Part shown: piece by piece, positions 1-64,000 of the stretch | Position numbering within the stretch: the stretch's first letter is position 1 | Layout of the letters: the number at the start of each line of letters is the position of its first letter | Assembly: GCA_031213475.1 (NCBI GenBank) | Contig: JARUPZ010000001.1 | Coordinates: 20,428,933-20,492,932, forward strand | DNA: 64,000 nucleotides | Origin: Nereocystis luetkeana | Taxonomy: Eukaryota; Sar; Phaeophyceae; Laminariales; Laminariaceae | Reading direction: 5' to 3' | Made by a program: the position numbers and the translations under genes | The notes under the pieces: generated by a model | The model's database searches: none | What the model saw: only the letters and a program-made list of their open reading frames with translations | Told to the model about the DNA's origin: nothing

Positions 1-203
1 TTTGATCATTATTGCTGAAGTCAGTTTCCGGTGAGGTATGGAACTCCATTGGCGAGGAGACTCATAATATTTATTACGGGGGACCATAGTTAATAGGACC
101 TATGGTATGTATAAAAAGCTATATATTTAACCATTTCTAGTAACACTTTTTGGTCCTATTAACTATGGTCCCCCGTAATAGTGTAAACCTCTATCGTAGA
201 ACG
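1..203. mobile_element. Family B MITE, right part, with family A MITE inside
   Basis: The end ACCTCTATCGTAGAACG is the inverted terminal repeat of family B, and positions 8-60 match the inner part of the copy at 24547-24773. The left end is outside the window. A family A element (72-180) sits inside at a TA, so A inserted after B. Confidence 0.6.
72..180 (-). mobile_element. Family A MITE (TA target)
   Basis: Starts TTACGGGGGACCATAG after a TA and ends with the exact inverse before a TA. The 27-bp ends are perfect and total length is 109 bp. TA duplication and size fit a non-autonomous Tc1/mariner-type element. The core is in reverse orientation relative to most copies here. Confidence 0.85.
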
Positions 204-1757
204 CCTCTTGACTTAAAAAGAGTCCGGACATAGGGTGAAAGTACCGGTGAACGCCGACGGTTTGTCTCAGCCCATACGACACAGCAGAACACCGCTGGAA
301 ATATCAACAACAAAGGCAACGTTTTGCTACGTTGCTGAAATGTTGGGCAGCTTGGAGTTCGCGTAGCGCCATACCTGGCACACATACACCGGATCACCTA
401 ACGATGGTGTCTCTATTGCATTATGGCTCGGGTACTCATAAATAGAGAGTGGCCAAGCATCCGTTACCCGTTGACGTTGACGAGGGCGCTAGTCGACACG
501 TGCGGCGAGGTAATGAGCGCTAGGTTGGGAGAGCGGTCCTAGTCCAACAATAATAGCAATTAAAAATACTACTTAGATGTGGGCATCAAAACTCAACTGT
601 ATTCCCTCGTGGTCAGGTGGGCATCCAAACATGTTATGCCCGGTTTTTGCGTGATCAGCTAAGGCCCGAAAGTAACTTGAACCCATTGACGGAGGCAGTC
701 GAACATACGCAAAATACGTTTCGGCCAATTAACAATAACCGCAAAGGGTATTTACTCGTCTGCGCTCCAAACGGGTGGCAAGAGCGCACGGTGAAACTCC
801 TGAGAGATGTATAAACCCCGTAGGTATATAGGAATGCGAAATCAAAGCAGGAGCTACTTGATACAGTGCGGCAATGCTGGAAACCGTTCCATGTGCTTAG
901 GTGACTAAAATTACAGACGAAAATAACGTGCGGGGAAGTTTCTTAAAACATGAGGTCGACATAAGCTACACTGAATGTCTGTTGAATAACTTACGTGATC
1001 GGGTTTACCTTCGTCATATATACCCGGAGTAACATGAGTACTGTCTCCAAACTTGTCTTAGGTTTAGGTATGACAGGTACTACGCCTTATCCATATCCGG
1101 GTATAGCGGCAAGATCCGCGGACCTGGATATTGACCAAGTACACTTTAAAAGCTTACTTTTGATAAGCCTTGGACGCAAAATTCCGTATATATACTCGGT
1201 AACTACACCCACCAAAGGGAAAAGTAGGCTTGTGAGCAGAGATCGAACTTCAGTCAACAATGACCACATAACCCGACGAACATAGTAGACGGCCACCCCG
1301 ATCGCAACGTCAAGTCTACCACATAAATGACATGTGCACGTAAATATGTTGGGCATATTTAAGAAATCGAGTGTATGCGAACAAAAGCTACACGTAGACC
1401 TTTGTCAATACTTGTAAAGTTCCGCCAATAAAAATTTCCGACTTAATTGCAGAGTAGACAGCTTCGCTGGAACATGGCGCCCCCGAAATAAAGATAAAAA
1501 AGCACTCCTCATGGCAAGCAGGATGCCACGTTTAATGATCGACCGTATATGTTTTGCCAACGGAACCCACCGTCTGTATGAGCTTATCAGAAGTGGGTAA
1601 TTGTTTGTCACGCTAGCGGGGGCCAACTACCGTACACCAAGAACGAGAATCGTGAATCCCTGGTACTCCAGGCGGTACACACAAACACGGTGCGTAAACA
1701 TGATGCAATCGGACAGAACATCGGGCGGGGGATCGAACAGGCATTGCCTCATTTTAC
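204..1757. other. Downstream of the last seen LRR exon, no exon recognised
   Basis: Mixed sequence, no repeats. A minus-strand frame at 1087-1356 is hydrophobic (LLTSLLFPLVGVVTEYIYG) and could be a membrane exon, but splice sites do not support it. Confidence 0.4.
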
Positions 1758-1829
1758 CGTGTGATAGATGACCGTAGAAGTCGAGCGTTTCCAATGCCGC
1801 AAGCTTGCCGAGCCCTGAAGGAATCGAAC
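1758..1829 (-). CDS. Single LRR exon (24 aa), most diverged
   Basis: A 72-nt core encodes (G)SIPSGLGKLAALETLDF followed by YGHLSH. The first half is a perfect LRR, but the consensus asparagine is replaced by glycine in the second half. The donor is G|GTAAAA. The acceptor is either GAAG|GT, as in the other exons, or GCAG three bases upstream, which would add one residue without changing the frame. It is the most downstream recognisable LRR exon in the window. The divergence may mark a last repeat or relaxed selection. Confidence 0.65.
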
Positions 1830-4407
1830 CTTCTGCAGCATCGGCCACGAGACAGCGAATGCTGGTGATTAGACAAGAAACCGAACACACACCGCCTCGT
1901 GCGGGCAGATGCGGGAAGACATGTAATGTAAAGATGCATGCGCCTGCGTGAAGTTTGAGCCGTGTTATACCATAAAAGTTATATTTTGAAGACCAACCAT
2001 TTATTTCTGACGGGGCTCGTCAGCTATTGCAACCGAGGAGGAGTCATCCCACGGTAGGGGTTAAAGCTTTTGGGTCAAAGGTTTCTGACCAATTGGATCC
2101 CTTAAGTAAGTGAGAAACTACCCGTTAGGATGAACGTTTTTCTCGTCTATTTGTTCTTAGGACTAGCGCATACAGCGCATACTACAAGTGCCGGTCGGGT
2201 GGTGCGAACGAATTTTTCCCAAGTAAGTACTGTATCGGGTGAGATAGTGAGCTCCTAATGCTAGGGGCTCAGGAACGTCTGGCGGACCCCAACTTTGGGA
2301 CGGCTCCGAGGTGCTGAATGTATTTGCACCCGATGTGTATTATTGTGAAACATTCTCGAACAGTACCGAGATCATGTCGTTGTGCGCCTGACGTAAGTTA
2401 CGGACCTGTTGGGAGTCGGTTGTTGACTGGGATGTATACGTCTACACAGGATGCTTCCCTTCTTGACACCCGTTATTTTTCGTGGAATGGCCACACACGT
2501 GCACCTTTATCAGTCGCTCTCGCGGGCGCACGTTAAATCCTACAGTTCGCACGTCAACCTCCTGTACTCGCCCTTTCTGTTAGGCGTTGAAATTTTACGA
2601 GGGTGGCCGCAAGTCAGAGCTTCATATTGATGGCTTCAATGATGAACCTTGGCAGAGACACAAAGAAATGAGAAATATCTTAGTCGCTATTTTAGATCGT
2701 ATTTCGTGACAACCAGGGGATCCGTATCACCACACTAAATTCCGTGTAAATCTGCGTGGTCGGGGATAGTGCGAATACCGGTGATAAAGTGGTATTGAGC
2801 TTCTGAAAAAAGAACCAAACGTGGTTGGTTGAAAATCCGATATGTGGCGACCCGGAGGATTATCAGTTCTGAAAACTTCAATTTGCAGCGGGAGTGGCCG
2901 CGCTCCACTAAACACTGTGGCAAGAGAACCGTTGTTGTTTGACGTTCGCCGAAAACCGGTGTCAAATTGATGTTTCAGTCCGGAACCTGCCGTGTGTAGG
3001 ATCGGCGTTCAACATGATTCACAGACAAACTATCAGAACTATCGCGCGCCTATCGGGCAATGCTCGAACACCGAGAGTAAGGTCGGGAAATGTCAGTGCA
3101 CAGCGAATGGATGGAGGACGCTGTGCAGACGCTCGGCTGCGGAGGCAAAATACAACCCCGGAGTACACTAAGTGACTACCCTCGGAAACACCCCACTCCC
3201 GGGTACTGGTAGCATCTGTTGCTACCCATACTGTATGACGCGTCCGTATTCGACTCAGTAAAAGACGTCGGCAGCTCCTACAGGGCCAGATAGCGGGGGC
3301 CGATATTTTTTGTTTTAGTTTCGATTCTGCTCAGAATATCCACTACTGACGTGCTCGCTTCTCGAACAGTTAACGAGAAAAAGATTGTCCCTATCGCTCC
3401 ACAATCCCACGCGTGTGAGGACAAAGTTCAACACTGCTGTGTGAAACAAGAAACGTATTCAGTTAGTATGATTTGATGAACTAAATCTCACGGGGCTCTT
3501 GTGGTGACCGGCTGGTCCTCGCCTAGAGTGTCCTGCGTAGGAAGCGGGACGTATTATGATGGTTTTTCTACCACGATGAGGGGACAAAGACAGCCGCAAC
3601 GGACTGGATTCCAGATATGGAGGAAATGAATAACTGTTCCCCGTTATTATCTTATATTGTTAAACCGTTGCTTGACCGATCGCGCTTCATCAGCTTATAT
3701 TATACCTGCATGCGCGTCAAACAAAAGCTCCCGCATACAACACGAAGTTATTTTCAAGTTTTAGCCGAAGAAGAGCAGTTTTTAGCCTTCGACATGAAAC
3801 AATGCAAACACCCTGTCACCGTTCGGCTCCTTTTGACTGCCACGACTATCACGCTTACATTGGGCAGTGGATAACATAGACCATCAAAACTAGAGTAACT
3901 AAACCTAAAACCCTCACTTGCATCATTTTTGGGCAACCAAAAGGAAGAGCTAGCCACGCGGCAGGAGACGCAATGCAAATGTATTGGTTGGCGCAAAATA
4001 TGAGACGCGGTGTGCACAACGACTGTGGCCGACCGTATAGATCTCGATAAAGTAGAGACAACTCCATGGGAGTACAATTGCTGTTGATATCCAGCGTGTG
4101 TTACGGATTCGACCGCCGGCAATTCCATTTCCTCGTTACTAAATTAGAGGATATCGCGACGGAGGGCATACAATACTCCAACCATATTCCTATAATACCA
4201 GAAGAGTGCGCGTACCAACGGGCTAGCCTTGTGATGTGACCCCACCGAACCAGGCACATATCGAAAAAGTCCACAGCGTTCCTTGTTTCATTTGACAGAG
4301 TCACGCATAGATAGCTTTCAATACGACAGCGCACCCGCGTCGGCTCAATTGAAACGTTTCAGAAGGTCGAGAATCTCTATCAATGCTGATAGTGGATGGA
4401 ATCTCAC
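1830..4407. other. Probable intron of the LRR gene
   Basis: No repeat family or further LRR exon found. Confidence 0.5.
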
Positions 4408-4479
4408 CGACAAACTGATTGCTTCCAAGATCAATAACCTTGAGGGCTACCACATCGCTGAGCCAGTGCGGAATTGAAC
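4408..4479 (-). CDS. Single LRR exon (24 aa)
   Basis: Exactly 72 nt, encoding (G)SIPHWLSDVVALKVIDL followed by GSNQFV; consensus leucines and the asparagine are present. The acceptor is GTGTCCAG|GT and the donor G|GTGAGA, phase 1 at both ends. It lies almost 8 kb downstream of the 12387 exon, with only the decayed exon recognised between. The open frame continues past the donor (IPSTIS), so read-through of the donor would give a short tail before a stop. Alternative: an orphan cassette not joined to the cluster at 12-16 kb. Confidence 0.7.
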
Positions 4480-5546
4480 CTGGACACGTGGGAAGGGCGA
4501 GATTGGCATGGCAGGATCGGTCAGCTGCTCTACCGAAGTAGACGGGCGATACACCAGACACGGCCGTACCGAAACAATACGGAATATAACGAGAGCAGGC
4601 TCGAGTAAACGGAAACCTGAACCACGTTTCCGACAAACTACAAAAGTAGCTGCGATTTCGAAACATCGAGATACTGAATCCTGCAAGGAAACGAACATCA
4701 TGCCACCTTGCCCCACTCATACTTTTTTACCCCGTCCTAGGTCCCGTGAGTGTTTGGTGAGAGGTTCGTAAGCGACGCAAACAACAGGGCGTATACCGGC
4801 TTTGGAACGGTCGCTGTAACAAACGACGCAAAACGCGGCTACGGTTTGAAATGGGTAGTGTTTGACTGCATTGCGTATAGTGCGCAAGCCCCTGATTGTT
4901 TCACTAAATTTCTGATTTAATAGCCATAAGTTCATCCCCAACCTGCATCCCACTTCTACAACCATTCATCAACGCGCTATTCTTTTTAGTTCACGTTCAT
5001 CTACACACTTTCCGTGTCGGCCTCTAGAAAGAAAGTTTACGCTTGGTATCCGATTTTTCGCGGTTTTGAGCCTGGCTGATAGCAACGACGTACCCATGCC
5101 CGTGCCTCGTCACAGCAACAAGCTGGCGGCTATTCACGGGGTGCGGTGATTTCGCAGGGACATGGCTAAGGAACGAAACACTTCGTACATGAAGGGCACG
5201 TTACCCAAACTATTTGTCGCCCTGGAGTTCTAAAACACTTGCCACGGTCTTACTATAGGGACCCTCGTTTTCCCAATGTACTGCACTGAACTAGCGTTAG
5301 TTAGCTGTAAAATCGCCAAGAGCCTTTCGGAGGTACTAGCATCGATCAAACGTACCTGGTTTACATGCATTCGCGAATACATCTTATGTATACACTACGA
5401 GGATACTTCTAGCCCACGCACCACAAACGGCGCACGCGCCAACGACGCGAACAAACGAAACAATAACAAAAACGGCCAGCCGCAGGGCAGGTCAGTAGAT
5501 GAATTGCAGTTTTCGTCTGATACGATATAGACGCAACAAACTGCAG

Positions 5547-5654
5547 TATTACGGGGGGCAATAGTTAATAGGACCTATGGTACACATAGAAAACGATATA
5601 TGCAACCATTTTTACCAACAATATGTTGTCCTATTAACTATGGCCCCCCGTAAT
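5547..5654 (-). mobile_element. Family A MITE
   Basis: Same inverted ends as the copy at 72-180, with a few mismatches (GCAATAG for ACCATAG at the left). Reverse orientation. Lies in an LRR-gene intron. Confidence 0.8.
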
Positions 5655-5735
5655 GGTAGAAAGTTGCGCTTGGCATCGTGCGGCAGAGCTGGAGAAAACA
5701 TTCTCTAACCAACAGCACACCGCAGACGCCACTTC

Positions 5736-5780
5736 GGTTCGGACGGGTAAAAAGAACGGTTTAATGTGAAGAACACACGC
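5736..5780 (+). mobile_element. LINE 3' end fragment with AC tail
   Basis: CGGGTAAAAAGAACGG, then TTTAATGTGAAGAACACACG, is the same 3' terminus seen inverted at 24199 and 27960. A 5'-truncated relic only. Confidence 0.6.
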
Positions 5781-5837
5781 ACGTCTTCTTTGATGAGGTC
5801 GGCATATATATATAGTACCTTTCTAAGTGAGGACCTC

Positions 5838-6134
5838 TAACAATCTGGGAGAAGGGATCTTTAGGTTGGTAGGCTGTTCGGGTGTATTGGTTCCTGCTGG
5901 GATCGAGGCACGGGCGAACACCCAACCCAACCCCTGATTCTAACCCTAACTCTAACCCAGACCCCAAACCGCAGCCAAAACGGGCCAAAACTCGCCATAA
6001 TAAAGGCGGCTACGCCGAGTTTGCATGGAACCAGGAAATTTCTCAGTTGCGGACGACGATTCCGAAGTGCAGACCACGCTACACATTTCTCAAGCAAAAA
6101 ACATCCCTAAAGATCCCTTCTCCCAAACTGCTAA
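5838..6134 (+). mobile_element. Family E element with telomere-like core
   Basis: Inverted ends CAATCTGGGAGAAGGGATCT and its inverse, which ends CCCTTCTCCCAAACTG. Inside lies a stretch of CTAACCCTAACTCTAACCC. About 297 bp, non-coding. Other copies are at 41457, 42017 and 53893. Confidence 0.75.
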
Positions 6135-7636
6135 ACATACTCTTCAGAGTAGTGTCGAATAGCGAGGGTAGTGAGGTGTATCCGCGTAGAATACCGGCGC
6201 ATGTGTTCGACCCCGACCGGTAAGGTATGACCCTCGAGACGTTGAAAAATTACGCACTTACTTACGACTTCGGCGCGGCTTCATGTGCCATACCTTAGTA
6301 CTAACGGTACGTGGTCCAAACCTCCCCCCCCTTGTCGGATATGCCTGTCGATCAAATCGCTGGACTTGGGGTACGAGATTAAATACCGTACATTTACCCC
6401 AACGGTAGGCCGTGCGCTAGGTCTGGTACGAACTCGGAAATTTCGTAAAAGTTTGTACTTCTACCTGATTACGAAATCTCCGGGACACATCATGTATGCG
6501 GGGTACGCGTCCTCCGTTTCTCATGGCCACACTCAAACATCCTATGGACCAAGAAGTCCATGACCGTCGTGGATAAATGGAGTTGCTACCTAGTAAACAC
6601 ATTGAACAACTCGATCGTCGCGCAGCCCCTTGTGTGCACAGGAGTCCCTAACGGCACTGTCTCTACCGCATTAAAGATCGGGACACATCAAAAACAAATT
6701 GATAAAACTCCCACGACCATTGAAGTAGACAATAAATGACGGGCGCTTGCGTAAAGCCATTTCGAACGAGAAATAAAAAAAAACAATCCACAGGATTAGC
6801 AAGTTGGTGATAAGCAAGCCCACAATACCTCGGGCACGCAAAAGCGACATCCCAGTCACCAGACACTAACAGAGCGGTATTCTTACTTTTAAGCCCGAGC
6901 GAAGACAACACCATTTTGTGCGCGAAAACGAGTCGACCGAACCGAACATCGTTCGGCGGACCAATAAGCAAACAGGCAGAACATAACACATGTCGTTTAC
7001 GAGGGATACAGTCACCAGCTGTGCCACGAAGTAGAACCATTCATTGAGTATAGGACATTACCCCAGTTTCGAACTGTGTCGCGAATCATATGTTATATGC
7101 GTTCGTGTGGACTCCCAAAACGTACGCGTGATGTATGACGGTACACGCGTCTGTGCTGCTATCCGCATAAAATGCTCTGTAAAACGACGACTGACATCCC
7201 GAACTCATATTTCAGTACTGATCACGTTTGACTTATTACCGTAGTTCGCCACGGGAGAAGGAGTTTATCCTGCCAGCCGTTATTCGACGACGGAGCCAAA
7301 TATATATATATATATATATTAAGTGTATTCTCGAGAAGAGATTGAAACACATGCATGGACTGATGCTCTCCTGAGCGACTACAATACAACTCGGGCGAGA
7401 CCCGTGTTCGATTCAATGGGTGTTCGAATACGGTGAAGACATGGCAGCGCCGGTGGTCGACCGAGTCTAACATAAGTATGTGGTATAAGTATGTGGAGTT
7501 AACTGTTTGTTGTGCACATGACTCGAGTGTGGTTTGATTCCAGCGACAACAAGGAATGGAAAGCAGCGTTCGAGACAAAACTCGCTTCTTCTGATGATGT
7601 AGACGCAACCTTTAGTAATAACAGAAGAGAGATACG

Positions 7637-7745
7637 TATTACGGGGGACCATAGTTAATAGGACCAAATATTGTTAGTAAAAATGGTTAAATATATAGGT
7701 TTTTATGTATACCATAGGTCCTATTAACTATGGTCCCCCGTAATA
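7637..7745 (+). mobile_element. Family A MITE
   Basis: 109 bp, near-perfect inverted ends flanked by TA. The core reads AAATATTGTTAGTAAAAA (forward orientation). It lies about 75 bp from the decayed LRR exon. Confidence 0.85.
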
Positions 7746-7819
7746 GTGTTGGGTGGAAGACGAGGACAGCACGTGAGCAAGCGTTGTTCAAGATTGAGTA
7801 TGAACAGCCTGACGAGTAA

Positions 7820-7890
7820 CGTTCAGTTGATTGCTACTGACGAGAACGCTTCACATAACGACCAGCTTGCTGAATGGTAACAAACGGAAC
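7820..7890 (-). pseudogene. Decayed LRR exon
   Basis: After an acceptor-like AGTTCAG there are 71 nt instead of 72 that still align to the LRR exon. FSKLVV and SSNQLN can be read at the expected places, but in a frame shifted by one base relative to the start. A stop codon interrupts the middle, and the donor G|GT has become G|TT. This is a host LRR exon that has lost coding function while lying in line and on the same strand with the intact ones. Its removal from the mRNA would not disturb the frame because neighbours are all phase 1. Found by eye from the conserved exon start and the NQLN end. Confidence 0.55.
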
Positions 7891-8275
7891 CTGAACTCGG
7901 GGGTGTACTTGAGCATGCTATTAATTAAGCATGACGTACGTCACAATTTATATTGAAGGGGGCACTCTGATATTTGTTGTGTCCTGGACCTGCTAATGGT
8001 TTATCACTACCAAGCAGGGCCGGAGCAAAAGTGCTCGCATGGTCCCATGAACAGTCACGTGAGCTGTGGATGTACTGTCTACACGACGATAACGTAAAAC
8101 ACGACCAGGTTTGAAACGTAGCATAAGTTCTGCTTGGTACTGACCGATTGCTGGTCACAAAATCTGGGGCCCCTGCTAGGGCTAGCCTCGAAACTGGTAT
8201 TTGGTGGAGGTGACCAAAACCTCTGGGACCATGCTTCCCCATATTGAACTCCATAGTGATTTGTTGTGTACCAGG

Positions 8276-8384
8276 TATTATGGGGGGGCATAGGAAATAG
8301 GGCCAGGTATTGTTAGTGAAAATGTGCAAATATATAGATTTTTGTGTGTAACGTGGGTCCTTTTTACTATGGCCCCCCGTAATA
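8276..8384 (+). mobile_element. Family A MITE, diverged
   Basis: Same core and ends with more mismatches. Its left target TA is the last TA of a TACCAGGTA motif at 8269-8277. Confidence 0.75.
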
Positions 8385-8550
8385 GTAGATACTGATGTAC
8401 TGCCACAAGCTGAAATGAGTCCTGATCCACCACAAAATGGAGTATGCCTTGAACCAAAACAGTTCTCGCGGATACTAAGGATGACAGCAAAGTGGAGGAG
8501 AAGCTGCGGGTGTGTACGGTTGCGGTAAATCGAGAGTAACATGTCGACGC

Positions 8551-8715
8551 GTTTTACGATAGAGGTAGCACATTTCCGCCAAATAACAGGTTTTTGAATG
8601 ACGGCGACCCTCAATCCAAAATCATCCGAATGCCAACCTTCATTTGAAGTGTAAGGCATGGAGCTCTGTAGGCGAGCACCTTCAGAATATCTCGTGTAAA
8701 CCTTTATACTAAAAC
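8551..8715. mobile_element. Family B MITE
   Basis: Begins GTTTTACGATAGAGGTAGCA and ends with a degenerate inverse near 8700-8715. The interior shares TTTTTGAATGACGG and GGAGCTCT with the other B copies. Confidence 0.6.
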
Positions 8716-9123
8716 GCCCCCGCCACTAAGTTAAAACTGTTCTAAGAGATGGCACCGTTCAATTTGTTCTGCGTGTCACTCGTATAGCGTCGTGCGTGCA
8801 GCAGAAACGCATTATTACATCAGGTCTGTGGCGCGCCATGTTCATGGTCGTGTTTGTAGCAGAAAATAATAGGTTGACCATTTATACAAATCATGTTTCT
8901 AAAGGACTTGCTCAACATCCGTGGGGCCTCGAGACGTGTTTCTCGAGCCGCGTATGTGGTCGCGGGGTGGACCGCACATAGCTGGAAGCCAGTCGAGATG
9001 CGTTACTGAATAAGGACCGGCAGGTAGCAGCGAGTAACAAGTTGTGACCAATACAGGCTTCAACTGTTTATCCACTTCGGCAAGTATCTATAGTTGGAGC
9101 ACAACCCAGGGCTCCTTGCGTTC

Positions 9124-9465
9124 CTGTGAACGTGTTACCTACCGAGATATAGGGGTAAAAAATCGATACATTACCCAGTCCAGGGTAATCCTTATAACAC
9201 TCTTCCCCCCTTTCAACGGCGGGATCTTTGGGGGTCGGAACCTCATACCTCCGTACGCTGACCTACCCGCTTCGTTTCATTACCTGGGGATCTAAGGGAG
9301 ATTTGTCTTTTTTAGTTGTGCACGCGCAAGCGTCTCTGTAAAAGAAACGTTCGAAGTGAGGTTCGAACCCGTGACCTGGACGACGTCAAATGTGAAGGTA
9401 TTACCCACTGAGCTGTACGGGTAGAAAATCGATCGATTGCCCCAGCCCAGGGTAATCCTCACAAC
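9124..9465 (-). mobile_element. SINE family S2 (tRNA-derived, dimeric)
   Basis: On the minus strand, AGCTCAGTGGG (box A) and GGGTTCGAACC (box B) lie at tRNA-like spacing (about 9359-9413). The tRNA 5' half recurs as a direct repeat at 9124-9185, so the element carries 65-75 bp direct repeats at both ends. Between them is a conserved body with AACGGCGGGATCTTTGGGG. Acceptor-stem pairing is lacking, so this is not a tRNA gene. Copies at 18857 and 55276. Confidence 0.65.
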
Positions 9466-10245
9466 ATTCCACCTCAATCGAGGTAAATCCATATCGGGTT
9501 TGCGACATAATTACGTGGCAAAGGGCGTGGAGAGCAAGGGCGGGAGTCTGACTTCCCTCCGCGAACCCTTTTCAAGATCAAGGTTGGACGATGGCAACGA
9601 AAGTATCATGAGAACGACAATACTGCTTGCCCAGACTTGGACTCGCGTGAACAGTTAAAAACATGTTACAAGATATCTGAAGAAAAACATTGACGTTGGT
9701 CGAGTTCACGAAATACATCACAGCGAGAAAACGGACTGAGGCCGTTTTGGGAGTTTGAAGCACGCCGCTGGTTCGATGCACGCAATAATAAGTGATGCAG
9801 CATTGTTGTGTTGTGAAGGGCCACCACGAAACCCAGCAGATGCATATTGTTGTATGGTTTCTCCAACGTCGCGAATGCACCCTCGGGAGTATGGGCTTAG
9901 TGGAGACGATTTAGGCGAACTCGCTGGGAGCTCCCTCTCATTACATAGGGGAAGTCGATCAGTTGGAACGTTTGGTCTGCCCTAGGCTATCATAGAAAGC
10001 GGACAAGAATGCAGTATAGGCGCATGCTTCGATATCAGTGTACGCCCATGTTTCAGGGGCTCCTCTTTTGAAAAGCTCTTGGCTGGGCCTCAAAAAGGCT
10101 ACCAGGTACGAACGTCAATGGCGGCGCTCTCTGTAGGCCTAGGTGTACAACCAATATGGCATTGTTATAAATAGACTGTTTTGCGTATTCAGTTGGAGAC
10201 CGCCTGCAGCCAGAAGACTTGCCTCGGACAAAAAAAAACGACACC

Positions 10246-10492
10246 TTCTACGATAGAGGTAGCATACTTCCGCGAAACGTATTTTTGAATGACAGAGGCT
10301 CCTTAGCCCAAGACCGTCGGAATGTCAATCTTGTTGCGAATAAAGACGGAATGGTATACATGGGCCATGAGAGTATTCCTCTGGGTGCAATTTGAGTTTT
10401 GCTGGAGTCAGTTTTGGGGTGAGTTACAAATAGTACGGAGACCCCAAAGTGAGAAGCCTAAGAACAATTAGGGTGAACCTCTATCGTAAAAT
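10246..10492. mobile_element. Family B MITE
   Basis: TTCTACGATAGAGGTAGCA left end, ACCTCTATCGTAAAAT right end, about 247 bp. The interior aligns with 24547-24773 and with positions 8-71. Confidence 0.7.
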
Positions 10493-12386
10493 GGCCCCGA
10501 CACAACACATATGTTTTTTGTTTGTTGCGAGTATATTCAGATAATCGAGTGCATGCCAAACTCCGAGTATCGAGGGCGTTGCATTACCAGGGGGCAAAAT
10601 CCAGTACTGAGTTGTATACGCCTTACAGAACGCCGAGCACAAGCCGTATCCACAGTAGAAATATCCGACCGACTTAGAGCAGCACTCTGTATCAAGACTA
10701 CTGGACTCGCAAATACTGCGACTACTCGCAGCTTGTACCCCGCAAAAAACTGACCGTACTCGAAGTGCTCCAGATCCTCCCTCGTGAATAATTCGCTTTG
10801 ATTACCACTCGTGAGACCACCCGTTCATGTGTTCCGTTCGAAAGTGGCGAATTTTTCGTCGAAACGGCTCAGATGATTCAAGTCGTCTATACGCTTCACG
10901 TATTCTGCGCATATTGACGGTAGCTCGGTATTTCGAGTACTTACAGCACCAACGGACAAAATTCTGACAGCACTTGGCACTGCTTGTGGAAAGAACACAA
11001 AACTACTTGGGGTAAAGCAGTAACCTACGGTACTGGACCAGCCTAAAACGGCGGGTACGGCACTATCCGCAGTACATTTGTTGAACTACTGCGGGTACTC
11101 GCAGTCTCGTGCAGTCCATAAAGGCCAAATACTGCTAGTGCTTTAGTGTCACTGTCGAAGATACTCTACTAACGTCTGTGAAATGCTGCTGCTCCCATGG
11201 TGCCGAACAGCGCCAGCTCTAGGAATGTGTTAAATACTGTTGCAGGTCTCGACGCAAAAGCAACAGAGAGTGAAGAACGATGTAGTTTTCTGAGTCGTTG
11301 TTTCGTTCGGAGTTCCTGATTCAGACGTGTTCTCTTGTTACAAAGCCAACGAGAGAGTGAGTGTCTACTTCCCACCGAATATCACGGGTGTGTGCAAAAT
11401 CGTCAACAATGCATGAAACAAACAACGCAATCACTTCGTAAGCGTTCGTGAACGAAAGCTTACAGAGCTCCTGTACTAAGCGGCTGCGCTTTGCGGACAG
11501 TCCTGCATGAATGGCGAGGAGACAACCGCGCCGGAATGTATTCAAGCTGATAGATAGTGTTCGGATCTCGCTCATGACATCCGTTTTACTCCATCTTCAC
11601 CAACACACACATTGCTAGATGAATCACGCTACATCAAATGTTACAACATCAGCGCGCGTGATGGCCACGGACTGAAACGCTACGCTTCATTCATGCTCGT
11701 ACCATTCACACAACAGTTATATTTTACCCTCGACGCGTAGCGGCGGAGGAACCTGCCACGGCTCAACAACGTTTGATTCCCCAGACTATGAAGTGTTGAA
11801 CACGTAGTGGGTCATACTGACCATCGGTGGTCGTACGTTAACACATGCCTGTCCTTTGCATCGTACATTGGAAACCAAGCGCAAGAGGTGGCCATGTGAT
11901 TGGACACATTCAGGTCCAACTGTCTATTGTGCACCATGTCAGACGCGGTGAAGAAAGTGTGCCGTAAACTACTGATCTTTGTCAAGTGCGTGCACTCCAT
12001 GGGGGTATAGCTGCTGCTTTGAATGCAGCCTTTCATGCGCCATGCCGACCGCCATCACTACCCCCCATACTCTGATAATAGAGCTTGAACGCGACAGGTG
12101 TTTTTTCAATTGTGCACCGAGGTTTCAGTTTCAAATAGGTCTAGTAAACCAAAGTTCTAGACTTCATCAAGTCGAACGATGCCTTCCGTTGTAATGGAGA
12201 ATTTAACTTATCACTAGCCCAGGACCAGCCGCACCAAAAAAAAAAGTGCAAAGCGTTCCTCCTTCAGTGTGACGAGCTACGTATTCCTCTCTATACGACA
12301 GGACAGCCCCCGGACGTAGACCGCATCCGAAGGGTTGCAGCAACCAGGTGGACGTTCATTGAGGCTGCCATCGAGCAGAGTCTCAC

Positions 12387-12458
12387 CGTCAAGTTCATTG
12401 TCGGCAAGGTTGAGATTCGTCAAAGCCACCAGATTGCTGAACTCGGCTGGAATAGCAC
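12387..12458 (-). CDS. Single LRR exon (24 aa)
   Basis: Exactly 72 nt, encoding (G)AIPAEFSNLVALTNLNL followed by ADNELD, with all LRR consensus positions kept. The acceptor is ATTCTCAG|GT and the donor G|GTGAGA, a near-ideal eukaryotic donor; phase 1 at both ends. The intron sequence at about 12250-12300 resembles that at 13562-13612 beyond the 13665 exon, so this exon probably belongs to the same duplicated cassette group, more diverged. Confidence 0.75.
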
Positions 12459-12974
12459 CTGAGAATGTGGCGAGGACAAAGGTAGCAGAAAACAATAGGT
12501 GTGGTGCTCCCCTGCAGCACACAAAGGGAAATACAAGACACTTGGCGGGGCCCCGGTAGGGTCTTTTATAAATTGGCCCTCACTTGAGCAACGGGTCGCT
12601 TGACGCAGATATAGGCAAACGAGGCTGACTTTACTTCACTACCTACCACCACCACCACCAACATATCTTGTGTGCTGGAATCCAACACAAACCAGTACTA
12701 CTGCCTCCGTTACGTGCCGTAGCACCGAATTAACCTCGACCGTGGTATACGTAGACTCTCCAATCAACTCCTGTAGACAAAGTTATGGTGCGGTAGGTTT
12801 GCTGAGGCGTATCGAAATATTTTGTCGTGAGACCTTACCTACTCACCAGCTAATCCCAACATCACACCTGAACAGAGAATAACGCCTATACTCTCTGTCG
12901 TAGGCCTACGGTTGTCTTTGATTACGATATGTATGCCATAGCCGATCGAGGGTGGTAATGACCATACTATTTAC

Positions 12975-13046
12975 CGTGCAACCGATTGTAGGCGAGGTTG
13001 AGCGTCTTCAAAGCCACCAGCTTGGCTAACGCGACCGGAATCGAAC
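12975..13046 (-). CDS. Single LRR exon (24 aa)
   Basis: Exactly 72 nt, encoding (G)SIPVALAKLVALKTLNL followed by AYNRLH, with the LRR consensus intact. The acceptor is TATCCAG|GT and the donor G|GTAAAT, phase 1 at both ends. The 60-70 bases upstream of the acceptor and about 100 bases beyond the donor resemble the flanks of the 13665 exon, 690 bp away. This marks a recent cassette duplication. Differences between the two exons fall partly in the solvent-exposed x positions of the LRR. Confidence 0.75.
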
Positions 13047-13664
13047 CTGGATACCGGGCAGTGTCGACGTGAGGCGAACCGAGCAAAACGCTGTTGGCTC
13101 ACCGCAAGGTGTGTGAAATGCCGCATGCCCTCTGTGGCGGACTACAGACAACCGTGGTCTGTAGGGAGAGGCAACCGTGGTTTATAGGAACGGCAGACTC
13201 CGACCTTTGTCGAAGCAGCAGATCGCTCACACAAGCCTGAAAAACGTCCAGATACTATATCTAATATCACCTGCATTGCGCCTGACCGAAGGGCTATTGA
13301 GGGCAACTGTGCGTTCACCACGCGAAAGATGTGCTTGTGTTCTGTGTGTCAAGCTACCGGATATCTGAATATATGCCACCTAATTGACGGGATGGAAGGT
13401 CTCCGTCATATAAAACAACGAGGAAGTCGCATCCACCTTCGAATGCTCTCACTCCCTTATCAAAGATACCAAATTTATATGGTAGGCATACTGAAGCCTG
13501 TCGAGCGCTTTGGCATGAGGCCATACCTACACACCACGTGATCGCAACAGCATATATATAAGCAGAGTAGAACGCTCCTCCTTTCTGTTAGAGGGCTACG
13601 TTTTTCTTTGATCACGATGGCACAATATAGTAGACTGCACAAACTGTCGCTACAATAATCGTAC

Positions 13665-13736
13665 CGTGCAGCCGATTGTGGGCGAGGTTGAGTGTCGTCA
13701 AAGCCACCAGTTCGCCTAATTCATCCGGAATCGAAC
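13665..13736 (-). CDS. Single LRR exon (24 aa), first after the cap
   Basis: Exactly 72 nt. It encodes one complete leucine-rich repeat beginning (G)SIPDELGELVALTTLNL and ending AHNRLH, with the consensus L-x-x-L-x-L-x-x-N-x-L-x-G register. The acceptor is TATCCAG|GT and the donor G|GTACGA; both split the glycine codon (phase 1). One exon equals one structural repeat, so adding or skipping it preserves the frame. It is the closest relative of the exon at 12975-13046, and the intron sequence on both sides is also similar between them, so the two arose by a duplication that included intron. Role: one turn of an LRR solenoid used for ligand binding (family knowledge). Confidence 0.75.
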
Positions 13737-14566
13737 CTGGATACCGGGCAATGTTGACGTGACGAACACCGAGCAAAGGACTGTTGGCTCACTGCAGGGT
13801 GTCTTAATTAGGCTTTCATCCTGCGCTTACAATACATCCCGCTTTTACACGACGTACCCGCCCTAATCAATCCCGGACCCTGCATAGGCCGGTCAAGCAC
13901 TGCCACTCTGTTCGAACACAAAATAGATGTTGACGCTAAGGGCAAAGAGCCTAACACGGTGTGGGCTCGAGTATGGCCCCTACGAATTACGTACAGTTAT
14001 TCAGCCAGGCTGCTTGTACATCACACTCTATTTAGAGCAACCACGGAAAAAGGCATCGACCTTGAACGATTACTTGTACTCGTGCCACGTGGCTGATAGC
14101 GACTGACTGCGGTATAGCTCGCGCGCAGATCCTTTGGGTTCTGTAGCGGGTGATGCAGGAGCGGCGGCAGCAGCAACGGTGGTGGCCGGGCGATGTGAGG
14201 TGCCTCCAGCTACATGCCCATTTCTCCAACCGAGCACCCACGGTGCTTGAAACTCGGCGCGCCGATACGGTGGCGCGCGTAGCCTCTAAGGGCAAAAGGG
14301 CGCACGAACCACAGCCAGTTTCAATGTTAACAGTCGCTAAACTGGGCGTTGCTTGCAGCATAGCTGCTGCCGCCACTAGCTTCCTCCTGCGGCTGGCGGC
14401 ACTGGTACAGCAGCGGCGGCACCGCCGTTTATTCTGCCGCAGCCGCAGTTCATGGGTGATCGTTTTTATGTTACATGGTTGTGGCTGTACTACTCGCTTG
14501 GTTCGCCGTGCGGCCTTGCTTTCCTGTCCGATACAGCACGGAAGATTTGCGATGTCAGGGTTGGTA

Positions 14567-14609
14567 TTCCACTCTCACTCGCGCGGTGACAACGTGAGTG
14601 AGAGTGGAA
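14567..14609. repeat. Hairpin, 14-bp arms
   Basis: TTCCACTCTCACTC, 15-nt loop, then the exact inverse. Lies in an LRR-gene intron. Confidence 0.7.
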
Positions 14610-15489
14610 ACATTCTGACGTTATGTAGTATCAACCTGCGAACTTCGCAGAACCTGTTGTACGCCGAAATTGCGATACTATATCAGAAGCGAGGCTTGCT
14701 CGGCAAATCTTAACGCACACACACTGCAACACACGGCATAGCGCAAACGAGACACGGAACACCAAGTCGCCGATACAACGAGGAACTCGTTGAAGAAACA
14801 CCAATGTTCGCAAGTATTTGACTGTCTCGGCACTGCTAGCAAGCCTTGAAATGTCTGAACTTCTCGCACGAGTATACTCAAATGGGACGATCACTACCCA
14901 CGTTCGACGAGGGGTTAGAAGAGTGAAGAATACTTAGAACATTGCGGATTGGCCGGGGAGAAATCATATGTTGTTTATCCGTTCACATCACATTTTAGTG
15001 AACGTGACACGACTCGCACGGGTATAGTCTCGCGAAAGCCGTACGGCGTCGCATAACATACGTCGAACAAATGCACTCCTGAAAACACGACTCGTACGTA
15101 ACTCGTCCAATATTCGATGCACGAGGGAAAGGCGACATCCGATCGCTTCTACTGTTGACTCAAAGGGCATAATAAGTTGGCTCGCGCATATCGACCAGAC
15201 ATGGTTCGCTATCTCAACATCGGTCCCTCCGACCAGTTGGCTATATTCTCTTCAGAACAGGTTGCAGTACAAGTCAACTAATGCGTCCAAAGCTGTCGAA
15301 TAGTCATGATAGAATGCGAGATGAATCTCTCTGCTGTCTGCCAGTGGTACTCTTCACATACCGTCAAATTATTTCCCTGTTTTAAAGTGTATTCCTTGTG
15401 ACAGCATCCAACTGGCCCATACCCAACGATAGCTTTCCTGAACGTACGGTATCAGACGGATGGGAAACTCGATTTGATCATAACACATC

Positions 15490-15597
15490 TACTGCGGGGG
15501 ACCATAGTAAATAGGGCGAAATATTGCTAGTAAAAAACGTTAAATATAAAGGTTTTGTTTATACTATAGGTCCTATTAACTATGGCCCCCCGTTATA
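15490..15597 (+). mobile_element. Family A MITE, diverged
   Basis: TACTGCGGGGGACCATAG left end, CCCCCCGTTATA right end; forward core. Paired with another copy about 300 bp away. Confidence 0.75.
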
Positions 15598-15890
15598 TAG
15601 CACAACAAGCTGGGTTGGGACAAACGATAAAAGGTATTGTATTCCGGGTACGCCAAGTGTTGACAGGTAAACACGTGGGATTCACGGTGAGGCTTGGACG
15701 AAGCAAGGGCGTGAAACGACGTCGCGCAACGCACAATCCACTGGCGGTTCAACCCGGCCTCTCTGTAGAACACCACCCCACAAGGTGGCTTGCGCAAATA
15801 AATGGCAACACTGACACTCCCTACAACTGCAATTGAATATTTGATCCTCACGGCAACTGAACAAAAAGAGTGGAATGTTCGCATTTCAAC

Positions 15891-15999
15891 TATTACGGGG
15901 GGCCATAGTTAACAGGACCAAATATTGTTAGTAAAAATGGTTAAACATATAGGTTTTTATGTATACCATAGGTCCTGTTAACTATGGTCCCCCGTAATA
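15891..15999 (+). mobile_element. Family A MITE, AACAGG subtype
   Basis: 109 bp. Both ends carry GTTAACAGG or its complement instead of GTTAATAGG, so the change is matched at the two ends. Forward core. Confidence 0.85.
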
Positions 16000-16346
16000 C
16001 GAGTGACCACTTGACAAGACGCAACTTATTGAACACAAGTATTGTGTTTCGGCAGCGTGACGTATGCTGCTGCAGAGGTGGGTAGTTTCAGGCAACATTA
16101 TTCATCGCTGACGGAGCTCTTATACGACGATCCCTTCTAACATCGTCGGGACGTCAAGTGCACTTTTCACATTAGCGACGTACTACTGGGTCATGAGAGT
16201 GTGTGGATGGTCGAGCATTTACTAGTTCCTGAAAGTATCCGTTTCATGGAGGTGAGGAGGTCCACAGTAACGAGTCCCGGAGCTTTCGCGTGCATGACTC
16301 GGGAACGGTCGTATTTGAAAGTACGAAACTGGCATGGGTTTGTTAC

Positions 16347-16565
16347 CGCGAACGTAGATGAGGTCGTCCCTCTTGCCGACGCGGAATCGACGGTTGGTTC
16401 CTCCAAGCTCCAGTGTGACAACTCGTTCTTCCCCGTTTAGAGCGACACCGAACCACGTATCCAGGTCGCTTGAATTGTCCTTCCAGCCTTGTTGGTTTTT
16501 CAACAATTCCTCACCCCTTGTTCTGTACAAGGTCTGGAGCACTGCACGATCCGACCTTACGAGAC
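16347..16565 (-). CDS. N-terminal cap exon of LRR protein
   Basis: Exon of 219 nt (73 codons), open throughout. It contains the pattern SDRAVLQTLY, then QQGWKDNSSDLDTWFGV, then ERVVTLELGG, which matches the N-terminal LRR cap seen in plant and algal LRR proteins (D-R-x-x-L, a GW, then W-x-G-V, then R-V-V-x-L-x-L). The acceptor reads CCCACAG and the donor is G|GTAACA. Both ends split a glycine codon in phase 1, the phase used by all LRR exons downstream on this strand. The cap normally shields the hydrophobic core at the start of an LRR solenoid. The stretch after LELGG (about 15 residues, basic and aromatic) is longer than usual before the first LRR, so an earlier donor is possible. The N-terminus and any signal peptide must come from an unseen upstream exon. 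Confidence 0.65.
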
Positions 16566-17969
16566 CTGTGGGACAAAGATTCCGAACATAATGGCGTCCA
16601 ACGAAATTGTGTTGTGGTGAAGTGGTACCAAGGAAGATATTATTGTAAAAAGTCACCCCATACGGCGCGTGAAGGCCATCACTACAGGAGTATCACATAT
16701 TGAGACATCAGCGATATGTAAGTTGCTATATGTGCGCATTGCTTTGGGCGTGAACATATATACAGTTATATGCTCCCGGCACGTGTGCAATTTGCTGGGC
16801 AACGCCTTTGCTAAATGACGGCCTCGACGAATTCAAGCTCACCTCTTACGGTTGTCCCGCTCATGTTACAGTAGTTTGCCAAGCTTTAGGTCAACGCTTG
16901 TCGTCGACGGTTCACCACGCCTTCCGCATGCACCAGACTTCAGAGGCAGACGTTTTTTGTAAGAACAAGCATGAGGATACAGAACGGATCAAAGCTGAGC
17001 CGCTCATCACGTAACGTGTGTGGCCCATTTGGCGCGGTGGGGGGGGGGGGGAGGGGAGTGTACCTCTATCGAAGGAGTGGCACGCAGTGAGTAGGCGACA
17101 GTGCGAAGCAATACATCGCCTCCTGAAAACAACACGTCGTTGACCCGAAAGGCTATCTGAGCTTCTTCCGAAACGTGAAACACGCATCGGTACTACAAAG
17201 ATCGCTTGTTCCGACCCGTGGCCTCAACAGGGACGTGCCACCGCGAATGCATTATTAATACTATAGACAGGTATCGACCCCTCCCAGCGCTGCTAATATA
17301 ATGCCCGGGCCCGGTGTCTCAAAATTCCTGGGAAATTTGGCAACGCACCTAGGCACTCGTCGTCACGAACGTTTGGGCTTTGGACACGAGGTTGATTCGG
17401 CAGTATGCAAGAAAGATTCCCGTTTGGGTCAGGGGTGTCACGAGCATGTCGGTAGGTTCGGTGAAAAAACGGGAAACGTCGGTTTGGTTGTACACTTGGG
17501 TGTCCGGGCGCGAACCGTTTGATGACCGAGCTTATAGAAGAAGACGAGATTACCCCGGATATCAGCATGCCAAGAACACCCCCAAATCATCTCGAAATTA
17601 CACCAAAATACCCCAAAGTGGACGCTAATAATGCCGGCACGCACAGCATGCTGACAGATGAAGACGTAATGCTGTACAGCGCAATGGCAACCAACAGACA
17701 ATCGTACAAAAGTACAAGCGATACATTGTATCTTATCGTACGTACGTACAATAAGATACATATATTGTTATATGGGGCTGAAATATCAGTCAGTCTCACT
17801 AGAGCAACACACAGGCAATATTCGTACGATTATGTTCGCACTCCCGCCGAATCCACACCCAGCCACAGGAGGAACTCATCGCCCCTCTAAATGCCGAAGC
17901 AACTCCCACAGTCACATGCATCAATTGAACTTCGACACGCTAAAAAGTATTTTTCACGGAAGTGTTTAC
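16566..17969. other. Upstream of the LRR cap exon
   Basis: A homopolymer G run near 17039 and a hairpin. Plus 17380-17628 is an open, arginine-rich frame without recognised family. Confidence 0.4.
17727..17760. repeat. Hairpin, 10-bp arms
   Basis: TGTATCTTAT, a loop made of CGTACGTACGTACA, then ATAAGATACA. Confidence 0.65.
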
Positions 17970-18118
17970 CCAGTCGCCGCACATGTACCCCCCCCCCCCG
18001 CCCTCATTATCACAGCCGCATCCTCCTCTGCCTCATCATTCTCCGTTTTCGTTTTCGCCTCCTCCTTGCACTTGCTGACCACGTGAGGGCTTCGAAGGGC
18101 GGACAAACTCCGGCATTC
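17970..18118 (-). CDS. Candidate next exon, acidic/basic linker (unknown)
   Basis: Begins after the acceptor GTGCGCAG, in phase with the exon above across an 85-nt intron. It reads a charged helix-like stretch (SKCKEEAKTKTENDEAEED), then a glycine run coded by a homopolymer. The 3' limit is uncertain; a donor TGG|GTAAAC fits. The charge pattern suggests a coiled or disordered linker. No known domain. Taken together with 18204-18437 this is a weak two-exon model. Confidence 0.3.
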
Positions 18119-18203
18119 CTGCGCACAGCTGGTATTATTGTAGCGCTATCGCCTACGCTGTATTCTTGGCGTCAAGACTGTTCTTGCCCCCCCTTTCTTC
18201 TAC

Positions 18204-18437
18204 CTTAACGCTGCTGTCATCGTAACCTCGACAGTTCTCATCCTTGCCCCCGTCATTCACCGGGGGCTTCTCTCCCACATTGTCTGCAACCATACAGGCA
18301 CTGCTGCTGTTGAACTCCACACAAGCATCACCAACAGCAGCTGCCGGAGGATCCTTTTGCCGTGGTGGTCGGCTCGAAAGCATCCGGCCATCGGCTCTAC
18401 CCTGTTGGACTCGCGTTTGCTCCGTCGCGGCATGCTG
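18204..18437 (-). CDS. Candidate exon of a hydrophilic protein (unknown)
   Basis: A 234-nt open block (78 codons) lies between a good acceptor (CGCCCACAG) and a donor (AAG|GTAGAA). The peptide is hydrophilic and low in complexity (RQKDPPAAAVG, EKPPVNDGGKDEN), unlike the random frames around it, with stops just upstream of the acceptor. It lies 1.6 kb upstream of the LRR cap exon on the same strand and could be its 5' exon or part of a separate gene. No family was recognised. The opposite strand is also open, as GC-rich sequence often is. Confidence 0.35.
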
Positions 18438-18856
18438 CTGTGGGCGCCTTCACTAGGCGGACGCCACGGCACCGCGCACGTGTGTGGCTTCAGGAGATAT
18501 CTTGTGTCTGCTCGTGTGGCCCCATAAAAGATATATATGCTGTGTGCGTGCGTGGCCGCACTGGTGCTCTACTGTGTGCGCGTGTACGTTGTATCGTACC
18601 AGTACATTGTTTTCATAGTGTGTAGTGTATCGCCTTAACGTTTTACAGTATGTGGGCTCATCTGGGCCCGTATCTCGTAGCCGCAAAACAATTTTACAAA
18701 TATCTCCCGAAGTATATATCGCTTTCGTTGAAAAAAAAAAACCCAGCAGCTCCGCGTGTGGGTATTGGAATCGTTTGCTACACTTTTAGAAGTCATGTGG
18801 CTAGATAGGGCCGGTCCTAACGAGGAATAAAAAGCGAAAAAAAAGAAGAGGAGAAT

Positions 18857-19222
18857 AGATGTGAAGGTGTTACCTACTGAGGTATAGGGGTAAAATATCG
18901 ATCGAATACCCAGCCCAAGGTAACCCTTACCAGGTATAACACTCTCCCCCCATCTGAACGGCGGGGTCTTTGGGGCGTCGGAACCGTATACGTCCGTCCG
19001 TACGCTGACCTACCCGCTTCGTTTCATTACTGGCAGCTGGGGAACCAGGAAGATGTGTTTTTTAGGTGTGCACGCGCAAGCGTTTCTGTAAAAAAAGAAG
19101 CATTCGGAGTGAGGTTCGAACCTGTGACCTGAACGACGTAAAAAAATGTGAAGGTATTACCTACTGAGCTATAGGGGTAAAATATCGATCGGTAACCCAG
19201 CCCAAGGTAATTCTTATCACAG
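18857..19222 (-). mobile_element. SINE family S2 copy inside element D'
   Basis: Aligns along its length with 9124-9465. It carries seven extra bases (CCAGGTA) at 18930-18936, beside a TA, that are absent from the 9124 copy. Box B reads AGGTTCGAACC. It lies within the D-type element 18811-20395. Confidence 0.65.
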
Positions 19223-19357
19223 ATATCAAACGAGCTCGTGAGTTTCATTGGTCAAGTTCAAGTAGTTACAAAAAAAAGCAGACTTCTCGATACGCTCGCT
19301 ACTATTTTTCGTTTTTTCAAGTCCCAAAAGACGAAAAAATAAAATCGGTGTCAAATA

Positions 19358-19611
19358 TGGCTTATTCTTGTCAGAGAGTTTTTTTTTCATAATTATTTCC
19401 AAAGAAGTGTCGAAATTTTTGCAGATGTGCATCAATATACGGAGGCGTTCTGTCACTTTTTGTGAAATTCTCCAGAAGCAAAAAAATCAACTTCGTTAAA
19501 TTGCACATGATCGTAAAAAAATCAGGAAAATCTAGGAGATTTATGAAAATTGCGCGAAAAAAAATGTTCAAGGTATCGTGAAAAAAAAGCTCTCCGATAA
19601 GATTGACCCTG
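19358..19611 (+). mobile_element. Family C AT-rich MITE
   Basis: Inverted ends GGCTTATTCTTGTCAGAGAG and GCTCTCCGATAAGATTGACC; interior about 75% AT. Copies at 23600 (inverse) and 51163. Confidence 0.65.
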
Positions 19612-19770
19612 ATAAACGAAATATCGGTTACCCAGGAGCGAAGAGGGGCATAGGAGGAGCTCGGTGCGTCGGTGTGGAGTTTTGATACAGTTTTGACGAC
19701 TGGTTGGCAAGCGCACGATGGCGGAAGTAGTGCATGTGGCTGCCACGCGGCTTGTCTGCTAACGGCGCGA

Positions 19771-19772
<2 letters not shown>

Positions 19773-19814
<42 letters not shown>
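19773..19814. repeat. (TA)n microsatellite
   Basis: About 21 uninterrupted TA units inside the D-type element. Confidence 0.95.
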
Positions 19815-19816
<2 letters not shown>

Positions 19817-19837
19817 ATAGAGTATGACCAAGGCTTA

Positions 19838-19935
19838 TTAACCCTTTTAGGACCCCAGTCCCGTTTTGGGGACAAAGTACTTACAGTTCGACTACTTCGT
19901 CCCCACATAAGGGAGTGCGGTGCTGAAAGGGTTAA
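19838..19935. mobile_element. Family P MITE (TTAA, piggyBac-like)
   Basis: TTAA, then CCCTTTTAGGACC at the left; GAAAGGG, then TTAA at the right; inner CCCGTTTTGGGGACAAAG. The TTAA target and CCC/GGG ends are piggyBac hallmarks. 98 bp. Confidence 0.65.
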
Positions 19936-20395
19936 GTGGGGCTCTCGCAAGAAACCGCGGGGGCCAGGACGTGGCTGCCGCGGTAAAAATTTCGACATGA
20001 AAGTGCAACTCAACCTTCGAACATAAAACAGATATGATGGCTGATATCCTACGACTAGAGCACACTGGAGGCGACGGGTTGGGCCACGAGAACCGCGTGG
20101 TGTGGAGGGCGCCACGGGCGTGCGAGTTGTATCTATCCATCGTCGTCCTTGAGCGCTAATAATGCCGCAAATCACGTGCTGTGGCGGTTATTATGTCATT
20201 CTGACAAAATTGGACCGCGTACAAATTCGAATTGGTTTCTTTCGTTCGGGGGGTTTTGCCTGGATGTTTTCTCGTTTGAATTCAACCTGTTGTTTTTGCG
20301 AAAATTTAATGCCAAAGTTTGTTCGTTTAATTCGTGTTTATTTCGTGTTTTTTTCCCTAAAAATAACCGTTTTTCTCTCGAAAAAAATGACTGAC

Positions 20396-21786
20396 ATCGA
20401 CCCTCCATATAATATATATCCTGTTTAAATGGAATATATATGTCGATAATATCTGATTTTTTCAAAAACATAAACAGACGCCGAGCATTTTGCTGAGATC
20501 TGTCCAAACTCATTAACGTATTAGAAATCATTAACGTTCACCGGTCCCACGAAAATTTAAAATAGAATGCGTGTTCGCGGATTATGTACTGTAGGATGCA
20601 AAGGCTCAGAGAAGCATAAAAAACGCCTAAATCAGGTGTTGTACCTGATCCGTTTGAGCCAAACTCAGGTGATACTAAAACCGAGTAGAAACACGCGCCA
20701 CGAGCATTGTTCTGTCCGTGAAAATCCGGTCGAATAATAATAATGCCCCAGAGGATTAAGCCAGCAAAAAAATCTGATTTGTATTCTTCAGGGTGTAGAT
20801 ACCACGGGCTTCACTTGGACCTGCATACAGCCACTATAATAGGTGAAAGTAGGCTTCATTTGTTTCGCCACGGCGGGGGCGCCAAGAGTATTTTCTCCGG
20901 CGCCCCCCCCCCCCCGCCCGTTGACAGCTTTAAATCTTCTAAACCGTCCTTGCGGAACCGCTTACGCGGCACGAAATTATCTTGCCACACCCGAACTGAC
21001 CTTGACACGGGGTAGTGCAGACAACGACCATGGTGCTGTATAGACTGTCGTTGCTGTGACCATGAAAAACAACAGAGTACACGTCACAACTCAGAACAAC
21101 AAGCACGTCGCACATGCACCCCAAAGAAGAAATAGTCAAACCAGCGTATGCATGTATGCATGCATGTATAAGTACGTACTTTGACGTATGAGAGTACAGA
21201 GCTTAAACGTTCATACTGAAGCATTTCAACCGAGGGAGGGCAGACGCACACGGAGAGAAGAAACAGTAGTGTACGTATGGTCTCTCCTATAGTTTCAAAA
21301 TTGGTTAAAATCAGTTGAAAGGTAGACAGAGTAGGAAAAAACAGGTGCACGTTGGCCTTTTCGAGCCAAAACCAAATACGATGTCAGCTTGGCCAATAGG
21401 AGAGCTCCTGGGGTGTGGTTGTGCTTGTTTTCAGATGCAACAGATTTCGGCCGAAAAGTGGCCAGTCCGGAACGTGAATTCGGCGTCCAGGCTATCTATT
21501 GTTTGCATGTCCTTATCGTTATCTACGTTTCGTACCAGGTATACATAAGCGTTTGATTCACTTCTTCACGAAGTTGAACCGTTTACCGCATTCGCTCGAC
21601 GATGAGTACCACAGCCTACGATTCTACTCGAAGGTACTGCCCGCACGACCTCGTGGTTTTCTTCCAGCTCCCCTCTTCCTTTCGCATCGGGTGCCTTCTT
21701 GATTTAGGGCTGAAGGCATACCAGGTACCAGGTATGTATCTACTATACCTGCAAAACAAGTATTCATAGTTGGGGATTTAGCGTAG
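20396..21786. other. Intergenic stretch, no gene seen
   Basis: AT-rich start, then mixed sequence with a C10 run near 20903 and three TACCAGGTA motifs (21533, 21719, 21726, the last two overlapping). No supported gene. Confidence 0.5.
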
Positions 21787-22202
21787 GGGACACCGAAACC
21801 TCGAGAGAGGCCCCGCCGACTATCCTGCAGGACTCAGAACGGAACCGCCTGCCCGAAGTGCTGTTCCTGGGCAAGAGCTTGTCTCTTGTGTCCGAGATTG
21901 CAGCGGGCTGCCGAATCGAACCAGAGGGAAAAGCGTGGGTGGACGATACTATTATTGTGCAATCATTGACAGAGGGGCTGTGGCACTCCCGCGTACAGCT
22001 GCATGCAGTGAGTCAAATGCTCGTGTTACCAACTATTAACAGCAAACTGCCAAGCGTATACCGGCAGATCCCGGTTCCTCCCTTAACTGGCAAGGGCCAA
22101 CATCGCATGGGCATACGGCAGCTGTTGCACCAGTCTCGCGATGCGACGCTCGGGGGAAGCACCGGATATCATCATCTTGAACGCAAGCCGTTTACTAGTT
22201 GT
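21787..22202 (+). CDS. Candidate exon, unknown protein
   Basis: A frame open for more than 130 codons, with protein-like composition (ERNRLPEVLFLGKSLSLV, then CRIEPEGKAWVDD, then HRMGIRQLLHQSRD). A possible acceptor GCGTAG precedes GGGACACC. The frame is also open further upstream, so the start is arbitrary. It runs into a LINE relic at about 22240. It may be an exon of a host gene or a decayed transposon gene. No family recognised; helix-forming, no membrane segment. Confidence 0.35.
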
Positions 22203-22239
22203 GCATGTATGTATGATATATATGGCAGAAACCGCACGT

Positions 22240-22445
22240 CCCCCGTGTGTCTTGCTGTATTAAACCGTGGTATCCACCCGTCGACATTCCGCCCAACGAT
22301 TGAGAGCGCCTGCCTGTGTCTTTGTTTTTCGGTCTCAGAGATTTACAATCGTTGTGCCGTTGACACCGATCACGGAAAGCAGAGTGGACCATTCGCTGCC
22401 AGGTCATCGTATTCAATACGACAGGCACGGCATACGTATATTATA
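22240..22445 (-). mobile_element. LINE 3' relic, diverged
   Basis: Shares CACCCGTCGACAT and ATACGACAGGCACGGCATAC with the better copies at 24199 and 27960. An old copy. Confidence 0.5.
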
Positions 22446-22550
22446 TATACCAGGGTATGTTTTATTATTGGAGGAAGCGAGAGCACTTGATCTGAAGAAA
22501 CGTGCCGCACTCTAACCCTTTTTTTGTCTGGTCGAGTATTATCGTGGTGC

Positions 22551-22905
22551 AGTCGCCCCGGTGGTTCAAGTGGTTAACCTCGAATTCTACTTGTTTGAGT
22601 CCTGGGTTCGAGCCCCAGGTGGGTCGGACCTTTGACTTTATTTGCAAAAATAAAAATTAAAAAGGATTCAATTGTTGAGAGCGCCTTGCAGCGTGGGTAG
22701 GTAGGCACAATTCGATGCGAGTCGACGAGGGAAGAAAAGGCTGAAATATTCTCGAGATAAAAATGAAGGCACGTACCGTAGCGGGAAGGGGGGAGAAGAG
22801 CCTGCTATGTGACCCCAGATCTGAGTTACGAGTGGGAAAGAGAGAGAGAAGAAGATGTGCGAACGAAGATAATGAATGGGATGCGAAAAAAAACAAAACA
22901 AAGTA
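22551..22905 (+). mobile_element. SINE family S1-like (tRNA head)
   Basis: Box A TGGTTCAAGTGG (22562-22573) and box B GGTTCGAGCCC (22605-22615) fit the RNA polymerase III consensus. The body shares AAGGCACGTACCG and GGGGGAGAAG with the S1 copies at 34991, 48508 and 54447. Ends in an A-rich tail. Not a tRNA gene, since the stem ends do not pair. Confidence 0.65.
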
Positions 22906-23599
22906 CGAAACAGTAAAATGCGATAGACTATGTTGTAGTATCTCGCTGCAGGCCTTTCTCTGCGGCTGATGATTTATGATGATGAAGTGTTGGGCTAAGA
23001 GGGGGTTCGAGTTTGTAACCGAATGCACTACGCGGGCAAACGCAAGAAACTGCGTGCTGCTTCAGCTCCAAAGTTCAAAGTTGGGGCTCAATGAGCCAGC
23101 TGCTTCAACATTATTGTCGTGTTGCAAACCGCTATCTATCTGTATGGTAGCAGTACGATACCTTTCAAAGGCGAGGCCTCATTGTGTGCCGTTCTAGTCA
23201 GAGCTATTAAGCGAATCCTTTCATACCTGGTAGGTTTCAAGGCGACTCCAAGCACCTTTCCATACTACTGCCGTCCGTCGCCTTTACAACGGAATGAAGA
23301 CTCTACATACATCTATCTACACGGTAACATATTTGTAAAATGTATAAACACGAATAATAGCGTTTTACCGTTGTTCGAAAAAAATGGTCCCGGATATATA
23401 TATATACAAAACAAAAATATGTTGTTCCCCTGTATCGGAAGCCATTCCTTGCTTACCAAAGAACGGCGTGTTGCAACCTACAGCGGAGGGTGGCCTGTGC
23501 TTGGAAACCTTGATTCAGCGATCAGCCTTAAGATCAAACCTTGCGTGTTCCCATCTTACATCGCACACTTACTTTTGGGACACATCATCATCGCGTCTT

Positions 23600-23850
23600 A
23601 GGGTCATTCTTATTATCAGAGAGCTTTATTTCAAATTTTTGGACATTTTTTTAGCGCAATTTTTCAATCTTCCATACTTTCCTGTTTATTTTTCTCCAAA
23701 TAATATTGGAATGCTAACGAACTTGATATTTTTGCTTCTGGAGAATTTCACGAATAGTGACAGAACGCCTCCGTATATCGATAGATATCTCCAATTATTT
23801 CCAAACTTTGGAAATTTTGGAAAAAACGCTCTCCGACAAGAATGAGCCTT
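23600..23850 (-). mobile_element. Family C AT-rich MITE
   Basis: GGGTCATTCTTATTATCAGA left, CTCTCCGACAAGAATGAGCC right. The interior is inverse to 19358-19611 (shared CGTATATCGAT, CTGGAGAATTTCACGA). Confidence 0.7.
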
Positions 23851-23928
23851 ATTGATCCAAATATATGTAACTGCTTTTTTTGTCGTTTCGTTTTTTTTTT
23901 GGATCTATCCCCAAAACTGCTTTGTCAC

Positions 23929-24490
<562 letters not shown>

Positions 24491-24546
24491 ACAAGCGAGC
24501 GACCGCGCACAGGGAGGTTGCGAAAATACTGGGCGTTTCTTAGACC

Positions 24547-24773
24547 CGTTCTACGATGATAGAGGTAGCACATTTCCGTTATTTTGTTTCTGAAAGACGG
24601 GGTTCCTCGACCCCAATCTTGATTTCGAAAAAAAACGTTTTGCAGACTTGGGCAATGGGATTATTCGCCGCGATGCATTTAGATTTTTGCTGACGTCCGT
24701 TTTCGGGTGAAGAATGGAGCTCTTTAAGTGAGGAGCCTCGGAAAATATAGGGTGAACGTCTATCGTAGAACGT
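24547..24773. mobile_element. Family B MITE
   Basis: CGTTCTACGATGATAGAGGT left end and its inverse CTATCGTAGAACG right end, about 227 bp. The best-preserved B copy. No coding content. Confidence 0.7.
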
Positions 24774-26370
24774 CTGCGTACCGAAGTACGAACCTTCGGG
24801 GTGGATGTTTGGGACATCATGTTAGGTAGGGATCCATCGCTTTTTTTTTCTTGTGAGGTTGATTTTGCTACTACTACAGTTACTGTTGTCCCTTTGTATG
24901 GCGTTTGTTGCTGCCAAGTCTTCAACGATTCGGACAAAATTTTAAATCGCACCGATAATAATACTCGGCTCGAATTTGAAGCAATTGCCCACGAAACGGG
25001 AGGGCAAACGTAGCGACATTCGAATGGGATTTCGGGAATGCCTGCCCCCCCCCCCCTCCTTCGGCATACTATAATACGAAAGGTCTCTTAATTTTTATGG
25101 TAGTTCCACATCTTGGAGAGAGAGGTAGAGTATGCCTAAGAGCTACAGCGTGGCTTCCGCGGGATTCAAGGAGGTCATCATGCCTGTGAGTACAAAAAAG
25201 CGATGCTCAACTCGTACGTAATCACCGATGGCAGTATACATGCGTGGGTCGAATGCTTGGAACAAGCGGAACAAACAAGAGAAGAGCCGTGATATCGTTT
25301 GGTATCTTGGTCTTGTTTCAAGACGCACTCTGCCTTGCGAGTATTTAAGATTGCAATTGATCGTCATAGCCTTGCGGCTCTATGCGAAGCACGAAATTAC
25401 CGTCTACTGTGTGCTTCTCCGACAAAAGCTTTGGCAAACAAGGGGCGGACAGGAAGGAAGGGGGCGGGGGGGAATTTCCGCCGCCCGTTTACCTGTCGGT
25501 ACTCTGTGACACCCCTGAGACATGTTCGAGACATGAGTACACTGTGTTGCGCCGGGTGAAAATGGTATGTATGTTCGAGATTCTATTCCAAGAGTTTGGC
25601 GAACCCCGTGGTCGTTTGTGCTAGGGGAGAAGGTTCAACTTTTTACACTTCATGTTCAGGGGTTGTTGGGGCGAGACTATTCGCTCGGGAAAAAGCGTCG
25701 TCAATATCGGGCGTTTCTTTCTGCGTGTGTTCGACTCTTCAAGTGGACGCTGGCACCCACGCGTCCCCTGCTTCCCGGGATTCCGGTAACTCTAATTTTT
25801 TTTACGTTTTATCGGAACAGTAAACACATCGTTATATTAATACGCTGTGTTTAGAACTTCGGCTGGTTGTTCGTGCTCACCGGGAAGCGACGGTGGTTCA
25901 TCGCAGCAAGCTGTGTTTTCCTCGAGGAGATTGGTTCCCCACAGGTTCTCCACAGAGGTCTAGACCTCCACTAAGAAGAGAGGGTTTCCAGTGAGTGGTC
26001 GAAATAAAGGGTGGACGAAGGCGAAAAAGCTCAACCCCCACCTGGACGTTTGCACTTCACTTACTTGCCGACGGCTACAGCTTTCCACGGGAAGCGACAT
26101 CCCGCGCAATTGAGGGGTGCTCGTGACGGGAGTCTGTGAGGGAGTCTGGTGTGCCAACCATCGTTCATTCGAAGGCAGCGAGAAAGTCACTCCGTTCGTT
26201 TCGTCTATTCAAAGTTTCAAAGTAGTAGCAGCACAAAAAATCTCTCCAAAAAACGCTGAAATGTTTCGGTTCATGCAAGGGGGCATACCACAATGGCTAC
26301 ATCACCGATGACGAAAGTGCCTTCACTATTATTTTCGAACAGAAACTTTTGCTCTTTTGCAGGCGGATGA
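24774..26370. other. No supported gene
   Basis: Several overlapping open frames on the plus strand near 25228-25854, none with domain-like content. C10 run at 25046. Confidence 0.45.
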
Positions 26371-26531
26371 CGTTGTTGTTGTTGTTGTTCTTCTCACATT
26401 AACTCACAATTCAATGCAGTCCGTGGTCGCAGGACAGGCTCCAATAACTCTGGAGTGGAAGAAATACCTCAAGTAAAAACAGAGGCAAAAAACAAAAAAC
26501 AAGCATACATACGCACTCCACCACTGCGTAT
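26371..26531 (-). mobile_element. LINE 3' end with (AAC)n tail
   Basis: On the minus strand it ends GAGTTAATGTGAGAAG, then AAC units. Matches the 3' ends at 37742 and 39530. 5'-truncated to about 160 bp. Confidence 0.75.
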
Positions 26532-26596
26532 CTCTTTATTTAGCAGTCGTCGTCGAAGATGCCGTTGATGATGGCAAAACTACGTTTTACGATAGG

Positions 26597-26628
26597 TATC
26601 ACGGGGGACCACAGCTAATAATAGGACC
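26597..26628 (+). mobile_element. Family A half-copy in a family B end
   Basis: Only the left inverted end of A remains (CACGGGGGACCACAG). It follows a family B terminus (GTTTTACGATAGG, 26584-26596), then a TACCCTGGTA and repeat R. Confidence 0.55.
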
Positions 26629-26638
26629 TACCCTGGTA

Positions 26639-27570
26639 TAGACGACGAGGGAGGAGGGAGACAGAGCGTCGACGTGCGGGGAAGAGACGGATTGACCTCC
26701 CCCTGCGCGATAATTTTTATGTTCCAGATCAGAACGGCAAGTGCGAGGAGCTTTTTGTTTTTCAGGATGACGGAGAAAGGAAAACGACTGGAAGGGAATG
26801 GCAACGAGTGCACGCGCAAAGGAGCGGGTGGATTGGGCCAAGGCGATGATGCGGCCATGAAGATCGGCAGGAAGACGGTGCATGGAGACCCATGATCTGC
26901 GCGCACACTATCATCACGAGAGAAGCAGTCATAGTTTGTTTTTTCCTGGTATTATTGTCTTTCACGAGGCAGAATAGTATCTACCGGTACTTGTTATAAA
27001 CGTCGTCACTGGTTTTTGTAGTTTAACGAGTTGTATACCCTTCATGGGGAATAACCTACGCAATTATCAGGGACGTGGTATCATAACTGTGCTGCACCTT
27101 TTTGTGTCAGACAGTCCAGGAAGAGATGGCGATCGTTGATATTCGTGTGGTAGTAAGGTTCGATTGCTCCTTTTTTCACTGCACATCCATCCGCGAGTCT
27201 TCACTCTGACAGCACTCCAGATAGCAGGCAGGTGTGTTCCTCTTTCGTTTTCACGACTACCGTGCGTTTCGTACGGTGCAGGCAGCACTTCAGACAGCAT
27301 CCGCTGTAGTCAGCAGCCACGAGTTGGTTAGTGGTGGGAATGGGGGTACTCTTCTATCTTATAGTTGAGAGGATATACCCGTGGCCATGTTAGTTCAGTT
27401 TTGAACATTGGTTTTATCTTGTGTGCGCTTTTTTCGTCTCGTGTATTTTGAGGCAGCCGAATTTTCGTTTTTTTTTCGTTTTTCGGACCTTCCTAGGGCT
27501 CCAGCACCTTTGTGTGACCACAGACTCCTTCGTCAGAGAGTTAATGTGAGAACAACAAAAACAAAACAAG
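26639..27570 (+). mobile_element. Dispersed repeat R, copy 1, with LINE-type 3' end
   Basis: Aligns with 35829-36725 over its length: GACGACGAGGGAGGAGGGAG start, AGAGTTAATGTGAGAACAAC end. The 3' terminus is shared with the (AAC)n LINEs, so it was probably mobilised by LINE machinery. An 80-bp GT...AG segment (27078-27157) is absent from copy 2. Short open frames differ between copies; coding status is unclear. Confidence 0.65.
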
Positions 27571-27619
27571 TATAATACAAAAAAAAACTTTACATACATG
27601 TATGTATGTATGTAGTAAA

Positions 27620-27687
27620 AATACCTATTTTTACCAACAATATTTGTTCCTATTTACTACCGGTATTATTATGCCCCCCCCGTAATA
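27620..27687 (+). mobile_element. Family A right half
   Basis: Core plus right end of A. The right end is interrupted by extra bases around TACCGGTA at 27658. The left end is absent. Confidence 0.55.
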
Positions 27688-27942
27688 TTAAGAGTAAGTT
27701 ATGAAGCCCCGAAAACAGCAAAACAAGGCTTAAAAGCTTAGGCTTCTCGCATAGTTGCGCCAAGCATTCTACAACCAGACAATACCGATCTCGGCTGCAA
27801 AGCCTATAGTATGCTCTAATTCCAAGTCGTATGTTGTATGCCGACAAAACGCCTACGCGTGGACACTTGAATATACGCATCTTCCTGAGCGTGCCAGCGT
27901 CACCTCAAATCGAATATTTCTGCACGTACGTCTAGTGTCGCG

Positions 27943-28723
27943 TGTTGTGTGTGTGTGTGTGTTCTTCACATTAAACCGTTCTTTCTACCCGTCGACATCC
28001 AGCACAACCAGTGTCCGTGCCGATTCTTCCATCCTAGAAGAGATACAAGTTCTGTGGTCACAAAGCTACGCCACAGAGATACTACGTTGCCACGTGTGCA
28101 GTGTGAACTGCAGTGGGCAATGCAAAGCCATGTCATCATACTAGATACGACAGGCACGACATACGCAATCTATGAAATAGTGAAACGAAAAGAAACAATC
28201 AAAGAGAAAACAAAAACAAGGTAGACAAATCGAAAGAGAAAAAGAAGAAAAATGAAAGCAAAATCTAAGAGAAACAATCTGTCGTGCCCCCCCCCCCGCA
28301 GGCGAGGTGGCCTACACTTGAAAAAGAACGAGCTGGAAAAAAGAAGAAATAACAAAAAACACCACTGCTTGTGAACAGAGTAAGACAAAGAACCAAGGAG
28401 AAAGTAACAAGGAAAAATAACAAAGGGGAAATAACAGGCAGACCAAAGCCCAAAGCACCTTCTAGGTGGCGGCAGCAGCTTGTGGTACGAGTAGTATAGC
28501 CAGGTTCTCCCTGCTAATCCGCCTGGTACCTTGCTACCCAGACTGCCGTCTCCGCCCTGCGTTCGTCAACTATGCCCAGCCCCTTGGCGTCAGACAATAC
28601 GAGCCGAGCAGAGCAGGTTCGTCTTCCAACCACGCCACACGGCTCCTTGAGTACGGCTTATCAATCAGAAAAGGAAGAGGAAGAGAAAAAATGAAATGAA
28701 AATCACGGAGAGTCAGCGCAAGA
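27943..28723 (-). mobile_element. 5'-truncated LINE: ORF end, 3' region and AC tail
   Basis: The part at 28460-28570 aligns with the ORF end of the neighbouring LINE (28810-28900). The rest is a 3' untranslated region ending GGTTTAATGTGAAGAAC plus AC units at 27943-27961. It abuts the longer LINE head to tail. Could also be one element with an internal duplication. Confidence 0.55.
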
Positions 28724-31700
28724 AAGAAAAAAAAAAAAAAAAAAAACAAAAAAACAAAAAAAAAAAAAAAACTAAAAGAGAAGACAAGGGAAGACCACGT
28801 TCGAGCCAGCTGCACCAGTTGGTAGCACTAGTAGTATGGTCATATTCTACTTCCTAGTCGACTTGGTGCCTTGCTACCCTGTCTGCCATCTCCTTCCTAC
28901 TTTCGTCTACCGCCGTTTCCCTTCTACCCCTCCTGTTCCCCCCCCTCTCCGCATTCCCTCGGTCGGGCTTTATGCCACTTCTCCTGTTGCCCCCTCCCCC
29001 CCCGTTCCTTTGGGCACCATCCACGGCGGATGCGCGGCGCTGTCTACTCATCTCAGCCTCAGCCTCGTGCCACCTCACCATGAACCGTTCGGCTGCTTCA
29101 AGGATCCCCCGGTACCACTTCCCCACCTTTTTGGCTGCAGTGGACCACAACGCGGTCTCAACTCCAAACACCAAGGGGGCAACTTCCGTTGACCCTTCGG
29201 TGGCTCGGAACTCCCTAAGGTCTTCGACTATGCATCTATGCCAAGTCTTACACTGTCCGCCTGGTCTCGGGTTCTCCCCACCAGCTATCGTCCCGAGCAT
29301 TACCCGATTGGGTAATCGCTCCTTGCTTTGCCGTGCCACGCCCCCCGCAAAGAAGAGCCGCCGTTTGCGAATGGTCGTTTCGATGCTCTCGCAACGTGTC
29401 ATCTTGAGGGCCTTCGCGTACGAGAGGGTGGCATGGTCAGTACGAAGTCGGCGCTGGAAGCCAATGACTCGCAACAGGACTTGGTGGTGAGCCGTTCGAA
29501 GCTTGGCAAAGTGTTCCGCTCTGAGGGTCCACGTCACACACCCGTACAGCAGGGTCTCAATCACCTCGGCCTTCAGCATTCGGACTTTAAGGCTAAGGGG
29601 GGCGGTCGTCCTATCATACAACTCCGGGCCGAACCGTTTGAAGCATGCTCGCATGAGGCGGATCCGTCGGTCGATTTCGAGCGAGAGGTCAGCGTTTTCG
29701 TGGATAACGCCGCCTAGGTATAAGAACTGGGTCGTCTGCTTATACCTCTGACCTGCCGCTTCGATGACGAGCGGTGGTGCGAGGGTTGTCCGGTCTGGTG
29801 TTTGTAGGACCATTGTCTCAGTCTTCTTTTCCGACACCGTGAGGCCTGCTGCTTCGAAGACAGTCACGATGACTGTCATCATTTTTGCGAGCCCTTCAGC
29901 CGACTTCGAGACAATTCCTGCATCGTCGGCGTATAACATGCCCCATACAGACCTTCGCACGCACGCCAATGGCTCCTCCTTCCCTGTTCGAACTACTCCA
30001 GCTTCACAGAGTTGGACCAAATCCCTTACAATGGCTTCGTCTTGGCTGAAGCGTACTAGTACGACGTGTAACGCAGCAGCGAAGAACACGTTGAACAGTA
30101 ACGGTGACAGTACACAGCCTTGCCGCAGCCCCTGCGTGACATCAAACCATTCCGAGAGCTCGCCGTCATCAGTACGCACGCGAGCCCGCATGCCATCGTG
30201 GAAATTACGGATAATTCTCAGCATCTTGGTTGGTACGCCAAAGCGTGTGAGTACCTTCCATAACAGCTCTCGGTCGACAGAGTCGTACGCTTTCTGCAGA
30301 TCGATGAAGCACACGTAAAAGGGGATTTTCCTCTGTCGTCCGAGCTCTTGCAGCCGGCGCACGACGAACAACATATCAATCGTTGATCGTGCGGGGCGGA
30401 AGCCGCACTGTTCCTCGGGGAGTAGTTCCTCGGTCTCGCAGTAGTTGCTGAGGCGGGACGCGACGATTTTCAACAACACTTTGCCTGCGTGGGCAACAAG
30501 CGAGATCCCTCTATAGTTGTTGCAGTCAGTTCGATCCTTCTTTTTGTGAAGGACCTTGATGATCGCATCTTTCCATTGCTGAGGGACTTCTCCTGTTAAC
30601 CAAACATTGACAAGGATGTTGTGAAAGCGCTGGGCGAATGCCGGGTGGTCGATTTTTAGGAGTTCGACCGGGAGACCATCTGGCCCGACAGCTTTCCAAT
30701 TCGACATCCCCTTAAGTGCTTCGGTCATCTCGTCTATGGATGGTTCATCTTCAAGCGACAGTTTAGGCGGTCGCGGTGGCAAGAGGTCGATGATCGTGGG
30801 ATCGAGTTTCAGCGACTTCGTGTTCAAGAGTTTGTGATAAAACCCCGCCCATCGTTCACGAATTCGCACCTTATCCCGTAGGATCGTGCCATCCTCGTCC
30901 CTAATGAACTGTTCGCTCCTCGCTTTAGTCCCTTCCAATCCTACCGTACTCTTAAGGTGCTTGTAAAAGCCTCTTTGGTCGTTGTTCGCTAGGAGTCGTT
31001 CGGTTTCGGCAAGGTACGCTTCGAAGTACGCATGCAGTCCTGCGGCAATCACCTTCTGCAGGTTCGCACACGCAGATCTCAGGGTCTTCCACGCGGTTCT
31101 GTCCCGGGGGTGGGCACGCAAGAATTGTCGTGCATCCTCCCTCGCTGTCCATGCTGGCATGAATGCGGCCAAGGTTTCGGCAGACTCACACCATCCATGT
31201 CTGCGGTGGCGACGTGCAGGGGGTGGTACCTCTTTTTCGACCGCATCAATAACAGCCGCAGTGAAAATCTCAACCATACCAGACGTATTACGGGGCTGGA
31301 TAGGCTGGTTGAGAGTGGAGATGATCCTGGAGACTACTCGTTCACGACAATTTCCATCGGACATAAAAAGCTGCCTGTCGAACTCTCGGCGTTTCGTCGG
31401 TCTACGTATTTGTCTGTTGGGCGCAAAACGACCACCGAGTCGGACTTTGATATACAAGATGTTGTGGTCTGAGTCAGCCTTAGCTGGGGCAGGAGGCTGT
31501 GGGACGACTTTCGCATCTTGTACTCTAGGTCGATGGACTTGACGGGTTAGGATGTAGTCAATCCGCTTACGGTCATTCGGGCCGGTGCCGTTGTAAGTAT
31601 GCGATATCCCACCCTTGCGCGTGCTGAAAAACGTGTTGGTGAGAGCCAACTTGCAATTGGTGGCGAACGACAGGAGCCGTCTGCCATTATCGTTACGAAC

Positions 31701-32186
31701 ATCACGTCCATACGCTCCCAGCACTCTGCTTTCATCATCACCGCACCCTTCCTTCCTCTGTCCAGTTCGCGCGTTGGCATCCATCAGTACAAACAGACAC
31801 TCTTTCGTCGGGATTTTTTCCACCAAGTACTCCAGCTTCTGCCAGAAGGTACCTTTCAGTTCGGCGTCCTTGGTACAATCAGTTGGAGCATACGCAACGA
31901 CGAAATTGACTGCCTCGCATTTGCCAGCCAGCTCAAAGCGCATAGACATTAGCCGCTCGTCAACGAACTGATGAGTATACACAGACTTACTGCACAACGA
32001 TTCCTTGACAGCTAGGCCTACTCCGTACAGCCCTTGCCTGGTGGCTGTTGTTTCCTGTCCTGAACAGAAAACACGATACCCTGCCGCACGGAACGTCGTG
32101 CTGCCGGACCTCCGAGTTTCTTGCAGGCCAATGAAGTCACAGCCGAGTTGCCGTCCCTTCGCCAGTGCCTGCTCGTGGTAACGCTG
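28724..32186 (-). mobile_element. LINE (RTE-like), nearly complete
   Basis: Contains one long frame with endonuclease and reverse transcriptase, then a short T-rich 3' region (on the minus strand). The 5' end is cut or interrupted at a family A MITE (32187-32295). Single ORF with an APE-type endonuclease and a C-terminal ETLLYG motif resembles RTE-clade elements (family judgement, moderate). Confidence 0.8.
28854..32186 (-). CDS. LINE endonuclease-reverse transcriptase polyprotein
   Basis: Uninterrupted frame of about 1,110 codons; its start is beyond the MITE at 32187, and the first methionine is not identified. N-terminal APE-type endonuclease: FIGLQETR near residue 20, LMDANARTG near 135, RIDYIL near 210, SDH near 240. 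The middle is reverse transcriptase: WKDAIIKVLHKKKD, then NYRGISL, then CGFRPARSTIDM, then FIDLQKAYDSVDR, then QGLRQGCVLSPLLFN, with catalytic YADD near residue 752. C-terminal ETLLYGCVTWTL and RKRRLFFAG, then a Gly/Arg-rich basic tail that may bind nucleic acid. The enzyme nicks DNA and primes cDNA synthesis at the nick (family knowledge). The intact catalytic motifs and open frame suggest recent activity. It is the only long gene in the window. Confidence 0.9.
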   Translation of the reverse strand, partial: QRYHEQALAKGRQLGCDFIGLQETRRSGSTTFRAAGYRVFCSGQETTATRQGLYGVGLAVKESLCSKSVYTHQFVDERLMSMRFELAGKCEAVNFVVAYAPTDCTKDAELKGTFWQKLEYLVEKIPTKECLFVLMDANARTGQRKEGCGDDESRVLGAYGRDVRNDNGRRLLSFATNCKLALTNTFFSTRKGGISHTYNGTGPNDRKRIDYILTRQVHRPRVQDAKVVPQPPAPAKADSDHNILYIKVRLGGRFAPNRQIRRPTKRREFDRQLFMSDGNCRERVVSRIISTLNQPIQPRNTSGMVEIFTAAVIDAVEKEVPPPARRHRRHGWCESAETLAAFMPAWTAREDARQFLRAHPRDRTAWKTLRSACANLQKVIAAGLHAYFEAYLAETERLLANNDQRGFYKHLKSTVGLEGTKARSEQFIRDEDGTILRDKVRIRERWAGFYHKLLNTKSLKLDPTIIDLLPPRPPKLSLEDEPSIDEMTEALKGMSNWKAVGPDGLPVELLKIDHPAFAQRFHNILVNVWLTGEVPQQWKDAIIKVLHKKKDRTDCNNYRGISLVAHAGKVLLKIVASRLSNYCETEELLPEEQCGFRPARSTIDMLFVVRRLQELGRQRKIPFYVCFIDLQKAYDSVDRELLWKVLTRFGVPTKMLRIIRNFHDGMRARVRTDDGELSEWFDVTQGLRQGCVLSPLLFNVFFAAALHVVLVRFSQDEAIVRDLVQLCEAGVVRTGKEEPLACVRRSVWGMLYADDAGIVSKSAEGLAKMMTVIVTVFEAAGLTVSEKKTETMVLQTPDRTTLAPPLVIEAAGQRYKQTTQFLYLGGVIHENADLSLEIDRRIRLMRACFKRFGPELYDRTTAPLSLKVRMLKAEVIETLLYGCVTWTLRAEHFAKLRTAHHQVLLRVIGFQRRLRTDHATLSYAKALKMTRCESIETTIRKRRLFFAGGVARQSKERLPNRVMLGTIAGGENPRPGGQCKTWHRCIVEDLREFRATEGSTEVAPLVFGVETALWSTAAKKVGKWYRGILEAAERFMVRWHEAEAEMSRQRRASAVDGAQRNGGGGGNRRSGIKPDRGNAERGGNRRGRRETAVDESRKEMADRVARHQVD

Positions 32187-32295
32187 TATTACGGAGGGCC
32201 ATAGTAAATAAGAATAAATATTGTTAGTAAAAACAGTGATACTTGTTTTTGTATGTGTGTGCCGTAGGTTCTATTTTATATGGTCCCTTGTAATA
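32187..32295 (+). mobile_element. Family A MITE at the LINE 5' edge
   Basis: 109 bp between TA and TA, forward core, diverged ends. It directly abuts the upstream limit of the readable LINE frame. Confidence 0.75.
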
Positions 32296-34990
32296 GTGCG
32301 AAACAGTACAGCAGTGCGATGTATGGTGTGGTAGCATTTCAACGGCAGATTATAGTGATGATGGAGAAGCGTGTTTGGCTCAAACGGGAGACGTCAAATT
32401 TGTTGAGCGGATGCACAGGACTGTGGCACACGCAACAAACCACGTGCATGTTGGTTTAGCTCATGAGCTCACAATCGGTATTATACTTGCCGACTGCCTG
32501 AACAGTACCTCGGTAGGGCGAGTCGGTGTCTATCGGTACATTACCTTTCGAAAGCGACGTCTCCGCAAGTATCACGAGTACTCTTAACCAGTAATAATAG
32601 ACGAGTACAATGCATATTATTACGGATTCAAGCACATTTCCACTATTATTATTAAGACTGCTGTCGGTCGCCTTACAACGGAGCAACGACTCATGGTACG
32701 TACCATAAAGTATGCAAAATAAATGTAACTACCAGAAGCAAGTGCGTTCTGCAAAAAAAGTCCCACGTGGTGAATAAAAATATATTCGAGTACACAGAGT
32801 CAAGGTGTCTCCTAACAAGTGATTGATCCACCCTTCATTCATGCAAAGGCTGTGTTTTCATGCCTACATCAAGTTCAAGGGGTCGGACGTGCTAAGAAAC
32901 GTGAATTCAGCGTCTTACGTATAATATATTGTTTTTTTTTGCTCGGAAATGAGCGAACCTTTTGTACGTGTCGACTGTACAGGCTCGGCAGGTTGCGGAA
33001 CTTGACGGTAACACTTCAGGAAGATAGTGATCATACTTGGGAATTTCACCTTAAGTGTCAAGCGCCGGAGTGGCCGTGTTTGTCATCTTGGGTAGACGTC
33101 GATCGCTCCTATTTCGTGTGCGATTGATTCTTATAATAATGCTGCCTTTTCTGAGCTGAGTTCATTGCGGCCAGTATTCGAACATTATATACAAAATACA
33201 CGTCTGCAATACTGCTGTACTGTACAACTAATATGCTTTTCTCGTACTTAGTGGTGTAATTTGTCCCAAGGAGGGGTGCAGTCTAAAACTGATCGAAACC
33301 ACACTTCATTTCCTGCTGCATACGAACGGTCCCTTACACAGCATTTTCACATCGGGGAGAGGTGACGCCTATATATGTCTAAGAGCTTCATACTGGGAGC
33401 ATCCCCGGCCTTTACTACCGCACTCCCGATTTGGCGCCGAACAATTCCAGTGATTTTCCCAAAACGGGACTGACTGGGGTCCTAAAACGGGATATTATGA
33501 AGGTTTTTGCTACGTACCACCTACGAATATATATGGGTAACCAGAATCGGGGTCTTTTGAAGATGGTAGCGGGGTGGGGCGTAGGGAGAGCAAGGCCTCA
33601 GGGTGGGACGCAGAATGACCGCCTTTCACTCGATGCATAACGTTGAAAAAAAAGAGGAAAACACTGAAAAAATTTTCATTTCTTCTGGCATGCGCGAAGA
33701 AACTCTTTGCGCGAGAGACAGTGAGTAGAGCACCGCGACAACCATACGTATCAAAGTAAAATAGAGCAAAAACTCGAACTGTTATTATTGGTATTAATAA
33801 ATAAAAAGACAAAAGAGTGATTCGCATATATATTATTATCAGTGCTTCCCAGCAGTAATATTGGCTTGGACGGGTCAAACAACCACGGAGGTTGTCGTTG
33901 CATCGATGAATTGCAGCTAAGCCGCCAGCGACAGATTGCTCTCTATTGAACGCTTCATGTATGTGCAATATATATGTGAAGAGTACGGAAGTATGGAATG
34001 GTATGCAACCTAGTATAATTGGTAAGATATTGCGCCCTGATGCACAGAAGGCAAACGATTTTGTGATACGTACAGCATAGATAGTGATACAGCATTCATT
34101 CGAAGTTAAAAGGATGGCGGTAAAGGCCGCGTTAGCTACACCTACCTACCTGTGAACTACCGACGAGAGCGCCAACACGTGTGAAACTCATGCTAGCGCG
34201 AGAGTTGCGGATTGGTGCTCTACTTGTGTCTCCCTTGACGTAGTACTGACGGTTTCGACACTTCTTGGCGACATCTACCGCACTTCGCATACTTCTGTAC
34301 AAAAAGAAAAGAAAAAGAAAATAAGAGAAGACCGTGCTCAGCGTTGTACTCTCCAGGCTTTTCGTGCCGCCGTCCCCTGTTTTGGGCACATACTCCCAAT
34401 GTTTTTTGGTTTGTTCCTCAAATCGAGACTGCTGTGGAGGTAAACTATGGGGTAGGTGTATCATAGCTCACAGTGTGCCTCACAGCGACTGACAGTGACC
34501 GCAAGGTTTTATTCACCTGATAATAATCCTTGTACGTCGTCGTAGTATACTGTAGTACTGTAGTAGTCGTTGAAGCTGCTGGTCCGCCCTAAAACCTCGA
34601 ATCAGCGAAGACAGAGTAGTGGCCCGTCCCGCGTCGTCCGTGCCGATCTTGGGAATTGACTATTACTTGAAACCAATAGCTAGGGTCATCTCAGGCTGTG
34701 CTTCACTGCTCCTAAAAGTTTGCGTCCTTGGTTCCACTAGGTTTGGAAATTGATTTGGGAGGGTAACGACAGAGAGACTCGAGTGCTGTTATTAAAGGGC
34801 GGGTCTGTACGAGAGTAGGCTTTTTTTTCTGGTTGGTTTTTGACGGCAGAGCTCGTGTCTCTTCATTCGTTAGACTTTGGAGAATCGCAACGTACGTGAA
34901 AAAAAACAAAAGACGATGATCAATCGATGCTGATGTACCACTGCGTTTGTATTGATAGTGTCCTCCGCCAGCATTTTGCTACCAAATAAA
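32296..34990. other. No supported gene
   Basis: A family P relic and AT-rich tracts only. Confidence 0.5.
33438..33495. mobile_element. Family P relic
   Basis: CCCAAAACGGGACTG and CCTAAAACGGGAT resemble the family P arms; borders are lost. Confidence 0.35.
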
Positions 34991-35320
34991 TCCCGGTGGC
35001 TTGGTAGGTGGTCCGCGTGCCTATCAATATCAATTTCGTGGGTTCAAGTCCCACAGAGTGCATGCTCGTAGGGGCTTTTCCTTGCATGAAAGAAATTGAT
35101 TTGCGGAAATAAATGGCGAGAGCGTGAGTTAGCTACATTCGATGAAAATCGACGAGCAGTCGAAGTACCATATATATGCGCGACAAAAAAAAAGGCACGT
35201 ACCGGTGGGGAGAAGGGGAGACACCTGAGACTACGGCTTGTCCAGAAGGTCGTCGAGAGTAAATCCCCTCCTCCTACGAATTTGGCTGGAAAGTCCAAGT
35301 GATGACAAAAAAAGAAAGAA
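34991..35320 (+). mobile_element. SINE family S1 (tRNA-derived)
   Basis: Box A TGGCTTGGTAGG (34997-35008), box B GGTTCAAGTCC (35041-35051), body with GTGAGTTAGCTACATTCGAT, and a 3' end GTGATGACAAAAAAAGAAAG. Full-length copy of about 330 bp; the inverse copy is at 48508-48837. Confidence 0.75.
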
Positions 35321-35469
35321 TGTAGGCGAAGAGATAGGAATCCTGGCAAAATGTTTCGACGAGACAAATAGCCTTTCATGAAGGAAGGTCGTCTACTAAC
35401 TACACGTTCCTCCGCAGTCAAGCTGAGCTCATGAGCAATCTCTCAGTTCACACAAAAACTACCCCGTAT

Positions 35470-35688
35470 TTATATTGCTCGTCTTGACACTTCTGTTCCC
35501 CTCGCTGCCTCGGCAAGGAATGCTGCGAAGCATGCCCTATCAAGCTTATAATTATAGCGAGTGGGGTAGGTCTTTCTGGCGGGTGTAAGGCCGGACTCAC
35601 CCTCAAGGAGTGATAGCTTCTTGATGCTGCCTGTGGCCGCGAGGCTCAGGCGGCAGTAGAGTTGGGTCGTACGTGGTGCGTCAGGCAC
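35470..35688 (-). CDS. Possible coding fragment, unknown
   Basis: 72-codon frame with protein-like composition (RTTQLYCRLSLAATGSIKKL, TRYNYKLDRACFAAFLAEAA). No family recognised. Between SINE S1 and repeat R, so possibly a decayed transposon gene. Confidence 0.2.
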   Translation of the reverse strand: MPDAPRTTQLYCRLSLAATGSIKKLSLLEGESGLTPARKTYPTRYNYKLDRACFAAFLAEAARGTEVSRRAI

Positions 35689-35828
35689 GGAGACCTACGA
35701 TTCGCGCGTGTTTTTTAGGCAGCTGCGGAAGAGCAGCAATGCCCAATCGGGGTGTTCGTGCGTGGAGGCAGGCGCCACCACAGGCCACACTACGGCAGAG
35801 TCTGTTGCGCCGGTAGGAGGCTGTATTC

Positions 35829-36725
35829 GACGACGAGGGAGGAGGGAGACTGAGCGTCGACGTGCCGGGAAGAGACGGATTGACCTCCCCCTGCGCGAGA
35901 ATTATTATTTTTCAGATCAGAACCGCAAGTAAGTGCGAGGAGCATTTTGTTTTTCCGGATTACGGAGAAAGGGAGTCGACTGGAAGGGAATGGCAACGAG
36001 TGCACGCGCAAAGGAGCGGGTGGATTGGGCCAAGGCGATGAGGCGGCCATGAAGAGCGGCAGGAAGACGGTGCATGGAGACCCATGATCTGCGCGCACAC
36101 TATCATCACGAGAGAAGCGGTCATAGTTTGTTTCTTACTGGTATTGTTTTTCACGAGGCAAAATAGTATCTGCCGGTACTTGTTATAAACGTCGTCACTG
36201 GTCCTTGTAGTTTAACGAGTTGTATACCCTTCATGGGGAATAACCTACGAAATTATCAGGGACGTGGTTCGATTGCTCCTTTTTTCACTGCATATCCGCG
36301 AGTCTTCACTCTGACTGCACTCCAGATAGCAGGCAGGTGTGTTCCCCTTTCGTTTTCACGACTACCGTGCGTTTCGTACGGTGCAGGCAGCACTTCAGAC
36401 AGCATCCGCTGTAGTCAGCAGCCACGAGTTGGTTAGTGGTGGGAACGGGGGTACTCTTCTATGTTATAGTTGAGAGGATATACCCGCTGCCATGTTAGTT
36501 CACGGTTTACACATTTTGTTCAAGTGGCCGAAAAGTACGTGCCCTTCCCACGGCAACTTGATTGGTTTTAGCTCGTGTGCGCTTTCTTCGTCTCGTGTAT
36601 TTTGAGGGAGCCGAATTTTCGTATATTTTGTTTCTCGGATCTTCCTAGGGCTCCAGCACATTTGTGTGACCACGGACTCCTTCGTCAGAGAGTTAATGTG
36701 AGAACAACAACAACAACAATACTCG
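35829..36725 (+). mobile_element. Dispersed repeat R, copy 2
   Basis: Same as copy 1 but lacking its 80-bp GT...AG segment; GACGTGGTTCGATTG is continuous here (about 36261). Ends in (AAC)5. Confidence 0.65.
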
Positions 36726-36949
36726 TATCTAAAATTGAGATACATAATATGTCGTTGAATATCAGTTGATCGGTGGTAGTTTGTTTCGCATTTTTGATCC
36801 CACGTGATATTCTAGTGATTACTTTCATATTTTTGCCTTGCCCATACGTAGGTCAGGAGTCTTACGGTGGGGTGGGTGGGTGACGAGCCTGTATATCGCT
36901 TGTTTCGCATTGTCTGACGCTTCCTCTCTGGCGATGAGGTATAGTTGAC

Positions 36950-37742
36950 CTACGCAGGAAAGAGACGGCAGACAGGGTAGCAAAGTACCGGGCCGACTAC
37001 TAGGTAGAAGCTGGTTGCGCTACTCGTACCACAAATTCCTGCGGCTTCCTGGAGGTTGCTTTTTGTGGTCTTGTACGATGTTGCCTGATTTTTTCACTTA
37101 CTTGGTTGCTTGCCATATTATTCCGTTATTATTATGTGGTGGGGTTATTACATTCATCAGCTCTCTCTCTCTGCCACATCCCTGCGGTGGGGGGGGGCCG
37201 ACACGTTTTTCTGTCATTTTTATCCTCCCTTCTTTATTCACTTCGTTTTTTGCTCGTTTTGTACCTCGTGTGTTAATTTTGCTACTGTTTGTACCTGGTA
37301 TGTCGTTGACATACCACAGGTACTCTTTTTGCATATACTTCGAAGTCACATGTATGCCGTGTGCCTGTCATATTCGGTATACGATGACATGACATTTTCT
37401 TTCATTCCCGTTTGTACCTCTTTGTGTCTTTGTTAGTATGGTCCGTTTTGCCTTGCCTTTTTTTCGCGTTTTGCTATCTGCGTCTGTTTTAGTTTTGTTT
37501 TTGTTTTTGTTTTGCTTAGCTTCATCTTCTTTTTTTAGGTTTTTGTCTTCTATTAATAGTCTCCTTTTTGCTTCCCTGGTGTCCGCAGTGGTGGAGTGCG
37601 TATGCCTGTTTTTTGTTTTTTTTTTGCCTCTGTTTTTACTTGAGGTATTTCTTCCACTCCAGAGTTATTGGAGCCTGTCCTGCGACCACGGACTGCATTG
37701 AATTGTGAGTTAATGTGAGAACAACAACAAAAACAACAACAA
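36950..37742 (+). mobile_element. LINE 3' end, 5'-truncated
   Basis: GGCAGACAGGGTAGCAAAGT matches the ORF end of the LINE at 28854. Then about 650 bp of CT-rich 3' region and GAGTTAATGTGAGAAC plus (AAC)n. Carries a TACCTGGTA at 37292. Confidence 0.7.
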
Positions 37743-37981
37743 GTGCATTCGATAGGCTGACTCTTATGGGACCATACAACCGAAAACAGAACAAGCTTCC
37801 CCTTTGTGTTGTCGAAACACACACGGCCGATGGGATATATATACGATTTGGTATGCCACAGCAGCAGCAGGAAAAAACAGCTCTTTCAATTACACAACGC
37901 TTTACCACCGCCGATATTTCCTCGCCTCACACTGCACGAGATGACGCGAAACCTTCGAGGTCGAATGCCTGCGCTCCGCAG

Positions 37982-38226
37982 TGAGAGTGTTCGTCGCAAG
38001 TTTGAGGGACGTTGATGCTGTGTGGCCGGACGGAGTTCGCGCTCGAAACGTGAGATCCTGACACATCCCGGCCGGAATTTTTACAGACGGACAGGTGTGA
38101 GGGTGGACCTTCTGCTAACTTAACCAAACAGGCCAGACATTTTTTTGTCAGGCTCTCACGTCTCGAGCGAGAACTCCGGCCACACAGCAGCAGCGACCCT
38201 CAAACTTGGCAGCGAGCACTCTCAAT
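37982..38226. mobile_element. Foldback element with 80-bp inverted arms
   Basis: Left arm TGAGAGTGTTCG through GTGAGATCCTGACA. The right arm, starting TGTCAGGCTCTCACG, is its inverse with a few differences. 245 bp, no open frame of note, no clear target duplication. Confidence 0.75.
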
Positions 38227-38339
38227 CAAGGCAGTTTGATGTCATCGGTAGTGGTAAGCGTTGTGTCTTGAAAAACACAAACAGTTTTTATTTTACGGCA
38301 GTGATTGGAAAATCGGAAATAAATGGCTCATGTCTAACG

Positions 38340-39530
38340 ACGGCTCTACCCAGGGGTTTATACTACGCCTGAAGGTGCGAATGCTGAGAGCCGAGGTGAT
38401 CGAAACGTTGCTCTACGGTTGCGTTACTGGGAGCCCGAGCAAGACTGAATACGTTAGGCTACGGGAGGTCCACCACAAGATGCTCCTCCGATGCATCGGG
38501 TTGGCGAAAACGAAAGCGCGAAGACCACATTCTATCCCATGCTAGCGCGCTTCTCAGGACCAAATCTGAAAGCGTTGAGACGACGGTACGCAGACGTAGG
38601 CTCTTGTTTGTGGGCTTTGTGACACGAATGGGAGAGGAGCGTCTGCCGAAGAGGGTGATGTTTGGGGAGATGGTTGGGGGTAAGGGTTACTCCGGAGGAC
38701 AGGAGTGGGACTGGATGAGGTACCTTGAGGAGGACCTCAAGGAGTTCGGCATCAAGCTCGAAGGGTGGCGCGAGGCAGCACAGAAAGCCGGCAGATGGTT
38801 CCGACGGGTCGAGGAAGGGGCGGAGGCCTTCATGCGGAAATGGCATACAGATGAGAAGGAGGCATCGGCAGAACGGCATAGAATAGCTGCAACAACGACC
38901 ACAGCCGTTGACGCCAACGCGAGTGTGCAGAATGGCAGGGAAGAGGGGGGGGGGAAAGGGGGACGAGGGGGAATGGCGGGGGGGGGTAAGGGGAGGCGGT
39001 CTGCCAAACAGACTGAAGCCTGGTTAATATGGCCATCATCGTCATGATGCACTCCTTTCTTTGGGACCCAAGCAATTAGCATGGTGCCATCTGGGCAACT
39101 TTGCGTGTCTATATGCTCCAGTCCCTGCCTTTCGTATTTTCTTTCCCCCCCGCCCGTGATTATCGCTTTTTTGTCCCTTCTTTTTTTCTTTTTTTCATTT
39201 TTCTTTCATTCCCGTTTGTACCTCTTTGTGTCTTTGTTAGTATGGTCCGTTTTGCCTTATTTTTGCGTTTTGCTATCTGGTCTGTTTTTGTTTTGTTTTG
39301 TTTTTTTTGCTTAGCTTCATCTTCTTTTCTAGGTCTTTGTCTGCTATTAATAGCCCCCTTTTTGCTTCCCTGGTGTCCGCAGTGGTGGAGTGCGTATGTA
39401 TGCTTGTGTTTTGTTTTTGCCTCTGTTTTTACTTGAGGTATTTTCTCCACTCCAGAGTTATTGGAGCCTGTCCTGCGACCACGGACTGCATTGAATTGTG
39501 AGTTAATGTGAGAACAACAACAACAACAAT
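38340..39530 (+). mobile_element. LINE copy: ORF C-terminus and 3' end
   Basis: Begins in LRLKVRMLRAEVIETLLYG, homologous to the C-terminal part of the 28854 ORF. A frame change near 38540 splits it; the second part (38604-39044) reads RLPKRVMFGEM through a Gly-rich tail. Then CT-rich 3' region and GAGTTAATGTGAGAAC plus (AAC)n. 5'-truncated. Confidence 0.8.
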
Positions 39531-41456
39531 TCTATGAAGGGGAATCCTGCTATGTTTTCTTGTTTCTGGCCTATCTTATCGAAGGCTTATTTCTTTTTCA
39601 ATTCGATTTTGCATCTGATTGACCGAAGAGTGAATCACGAGGCAGACATTCTCAGAGCAATTCCAATTTGAGGGAAAAATCTTTTTATGACTTTTTGCGT
39701 GTGATTTTCAGAATATTAATTTGGAATTTGGGAGTTGATCAGCATTGATGTGGCATGTTCATGGTGGGTCAACAACCCCGGTGGAGACTATGGTCGTTCT
39801 AGGCCGCTTCGCACATGTGTTGCATCGCCAACAAAAAAAACTCATTTTGGCCATTTATTTGTACAATCAAATAAGTGCCTGGAAACACCTCTACTTCCGT
39901 TTTTTTCGTCACCGATATTTTGTTTTTCTGTTCTAGCTCACAACTTTTCCATTGATCCCATACCTGGTATCTGGCAAGGCAGATATTATGTGCTCCTTGG
40001 TGCACTCCGGTGACGATGGCAAATCCGCAGCAGTTTCCGTCCCCTGCTTCCAGTCGGGCCTTGTCGCTGAAGTTTGAAAATAAATGAGTACCAGGTACAA
40101 AATATTGTTCCAGGCGTTTGAATAGATATTTTGTTTCTGGAGCCAAGTACAGTTTCCTGCCGTAAAAAAAATGCTCGCACATACTCGTACAATATTCCTT
40201 GGGGTTTTATTTTATAACTGTTTTTTCAAGGATATTTGTTTCAGCCCGGCAGCAGAAGCGTAGAACATGCTTCGTCGTTTGGTCGCTGCTCTTCCCAAGG
40301 ACGACAGTGGCTGCTGTATTTCCAAGACCAGCACATACATACATGTCACGTGTCTATACGTATGCATCGGGACAGAAAACGGGTTATTTAGCGTGTTTCG
40401 ACGGCCGGCACGAGGCAGAGCAGGAGAGCCGTTTTATGCCATTTTTTTTTTGTTTTTTAGGCACCATGGCTAGGTCGACCGTGGCAGCTGGAGGTTCGAC
40501 CCCTAATCTCGCAAGGCGGAAATGACATAACTGGCTGTATGCGAGCACACAGCCGGAACTCTGGTCAATTTAGTCAAGGTCTTCGTGTCGGACCTCGGCC
40601 GTGAAAAGGGCCTAATCGGGCGGCGCAATTGCCTCGACGGAAGCTAGCTGCGGTTTGCTCGAAGCTGCGATGAATCAAAATTAACTAAGCCTAGGACGGA
40701 CAAGCGGCAACCAGCCACATAATGGGCCCTATCATGACCTGGTTGAGTTCCTCTGAGCGCCCTATGTCGTTTCAGGGCTTCAGTGGGTAGCACGGGGACC
40801 ACGAACAGTGCCTCGAAAGGTGCTCTGTGGGGCTGATCTCTGCCAAACCCCGGTTTCCATAATTTTCGCATTTTTTTTATTGCACCTAAAAAACCATTAT
40901 GTATGTGTGTGAGCAATGCAACGCAGGTATTCGGTGACCACGATCGAGGCGATAAAACGTGAACATGAATCAGAGGCGACCGGAACAATAATAGCTGCTC
41001 CCACGCCTACAGTTCATTGCACATACACATCGTATGACGACTCCCTGACGTCCCTTTCCCGGTTATATATAGCTCGTGCAGGACCTTGCCCGTGATATAT
41101 ATATCCTGGACCGGATGTTGTTTTTCGGAAGTGGGACCCATCCCCTGAGTGGCTTGCTGGGTCACGTGACTTTGACCATCTAGATAATGGGCCACGGAGA
41201 CAGACAGGCCCGAGCGAACGCTTGCACCGTACTGTCCACGCGGCCTCCCTGCGGGCCCCGCAGCAGGAAGCACGAGAAAAGACCCGCGGCCAGACGACCA
41301 GAAAAGCGAACAATTATTATTACAGAAAAAAACGTCCATTATTTGGTACAAAGTAATATAAATATAGAAGAACTTCAACCGAGGGAGGGCAGACCCATAT
41401 ACAATACGTAGAAAGAGAAAACAGTGTAGGTATGGCCTCTCTGATTAGGAGGACAT
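39531..41456. other. No supported gene
   Basis: Two TACCWGGTA motifs (39961, 40089) and the mini-frame at 40461. Otherwise nothing recognised. Confidence 0.45.
40461..40525 (+). CDS. Mini-frame after a strong splice acceptor
   Basis: A T-rich tract and TTTTTTAG are followed by GCACCATGGCT, an ideal start context. The peptide is only 19 residues (MARSTVAAGGSTPNLARRK). Could be the first coding exon or chance. Confidence 0.2.
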
Positions 41457-41760
41457 TGAACAATCTGGGAGAAGGGATCTTTAGGTTGGTAGGCTGTTCG
41501 GATGTTTTGGTTCCTGTTGGGATGAAGGCACGGGCGAAGACCCAACCCAACCCCTGACTCTAACCCTAACCCCATCCCTGACCCCAAACCGCAGCCGAAA
41601 CGGGCCAAAACTCGATACCCTATAAACGAGGCTACGCCGAGTTTGCATCGAACCAGGAAAATCTCAGATGCGGACGACGATTTCGAAGTAAGTGCAGACC
41701 ACGCTACACATTTTTCAAGAAAAAAACATCCCTAAAGATCCCTTCTCCCAGACTGCTAAA
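41457..41760 (+). mobile_element. Family E element
   Basis: Same ends and interior as 5838-6134. The similarity appears to run about 25 bp further out on both sides (GGCCTCTCTGATTAGGAGG). Core with two CTAACC units. Confidence 0.75.
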
Positions 41761-42016
41761 CCTACTCCTGATTACAGTGTCTGCGCATAATATTTTTGTG
41801 TATCGGGGATTTCCGTCGGAAAGATAGTCATAATCGAAAGCCTTCCGGCATGCGCATAGTCGGGGACGAATAAATAGCTAAATATTGGATTATCATGTTT
41901 GAAAAAAAAAACTGGCAGCAGCGGCAGCACTTGAAAAATTTTGTAGGACCCAACGAGCAGAACATAAGTCGTGCAAGGAGCAGTGCCTACCTATAACAGC
42001 AGCAGCAGCAGCGAGT

Positions 42017-42214
42017 AGGTTTAGTAGTCTGGGAGAAGGGATCTTTAGTCTGTTTTTTACTTGAAAAATGTGGAGCGTGGTCTGCACTTCGGAATCGTCG
42101 TCCGCATCTATCTGAGAAGTTTCCTGGTTCGATGCAAACTCGGCGTAGCCGCGTTTATGGCGAGTTTTGGCCCGTTTCGACTGCGGTTTGGCGTCTGGGT
42201 TAGGGTTAGGGTTC
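42017..42214 (-). mobile_element. Family E element, truncated
   Basis: Right end and interior up to GGGTTAGGGTTAGGGTTC, where the match stops. Opposite orientation to the copy 260 bp away. Confidence 0.7.
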
Positions 42215-42314
42215 AAGAACGATGTCGCTGCCTGTTTATTCATTTATGGTGTATGTGTTTTTTTCCACGACCCATATCGCCATCTACTTTGATTTCATCA
42301 GTGGCCTTGTCGCC

Positions 42315-42960
42315 AGAGGTTTTCGCGGGTCAGGTCAAACCTCACGGGTCGGATCGGGACGGGTCTGACCCAAACCGACCCGCAAAGCGTTTGAGGTGTG
42401 TTGACTTGTCCCGACCCAAAATCCGAGAGTGCGAAAGCCACTTGATCCGACCCGACCCGTGAGATTTGAAATTTCCCTGACCCGGCTCGACCCGACCTGC
42501 GGGATTCCAAACCCTTCTTCGACCCGACCCGATCCGACCCGCCACCTTCGGATTGATCCGTGAGACATGGGTTTCATGCGGGTCGGGTCGCCTTGACCCG
42601 CGAGACAATTGATCGTACAATCCGCGTGTATGTCCCTCGGATCCGCCCCGTGAATCGACACTACAAAAAAAAACACACACACACACATTTTGTGCCCCGC
42701 CGTGACGGCGGATCAGCAACAAATGACTCGTAGGTGGTACCGGCCCGACACACGCGAGTGACCCGTCTCTCGTGGGTCATGACCTGACCCGACCCGTGAG
42801 ATTAAAAAGTATCTTCACCCGAACTGACCCAACCGGTTAGCTCAGAACACTATCTGGCCCTTCCCGATCCGACCCCTGCGATTTGGAAGTCTTCCTGACC
42901 CGACCTGACCCAACCCAACCCGTGACATTTTCAACACCCCATGATGACTCGAAAACTCCG
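42315..42960. repeat. GACCC-rich degenerate minisatellite
   Basis: Dozens of GACCCGACC, GGGTCGGG and variants on both strands over 650 bp, with irregular spacing and an (AC)n run near 42672. Overlapping open frames are by-products. Confidence 0.75.
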
Positions 42961-43488
42961 TTTGCCTCGATCGTTGACCTTTTTGTTTTGTGTGTGTGTG
43001 CCGTCATGATGTTCCGCATAACGTTTGCCCCAGCCTGTTTATTTTTGTGTTTTCACGAGGTGTTCTCCTGAGGCGTGTCTTCTCCGTCGTATGTGTTATA
43101 CGTTGCGTTCATTACAGATCGTATAGGGTGTAGGAAGTTCGTGCAGCACATCGTCGCCCTCTTTCGCCGACATGTATTTGTCCACACCGGCTTGAGGCAT
43201 TCACTAGAGATTGGCATCCGCCCCTACCCCTGTATTTCCTGCTATATAATGAAGGCATGTTTTTTTTCTCGGGATACTACGCACTGTATACAAGCCACCA
43301 GGATAAGGTGCATGCCGGCGACGTTTTCCTGAACCGTTTCGCCGCGCTTGTAACGTGTGCTTCGCGGGTGTAAAACATATTTGGGTAAGTTGTATGCCAA
43401 AAAAACCTGGTCACTCTTTTCTACTTTACGTGTTGCGGCGTCCTTCTTTTAAGAAAAAAATATATTTCAACTCGCCCCCAACCCGACC

Positions 43489-45640
43489 TTGTTGTTGTTG
43501 TTCGCACATTAGCTCACCGCCGCGATAATTCTCGCATGACAGGCTCCAATAACTCTGGAGTAGGAGAAATACGTCGGCGAAAAGATAAAATAAGCGAAAC
43601 GGATTACGCTCGATAACTGAAGCACATCTACACTTCAGCCATAAACATGAAAATAGGAGGTATGCGCGCGTACGTAATAGATACAAATGGCCACAGAAAC
43701 CGAGCAGACGACATACTACCCAGATAGACAGGATTAAAAGAGCAACTCTTCGACGTCGAAAAATCAAAGTTAAATATAATACAAAAACCACGCATCCAAG
43801 AGGGAAGAGAGAGGAAGAAAAGTTCAAGTCAGGCAAGGAAGCAACATAAAGCAAAAATGCAAGGAACCACAAACAAGAGCATGCGCAATTTTTCGCAGAT
43901 TTCAGGCTCGCACGCATCACGAGGGGTGTAAAACAGAGGGAAAAAAACCCAAAAAAACAAGCACACGCACTCCACCACTAAGGACACCTGGGAAGCAAAA
44001 AAGAGACTAGCAGACAAAAAACTAGGAGCGAAGATGAAGCGAAGCATAAAAACAAAAACAAAAAGCAAAAAACAAAGAGCGAACCGGAAGATACAAACAG
44101 AGGCACAAAGAGGTACAAACGGGAAAGAAAGAAAGATGAAAATAGGGGACAAAAAGGTACAAACACGGGGGGGGGGGCAAAGAAAACACGAAAGGCAGGC
44201 ACTGGATCATACAGACACGCAAAGTTGCCCAGGTGGCACCATGCTAGTTACCTGGGTCCCAAAGGAGGGAGTGCATCATGAAGATGATGGCCATACCCAG
44301 GCTTCAGTCTGTTGGGCAGACCGCCTCCCCCCCCCTCCGTCCTCACCCGCCCCCCATTCCCTCTAGTCCCTCTTTCGCCCCCCCTCTTCCCTGCTATTCT
44401 TCGCACGCGCGTTGGCGTCAACGGTTGAGGTCGTGGTTGCACCTATCTTATGCCGTTCTGCCGACGCCTCCTTCTCATCCTTATGCCATTTCCTCACGAA
44501 GGCCTCCGCCCCTTCCTCGACCCGTCAGAACTATCTGCCGGCTTTCTGTGCTTCCTCACGCCACCCTTCGTGCTTGATGCCGAATTCCTCGAGGTCCTCC
44601 TCAAAGTACCTCATCCAGTCTCTCTCCTGTCCTCCGGAGTAGCCCTTATCCTCAACCATCTCCCCCAACATCACCCACTTCGGCAGACGCTCCTCTTCCA
44701 TACGTGTCACAAAGCCCGCAGACAAGAGCATAGGATATAATGTGGTTGCCGTCGTCTCAACGCTCTCAGAGTTAGTCCTCAGAAGCGCGCTAGCAAAGGA
44801 TAGAATGTGGTATTCACGCTTTCGTTTTTGCTAGCCGATACATCGGGGGAGCATCTTGTGGTGGATCTCCCGTAGCCTACCGTACTCAGTCTTGCTCGGG
44901 CTCCAAGTAAACCGTAGAGCAGCGTTTCGATAACCTCGGCTGTGAGCATTCGCACGTTTAGGTGTGGCCGCACACTCGGGCGGTAAACTAGTTCCATCTT
45001 ATACCGCCTGAAGCATGTCCATGCCCTCTGGAGGCGACGCGTTACCTCGACACTTCTGCTCGTCCAATCTGCGCTGATAGCCCCGCCCAAATACACAAAC
45101 TCGGTCGTTTGTGTGTACACTGGGCCGGCTGCGGTGACGGTGAACGGCACGTTCCCCCCATCTTTCGTTTGCAGATACATTATCTCCGTTTTGGCCTCCT
45201 AGACAGTTCGACCGAAAGCGGCACATACATGCAGACACGATCACTGTCATAATCTTCTCCACGCCGTTAAGTGATCTCGATACTGTGCCCGCATCGTCAA
45301 CGTACAGCATAGCCCACAGTGTCTGGGCCTCTTTATCATTCTCCTTTCCGTCGGCGTGCCCGGCCCGTGCCGTCCCCCTCTAAGTCTTCTTCTTCTCCTG
45401 CTTTCGTTGGAGTTGCACCAAGCTGTCCGTGATGGCTTTGTCAACGGCGAACCGTTTCTCCTCCACACGCAGCACCGCCGTAAAAAACATGTTGAACAAC
45501 AATGGCGCGAAACACACCCTTCCTTGCCGTAGGCCCTGTTTCACGTCGAGCATATCCGAGCACCCGCCGTCATGCGGCCAATCCATCCTATGGTCGTTGT
45601 TGTCTCGTCGCCATGACGACCTATGAGATATTCAACCATA
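43489..45640 (-). mobile_element. LINE copy, 5'-truncated and decayed
   Basis: From 5' to 3' on the minus strand: QGLRQG followed by APLLFNMFF (45500s), YVDD-type motif LYVDDAG (about 45300), FVYLGGAI (about 45100), ETLLYG (about 44910), RLPKWVMLGEM (about 44680), then 3' region and an (AAC)n tail at 43489-43502. At least three frame changes separate the blocks. Closer to 38340-39530 than to the 28854 element. Confidence 0.8.
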
Positions 45641-48507
45641 TCGTGTACTGCAAAGGGGTTTAAAGTTGTACTCCTGGTAATATTTTACCGGTACAAATAT
45701 ATACCTGGTATGTGCTTCGAATATATTTTGGTCTTCGGCAGGTAACGATGAACCCTCCCCCAACTTTTTGCGGCCGAGTTTATTTATTTACATTTTTTTC
45801 TAGGAGCACTTTGGCTGTCTACAGCAGCATAATATTCGTGGATATTTGCGAGCTGCGTGTGATCCATTTCTTCTGCTGTTCGTATGTTTCTGCTGCTTGC
45901 TGTTCGAGGTACTCCCCGACGTCTTCTGCGTCGTGATTCAAAATACCCTGATGACTCAAAAGCTCCAGGACGAAACACCCTATCACCCCTCCATAGCAGC
46001 CGAGAGATTGAAAGTTTTTGTCCAAGTTCACATCAGATGCGTCTTACACGTCCGTCCGTATTCGATGTGCGCATTATTTCGTGTTGTCTGCAGAAAATGA
46101 TGATGAACCGTATCGCTACCCTGACGGACCTTAAGGACAACCACTATGGAGGGGTGATCGACTCGGAGTCCGTTGTGGGGCATCACCTCATGATCAACAT
46201 CATCAGGGCAAGGTCAGCTTCTGTCACTGGTGTGTACTACAGACAGGTGTACGTTTGCTGTAGTAAGGAAGTAGCCACACACTTCCCAGAATGAGCCGGG
46301 GAGCGTCTGCGAGGCATACCGAGCTCAAAAAGGCGCTTCTCCAGAGTGTGGCTCGACGTTTGGCCCACGGTGCTGCCCCTACGAATACTGATGTGCAACG
46401 GTGCCCTTTCCTTCGACTAGGGGCCTATTTTGGGATATATAGAGCTACTTCCACATTAGGTTAGTCAAATTTCGGCTATCATAGTCGGCAACCATGTGAA
46501 CGGAGCGGGCGAAAAAGCTGTATATTGAGCTGGGTGTCCCTCCGAAAGGAAGTTGACTCAATCTGAGAAGCGCATGGCCGAGTCCGTGGCTTCGCGGGCG
46601 GGCGTAAAATGTCTGAGATTGGCTGAATTGTCTCGAATCTAATCTGTATAAACGAACAAACAGGAAAGAGCGCTAATGACCTTCTAGATCAAACCCATAC
46701 CGTAAAGACCCACGACCAAGAAACGCCCAACTTGAGCATATATTACAACCTTGATGTGAAATCACCAAACTCATAGTGTGTAGGCTGTTACATACCTGAT
46801 ACGAAGTTGTAGCAGCACCCTCCGTTGAGCACGAAAATTTCAGAGCGTCACTCGAACAGTGAGGCTTATGTTCCTTTAAAAACATTTGTTTTCGTTTGTG
46901 AACCTGTTTATGAAAAGCAAAAATATATTTTGTCCCCATCAGTTCATCTACAAGGTTTCGGTTAGGGTCGCGCATGAAAAAATGAACAAAACAATGAGGG
47001 CGAAAAAATGAAACGCAAAAAAAAACAAAAAAGCGAACAAAAAACGTGCGAGACGCACGGGCGGCTTGTTTGTTTTCCCGCTTTCTTGCTCGAACTCATT
47101 TCGTTTTTTTGGTTAATTAAGTGAAAAAAACATGGACACGGGAGGGTACCAGCCAATTTACCATGCAGTTTTAGAGGCACAAAACAATAATGGAAATAAA
47201 GAAAATGCGCAATCGAAAACAAATACGCAGAATCACGGGTGACGCTTATCATTAGTTTACATGACTGAATGGAAACGGGAAAATAAGTGACGTAATTAAA
47301 AAGTATAAAAAGCGGGCGCGGACGGCCAATGATGCCCGATCGCGTGCTCCCCCCCATAGCCGCCATAGAACCGTATGAGAACCGGTTGTTCTTCCGTCCA
47401 CCGCTCGGGGCATCATGTCCTACCCTGGTAGATCCTTCAGATGAGGAATCTAGCTGCCCTGAAACGTCTAGATCATCCAGACGGATTTGATTCTCTCGCC
47501 GAATGGTCATACATACGCTGGAATCCGGTGTGTTTATTCCAACAGTAACAACACCATTTTCGAGATATCTACGAAGTTCATGTGATTCATTTTCGGGCGC
47601 TGACTTGCATTGTGCCTAAGACCCGGCTGTGTTGGCCCGGCGATGGATGCAGCCCCTCCAGGGGGGGGGGGGTGCGGGGACAATTCTTCGGCACCCGTAA
47701 CACCTTTGTTTTTGTTAATGAACCCCTCTCTCGAGGTTTCCCGATGCGCTGCGGGCTACCGAACGCCATCGAACAAGACCTCACCAGGAACGTAAGGAGG
47801 GAGCCAGCGGACACCTCCCTCGACCACGCATCCCTCCGCGCGATCAACCCGCCTAACCAAAGTGTCCGCCCTGCGTCTCGCCTTCCTGTACGTCAGCACC
47901 AGCCGCCCGCCAGCGGGAACAGCGTAGTAGTTAGCAGTCTCGCGTGACAATTATTGGGTGGCAGCGCGAACGAGGCCGATGAGGTATGCCCGAGGTCGAG
48001 GTTCACCACGACGATCCGAGAAAGGAACGCCGCGCAAGGTGTGGGGAACTACAACCCCGTGATGCTCGAGAAGCTGGTTATAATCTGCCATACATCAGGA
48101 CCTTGAGGTTGCCTACAGGTAACCTTGAACCCCAGCGCTTAATCGCTCCGCCGAGGTCACAGCAAGTTGATGTATTTCCGCGCCTGGCTTCTAGTTTCCC
48201 TCTCTTTTGCACCAGCGCCCCGCCGACGCTTGCGGCAGCTTCGGGCGAGCCTTGAGAACGGCCACTGACAGGCACCTTCTAACCGACGCAGGGAAAGGTG
48301 CCTGGAGGCCTTGCGTTTGTTCCTCCCTCGGGACCACCGTCTGGCCCGGGGATTTTCTGCTCCGGTTCTGTCTTACAGTCGCAGGCATCGCGATCCCTGG
48401 CGTCGTCCTGACGTGCGCACTCCCATGAAGAGTCAAGCGTGGGGGGAATTTTCCTGGCGCTTCGACCGGGTTTGGGTAAATTCTGTCGCTTTTGGAAGAT
48501 GGCCTCG
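45641..48507. other. Stretch with only weak coding candidates
   Basis: Minus 45819-46031 reads a charged peptide (DAEDVGEYLEQQAAETYEQQ). Plus 46097-46213 reads LTDLKDNHYGGVIDSESVVG between CAG and GT. At 47756-47950 both strands are open. A TACCCTGGTA is at 47421. None has a recognised family; I cannot support a gene. Confidence 0.3.
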
Positions 48508-48837
48508 TTTTTCTTTTTTAATCATCATTTCCGCTTGCCAGCCTAACAATCGTAGGAGGTTTTACCCTCGACGACCTTCTGGGCAAGCCGTGGTCGTAGG
48601 TGCCTATCCTTCCCCCCCCCCGGTACGTGCCTTCACTTTTTGTCGCGCATAGGGTTCAGCATTCCCACTGCTCGTCGATTTTCATCGAATGTAGCTAACT
48701 CACGCTCTCGCGCTTTCAGCTAATCGATTTATTTCATGCAATAAAAAGCCCCTACGAGCATGCACTCGGTGGGACTTGAACCCACCAAATTAATCTTGAT
48801 AGGCACGCGGACCACCTACCAAACCACCGGGGGCACT
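48508..48837 (-). mobile_element. SINE family S1, full copy
   Basis: Same head, body and tail as 34991-35320, inverted. Box B complement at 48772-48782. A C10 run replaces the G-rich patch. Confidence 0.75.
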
Positions 48838-48950
48838 GGCTCTCTGAAGGAGGACGAACCCGTCGCGTTATCTGGGACACGGAAACCTCCCTAGTGTCGT
48901 AGTCAATTACTTTTTTCTGGGCACCTTTCCCGCCACAGAAGTATCTCGAG

Positions 48951-49214
48951 TCATCCCATGCGCGGTGCCAAGTAGCTGTCTTGCTGTGGAGATATTTCGC
49001 GGCGTCTAAGACGACGGGTGGATGGGGTGGAAAGTGCCAAGGCTCCCGCAAGGAGCAGCCAGCCGACGAAAAACGACATCAGAACCATAACGACCGATAC
49101 AATCACGCCGGCAGCGAGGATCCGCCCGTGTCGCAAGAGAGGCAAGTGTTGCTGACGCTTCTCCCGTACCGTTCTGAGCACAAAACATAATCTTGCGCAA
49201 GCGATAGGAACCAT
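48951..49214 (-). CDS. Possible small membrane protein
   Basis: 87-codon frame from ATG: basic N-terminal half (REKRQQHLPLLRHGR), then a long hydrophobic segment ILAAGVIVSVVMVLMSFF continuing to WLLLAGALAL, then a basic tail. This fits one long or two short membrane helices. It lies beside a SINE S1, with no conserved domain. It may be chance in GC-rich sequence. Confidence 0.25.
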   Translation of the reverse strand: MVPIACARLCFVLRTVREKRQQHLPLLRHGRILAAGVIVSVVMVLMSFFVGWLLLAGALALSTPSTRRLRRREISPQQDSYLAPRMG

Positions 49215-50537
49215 GGGATCGAGGGGAACATGTAGATCGGGACGGGTACAACAATAGGGCAAGGTGCAACATGACAAGGTGGGGATAGGACCTTACAATG
49301 TCTCGGGGGGCAGGCCGGTCTTGCTGCGATAACTTCGAGGTATCACATTATACGGGCTCTTTCCAGACTATCCAACTCCGGATCGCATATCTACCGTTCG
49401 CTCCCGACGTGAATCGAGACAGTGCTTGCTTGCACCGATGGGTCGCGGACGCTTGTTCATGCCACACATACAGCGTGAAATGTTATCGGGCGTTGGTATG
49501 AATAGGTGGTCTTCTCCCCAATGTATCAACCCTTCCCAGCCTCTGTCTTCCTAGTTCAACCAACTGGCCATAAACAAATCTATGAACCTCTTGCCCATCC
49601 CCTTCTGCTTGCGTAGTATGCCAACGATTCAATACGTTTCCACAAACAAACCCCAGATTTCCTCCGTCCAATCTTCTACTTCGGTTTGCTCATGAGTCTG
49701 GGCCTGGTGGTCCACTCTAGGTTATATACACACATCCGATATAGACTGCTCAACGTATACTTACAACATACCTGGTACCAGACCTAAACCCCACCTTGAA
49801 ACAGTATCTACACTACTATCTGTATGCTACCAACACATGTTTCATGCCTTTATTCCCATACCACTCACACTCCGACGTGTTATTTATGGTAGTGCTGGCC
49901 ACTGCGTTATGTTATGTTGGTGTGTTATTTGTAACACACTAATAATGTGTTTGGCTAGTACTGCTGAGGAACATGGTGGCGTTGTGTTACGGTGTTATAT
50001 ATAAATAACTCTTCGCTTAAGAGTAACACTATTTTAGTGTAGCGCTGCGTCGGCGGTAACATTATATTATCGCGTTAGTCAATATGCGGATTGCGATCTG
50101 GGCGTGTTAGAGGGATGAGGTACGTCCGTGTTTGGTGAAAGCCAAGCACTGTGTAACAACAGTGTTAGTTCAAGGATTGATCATGGTGTTGCATAATAAT
50201 GTTACTGTGCCAAACCTGGACGAGATCGAGCAGCAACATGACTGTGCACGTTCGTCGGTTTCCAGTTAACACTGTTTTACCGCGTTACCATGATTACTTC
50301 TCCAGACTGGCAGTGCTGACACCATGATAATGTCGGTACGTTACGACAGGTTCCTGCGTTAGGCCGCATACCGTCTGTACGTGTTGTCCGAGTGTGGCCT
50401 ATCCGAGGGGTGAAATACATATTATATCACTCGTTCCTCAGGTAGGTAATGAAACGAAGCGGGTATTCCAGCCCACAGAAGTGTGCGGTTTCGACGCCAA
50501 ACAGATCCCGCCGTCCGGAGAGGCGGAACGTGTGTTG
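49215..50537. other. No supported gene
   Basis: 49900-50350 is rich in GTGTTA and TAACAC on both strands, suggesting a decayed repeat. TACCTGGTA at 49769. Confidence 0.45.
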
Positions 50538-50601
50538 AGGGTTACCCTGGGCTGGGTAATCGATCGCGATGGTTTACCCTTATAGCTCAGTACCTGGTAG
50601 G
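50538..50601 (+). mobile_element. SINE S2 fragment, split by a hAT element
   Basis: GGTTACCCTGGGCTGGGTAA through TATAGCTCAGTA is the S2 tRNA-like 5' half on the plus strand. It continues after the hAT element at 52713 with GGTAACACCTTGAC. An extra CCTGGTA sits after CAGTA. Confidence 0.6.
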
Positions 50602-50819
50602 CAGTGTGGTGAACCGAAAACCGAAACTCGTATTTTTTGTCGTTTTTTCCGACCGAAAACCGACTATTATTTGTCGGTTTTTTGTTTAGAAAAATAAACC
50701 GAAACCGAAAAACCGACTCGGGTTTTCTCGGTTGTTTTTTTTCCCCTGTCCCCTACCCCCAAAAAAGCCTTCATATAGGTATGGAAACCCCTTTGAATTT
50801 TTTTGAATGCATGCGCCAC

Positions 50820-50852
50820 AATGGGAATGACTAACTGTTAGTCATTCCCATT
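50820..50852. repeat. Perfect 33-bp palindrome
   Basis: AATGGGAATGACTAAC, a single T, then the exact inverse. TGCGCCACA precedes it and recurs just after it. It would form a hairpin with almost no loop. Inside the hAT element. Confidence 0.85.
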
Positions 50853-51162
50853 GATGCGCCACACGCGACACAACCAGCACACAGCCCACATCTCGCAACA
50901 GCATAGCAGTATGTTTAGCAGCACGGCAAACAGAAGCACAGCAGTGGCAGCCGGCAGCAAGCAGCTGTCGCACAGGGCACAGCGCACTGTGCGCGGCGAG
51001 ACTGCGAGGGACAAATCATGCCGAATGCAGACGGCGTTTAGTGCGGGCTTCTTCGTTTGTTTGCTGCACTGCTGCCGCACTGCGACAGTTGCCCTCTGCC
51101 TACAATATTATGGCTTCTTCGTCTTCACTGCCCCCCCCTTGAGCAACTAAGGGCAACTAATA

Positions 51163-51420
51163 AAGGTCATTCTTATCGGAGAGCTTTTTTTCCAAATTTT
51201 CCAAAGTTTGGAAATAGTTGGAGATATGTATCGATATACGGAGACGTTCTGTCACTAATAATCGTGAAATTCTCCAGAAACAAAAATATCAAGTTCGTTT
51301 TAACATTCCAATATTTGGAAAAAGAAAACAGGGAAAATTTTAAATAGGGAAGATTATGAAAAATGCGCGAAAAATACGTCGAAAATTTGGATAAAAAAGC
51401 TATCCGATGAGGAGCCTCTT
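51163..51420 (+). mobile_element. Family C MITE inside the hAT element
   Basis: GGTCATTCTTATCGGAGAGC left end, GCTATCCGATGAGGAGCC right end. Same interior orientation as 19358-19611. Confidence 0.7.
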
Positions 51421-51426
51421 ATTAGG

Positions 51427-52254
51427 GCCGGTCTTATCGAGGGCCAAATAAACGAAAAAAAAAACTAAATAAAACGAACAGACTTTCGTTTTTCGCAAAA
51501 AACAGCAGGTTGAGTCCTAACGAGGGCAAAAAAAAAGGAAAAATAAAACGAAACAAAAATAAGAAGCCGAGTCGAATTTTACGCGGTGCAATTTTTCGGA
51601 ATGACTCAACCGCCACAGCACGTGGTTCCCGGCGATAGCGCTCGACAGCGACGGTGGATAGACACAACAACTCGAACACGTGAGGCACCCTCCACAGCAG
51701 GCGGTTCTCGTGGTCCAACCCGCTCCCTACAGAGTGCTCTAGAACTTGTGTATCGGCCATCGCTGTTCGATGGCAGACGTTTAAATGTTGAGTGGGACTC
51801 ATTTCGAAAAATATACCGCCACAGCCACTTCCTGATCCCCCGGTTTCTTACGAGGGCACGCCATGGTGATTCCCTACCCATATCTGCTCGCGCCGTCGGC
51901 AGACAAGCCGCGTGGCAGCCACAAGCACTACCTCGGCCATCGGGCGTTTGTCAACCGGTCGTAGAAATTGTTTCGGAACTTCATCCCAACGCGTCGAGCT
52001 CCTTCTATGTCCCTCTTCGACCCTGGGTATCCCATACCCTGGTATATACCTGGTATTTCGTTTATTTGGCACCCATTTCGTTTTTTTTTAAATCCTCTGG
52101 TATCGGGATCTTTAAATTTGAAAACGGAAATATCGGTATCTTTACTTCTAATTTTTTTAATTTGATCGAAAAAACTCACGTACTCTTTAGTTCTGTTTTT
52201 TGTTTTTTCTTTTCGCTTTTTTTTCGTTTATTTTGCCCTCGATAAGACCGGCCC
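51427..52254 (+). mobile_element. Family D element
   Basis: Inverted ends GGGCCGGTCTTATCGAGGGC and its inverse GCCCTCGATAAGACCGGCCC, 828 bp, flanked by TTA on both sides. The interior aligns with 18811-20395. An open frame contains RRWIDTT, GSRGPTR and YRHSHFLIPRFL; product unknown. It carries TACCCTGGTA and TACCTGGTA side by side at 52035-52055, absent from D'. Confidence 0.65.
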
Positions 52255-52345
52255 TTATAGAGAGCTTTTTCCCTCAATTTTTCGACGTTTTTTTCACGAT
52301 TTTTTTTAATCTTCCGTATTTTCCTGTTTTTTAACTGCCGTATCT
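52255..52345. mobile_element. Family C partial copy next to D
   Basis: AGAGAGCTTTTTCCCTCAA and ATTTTCCTGTTTTTT resemble one half of family C. It begins where D ends. Confidence 0.45.
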
Positions 52346-52739
52346 GCACAATTAAAGTCTGCTGCAAAATATTGGCACGTCTGACGGCCCCGTCTGACGT
52401 ACCAGTGTGATAGCTTCTGTCACTGGCGTAGCAGACGCAGGTACTGCAGGAGGGCCATTTGACACCATACGATCACATGTCATATGTGTCATTATGCCAA
52501 CACATGCACATCGAACCCTTCTAAACACTGACCTTTATATTAGGTTTGGCGAGAAACCGACCGAAAAACCGACCGAGAAACCTTAGGTCCACCGAGAAAC
52601 CTTCGGTTTCGGTTTCGGTTTTGTTCGATTTAACCGACCGAAACCGACCGACGTTTTGGGGAAAACCTGAAAAACCGAACGAGCCACTTTTCACTTTCGG
52701 TTCACAACACTGCTGGTAGGTAACACCTTGACAACGACA

Positions 52740-53892
52740 CAACCAAAAACAAATGCCAGAGTGAAACGTTCAATGGAACGCCACAAGTTGTTCCACGGAA
52801 CATTCGACGCGCGTATCTGGAAACCCCTGTTTTTAGGCGACATGCGCCAGAGACAGCCAGCAAAAACCAATTCCAGGTGGGCAGAGGGCTGGGAGAGACT
52901 AAAGGTGCAACAATTCTTGAGTGGTGCATAGTGGCAAGCTCGAGGTAAGGCTGGCTGTCTGCGTGGGGGGGGTGAAGGTGTGAATGCGCTTGAATCCGGC
53001 GTGCACTGTCCTGTGACCAAAGGGCGGCAAGACTTTCGAGGAGTACTTTCGCACTCGTACATAAACCATGTGCTGCTGCTGTAGCTACCTACTTCTGCTG
53101 TCTTAGCTTCGTCGAGTGTGTCGGCATGCCGTTGCCTAAGGTGTAGACGACGTCTGCTGTGTCTGGGCGGGGGTGCCTCCTGGTGTATCGCAGAGCATTT
53201 ATTTGTGCGGGGTGCAGCATTCTTGTGATGCTCTCGGATCCTGCTATTATTATTGTGTCGGAGCCCGCTTTTTTTCGTCTCCCCGCAATGCGGAAAATAT
53301 CTTCGAGCCAGATATTACTACACACCACACGCCATATTTTACAGCATCGTCTTCAGGCTTCAGGCTGCTGCTTGTTGCAGCTTCGGCCTCACACGCCTCA
53401 CTCAGTCCTGTGCAGCAAGGCCTTAGCGACTTTGAAGTCATTTTTTTTTACGGCTGGAGCTGGGTTTCCCGCGTGTGTAACTTCAAGAGGCACCACATAC
53501 AGCAGCGCACAACGCACGGCCATACGGCCAGGTCTCTCTCCTCTCCCTCCCTCCATCCTTCCCTCTCTCGACTCAAATTCTGCGACAAGGTGTGTTTGTT
53601 TTATCTTCCCGTCCCGTGTGGAATCTCTCCGCAGACCAAAATCGTACGTATTTTTTTTACAGAGAGATGATGTTTTAATTTTAAAGAAAAAAATGTTTTT
53701 CACGACGGTTGTGAGATCGAGTACGTACTATTTAATACTTCAAGTGCCTTGTACAGCAAGTTATAATGCTGCTGCTGTACTGCAGCTGTTGTGCGAGTAC
53801 GCATTCCGTCGAACGAAAGTCGTGTCTTCGCAGTTTGCGTGTGCCAATTCGATCGCGGGTGGTCTACGATTATTTACGCCCACCCATGTTTA
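52740..53892. other. No supported gene
   Basis: Overlapping open frames on both strands (a 245-codon plus frame at 53159-53896) have composition like translated non-coding sequence. Minus 53089-53270 looks slightly protein-like. Confidence 0.4.
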
Positions 53893-54204
53893 TTAGCAGT
53901 CTGGGAGAAGAAGGGATCTTCAGGATTTTTTTTTACTTGAAAAATGTGTAGCGTGGTCTGCACTTCTCTTCGGAATCGTCGTCCGCATCTGAGAAATTTC
54001 CTGGTTCGATGCAAACTCGGCGTAGCCTCGTTTACGGCGAGTTTTGGCCCGTTTCGGCTGCGGTTTGGGGTCAGGGTTAGGGTTAGGGTTAGGGTTAGGG
54101 TTAGGGGTTGGGTTTGGTCTTCGCCCGTGCCTTCACCCCAACAGGAACCAAAACATCGGAACAGCCTACCGACCTAAAGATCCCTTCTTCTCCCAGATTG
54201 TTAA
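53893..54204 (-). mobile_element. Family E element with (TTAGGG)5
   Basis: Full copy, minus orientation. Its core holds five tandem TTAGGG units (about 54073-54110), the cleanest telomere-like array in the window. Confidence 0.8.
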
Positions 54205-54446
54205 ATGTCCTCTTCAGAAATAAGGGCGCTCCTCAGATTGGCACATAATTGTTGTGAACAGTCAGACGAAATCTCGTGATCCTTCCAGCAGTGCATTGAA
54301 ATCTATCAAAAAAATCTGTACGGGTTCATGCAGGATCCTGGGCGTCGCCAGCCGAATCAGTGCGAACGCTGTCTTTTGCACATACATGCCAACGCAATAT
54401 TAACCAACGTAACGCAGTCCGAAGCCACGCAGCGAACTGGCGACGC

Positions 54447-54578
54447 GCACACGTAGGGTACCGGGGGAGAAGGGTAGACACCTGTGACCCACGGCTTGTC
54501 CAGAAGCTCGTTGAGGGTAACACCTCCCACGAGGTATTAGGCTGGCAAGTAAAAGTGATGATAAAAAAACAGAATTGA
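54447..54578 (+). mobile_element. SINE family S1, 3' part only
   Basis: GGCTTGTCCAGAAGCTCGTT and GGCTGGCAAGTAAAAGTGAT match the 3' half of S1. The tRNA head is missing. Confidence 0.65.
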
Positions 54579-55275
54579 ATTGATTATATCTATATATATA
54601 TTCACGGCAATCCTCGGGTAGACAGGAACCAACCACACGCCTGTATTCGAATTGAATCCATCACCAGCCTGTAGTGTTCGCCACCGTCGTAGCCTTACAA
54701 AATATGCATTTTTAGTGATCGTCAGCCACGTTGGCTCCAGACTCCACAATATATTTTATACCTGGTACGCGACAATTTCTGAAGCCTAAAAAAGTAAATA
54801 CTCAATTTTGAGGGGAACGCCGAAACGCACGCGTCTCCTCGTGTTCGCCGGCATACCGTACCCGGCACCCGGCACCGTCTCGTTACGTCGGAGGTAAGGA
54901 GTATTAAAACTTTTGCTTGCGCCGTCCTTGTCGTTGTGCCCACAGCGACTGGCGGCTCCTCTACATCGCAGCAGCGCGGTTGCTGTTTTGAGGCGTTGCT
55001 GACATTGTGTAGTTCATCCCCGCTCTGGTACTTACTTGCAACTATCCTGGCGTGTGTCGCCTTTTTTTTGTCACTGCGCGACGGAAGCACCACTGTCTTC
55101 GAAACGGACGGAGTCTTTCAAGTTCCCCAAAATAGTGTCTCCATCCTCCTCTGCTTGTGTTCATAGCCGTCCCCAGTTAGTTCTTTAAGCTTGGTCCTGT
55201 TGGGGGACCTACTCACAAGGTACCAGGGGTCCACCTGGGAAAAGCAAGCATGCGTCTTCCGCCGCATATTTGATT

Positions 55276-55678
55276 GCTGTGAAGGTGTTACCTACTACTG
55301 AACTTTTGATGTGCAATATCAATCGATTCCCCAGCCTAGGCTAATCGTTAACCCCTTTAGAACTCCAGTCCCGTTTTGGGGACAAGGCACTCAAATTCCA
55401 AGTAATTTGTCCCCAATTGTCCCCAAAACGATACTGCAGTTCCAAAAGGGTTAAATCTTCCCCCCGCTGAACGGCGGGATATTTGGGGCGTCGGTACCGT
55501 ATAAGGCCGTACGCTGACCTACTACCCGCTTCGTTACAATACCTGTTTAACTAGAGATGCATGTATGTTTCGAACCCGTGTTCTGCCGACGATACTAAGT
55601 GCGAAGGTGTTACTGTACTGAGCTAGAAGGATGATAACATATCAATCGGTTACCCAGCTCAGGGTAATATTTATAGCA
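55276..55678 (-). mobile_element. SINE family S2 copy with a TTAA MITE inside
   Basis: Same terminal repeats and body as the other S2 copies, more diverged. A family P MITE (55348-55454) interrupts it at TTAA. Confidence 0.6.
55348..55454. mobile_element. Family P MITE inside S2
   Basis: TTAA at both sides, foldback arms built from CCCGTTTTGGGGACAA and TTGTCCCCAAAACG. The uninterrupted S2 reading at this place would be TTAAATC, with a single TTAA, which supports TTAA duplication. Confidence 0.75.
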
Positions 55679-55822
55679 TTGCAGGTAGCAGGCGCCAGAA
55701 ACACAAAATTACCACCCTCAAGTGAAGCACCACCACCACTCCCACGCCCACCACCGCCACCCGAGCGCCAGCAACAGCTTGTTGTCGCGGGTGTTGGTGG
55801 TGGTATTGGTTGGGGTTGTTGG

Positions 55823-56225
55823 ATTTAACAGACAAATCGGAAAAATGGGAACGAAGCCTAAAATGAGAACCAAGCCGTATCTCCAGAACCATGTGGTGTA
55901 TCAGAGAACCAAAATGATCCTGCGAAACCCCTTGGCCAGCCCTGTGAGAGGAGCTCGTCAGAACGGTCATGCTCCATCTCGTGCCTTCGGGTGGGCGCAA
56001 AAAGCGGTATACGCTGGCTCTATTGTGATTTCTCTAGATGCTGGCTACCGCGGCGATGCCGAGGACTTCCAGCCTGAGCGACAGCTCATTCGAAGGCTGC
56101 TGTACAGCCCCACAGGACTGTCAACTTTTTTTCTTGGAGTTGTACACAATTGGTTTGCTTTCTAAAAAAAAACGTCCGTTCCCATTTTTTGTTTCGTTCC
56201 CATTTTTCCGTTTTGTCTGTTAAAT
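55823..56225. mobile_element. Foldback MITE, 33-bp inverted ends
   Basis: Left end ATTTAACAGACAAATCGGAA and the inverse right end TTCCGTTTTGTCTGTTAAAT. 403 bp. An open frame inside (55845-56162) has no recognised family. Confidence 0.75.
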
Positions 56226-56528
56226 TTTGGCTGTGCTGTTGATGGTGACATATTTTTGTTGATGTGTGCTCACTGAAGAACCAGGTACTAGGAACCTAGA
56301 GATTATACACCACTGTCCTCGCCACTGCCAACAACAGATCAACAGCAGCAGGTCCTAAGGAGCGGAATGTTGGTGGTGGCAGTGGTGGTGTGTGCTGCTA
56401 CTACTGGTTGTGATAGTAGCGACGATGGGCGTCAACATGTTGCTGTTGTTTCAAGATTTTGTTGCCGCTATCGTACTTTTTCAACCATATTACTGTAGGT
56501 AAACGTGTTTCGCGCTGACCCGCATCGC

Positions 56529-56635
56529 CTAACCCTTTTAGAACCGCAGTCCCGTTTTGGGGAAAAAAAACTTAGAATTTGAGTGGATTGTCCCCAAAAC
56601 GGGACTGCGGTTCAGAAGGGGTTTACCGTGGAAGC
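56529..56635. mobile_element. Family P MITE
   Basis: CCCTTTTAGAACCGCAGTCC left arm and the inverse right arm. Flanking TTAA is degenerate (CTAA and TTTA). Confidence 0.7.
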
Positions 56636-57702
56636 GATATCCCAAGACGATTGCACGTTAAGGCATAGGACTCACTTATTGCGTTAACTTCAACAGAGTC
56701 GGGGTATACATCAGGGGGAAAGGATCTCGTACTAAAGTCTGAAGAGGAACACAGGTGTCAGCATATGGACGTTGACATCCATATCTATTGTGATGTGCAG
56801 TCACTTCACACGAGCTTACTAAGAGTATCTTACGATGGATGCGGAGAAATACGATATGCGGCGAGACTTGAGTTTGTTCTTTCTTGCCGACGCACTGTAT
56901 TCAACTTATCTCTATCATACTGATGATCGTAACGCAGGGTAGCTAGTCTACCACAATAGGTAGCAGGTAACGTTCCATAGAACGTTACGAGTACGCTACA
57001 TAGAACGTTGCAGGGACATTGCTAGGAACGGTTCACGGAACCTTGACGGGCTGCTGTAGAATAAACCTGCCCGTAGCGTGGGCATTGTCTCGAGATCAGG
57101 TGATGGCAAGCCCCACCTTGCTCACTCTTATTCCTCCTCTCTTCCATTTCCTTTCCTTTCCTCTCTTCTTTTCCATTTCCTCTTCTCCTCTTGATCTCTG
57201 AGATCAAGATTCCTTCTATAATGGCCAACTAAGCACGAATTTCAAACCATCTTCTTTCTTCATCACAAGTGATCTTCACAGACACTTCGGTGCCGCCTCT
57301 GCATCTCTTCTCATAGAAGACAGAGCCTCAACATGCATTTTTCCTTCAGGTCATGACCCTCGAGGTTATGAGCCTTCCTTCAACAAACAGGAACATCAAA
57401 CCTAACTCAGCCACCGCACATAACGATGCAATGGAATCAACCGTATTTCCAATATCATGACCACAAGCGGAAACTTGTGTACGACAACCACCAAGAATAA
57501 TGTATGTCCCTATAAGCTCCGTGCTAGGATTTGCCATCGTCTTTTGCTCTCGTTAAAAACCGGGATACAGCTGTCAGCGTTGTGTCTGGTCAGGAGGGTG
57601 TCATCCGCCATAGTTGGGAGGCATTAGAGGAGCCAGGTTTAATACTCTAAATAAATGCTGGTTTCTTCTTTTGGCGCGCAAGCAGAAGGGGTTGATTCAT
57701 GC
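56636..57702. other. No supported gene
   Basis: A short hairpin GTAACGTTC/GAACGTTAC (56967-56988). Minus frame 57346-57537 from ATG is protein-like (64 codons) but unrecognised. Confidence 0.4.
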
Positions 57703-57820
57703 TATTACGGGAGACCATTGTAAATAGGACCAAATGTTGTGAGTAAAATATATATATATATATATATATATCGTTTTTAGTGTGTACCGTAGGTCTTATT
57801 AACTATGGTTCCACGTAATA
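57703..57820 (+). mobile_element. Family A MITE with internal (TA)n
   Basis: Family A ends (TTACGGGAGACCATTG left). The core is expanded by a TA run at about 57748-57770. Confidence 0.75.
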
Positions 57821-57958
57821 TTTCGTACAGGAAATTTGAGAGCTTCGATGAACATAGGAAGTGCATGGAGCATGCGTTACAGGAACCCACACACACTCTT
57901 TTTGGTAGATTGGGCCCCCCCTGCCGTGGTGGCCGGGGTGGCACATTGCCCCTTTTAA

Positions 57959-58075
57959 TATTACGGGGGACCATAGTTAATAGGACCAAATATTGGTAGT
58001 AAAAATGGTCAAATATATAGGTTTTTATGTATACCATAGATAGGTAGGTCCTGTTAACTATGGTCCCCCGTAATA
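57959..58075 (+). mobile_element. Family A MITE
   Basis: Perfect left end. The right end is of the CCTGTTAAC subtype, so the two ends are mixed. A short TAGGTAGG duplication lies before the right end. Confidence 0.85.
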
Positions 58076-60377
58076 ATAGTAATATTTATCAAAAACTTAT
58101 TAGTTCCCAAATGTGTGTGTTTTGCACCGGCTGTGGGCAAATATGTCAGGAGGGAGCATTTTCAACCCTTGACAGACAGCTACATTACCTTGACGTGCCT
58201 CGACTGACACCAAACTACTACGTTGTAGAGTATAATACTCGGCCCCAGACCTTTCACGGCACGCGTTTTGCGTTGCTTGATATGTATTCTGGCGTCTTCG
58301 GCTGTGTCTGCATCTCGGAGGGAACCTCCGCAAAGTGAGACCAATTATTATCAGGTGTATTTTATCCTTTCTGAGCGCAAGGAATATGAAAGAAAAAACT
58401 CTTGAAACTGTCAAGTTTGACCTCAAACTTTCAAAGGAACTTTGATTCGAGAAACTATGCGGGTGATCCCCTCTATATGGCGTATCATAGAACACTTTGG
58501 TCCTGGACGCCAAATTGGCGTTTTTTAACACCATCCGCCCTGTACTGTACCTACCTGCGGTACGGTTGCGCGTACAAATAAATGCTGCTGTTGTACTACA
58601 GCAATACTACTACCGCAGCTTCGGCACCAAGCACCCGGTGTCAAATAGGTTTGCACCCGTATGCGTGTTGTTTTCAGCGGCAATGGCGACCTCGTGCCGA
58701 GGATCTACTCTTCATTCGTACAGGTTCTGTCGCAGCGTGCTGGTCGTGACCGTTCAGCTTCCCCGCACCATTCGAAGTAACCCACATTCGCCGTCTTTTC
58801 TGAACGATGTTAACTCCCGTCGTCTATGCTTGCCTTTTCTTGATATTAGGCGGCGAACGTCAGGCGCAGCAGCACGGAGTGCACACGGCATTTTTGAAGG
58901 ACCTGAGACAGGGGGGGGGGTGACCAAACTACTGCGGAAACGGGATGGAAAATACCAGCAGCGCTCAGGATCTGAGTGGCTCCGAGGTCCACGAGGAAAC
59001 CTCCGGTGAGCAGAGGCGACGACCTCAACCCTGCGACGGGGCACATAATACTTACTAGGTACTTGAGCATACCTGTACGATTCATGTATCGCGCATAACG
59101 GAGTGTATAGCTATGGGAGCGTACGTCGTCTGCCGAATGGAGGATTATCGTTGTGCTTCTTCACCGCACTTATCAGTTTTTATTTCACTGTTCCACTCTA
59201 TAACGAACGGAGATTGTTTCTTCCCACACGGCAGCAGCATCCTTACAGATTGGTATTATCAGAAGTACGGTATCAGTACAATAACAGACCATCAATCAAT
59301 TATTTGACCGCTCAGAAAGGGCAGATTGGTAGTTCCGTGGAACGGAGACATCCTGACGCGACCGTCGTCTAGTTTGAGTACGCAAAACGCACCCTTTGCC
59401 TCACACGATTCAATGTCAAGAACATCAACTTGCATCAGGGTTTAGGCAATCGTATACGGTTAAGGCATTATTAGGGTCGGAAGCCTGTATCGAATCAAAT
59501 GGGAGTGTCAGGGTCCCTATGATTATCGTAAGACACGTTAGACGGATAAGGTACACGCCCGATCTAACCTAACACCTACGTATAGCACTGTGTTAACTGG
59601 TGCACCAATTTATCGACACCAAAGCAATAATGCAGGTTTGATTTAATAGTGGGAATGGTACCGTAGCTGCTATCGCAACACACGTTAGGCGGCAAAGGTG
59701 TATGCCCAAGCTAACGAAAACATTATGTTAAGGTACTCTGTTCCAGCTTTTCCACTTGATCTCACAATGGTACACCCACCCTTAAAACTATATGCCTGGT
59801 ATGTAGGTTGGGCTGCCATCCGTTTGCGACGACGGTAAAAAAAACGCCTCCCTCCACGTGAGCGAGGCAACCAGGGTACCTTTTCGGTGTTTTGTTTGTG
59901 GTCACCCCGGCTGGCGGTCGAGTAAGGCAATTTTTGCACGGGGAGAACCTCAACTCCGCACAAGGAGGATGATCGTACCACGTACGTGGTGTGTTCATGT
60001 TGAGGTACTCATCAGGCAGTCACACCCTTGACCCATCGTTGTCTCTGGAAGTGACCAAAAGATCAAGCCATTGCCGCTGTCATCCATATATATATGCAAG
60101 CAAACCCGCCTCGAGGGCGATTTTTAGTAGGATGCAGCTCACGTTTCATGCGACTCGCCCGACACCTCACGGCGACTCGCGCTTGGTGCAAGCAATGTCT
60201 GCCTTGTCGGTGGTGAAAACCGGATGTACTCCGTCCCAGCATCGTACGGGGGCGAGGGTCTACCAGGTATACGACTACGGCCATACATGATATTGAGAAC
60301 ATCCCCCCACCTCCCCTATATTGTCTAGCTTTCGCATAAAAAGGACTCTGTGGCTTCGATGTTTTATGGTATAACCT
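58076..60377. other. No supported gene
   Basis: A 170-codon plus frame at 58497-59009 is unrecognised. The rest is mixed sequence with a TACCAGGTA at 60261. Confidence 0.4.
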
Positions 60378-60756
60378 GATTCTACGGCGATATGGTCGAC
60401 ATTTCTCTGTCAACATACTAATATACTTTTACCCCGCGGCGTCGAACCCTTATGGAACGCCAGTAACCCATGTTGTATCTTTACAAGATCCAAACGGTAA
60501 CATTCTAACATCGTGTTGGACCAATTTCGGCTCCATCTGTAATACAGTGACTATGTTACGTCCAGATTCTACGGCGACATGGTCGACTATTTTTTGTCAA
60601 CATACTACCAGATGTTATCTCCGGGACGCTGAACCCTTATGGATCAGTAACATATGTTGTATATTGGCAAGATCCAGACGGCAGCTTTCTGACATTGTGT
60701 TAGCCTATTTCGGCTCCCTCCGTAGCACAGTAACATAATGCCACGTCCAGACTGTC
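60378..60756. repeat. Tandem duplication, 187-bp period
   Basis: Two units starting ATTCTACGGCGA. They share TGTCAACATACTA, GAACCCTTATGGA and TTTCGGCTCC. Clearly diverged. Non-coding. Confidence 0.8.
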
Positions 60757-60983
60757 ATTTTTTTATGTGGATTTGTGCCAACAGAGTAACGTAACGCTAG
60801 TTGAATCCATTTCCATGAAAACATGTTGTTAGACACCCATCGGCACTAATGTATAACACCGCAACCAACTGTTTCGTCGCGACCAGCGCCAAACGCAAGT
60901 TGTCCAACTTCCGTCGTATGTTGATTGATCGGATGCTTTGGAAGAAAAAGGGGGGCTCAAATATTATTGTAATAACATAGTGT

Positions 60984-61091
60984 TATTACGGGGGGCCATA
61001 GTTAACAGGACAAAATATTGTTAGTAAAAATGTTTAACATATAGGTTTTTATGTATACCATAGGTTCTGTTAACTATGGTCCCCCGTAATA
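60984..61091 (+). mobile_element. Family A MITE, AACAGG subtype
   Basis: Both ends of the AACAGG subtype, as in 15891-15999. Flanked by TA. Confidence 0.85.
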
Positions 61092-61267
61092 GTATTATTA
61101 CGGAAAAAAACGAGACCATCACTACTGCTCACGTCTTGTTAGGAAGTGAGTGACGCGGCGGATATTGAGCGGTTCATTGTTGAGTTGACGACTCCTGAGT
61201 CTCGACGACTCCTGGTATAATTGTTCTTCGGTGCTTGTTCGCGCGCCGACAACGGCGGAGACCTATG

Positions 61268-61364
61268 TTAACCCTTTTAGAACCGCAGTCTCGTTTCGGG
61301 GACAAAGCAGTCAGATTCCAAGCAGTTTGCCCCCAAAACGGGACTGCAGTTCTAAGAGGGTTGA
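61268..61364. mobile_element. Family P MITE
   Basis: TTAACCCTTTTAGAACCGCA left. The right arm ends AAGAGGG, then TTGA. 97 bp foldback. Confidence 0.75.
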
Positions 61365-61470
61365 AGCAGTAAGTACCAGAGCCGCCGAGAAAAAACAGAA
61401 AAAAACATCACGCTAGTGCGTTGCAACGTTCGTTGATTTAGACTTGACACCATGCTACAGTGTCCAATAC

Positions 61471-61578
61471 TATTACGGGGGACCATAGTAAATAGGACCT
61501 ACGGTACACACAAAAAACTAGATACTTGTTTATTTGTACTAATAATATTTGGTCCTGTTTTCTATGGCCCCCGTAATA
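61471..61578 (-). mobile_element. Family A MITE
   Basis: Reverse core, family A ends flanked by TA. 380 bp from the previous copy, in opposite orientation. Confidence 0.8.
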
Positions 61579-62640
61579 GCACTACGTGACGACGTGGCGA
61601 GGTCGCTGTATTAGGCCCCGTAACGTAGATAAGTGTCACCCGAGTCTGACGTTATTGAAGCTGTGGAAATATGTCAACGACGTCTATGTAGACCCATCGC
61701 TACGCGCTTGTACCTTACCCATTGCCGAGAGACTAAGCTTCGCGATTTGCCGGACAGGGTGGTTGTTTCATGCGCGGTGTTCGGTGGTGGAAGCTTGTAC
61801 GCCCCTCGCTATGTGAGTTTTTTTCCTGATATAATATACAAAAACGGGCTCGCTACTTGCCTGTACAATAGGCATATATATAACACTCACGAAAATCGCG
61901 ATATTCTGACGTTTGAAGCCAAAGTATGTGCCTTTCGAGGTTTATACGAATGTCGGGTATAAATGATATTATCGCGATACGTGGTCCGCAAAACAAAAAA
62001 CACCCCAAGCATATATTTGTGTTCTCTTTTTGTTGGTAGAACCGAATTTGGCTGACAAAATTGGAAACAGCCCGTCCCCTCTACGTGGCCATCCGATCAT
62101 CACCTTGCCAGCAAGGACAACAACATCAGCAGCCGCCACGACTTTTCGTTGAATGAGTACGGCAGTCGGGTGCTCCCGTGGTCGGGCAGGGGCGGATTCC
62201 CGGGATGCCCGGGTTCAGGGGAGCCGGCACATCAATCAGTACTCCCGCTGCGCGTCTTTTTGCCGGCGCTGCCCCAAGTCCACATGTCCCACACACACGG
62301 CACGCCCCACCCTATAATACGCGAACAACAACCGGGAAGCGCCAACCAGATCTTCGTTTTTGGCGGACACGCCTCAGCACGAGCACGAGACGCGTCCGCG
62401 CTTCGGCCTCGTCTATGCCAACAAGTAAATAATGTACGCGGGCGCTGTAGCCTGCCGAGCTACCTAGAGAAACAGCTGCAGCAGCTACGTCCTCCAGGCC
62501 ATCCCATCCATGCTGTATCCTTCGTTCGTTGCACTTGCTGACGACTTTCCTTCGTTCGTTCCACTTGCTGACGAGTATTTATTTCACACATGTTTTACAC
62601 GTTCTACTGGCAAAGAACCGGATACATATCTGGTATAGAG
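61579..62640. other. Weak coding candidates only
   Basis: Plus 61633-61962 (109 codons, CRETKLRDLPDRVVVSCAVF) and plus 62149-62541 (130 codons) are open but unrecognised. Confidence 0.3.
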
Positions 62641-62755
62641 TTTTTTGCCGAGGGATTTGCTTTCAATTTTACGGAAATCGCGATATTGAATTCGTCTTTT
62701 TTTGCCGAGGGATTTGCTTTTAATTTTACGAAAATCGCGATATTGAATTCGGCGC
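62641..62755. repeat. Tandem duplication, 57-bp period
   Basis: TTTTTGCCGAGGGATTTGCT recurs 57 bases later, with few differences. The shared ATCGCGATATTGAATTC is AT-rich and partly palindromic. Confidence 0.85.
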
Positions 62756-63818
62756 AAAGAGTCGAAATATCACCCTCTCATGAGTTTCATATACGTATGT
62801 CCGACGATAAACGAGGCACAGCTACGTTCGACTGGCAGTACGCCTTGTGCGTCATCAAAACCAACTAACCACATACCATGGTATATGTAATGTAACATAT
62901 ATATATAAATATATATCTGCGTACAAGGTTCCCAAAGGAGTGACGCAAAAACAACATAGTACTCGTTCGGAAGTACTATTGGTAGCTGCATCCACCAATC
63001 AATCATGAACACACACGCACATATTTTTGAGGACAGACTATACTCCGTTTTTGAAAATAGTGTTGGATCATTTCTACAATAATAATATGAAAGAGGGTAT
63101 CGGGTAAGTGGATACCTGGTATTGATCCTGAACAGATGACTCGCGACGATCTATACAATGTATGCGGCGTGAACTTAAGTACGAAAGAGATGCGTGAGGT
63201 GGAGGTTGCGACATAATACTTTGTTGCCGGCGGAGTAAGATTAATGACATACAATGTACAAGGTTTCCCTTCGGGATGTGGGCATCGTGGGGGCGTGTCA
63301 AGGCGAGAAGGGAGTCGCAGAAAACACACGTGTAACTGTTCTTGGCGGAAACGTGAGCCATGGGTAAATGTATTCCACGAAGGAAAGAGTAATAATAGTA
63401 GTCTGCAGGAAATGTTACAACTTTTTTTGTGATGAATACTGCACTACTGTGTCATGGTGCCTCATAGAGGAAGGACACACGGATGTTGACGCTGGCCGCT
63501 GGCCAGGGCACTCTTCTTCTTGGTGTACTTCTTGTTGCTTATCTCGTCGAGATCTCAAACAGGGTACCGGAGCAGAGTGCGACAGGGAGGGGCAGTCGGG
63601 TGCCAGACTGTCCCCTGAACCATGTATGTTTTAGCAATTGCAACCTGCTTGACGTTTCCGTCTCTACCGTAGCACTTCACATTATCACTTCATAGTCGTA
63701 GTAGTACATCTACTCGTGTTGCCAGGTAGAGGCAGCACGCAGGCGGCAATAACAGCAACAACAGCGGACACTACAACCACCTCGACTTTTTCTACCTGGT
63801 ACTACTTAAAAGCACGGG

Positions 63819-63849
<31 letters not shown>

Positions 63850-64000
63850 GCTGTTGGACAGGCATAATTATTACAAGCAGCCTGCACTCGGTACCATGAA
63901 TGAGCTATTATAATTGATATTTATACAAATCCACAACTCTTATATACGGTACTACCTACTGCCCTGCGTGTCAAATCAGCACCAACAGTACAGAAAGGCC
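62756..64000. other. No supported gene
   Basis: TA-rich patch near 62897, two TACCTGGTA motifs (63113, 63793) and the CTA repeat. Confidence 0.45.
63819..63850. repeat. (CTA)n microsatellite
   Basis: About ten CTA units. Confidence 0.9.

What the first reader, a model, noticed from the sequence alone, without database searches (positions are those of the whole stretch)
1758..16565. Dispersed phase-1 cassettes, one LRR per exon, behind an N-cap exon
Five intact exons, each exactly 72 nt, one LRR each, all on one strand, all starting (G)GT after AG and ending G before GT, plus an N-cap exon in the same phase. Any exon can be dropped, copied or reordered without breaking the frame. This is seen directly. 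Brown-algal LRR-ROCO and NB-ARC/TPR genes are known for one-repeat-per-exon shuffling and have been proposed as diversifying immune receptors. Whether this locus is expressed, and varies between individuals or by splicing, is inference.
Basis: partly seen in the sequence, partly recalled or inferred. Interest (0 to 1): 0.9.

Follow-up and report, generated by a model that had tools for sequence, protein, structure and literature searches.

The report
Brown-algal one-repeat-per-exon LRR array
This seaweed-like DNA carries part of a leucine-rich-repeat gene in which each repeat found sits on its own interchangeable 72-base exon, an arrangement already published for candidate immune receptors of brown algae, so it is a real but not a surprising find.

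Summary
On the minus strand there are five 72-nt exons, each AG|GT...G|GT, phase 1 and one LRR long, behind a 219-nt N-cap exon in the same phase. The exon signature alone is common by chance (29 on the minus, 19 on the plus strand). The LRR anchors are not: 5 of 29, 0 of 19, and 0 of 111 in five simulated sequences. Profiles find no further intact copy in 64 kb, and one possible dead copy at 7820-7890. Two of ten exon pairs share intron flanks well above shuffles, so duplication of symmetric cassettes is supported. The architecture is in print for brown algae: one 72-bp exon per LRR, nt 3-71 coding 23 residues, in ROCO genes and other, mostly LRR-only, loci (PMC11378527). No ROC or COR was found in the ORFs scanned; the window ends 1757 nt past the last exon. 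The N-cap matches N-capped Ectocarpus LRR proteins without ROC in their Pfam lists, so ROCO membership is open. Expression, splicing and variation are untested. Verdict: new member of a known kind.

The parts
16347..16565 (-). N-cap exon (219 nt, phase 1 at both ends): DRxxLxxLY...W...LxTWFGVxxN..RVVxLxL...(V)RG
   Evidence: over cap plus first LRR, 22 alignment columns are invariant with three caps of the Ectocarpus protein P0162 and one of the unnamed protein P0041; 13-residue in-frame insertion before the final (V)RG; no Pfam match of its own
13665..13736 (-). LRR exon 1, 72 nt, phase 1
   Evidence: leave-one-out DNA E 1.7e-14
12975..13046 (-). LRR exon 2, 72 nt, phase 1; copy of exon 1 with flanks
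   Evidence: leave-one-out DNA E 4.2e-15
12387..12458 (-). LRR exon 3, 72 nt, phase 1
   Evidence: leave-one-out DNA E 1.3e-12
7820..7890 (-). possible dead LRR exon (71 nt, in-frame stop, no GT at the donor place); suggestive only
   Evidence: E 0.43 with the exon profile, 0.037 with 12-nt flanks, 0.87 with cassette profile c34, not listed with c12 and c1234; 1 of 30 simulated 64-kb sequences scored as high
4408..4479 (-). LRR exon 4, 72 nt, phase 1; the intron after it starts in frame with GEIPSTIS
   Evidence: leave-one-out DNA 0.13, protein 0.0042; P0026 133 of 139 identical across exon and flanks
1758..1829 (-). LRR exon 5, 72 nt, phase 1; LRR tail degenerate
   Evidence: leave-one-out DNA E 3.4e-4, protein 4.9e-4
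13405..13810 (-). cassette A: exon 1 with about 75 nt of upstream and about 260 nt of downstream intron
   Evidence: profile built from cassettes A and B; BLAST 299 nt at 72.9%, 2.4e-42
12714..13120 (-). cassette B: exon 2 with homologous flanks
   Evidence: (D17)
12218..12386 (-). intron start after exon 3, similar to the intron start after exon 4
   Evidence: Smith-Waterman score 58 against a maximum of 33.5 in 200 shuffles
4241..4407 (-). intron start after exon 4, similar to that after exon 3
15490..15598 (.). intronic copy of a short inverted-repeat element family
   Evidence: D3
15884..16011 (.). intronic copy of the same element family
   Evidence: D3, I8, I10, I14

Best explanation
This is part of a brown-algal gene, or a decaying fragment of one, whose binding domain is an N-capped LRR solenoid built from interchangeable exons. 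Each 72-nt exon begins with the last two bases and ends with the first base of the glycine codon that joins neighbouring repeats (G|GT), so any number and order of exons keeps the frame and the 24-residue repeat. New repeats arise when an exon is copied together with surrounding intron, probably by unequal recombination; copies then diverge, some die, and introns take up transposable elements. The binding surface changes in repeat number and exposed residues without breaking the fold. SHOWN: exons, frames, boundaries, LRR identity, N-cap relationship, and similarity of intron flanks for two of ten exon pairs. INFERRED: brown-algal origin, splicing of these exons to each other, the recombination route, ligand binding, and an immune or signalling role. 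NOT KNOWN: what follows the LRRs (ROC-COR, another C-terminus, or nothing).
For: Exons, phase and LRR content. The published brown-algal pattern is the same to the nucleotide: 72-bp exons, nt 3-71 coding 23 residues. The N-cap aligns with Ectocarpus caps, and its (V)RG end matches their (L)RG or (L)QG end, which supports the exon end at 16347. Flanks are similar for pairs 13736/13046 and 12458/4479. Exon 1829 still resembles the other exons (34-47 of 72 nt identical) although its flanks (350 nt downstream, 120 nt upstream) match none of the others above shuffles, as expected if coding was kept. dN is below dS in 8 of 8 computable exon pairs out of 10, ratio 0.30-0.84. A copy of exon 4 with its flanks, 133 of 139 residues identical, lies on another public contig.
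Against: No transcript evidence. Introns of 2610, 7907 and 2578 nt lie inside what would be one gene. The last exon has a degenerate LRR tail and what I judge a weak acceptor. The N-cap holds 13 residues absent from the caps compared. A possible dead exon sits inside the array. No first exon with a start codon is known; none was searched for systematically. Eight of ten pairs show no clear flank similarity; 13736/12458 is only marginally above shuffles, 36 against a maximum of 34. Upstream and exon identity of the closest pair were not shown to differ. dN/dS comes from 69-nt, non-independent pairs without a significance test, and two pairs are saturated.
Confidence: 0.75

Rival explanations
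1. It is the front of a canonical brown-algal LRR-ROCO gene, with the ROC-COR GTPase encoded beyond the window edge.
For: Same exon size, codon cut and LRR length as ROCO LRR exons of brown algae; published ROCOs have 4-49 LRRs.
Against: No ROC or COR in the minus-strand ORFs scanned below the last exon (5 of 15 ORFs of 35 aa or more), but the window ends there. The four Ectocarpus proteins with a related cap (P0155, P0162-P0164) show no ROC in their Pfam lists (three re-scanned). Non-ROCO loci with such exons exist in S. japonica. Whether published ROCOs carry this N-cap was not tested.
Confidence: 0.35
2. It is an LRR-only locus or a decaying gene fragment that no longer makes a receptor, of the kind proposed as a reservoir for exon shuffling.
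For: Sparse exons spread over 15 kb of repeat-rich DNA; degenerate last exon, possible dead exon, N-cap insertion; 15 non-ROCO sequences, most LRR-only, reported in S. japonica; ten ROCO pseudogenes predicted in Ectocarpus.
Against: All five exons and the N-cap keep frame and AG/GT; dN below dS in 8 of 8 computable pairs.
Confidence: 0.4
3. It is a non-ROCO, N-capped LRR protein like the Ectocarpus proteins P0155 and P0162-P0164, which hold several cap-LRR blocks and then a shared C-terminal half without a Pfam domain above cut-off.
For: 36-43% identity with three caps of P0162 over cap plus first LRR; 39% over 190 residues with P0155; several cap-LRR blocks in these proteins.
Against: The cap also occurs in proteins named bacterial (P0186), so it does not mark this family by itself; the exon structure of the Ectocarpus genes was not available.
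Confidence: 0.25
4. The exon pattern is chance: short open frames that look like exons.
For: The bare AG-72-GT signature is as common as in simulated sequence; exon 4479 is weak when left out of the profile.
Against: LRR anchors in 5 of 29 on one strand, 0 of 19 on the other, 0 of 111 in simulation; leave-one-out E down to 4e-15; shared flanks for two pairs.
Confidence: 0.01

Closest known systems
Brown-algal LRR-ROCO genes (Ectocarpus, Saccharina japonica, Cladosiphon, Nemacystus; PMC11378527, citing Zambounis et al. 2012, which is not held)
   Same: One LRR per exon, each exon 72 bp, nt 3-71 coding 23 residues; introns cut the codon at the same place (that paper calls it phase 2; by the usual convention, recalled, it is phase 1).
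   Different: No ROC or COR seen here; five widely spaced exons; expression and alternative splicing unknown; an N-cap is not mentioned in the five of six parts of the paper that were read.
S. japonica non-ROCO sequences with 72-bp LRR exons, most LRR-only (PMC11378527, discussion)
   Same: Shuffling-type LRR exons without a detected ROC domain.
   Different: The present locus is cut by the window edge, so LRR-only status is not established; no N-cap is mentioned in the text read.
Ectocarpus N-capped LRR proteins (P0155, P0162, P0163, P0164)
   Same: Cap DRxALVALF...W...LGTWxGVxVN..GRVVxLxLxxNNLRG followed by GxIP repeats.
   Different: About 40% identity; the window's cap has 13 extra residues; exon structure of the Ectocarpus genes not seen; window C-terminus unknown.
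Gonadotropin receptor LRR exons of animals (named as a parallel in PMC11378527) and ERECTA-type plant LRR kinases (recalled, not looked up)
   Same: LRR units coded by similar-sized exons with introns in one phase.
   Different: Different lineages and proteins; no recent shuffling is claimed for them in what was read.

Membership tests
Brown-algal LRR-ROCO | Each LRR on its own 72-bp exon, same codon cut, nt 3-71 = 23 residues | tested here: met
   five of five LRR exons
Brown-algal LRR-ROCO | LRR consensus LxxLxxLxxLxLxxNxL | tested here: met
   exon 1829 deviates at the N and the last L, exon 4479 has V, I and F at anchor places
Brown-algal LRR-ROCO | ROC GTPase domain C-terminal to the LRRs | tested here: inconclusive
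   not found in the 22 window ORFs scanned, but the window ends 1757 nt past the last exon
Brown-algal LRR-ROCO | COR domain | tested here: inconclusive
   not found; only 18 of 111 published ROCOs have a detected COR, and the window is cut
Brown-algal LRR-ROCO | Alternative splicing of LRR exons | not testable with these tools
   no transcript data
Shuffling-type LRR-exon loci (ROCO or LRR-only) | Array of symmetric 72-bp LRR exons related by duplication | tested here: met
   flank similarity well above shuffles for two of ten pairs, so duplication with intron is shown for those only
Ectocarpus-type N-capped LRR proteins | N-cap DRxALxxLY..W..LxTWxGVxVN..GRVV before GxIP repeats | tested here: met
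   with a 13-residue insertion
Ectocarpus-type N-capped LRR proteins | Shared C-terminal half after the LRRs | not testable with these tools
   would lie outside the window
Brown-algal NB-ARC/TPR genes | TPR repeat exons with an NB-ARC domain | tested here: not met
   the repeats are LRR; no NB-ARC or TPR in the 22 window ORFs scanned

The most novel reading that the evidence does not exclude
The locus belongs to a second, non-ROCO class of brown-algal receptors: N-capped LRR proteins that share one pool of interchangeable 72-nt LRR exons with ROCO genes, so that exons move between receptor classes as well as within a gene. The intron after exon 4 begins in frame with GEIPSTIS, like the start of a further repeat, which hints that the glycine codon GGT between repeats doubles as a ready-made splice donor and that introns can be gained or lost at repeat joints without harm.
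Probability: 0.2. Interest if true: 0.55.

Novelty: new member of a known kind. Interest (0 to 1): 0.3.

Why it matters
Shuffled LRR exons are a published candidate mechanism by which brown algae could diversify pathogen recognition (PMC11378527). A locus with one recognisable tandem cassette pair, more diverged cassettes and a possible dead one side by side is a concrete place to measure exon birth and death across strains. If the N-capped class proves non-ROCO, the exon pool serves more than one receptor family.

Tried and rejected
Chance exons: rejected by controls. More intact exons elsewhere in the window, either strand: none found. Flank similarity as a mere dispersed transposon: the cassette profiles and single-cassette BLAST hit the known exons, the possible dead exon (E 0.037 and 0.87), two short BLAST matches of 16 and 19 nt (E 0.035) and profile hits of E 1.9 or above, so no dispersed family shows within this window; the rest of the genome was not seen. 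Selection at the four published sites (14, 16, 18, 19): position 19 differs in all five exons, but positions 4, 5 and 8 vary about as much, so nothing is shown beyond variability. ROC, COR, NB-ARC or TPR: not found in 22 ORFs scanned; most of the 97 ORFs of 110 aa or more were not scanned; a few matches were all below cut-off. NCBIfam: six families matched the joined protein, all far below their cut-offs and through the LRRs. tRNA and Rfam: none. Viral contigs with the N-cap frame, the retrotransposon protein and the repeat pattern: no relatives. The window's own genome: the genome search gave no answer to the same request in nine tries. Zambounis et al. 2012 is not held and is known here only as cited by others.
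Full report
OBSERVATION. Five LRR exons are exactly 72 nt, on the minus strand, with AG before, GT at the start, G at the end and GT after. Read from the third base they give 23 residues each, with the glycine codon of the repeat joint split G|GT. The N-cap exon (16565-16347, 219 nt) has the same phase. Joined, they match Pfam LRR_1 (1.5e-18), LRR_4 and LRR_8; the N-cap frame alone matches no Pfam family, and the frame over exon 4 alone matches LRR_1 only at 0.061. Intron lengths between the exons are 2610, 618, 516, 7907 and 2578 nt.

CHANCE. The bare signature is not evidence: AG, 72-nt open frame and G|GT occur 29 times on the minus and 19 times on the plus strand, and 18-25 times in each of five simulated one-strand sequences (111 in all). 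Requiring LRR anchor residues leaves 5, 0 and 0. The best protein-profile score in 30 simulated 64-kb sequences was 12.1 bits, against 46-54 bits for the exons, which are however part of the profile. Leaving each exon out, three are found at DNA E of 1.3e-12 or better, exon 1829 at 3.4e-4 (protein 4.9e-4) and exon 4479 at 0.13 (protein 0.0042).

DUPLICATION. Exons 13736 and 13046 share 299 nt of upstream intron, exon and downstream intron at 73% (2.4e-42). The introns after 12458 and 4479 align from their first base over about 168 nt, score 58 against a maximum of 33.5 in 200 shuffles; 13736 against 12458 downstream scores 36 against a maximum of 34. The other seven downstream comparisons do not exceed their shuffle maxima, and upstream only 13736/13046 does. 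A sixth, broken copy possibly lies at 7890-7820: E 0.43 with the exon profile, 0.037 with 12-nt flanks, 0.87 with one cassette profile and unlisted with two others, and 1 of 30 simulations as high. It has an in-frame stop, is one base short and lacks GT at the donor place. Short inverted-repeat elements sit in the introns.

CODING STATE. dN is below dS in the 8 of 10 pairs that could be computed (ratio 0.30-0.84; two saturated), without a significance test. Exon 1829 has lost the NxL end of the repeat. The N-cap holds 13 residues more than three caps of the Ectocarpus protein P0162 and one of P0041, but its RG end fits theirs. Whether the gene is alive is open.

RELATIVES. The first protein search (192-aa joined query) gave 40 proteins. 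P0001 is the window's own N-cap reading frame, on 3 contigs of at most 1436 nt. P0026 matches the frame across exon 4 and its introns at 133 of 139 residues, one change lying within the 24-residue repeat. A third, with one cap of P0155, gave 48 proteins, four named Ectocarpus (P0155, P0162, P0163, P0164), none of the four with ROC (PF08477) in its Pfam list; P0186 is named bacterial. P0155, P0162 and P0163 were re-scanned without a ROC match. By sequence, the best PDB matches (60 of 269 shown) are led by plant LRR receptors such as GSO1 and FLS2, which reflects the shared repeat type.

ORGANISM. Brown-algal origin is an inference from the N-cap relatives and the repeat elements: a 23-nt piece of the inverted-repeat family was found on one genome contig, JALZWD010000061.1, labelled a Flavimaricola MAG. 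Matches to this window's repeats lie within 422-3049 of the 8-kb stretch held; from about 3.6 kb on the reading frames look bacterial to me, unsearched. Flavimaricola is named in a kelp microbiome paper (passages of PMC9238374). The species is not identified.

KNOWN. PMC11378527 (parts 1-5 of 6 read) reports 111 ROCO genes in four brown algae; in those outside its groups 3 and 4 each LRR sits on a 72-bp exon with nt 3-71 coding 23 residues. It reports alternative splicing in Ectocarpus, positive selection at sites 14, 16, 18 and 19, and 15 non-ROCO sequences with such exons in S. japonica, most of them LRR-only, and says that somatic recombinant ROCO loci have not been reported. A kelp study links ROCO-like genes to growth variation (passages of PMC12913910); the Saccharina genome paper names ROCO GTPases as defence and development candidates (passages of PMC4421812). 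A search for 'brown alga', 'leucine-rich repeat', '72 bp' and 'exon' returned only PMC11378527.

VERDICT. Real, correctly read in its anatomy, and a new member of a known kind. What remains open is whether it is alive, what follows the LRRs, and whether an N-capped class shares its exon pool with ROCO genes.

Noticed in passing
28854-32270 (-): Open frame of 1138 aa with endonuclease and reverse transcriptase domains (PF03372, PF00078): a non-LTR-type retrotransposon protein without internal stop.
   Followed up: partly
72-180, 5547-5655, 7637-7745, 8276-8384, 15490-15598, 15891-15999, 32187-32295, 57959-58067, 60983-61091: Family of about 110-nt elements with inverted-repeat ends (GGGGGACCATAGTTAATAGGACC), five of them in introns of the LRR array.
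   Followed up: partly
L001 1-8000 (JALZWD010000061.1): Contig of a bacterial MAG that matches this window's repeats within 422-3049 while its later frames look bacterial; perhaps a chimeric contig.
   Followed up: partly
4385-4407 (-): The intron after exon 4 continues in frame as GEIPSTIS, like the start of a next repeat; P0026 has GEIPATIS. No chance control was run for this.
   Followed up: partly
23855-24222: Long GT/TG dinucleotide-type tract.
   Followed up: no
38597-38961 and 44368-44732: Inverted pair of 365 nt, 89% complementary; nearby frames look to the eye like reverse-transcriptase remnants, but Pfam gave no match for the two scanned.
   Followed up: partly
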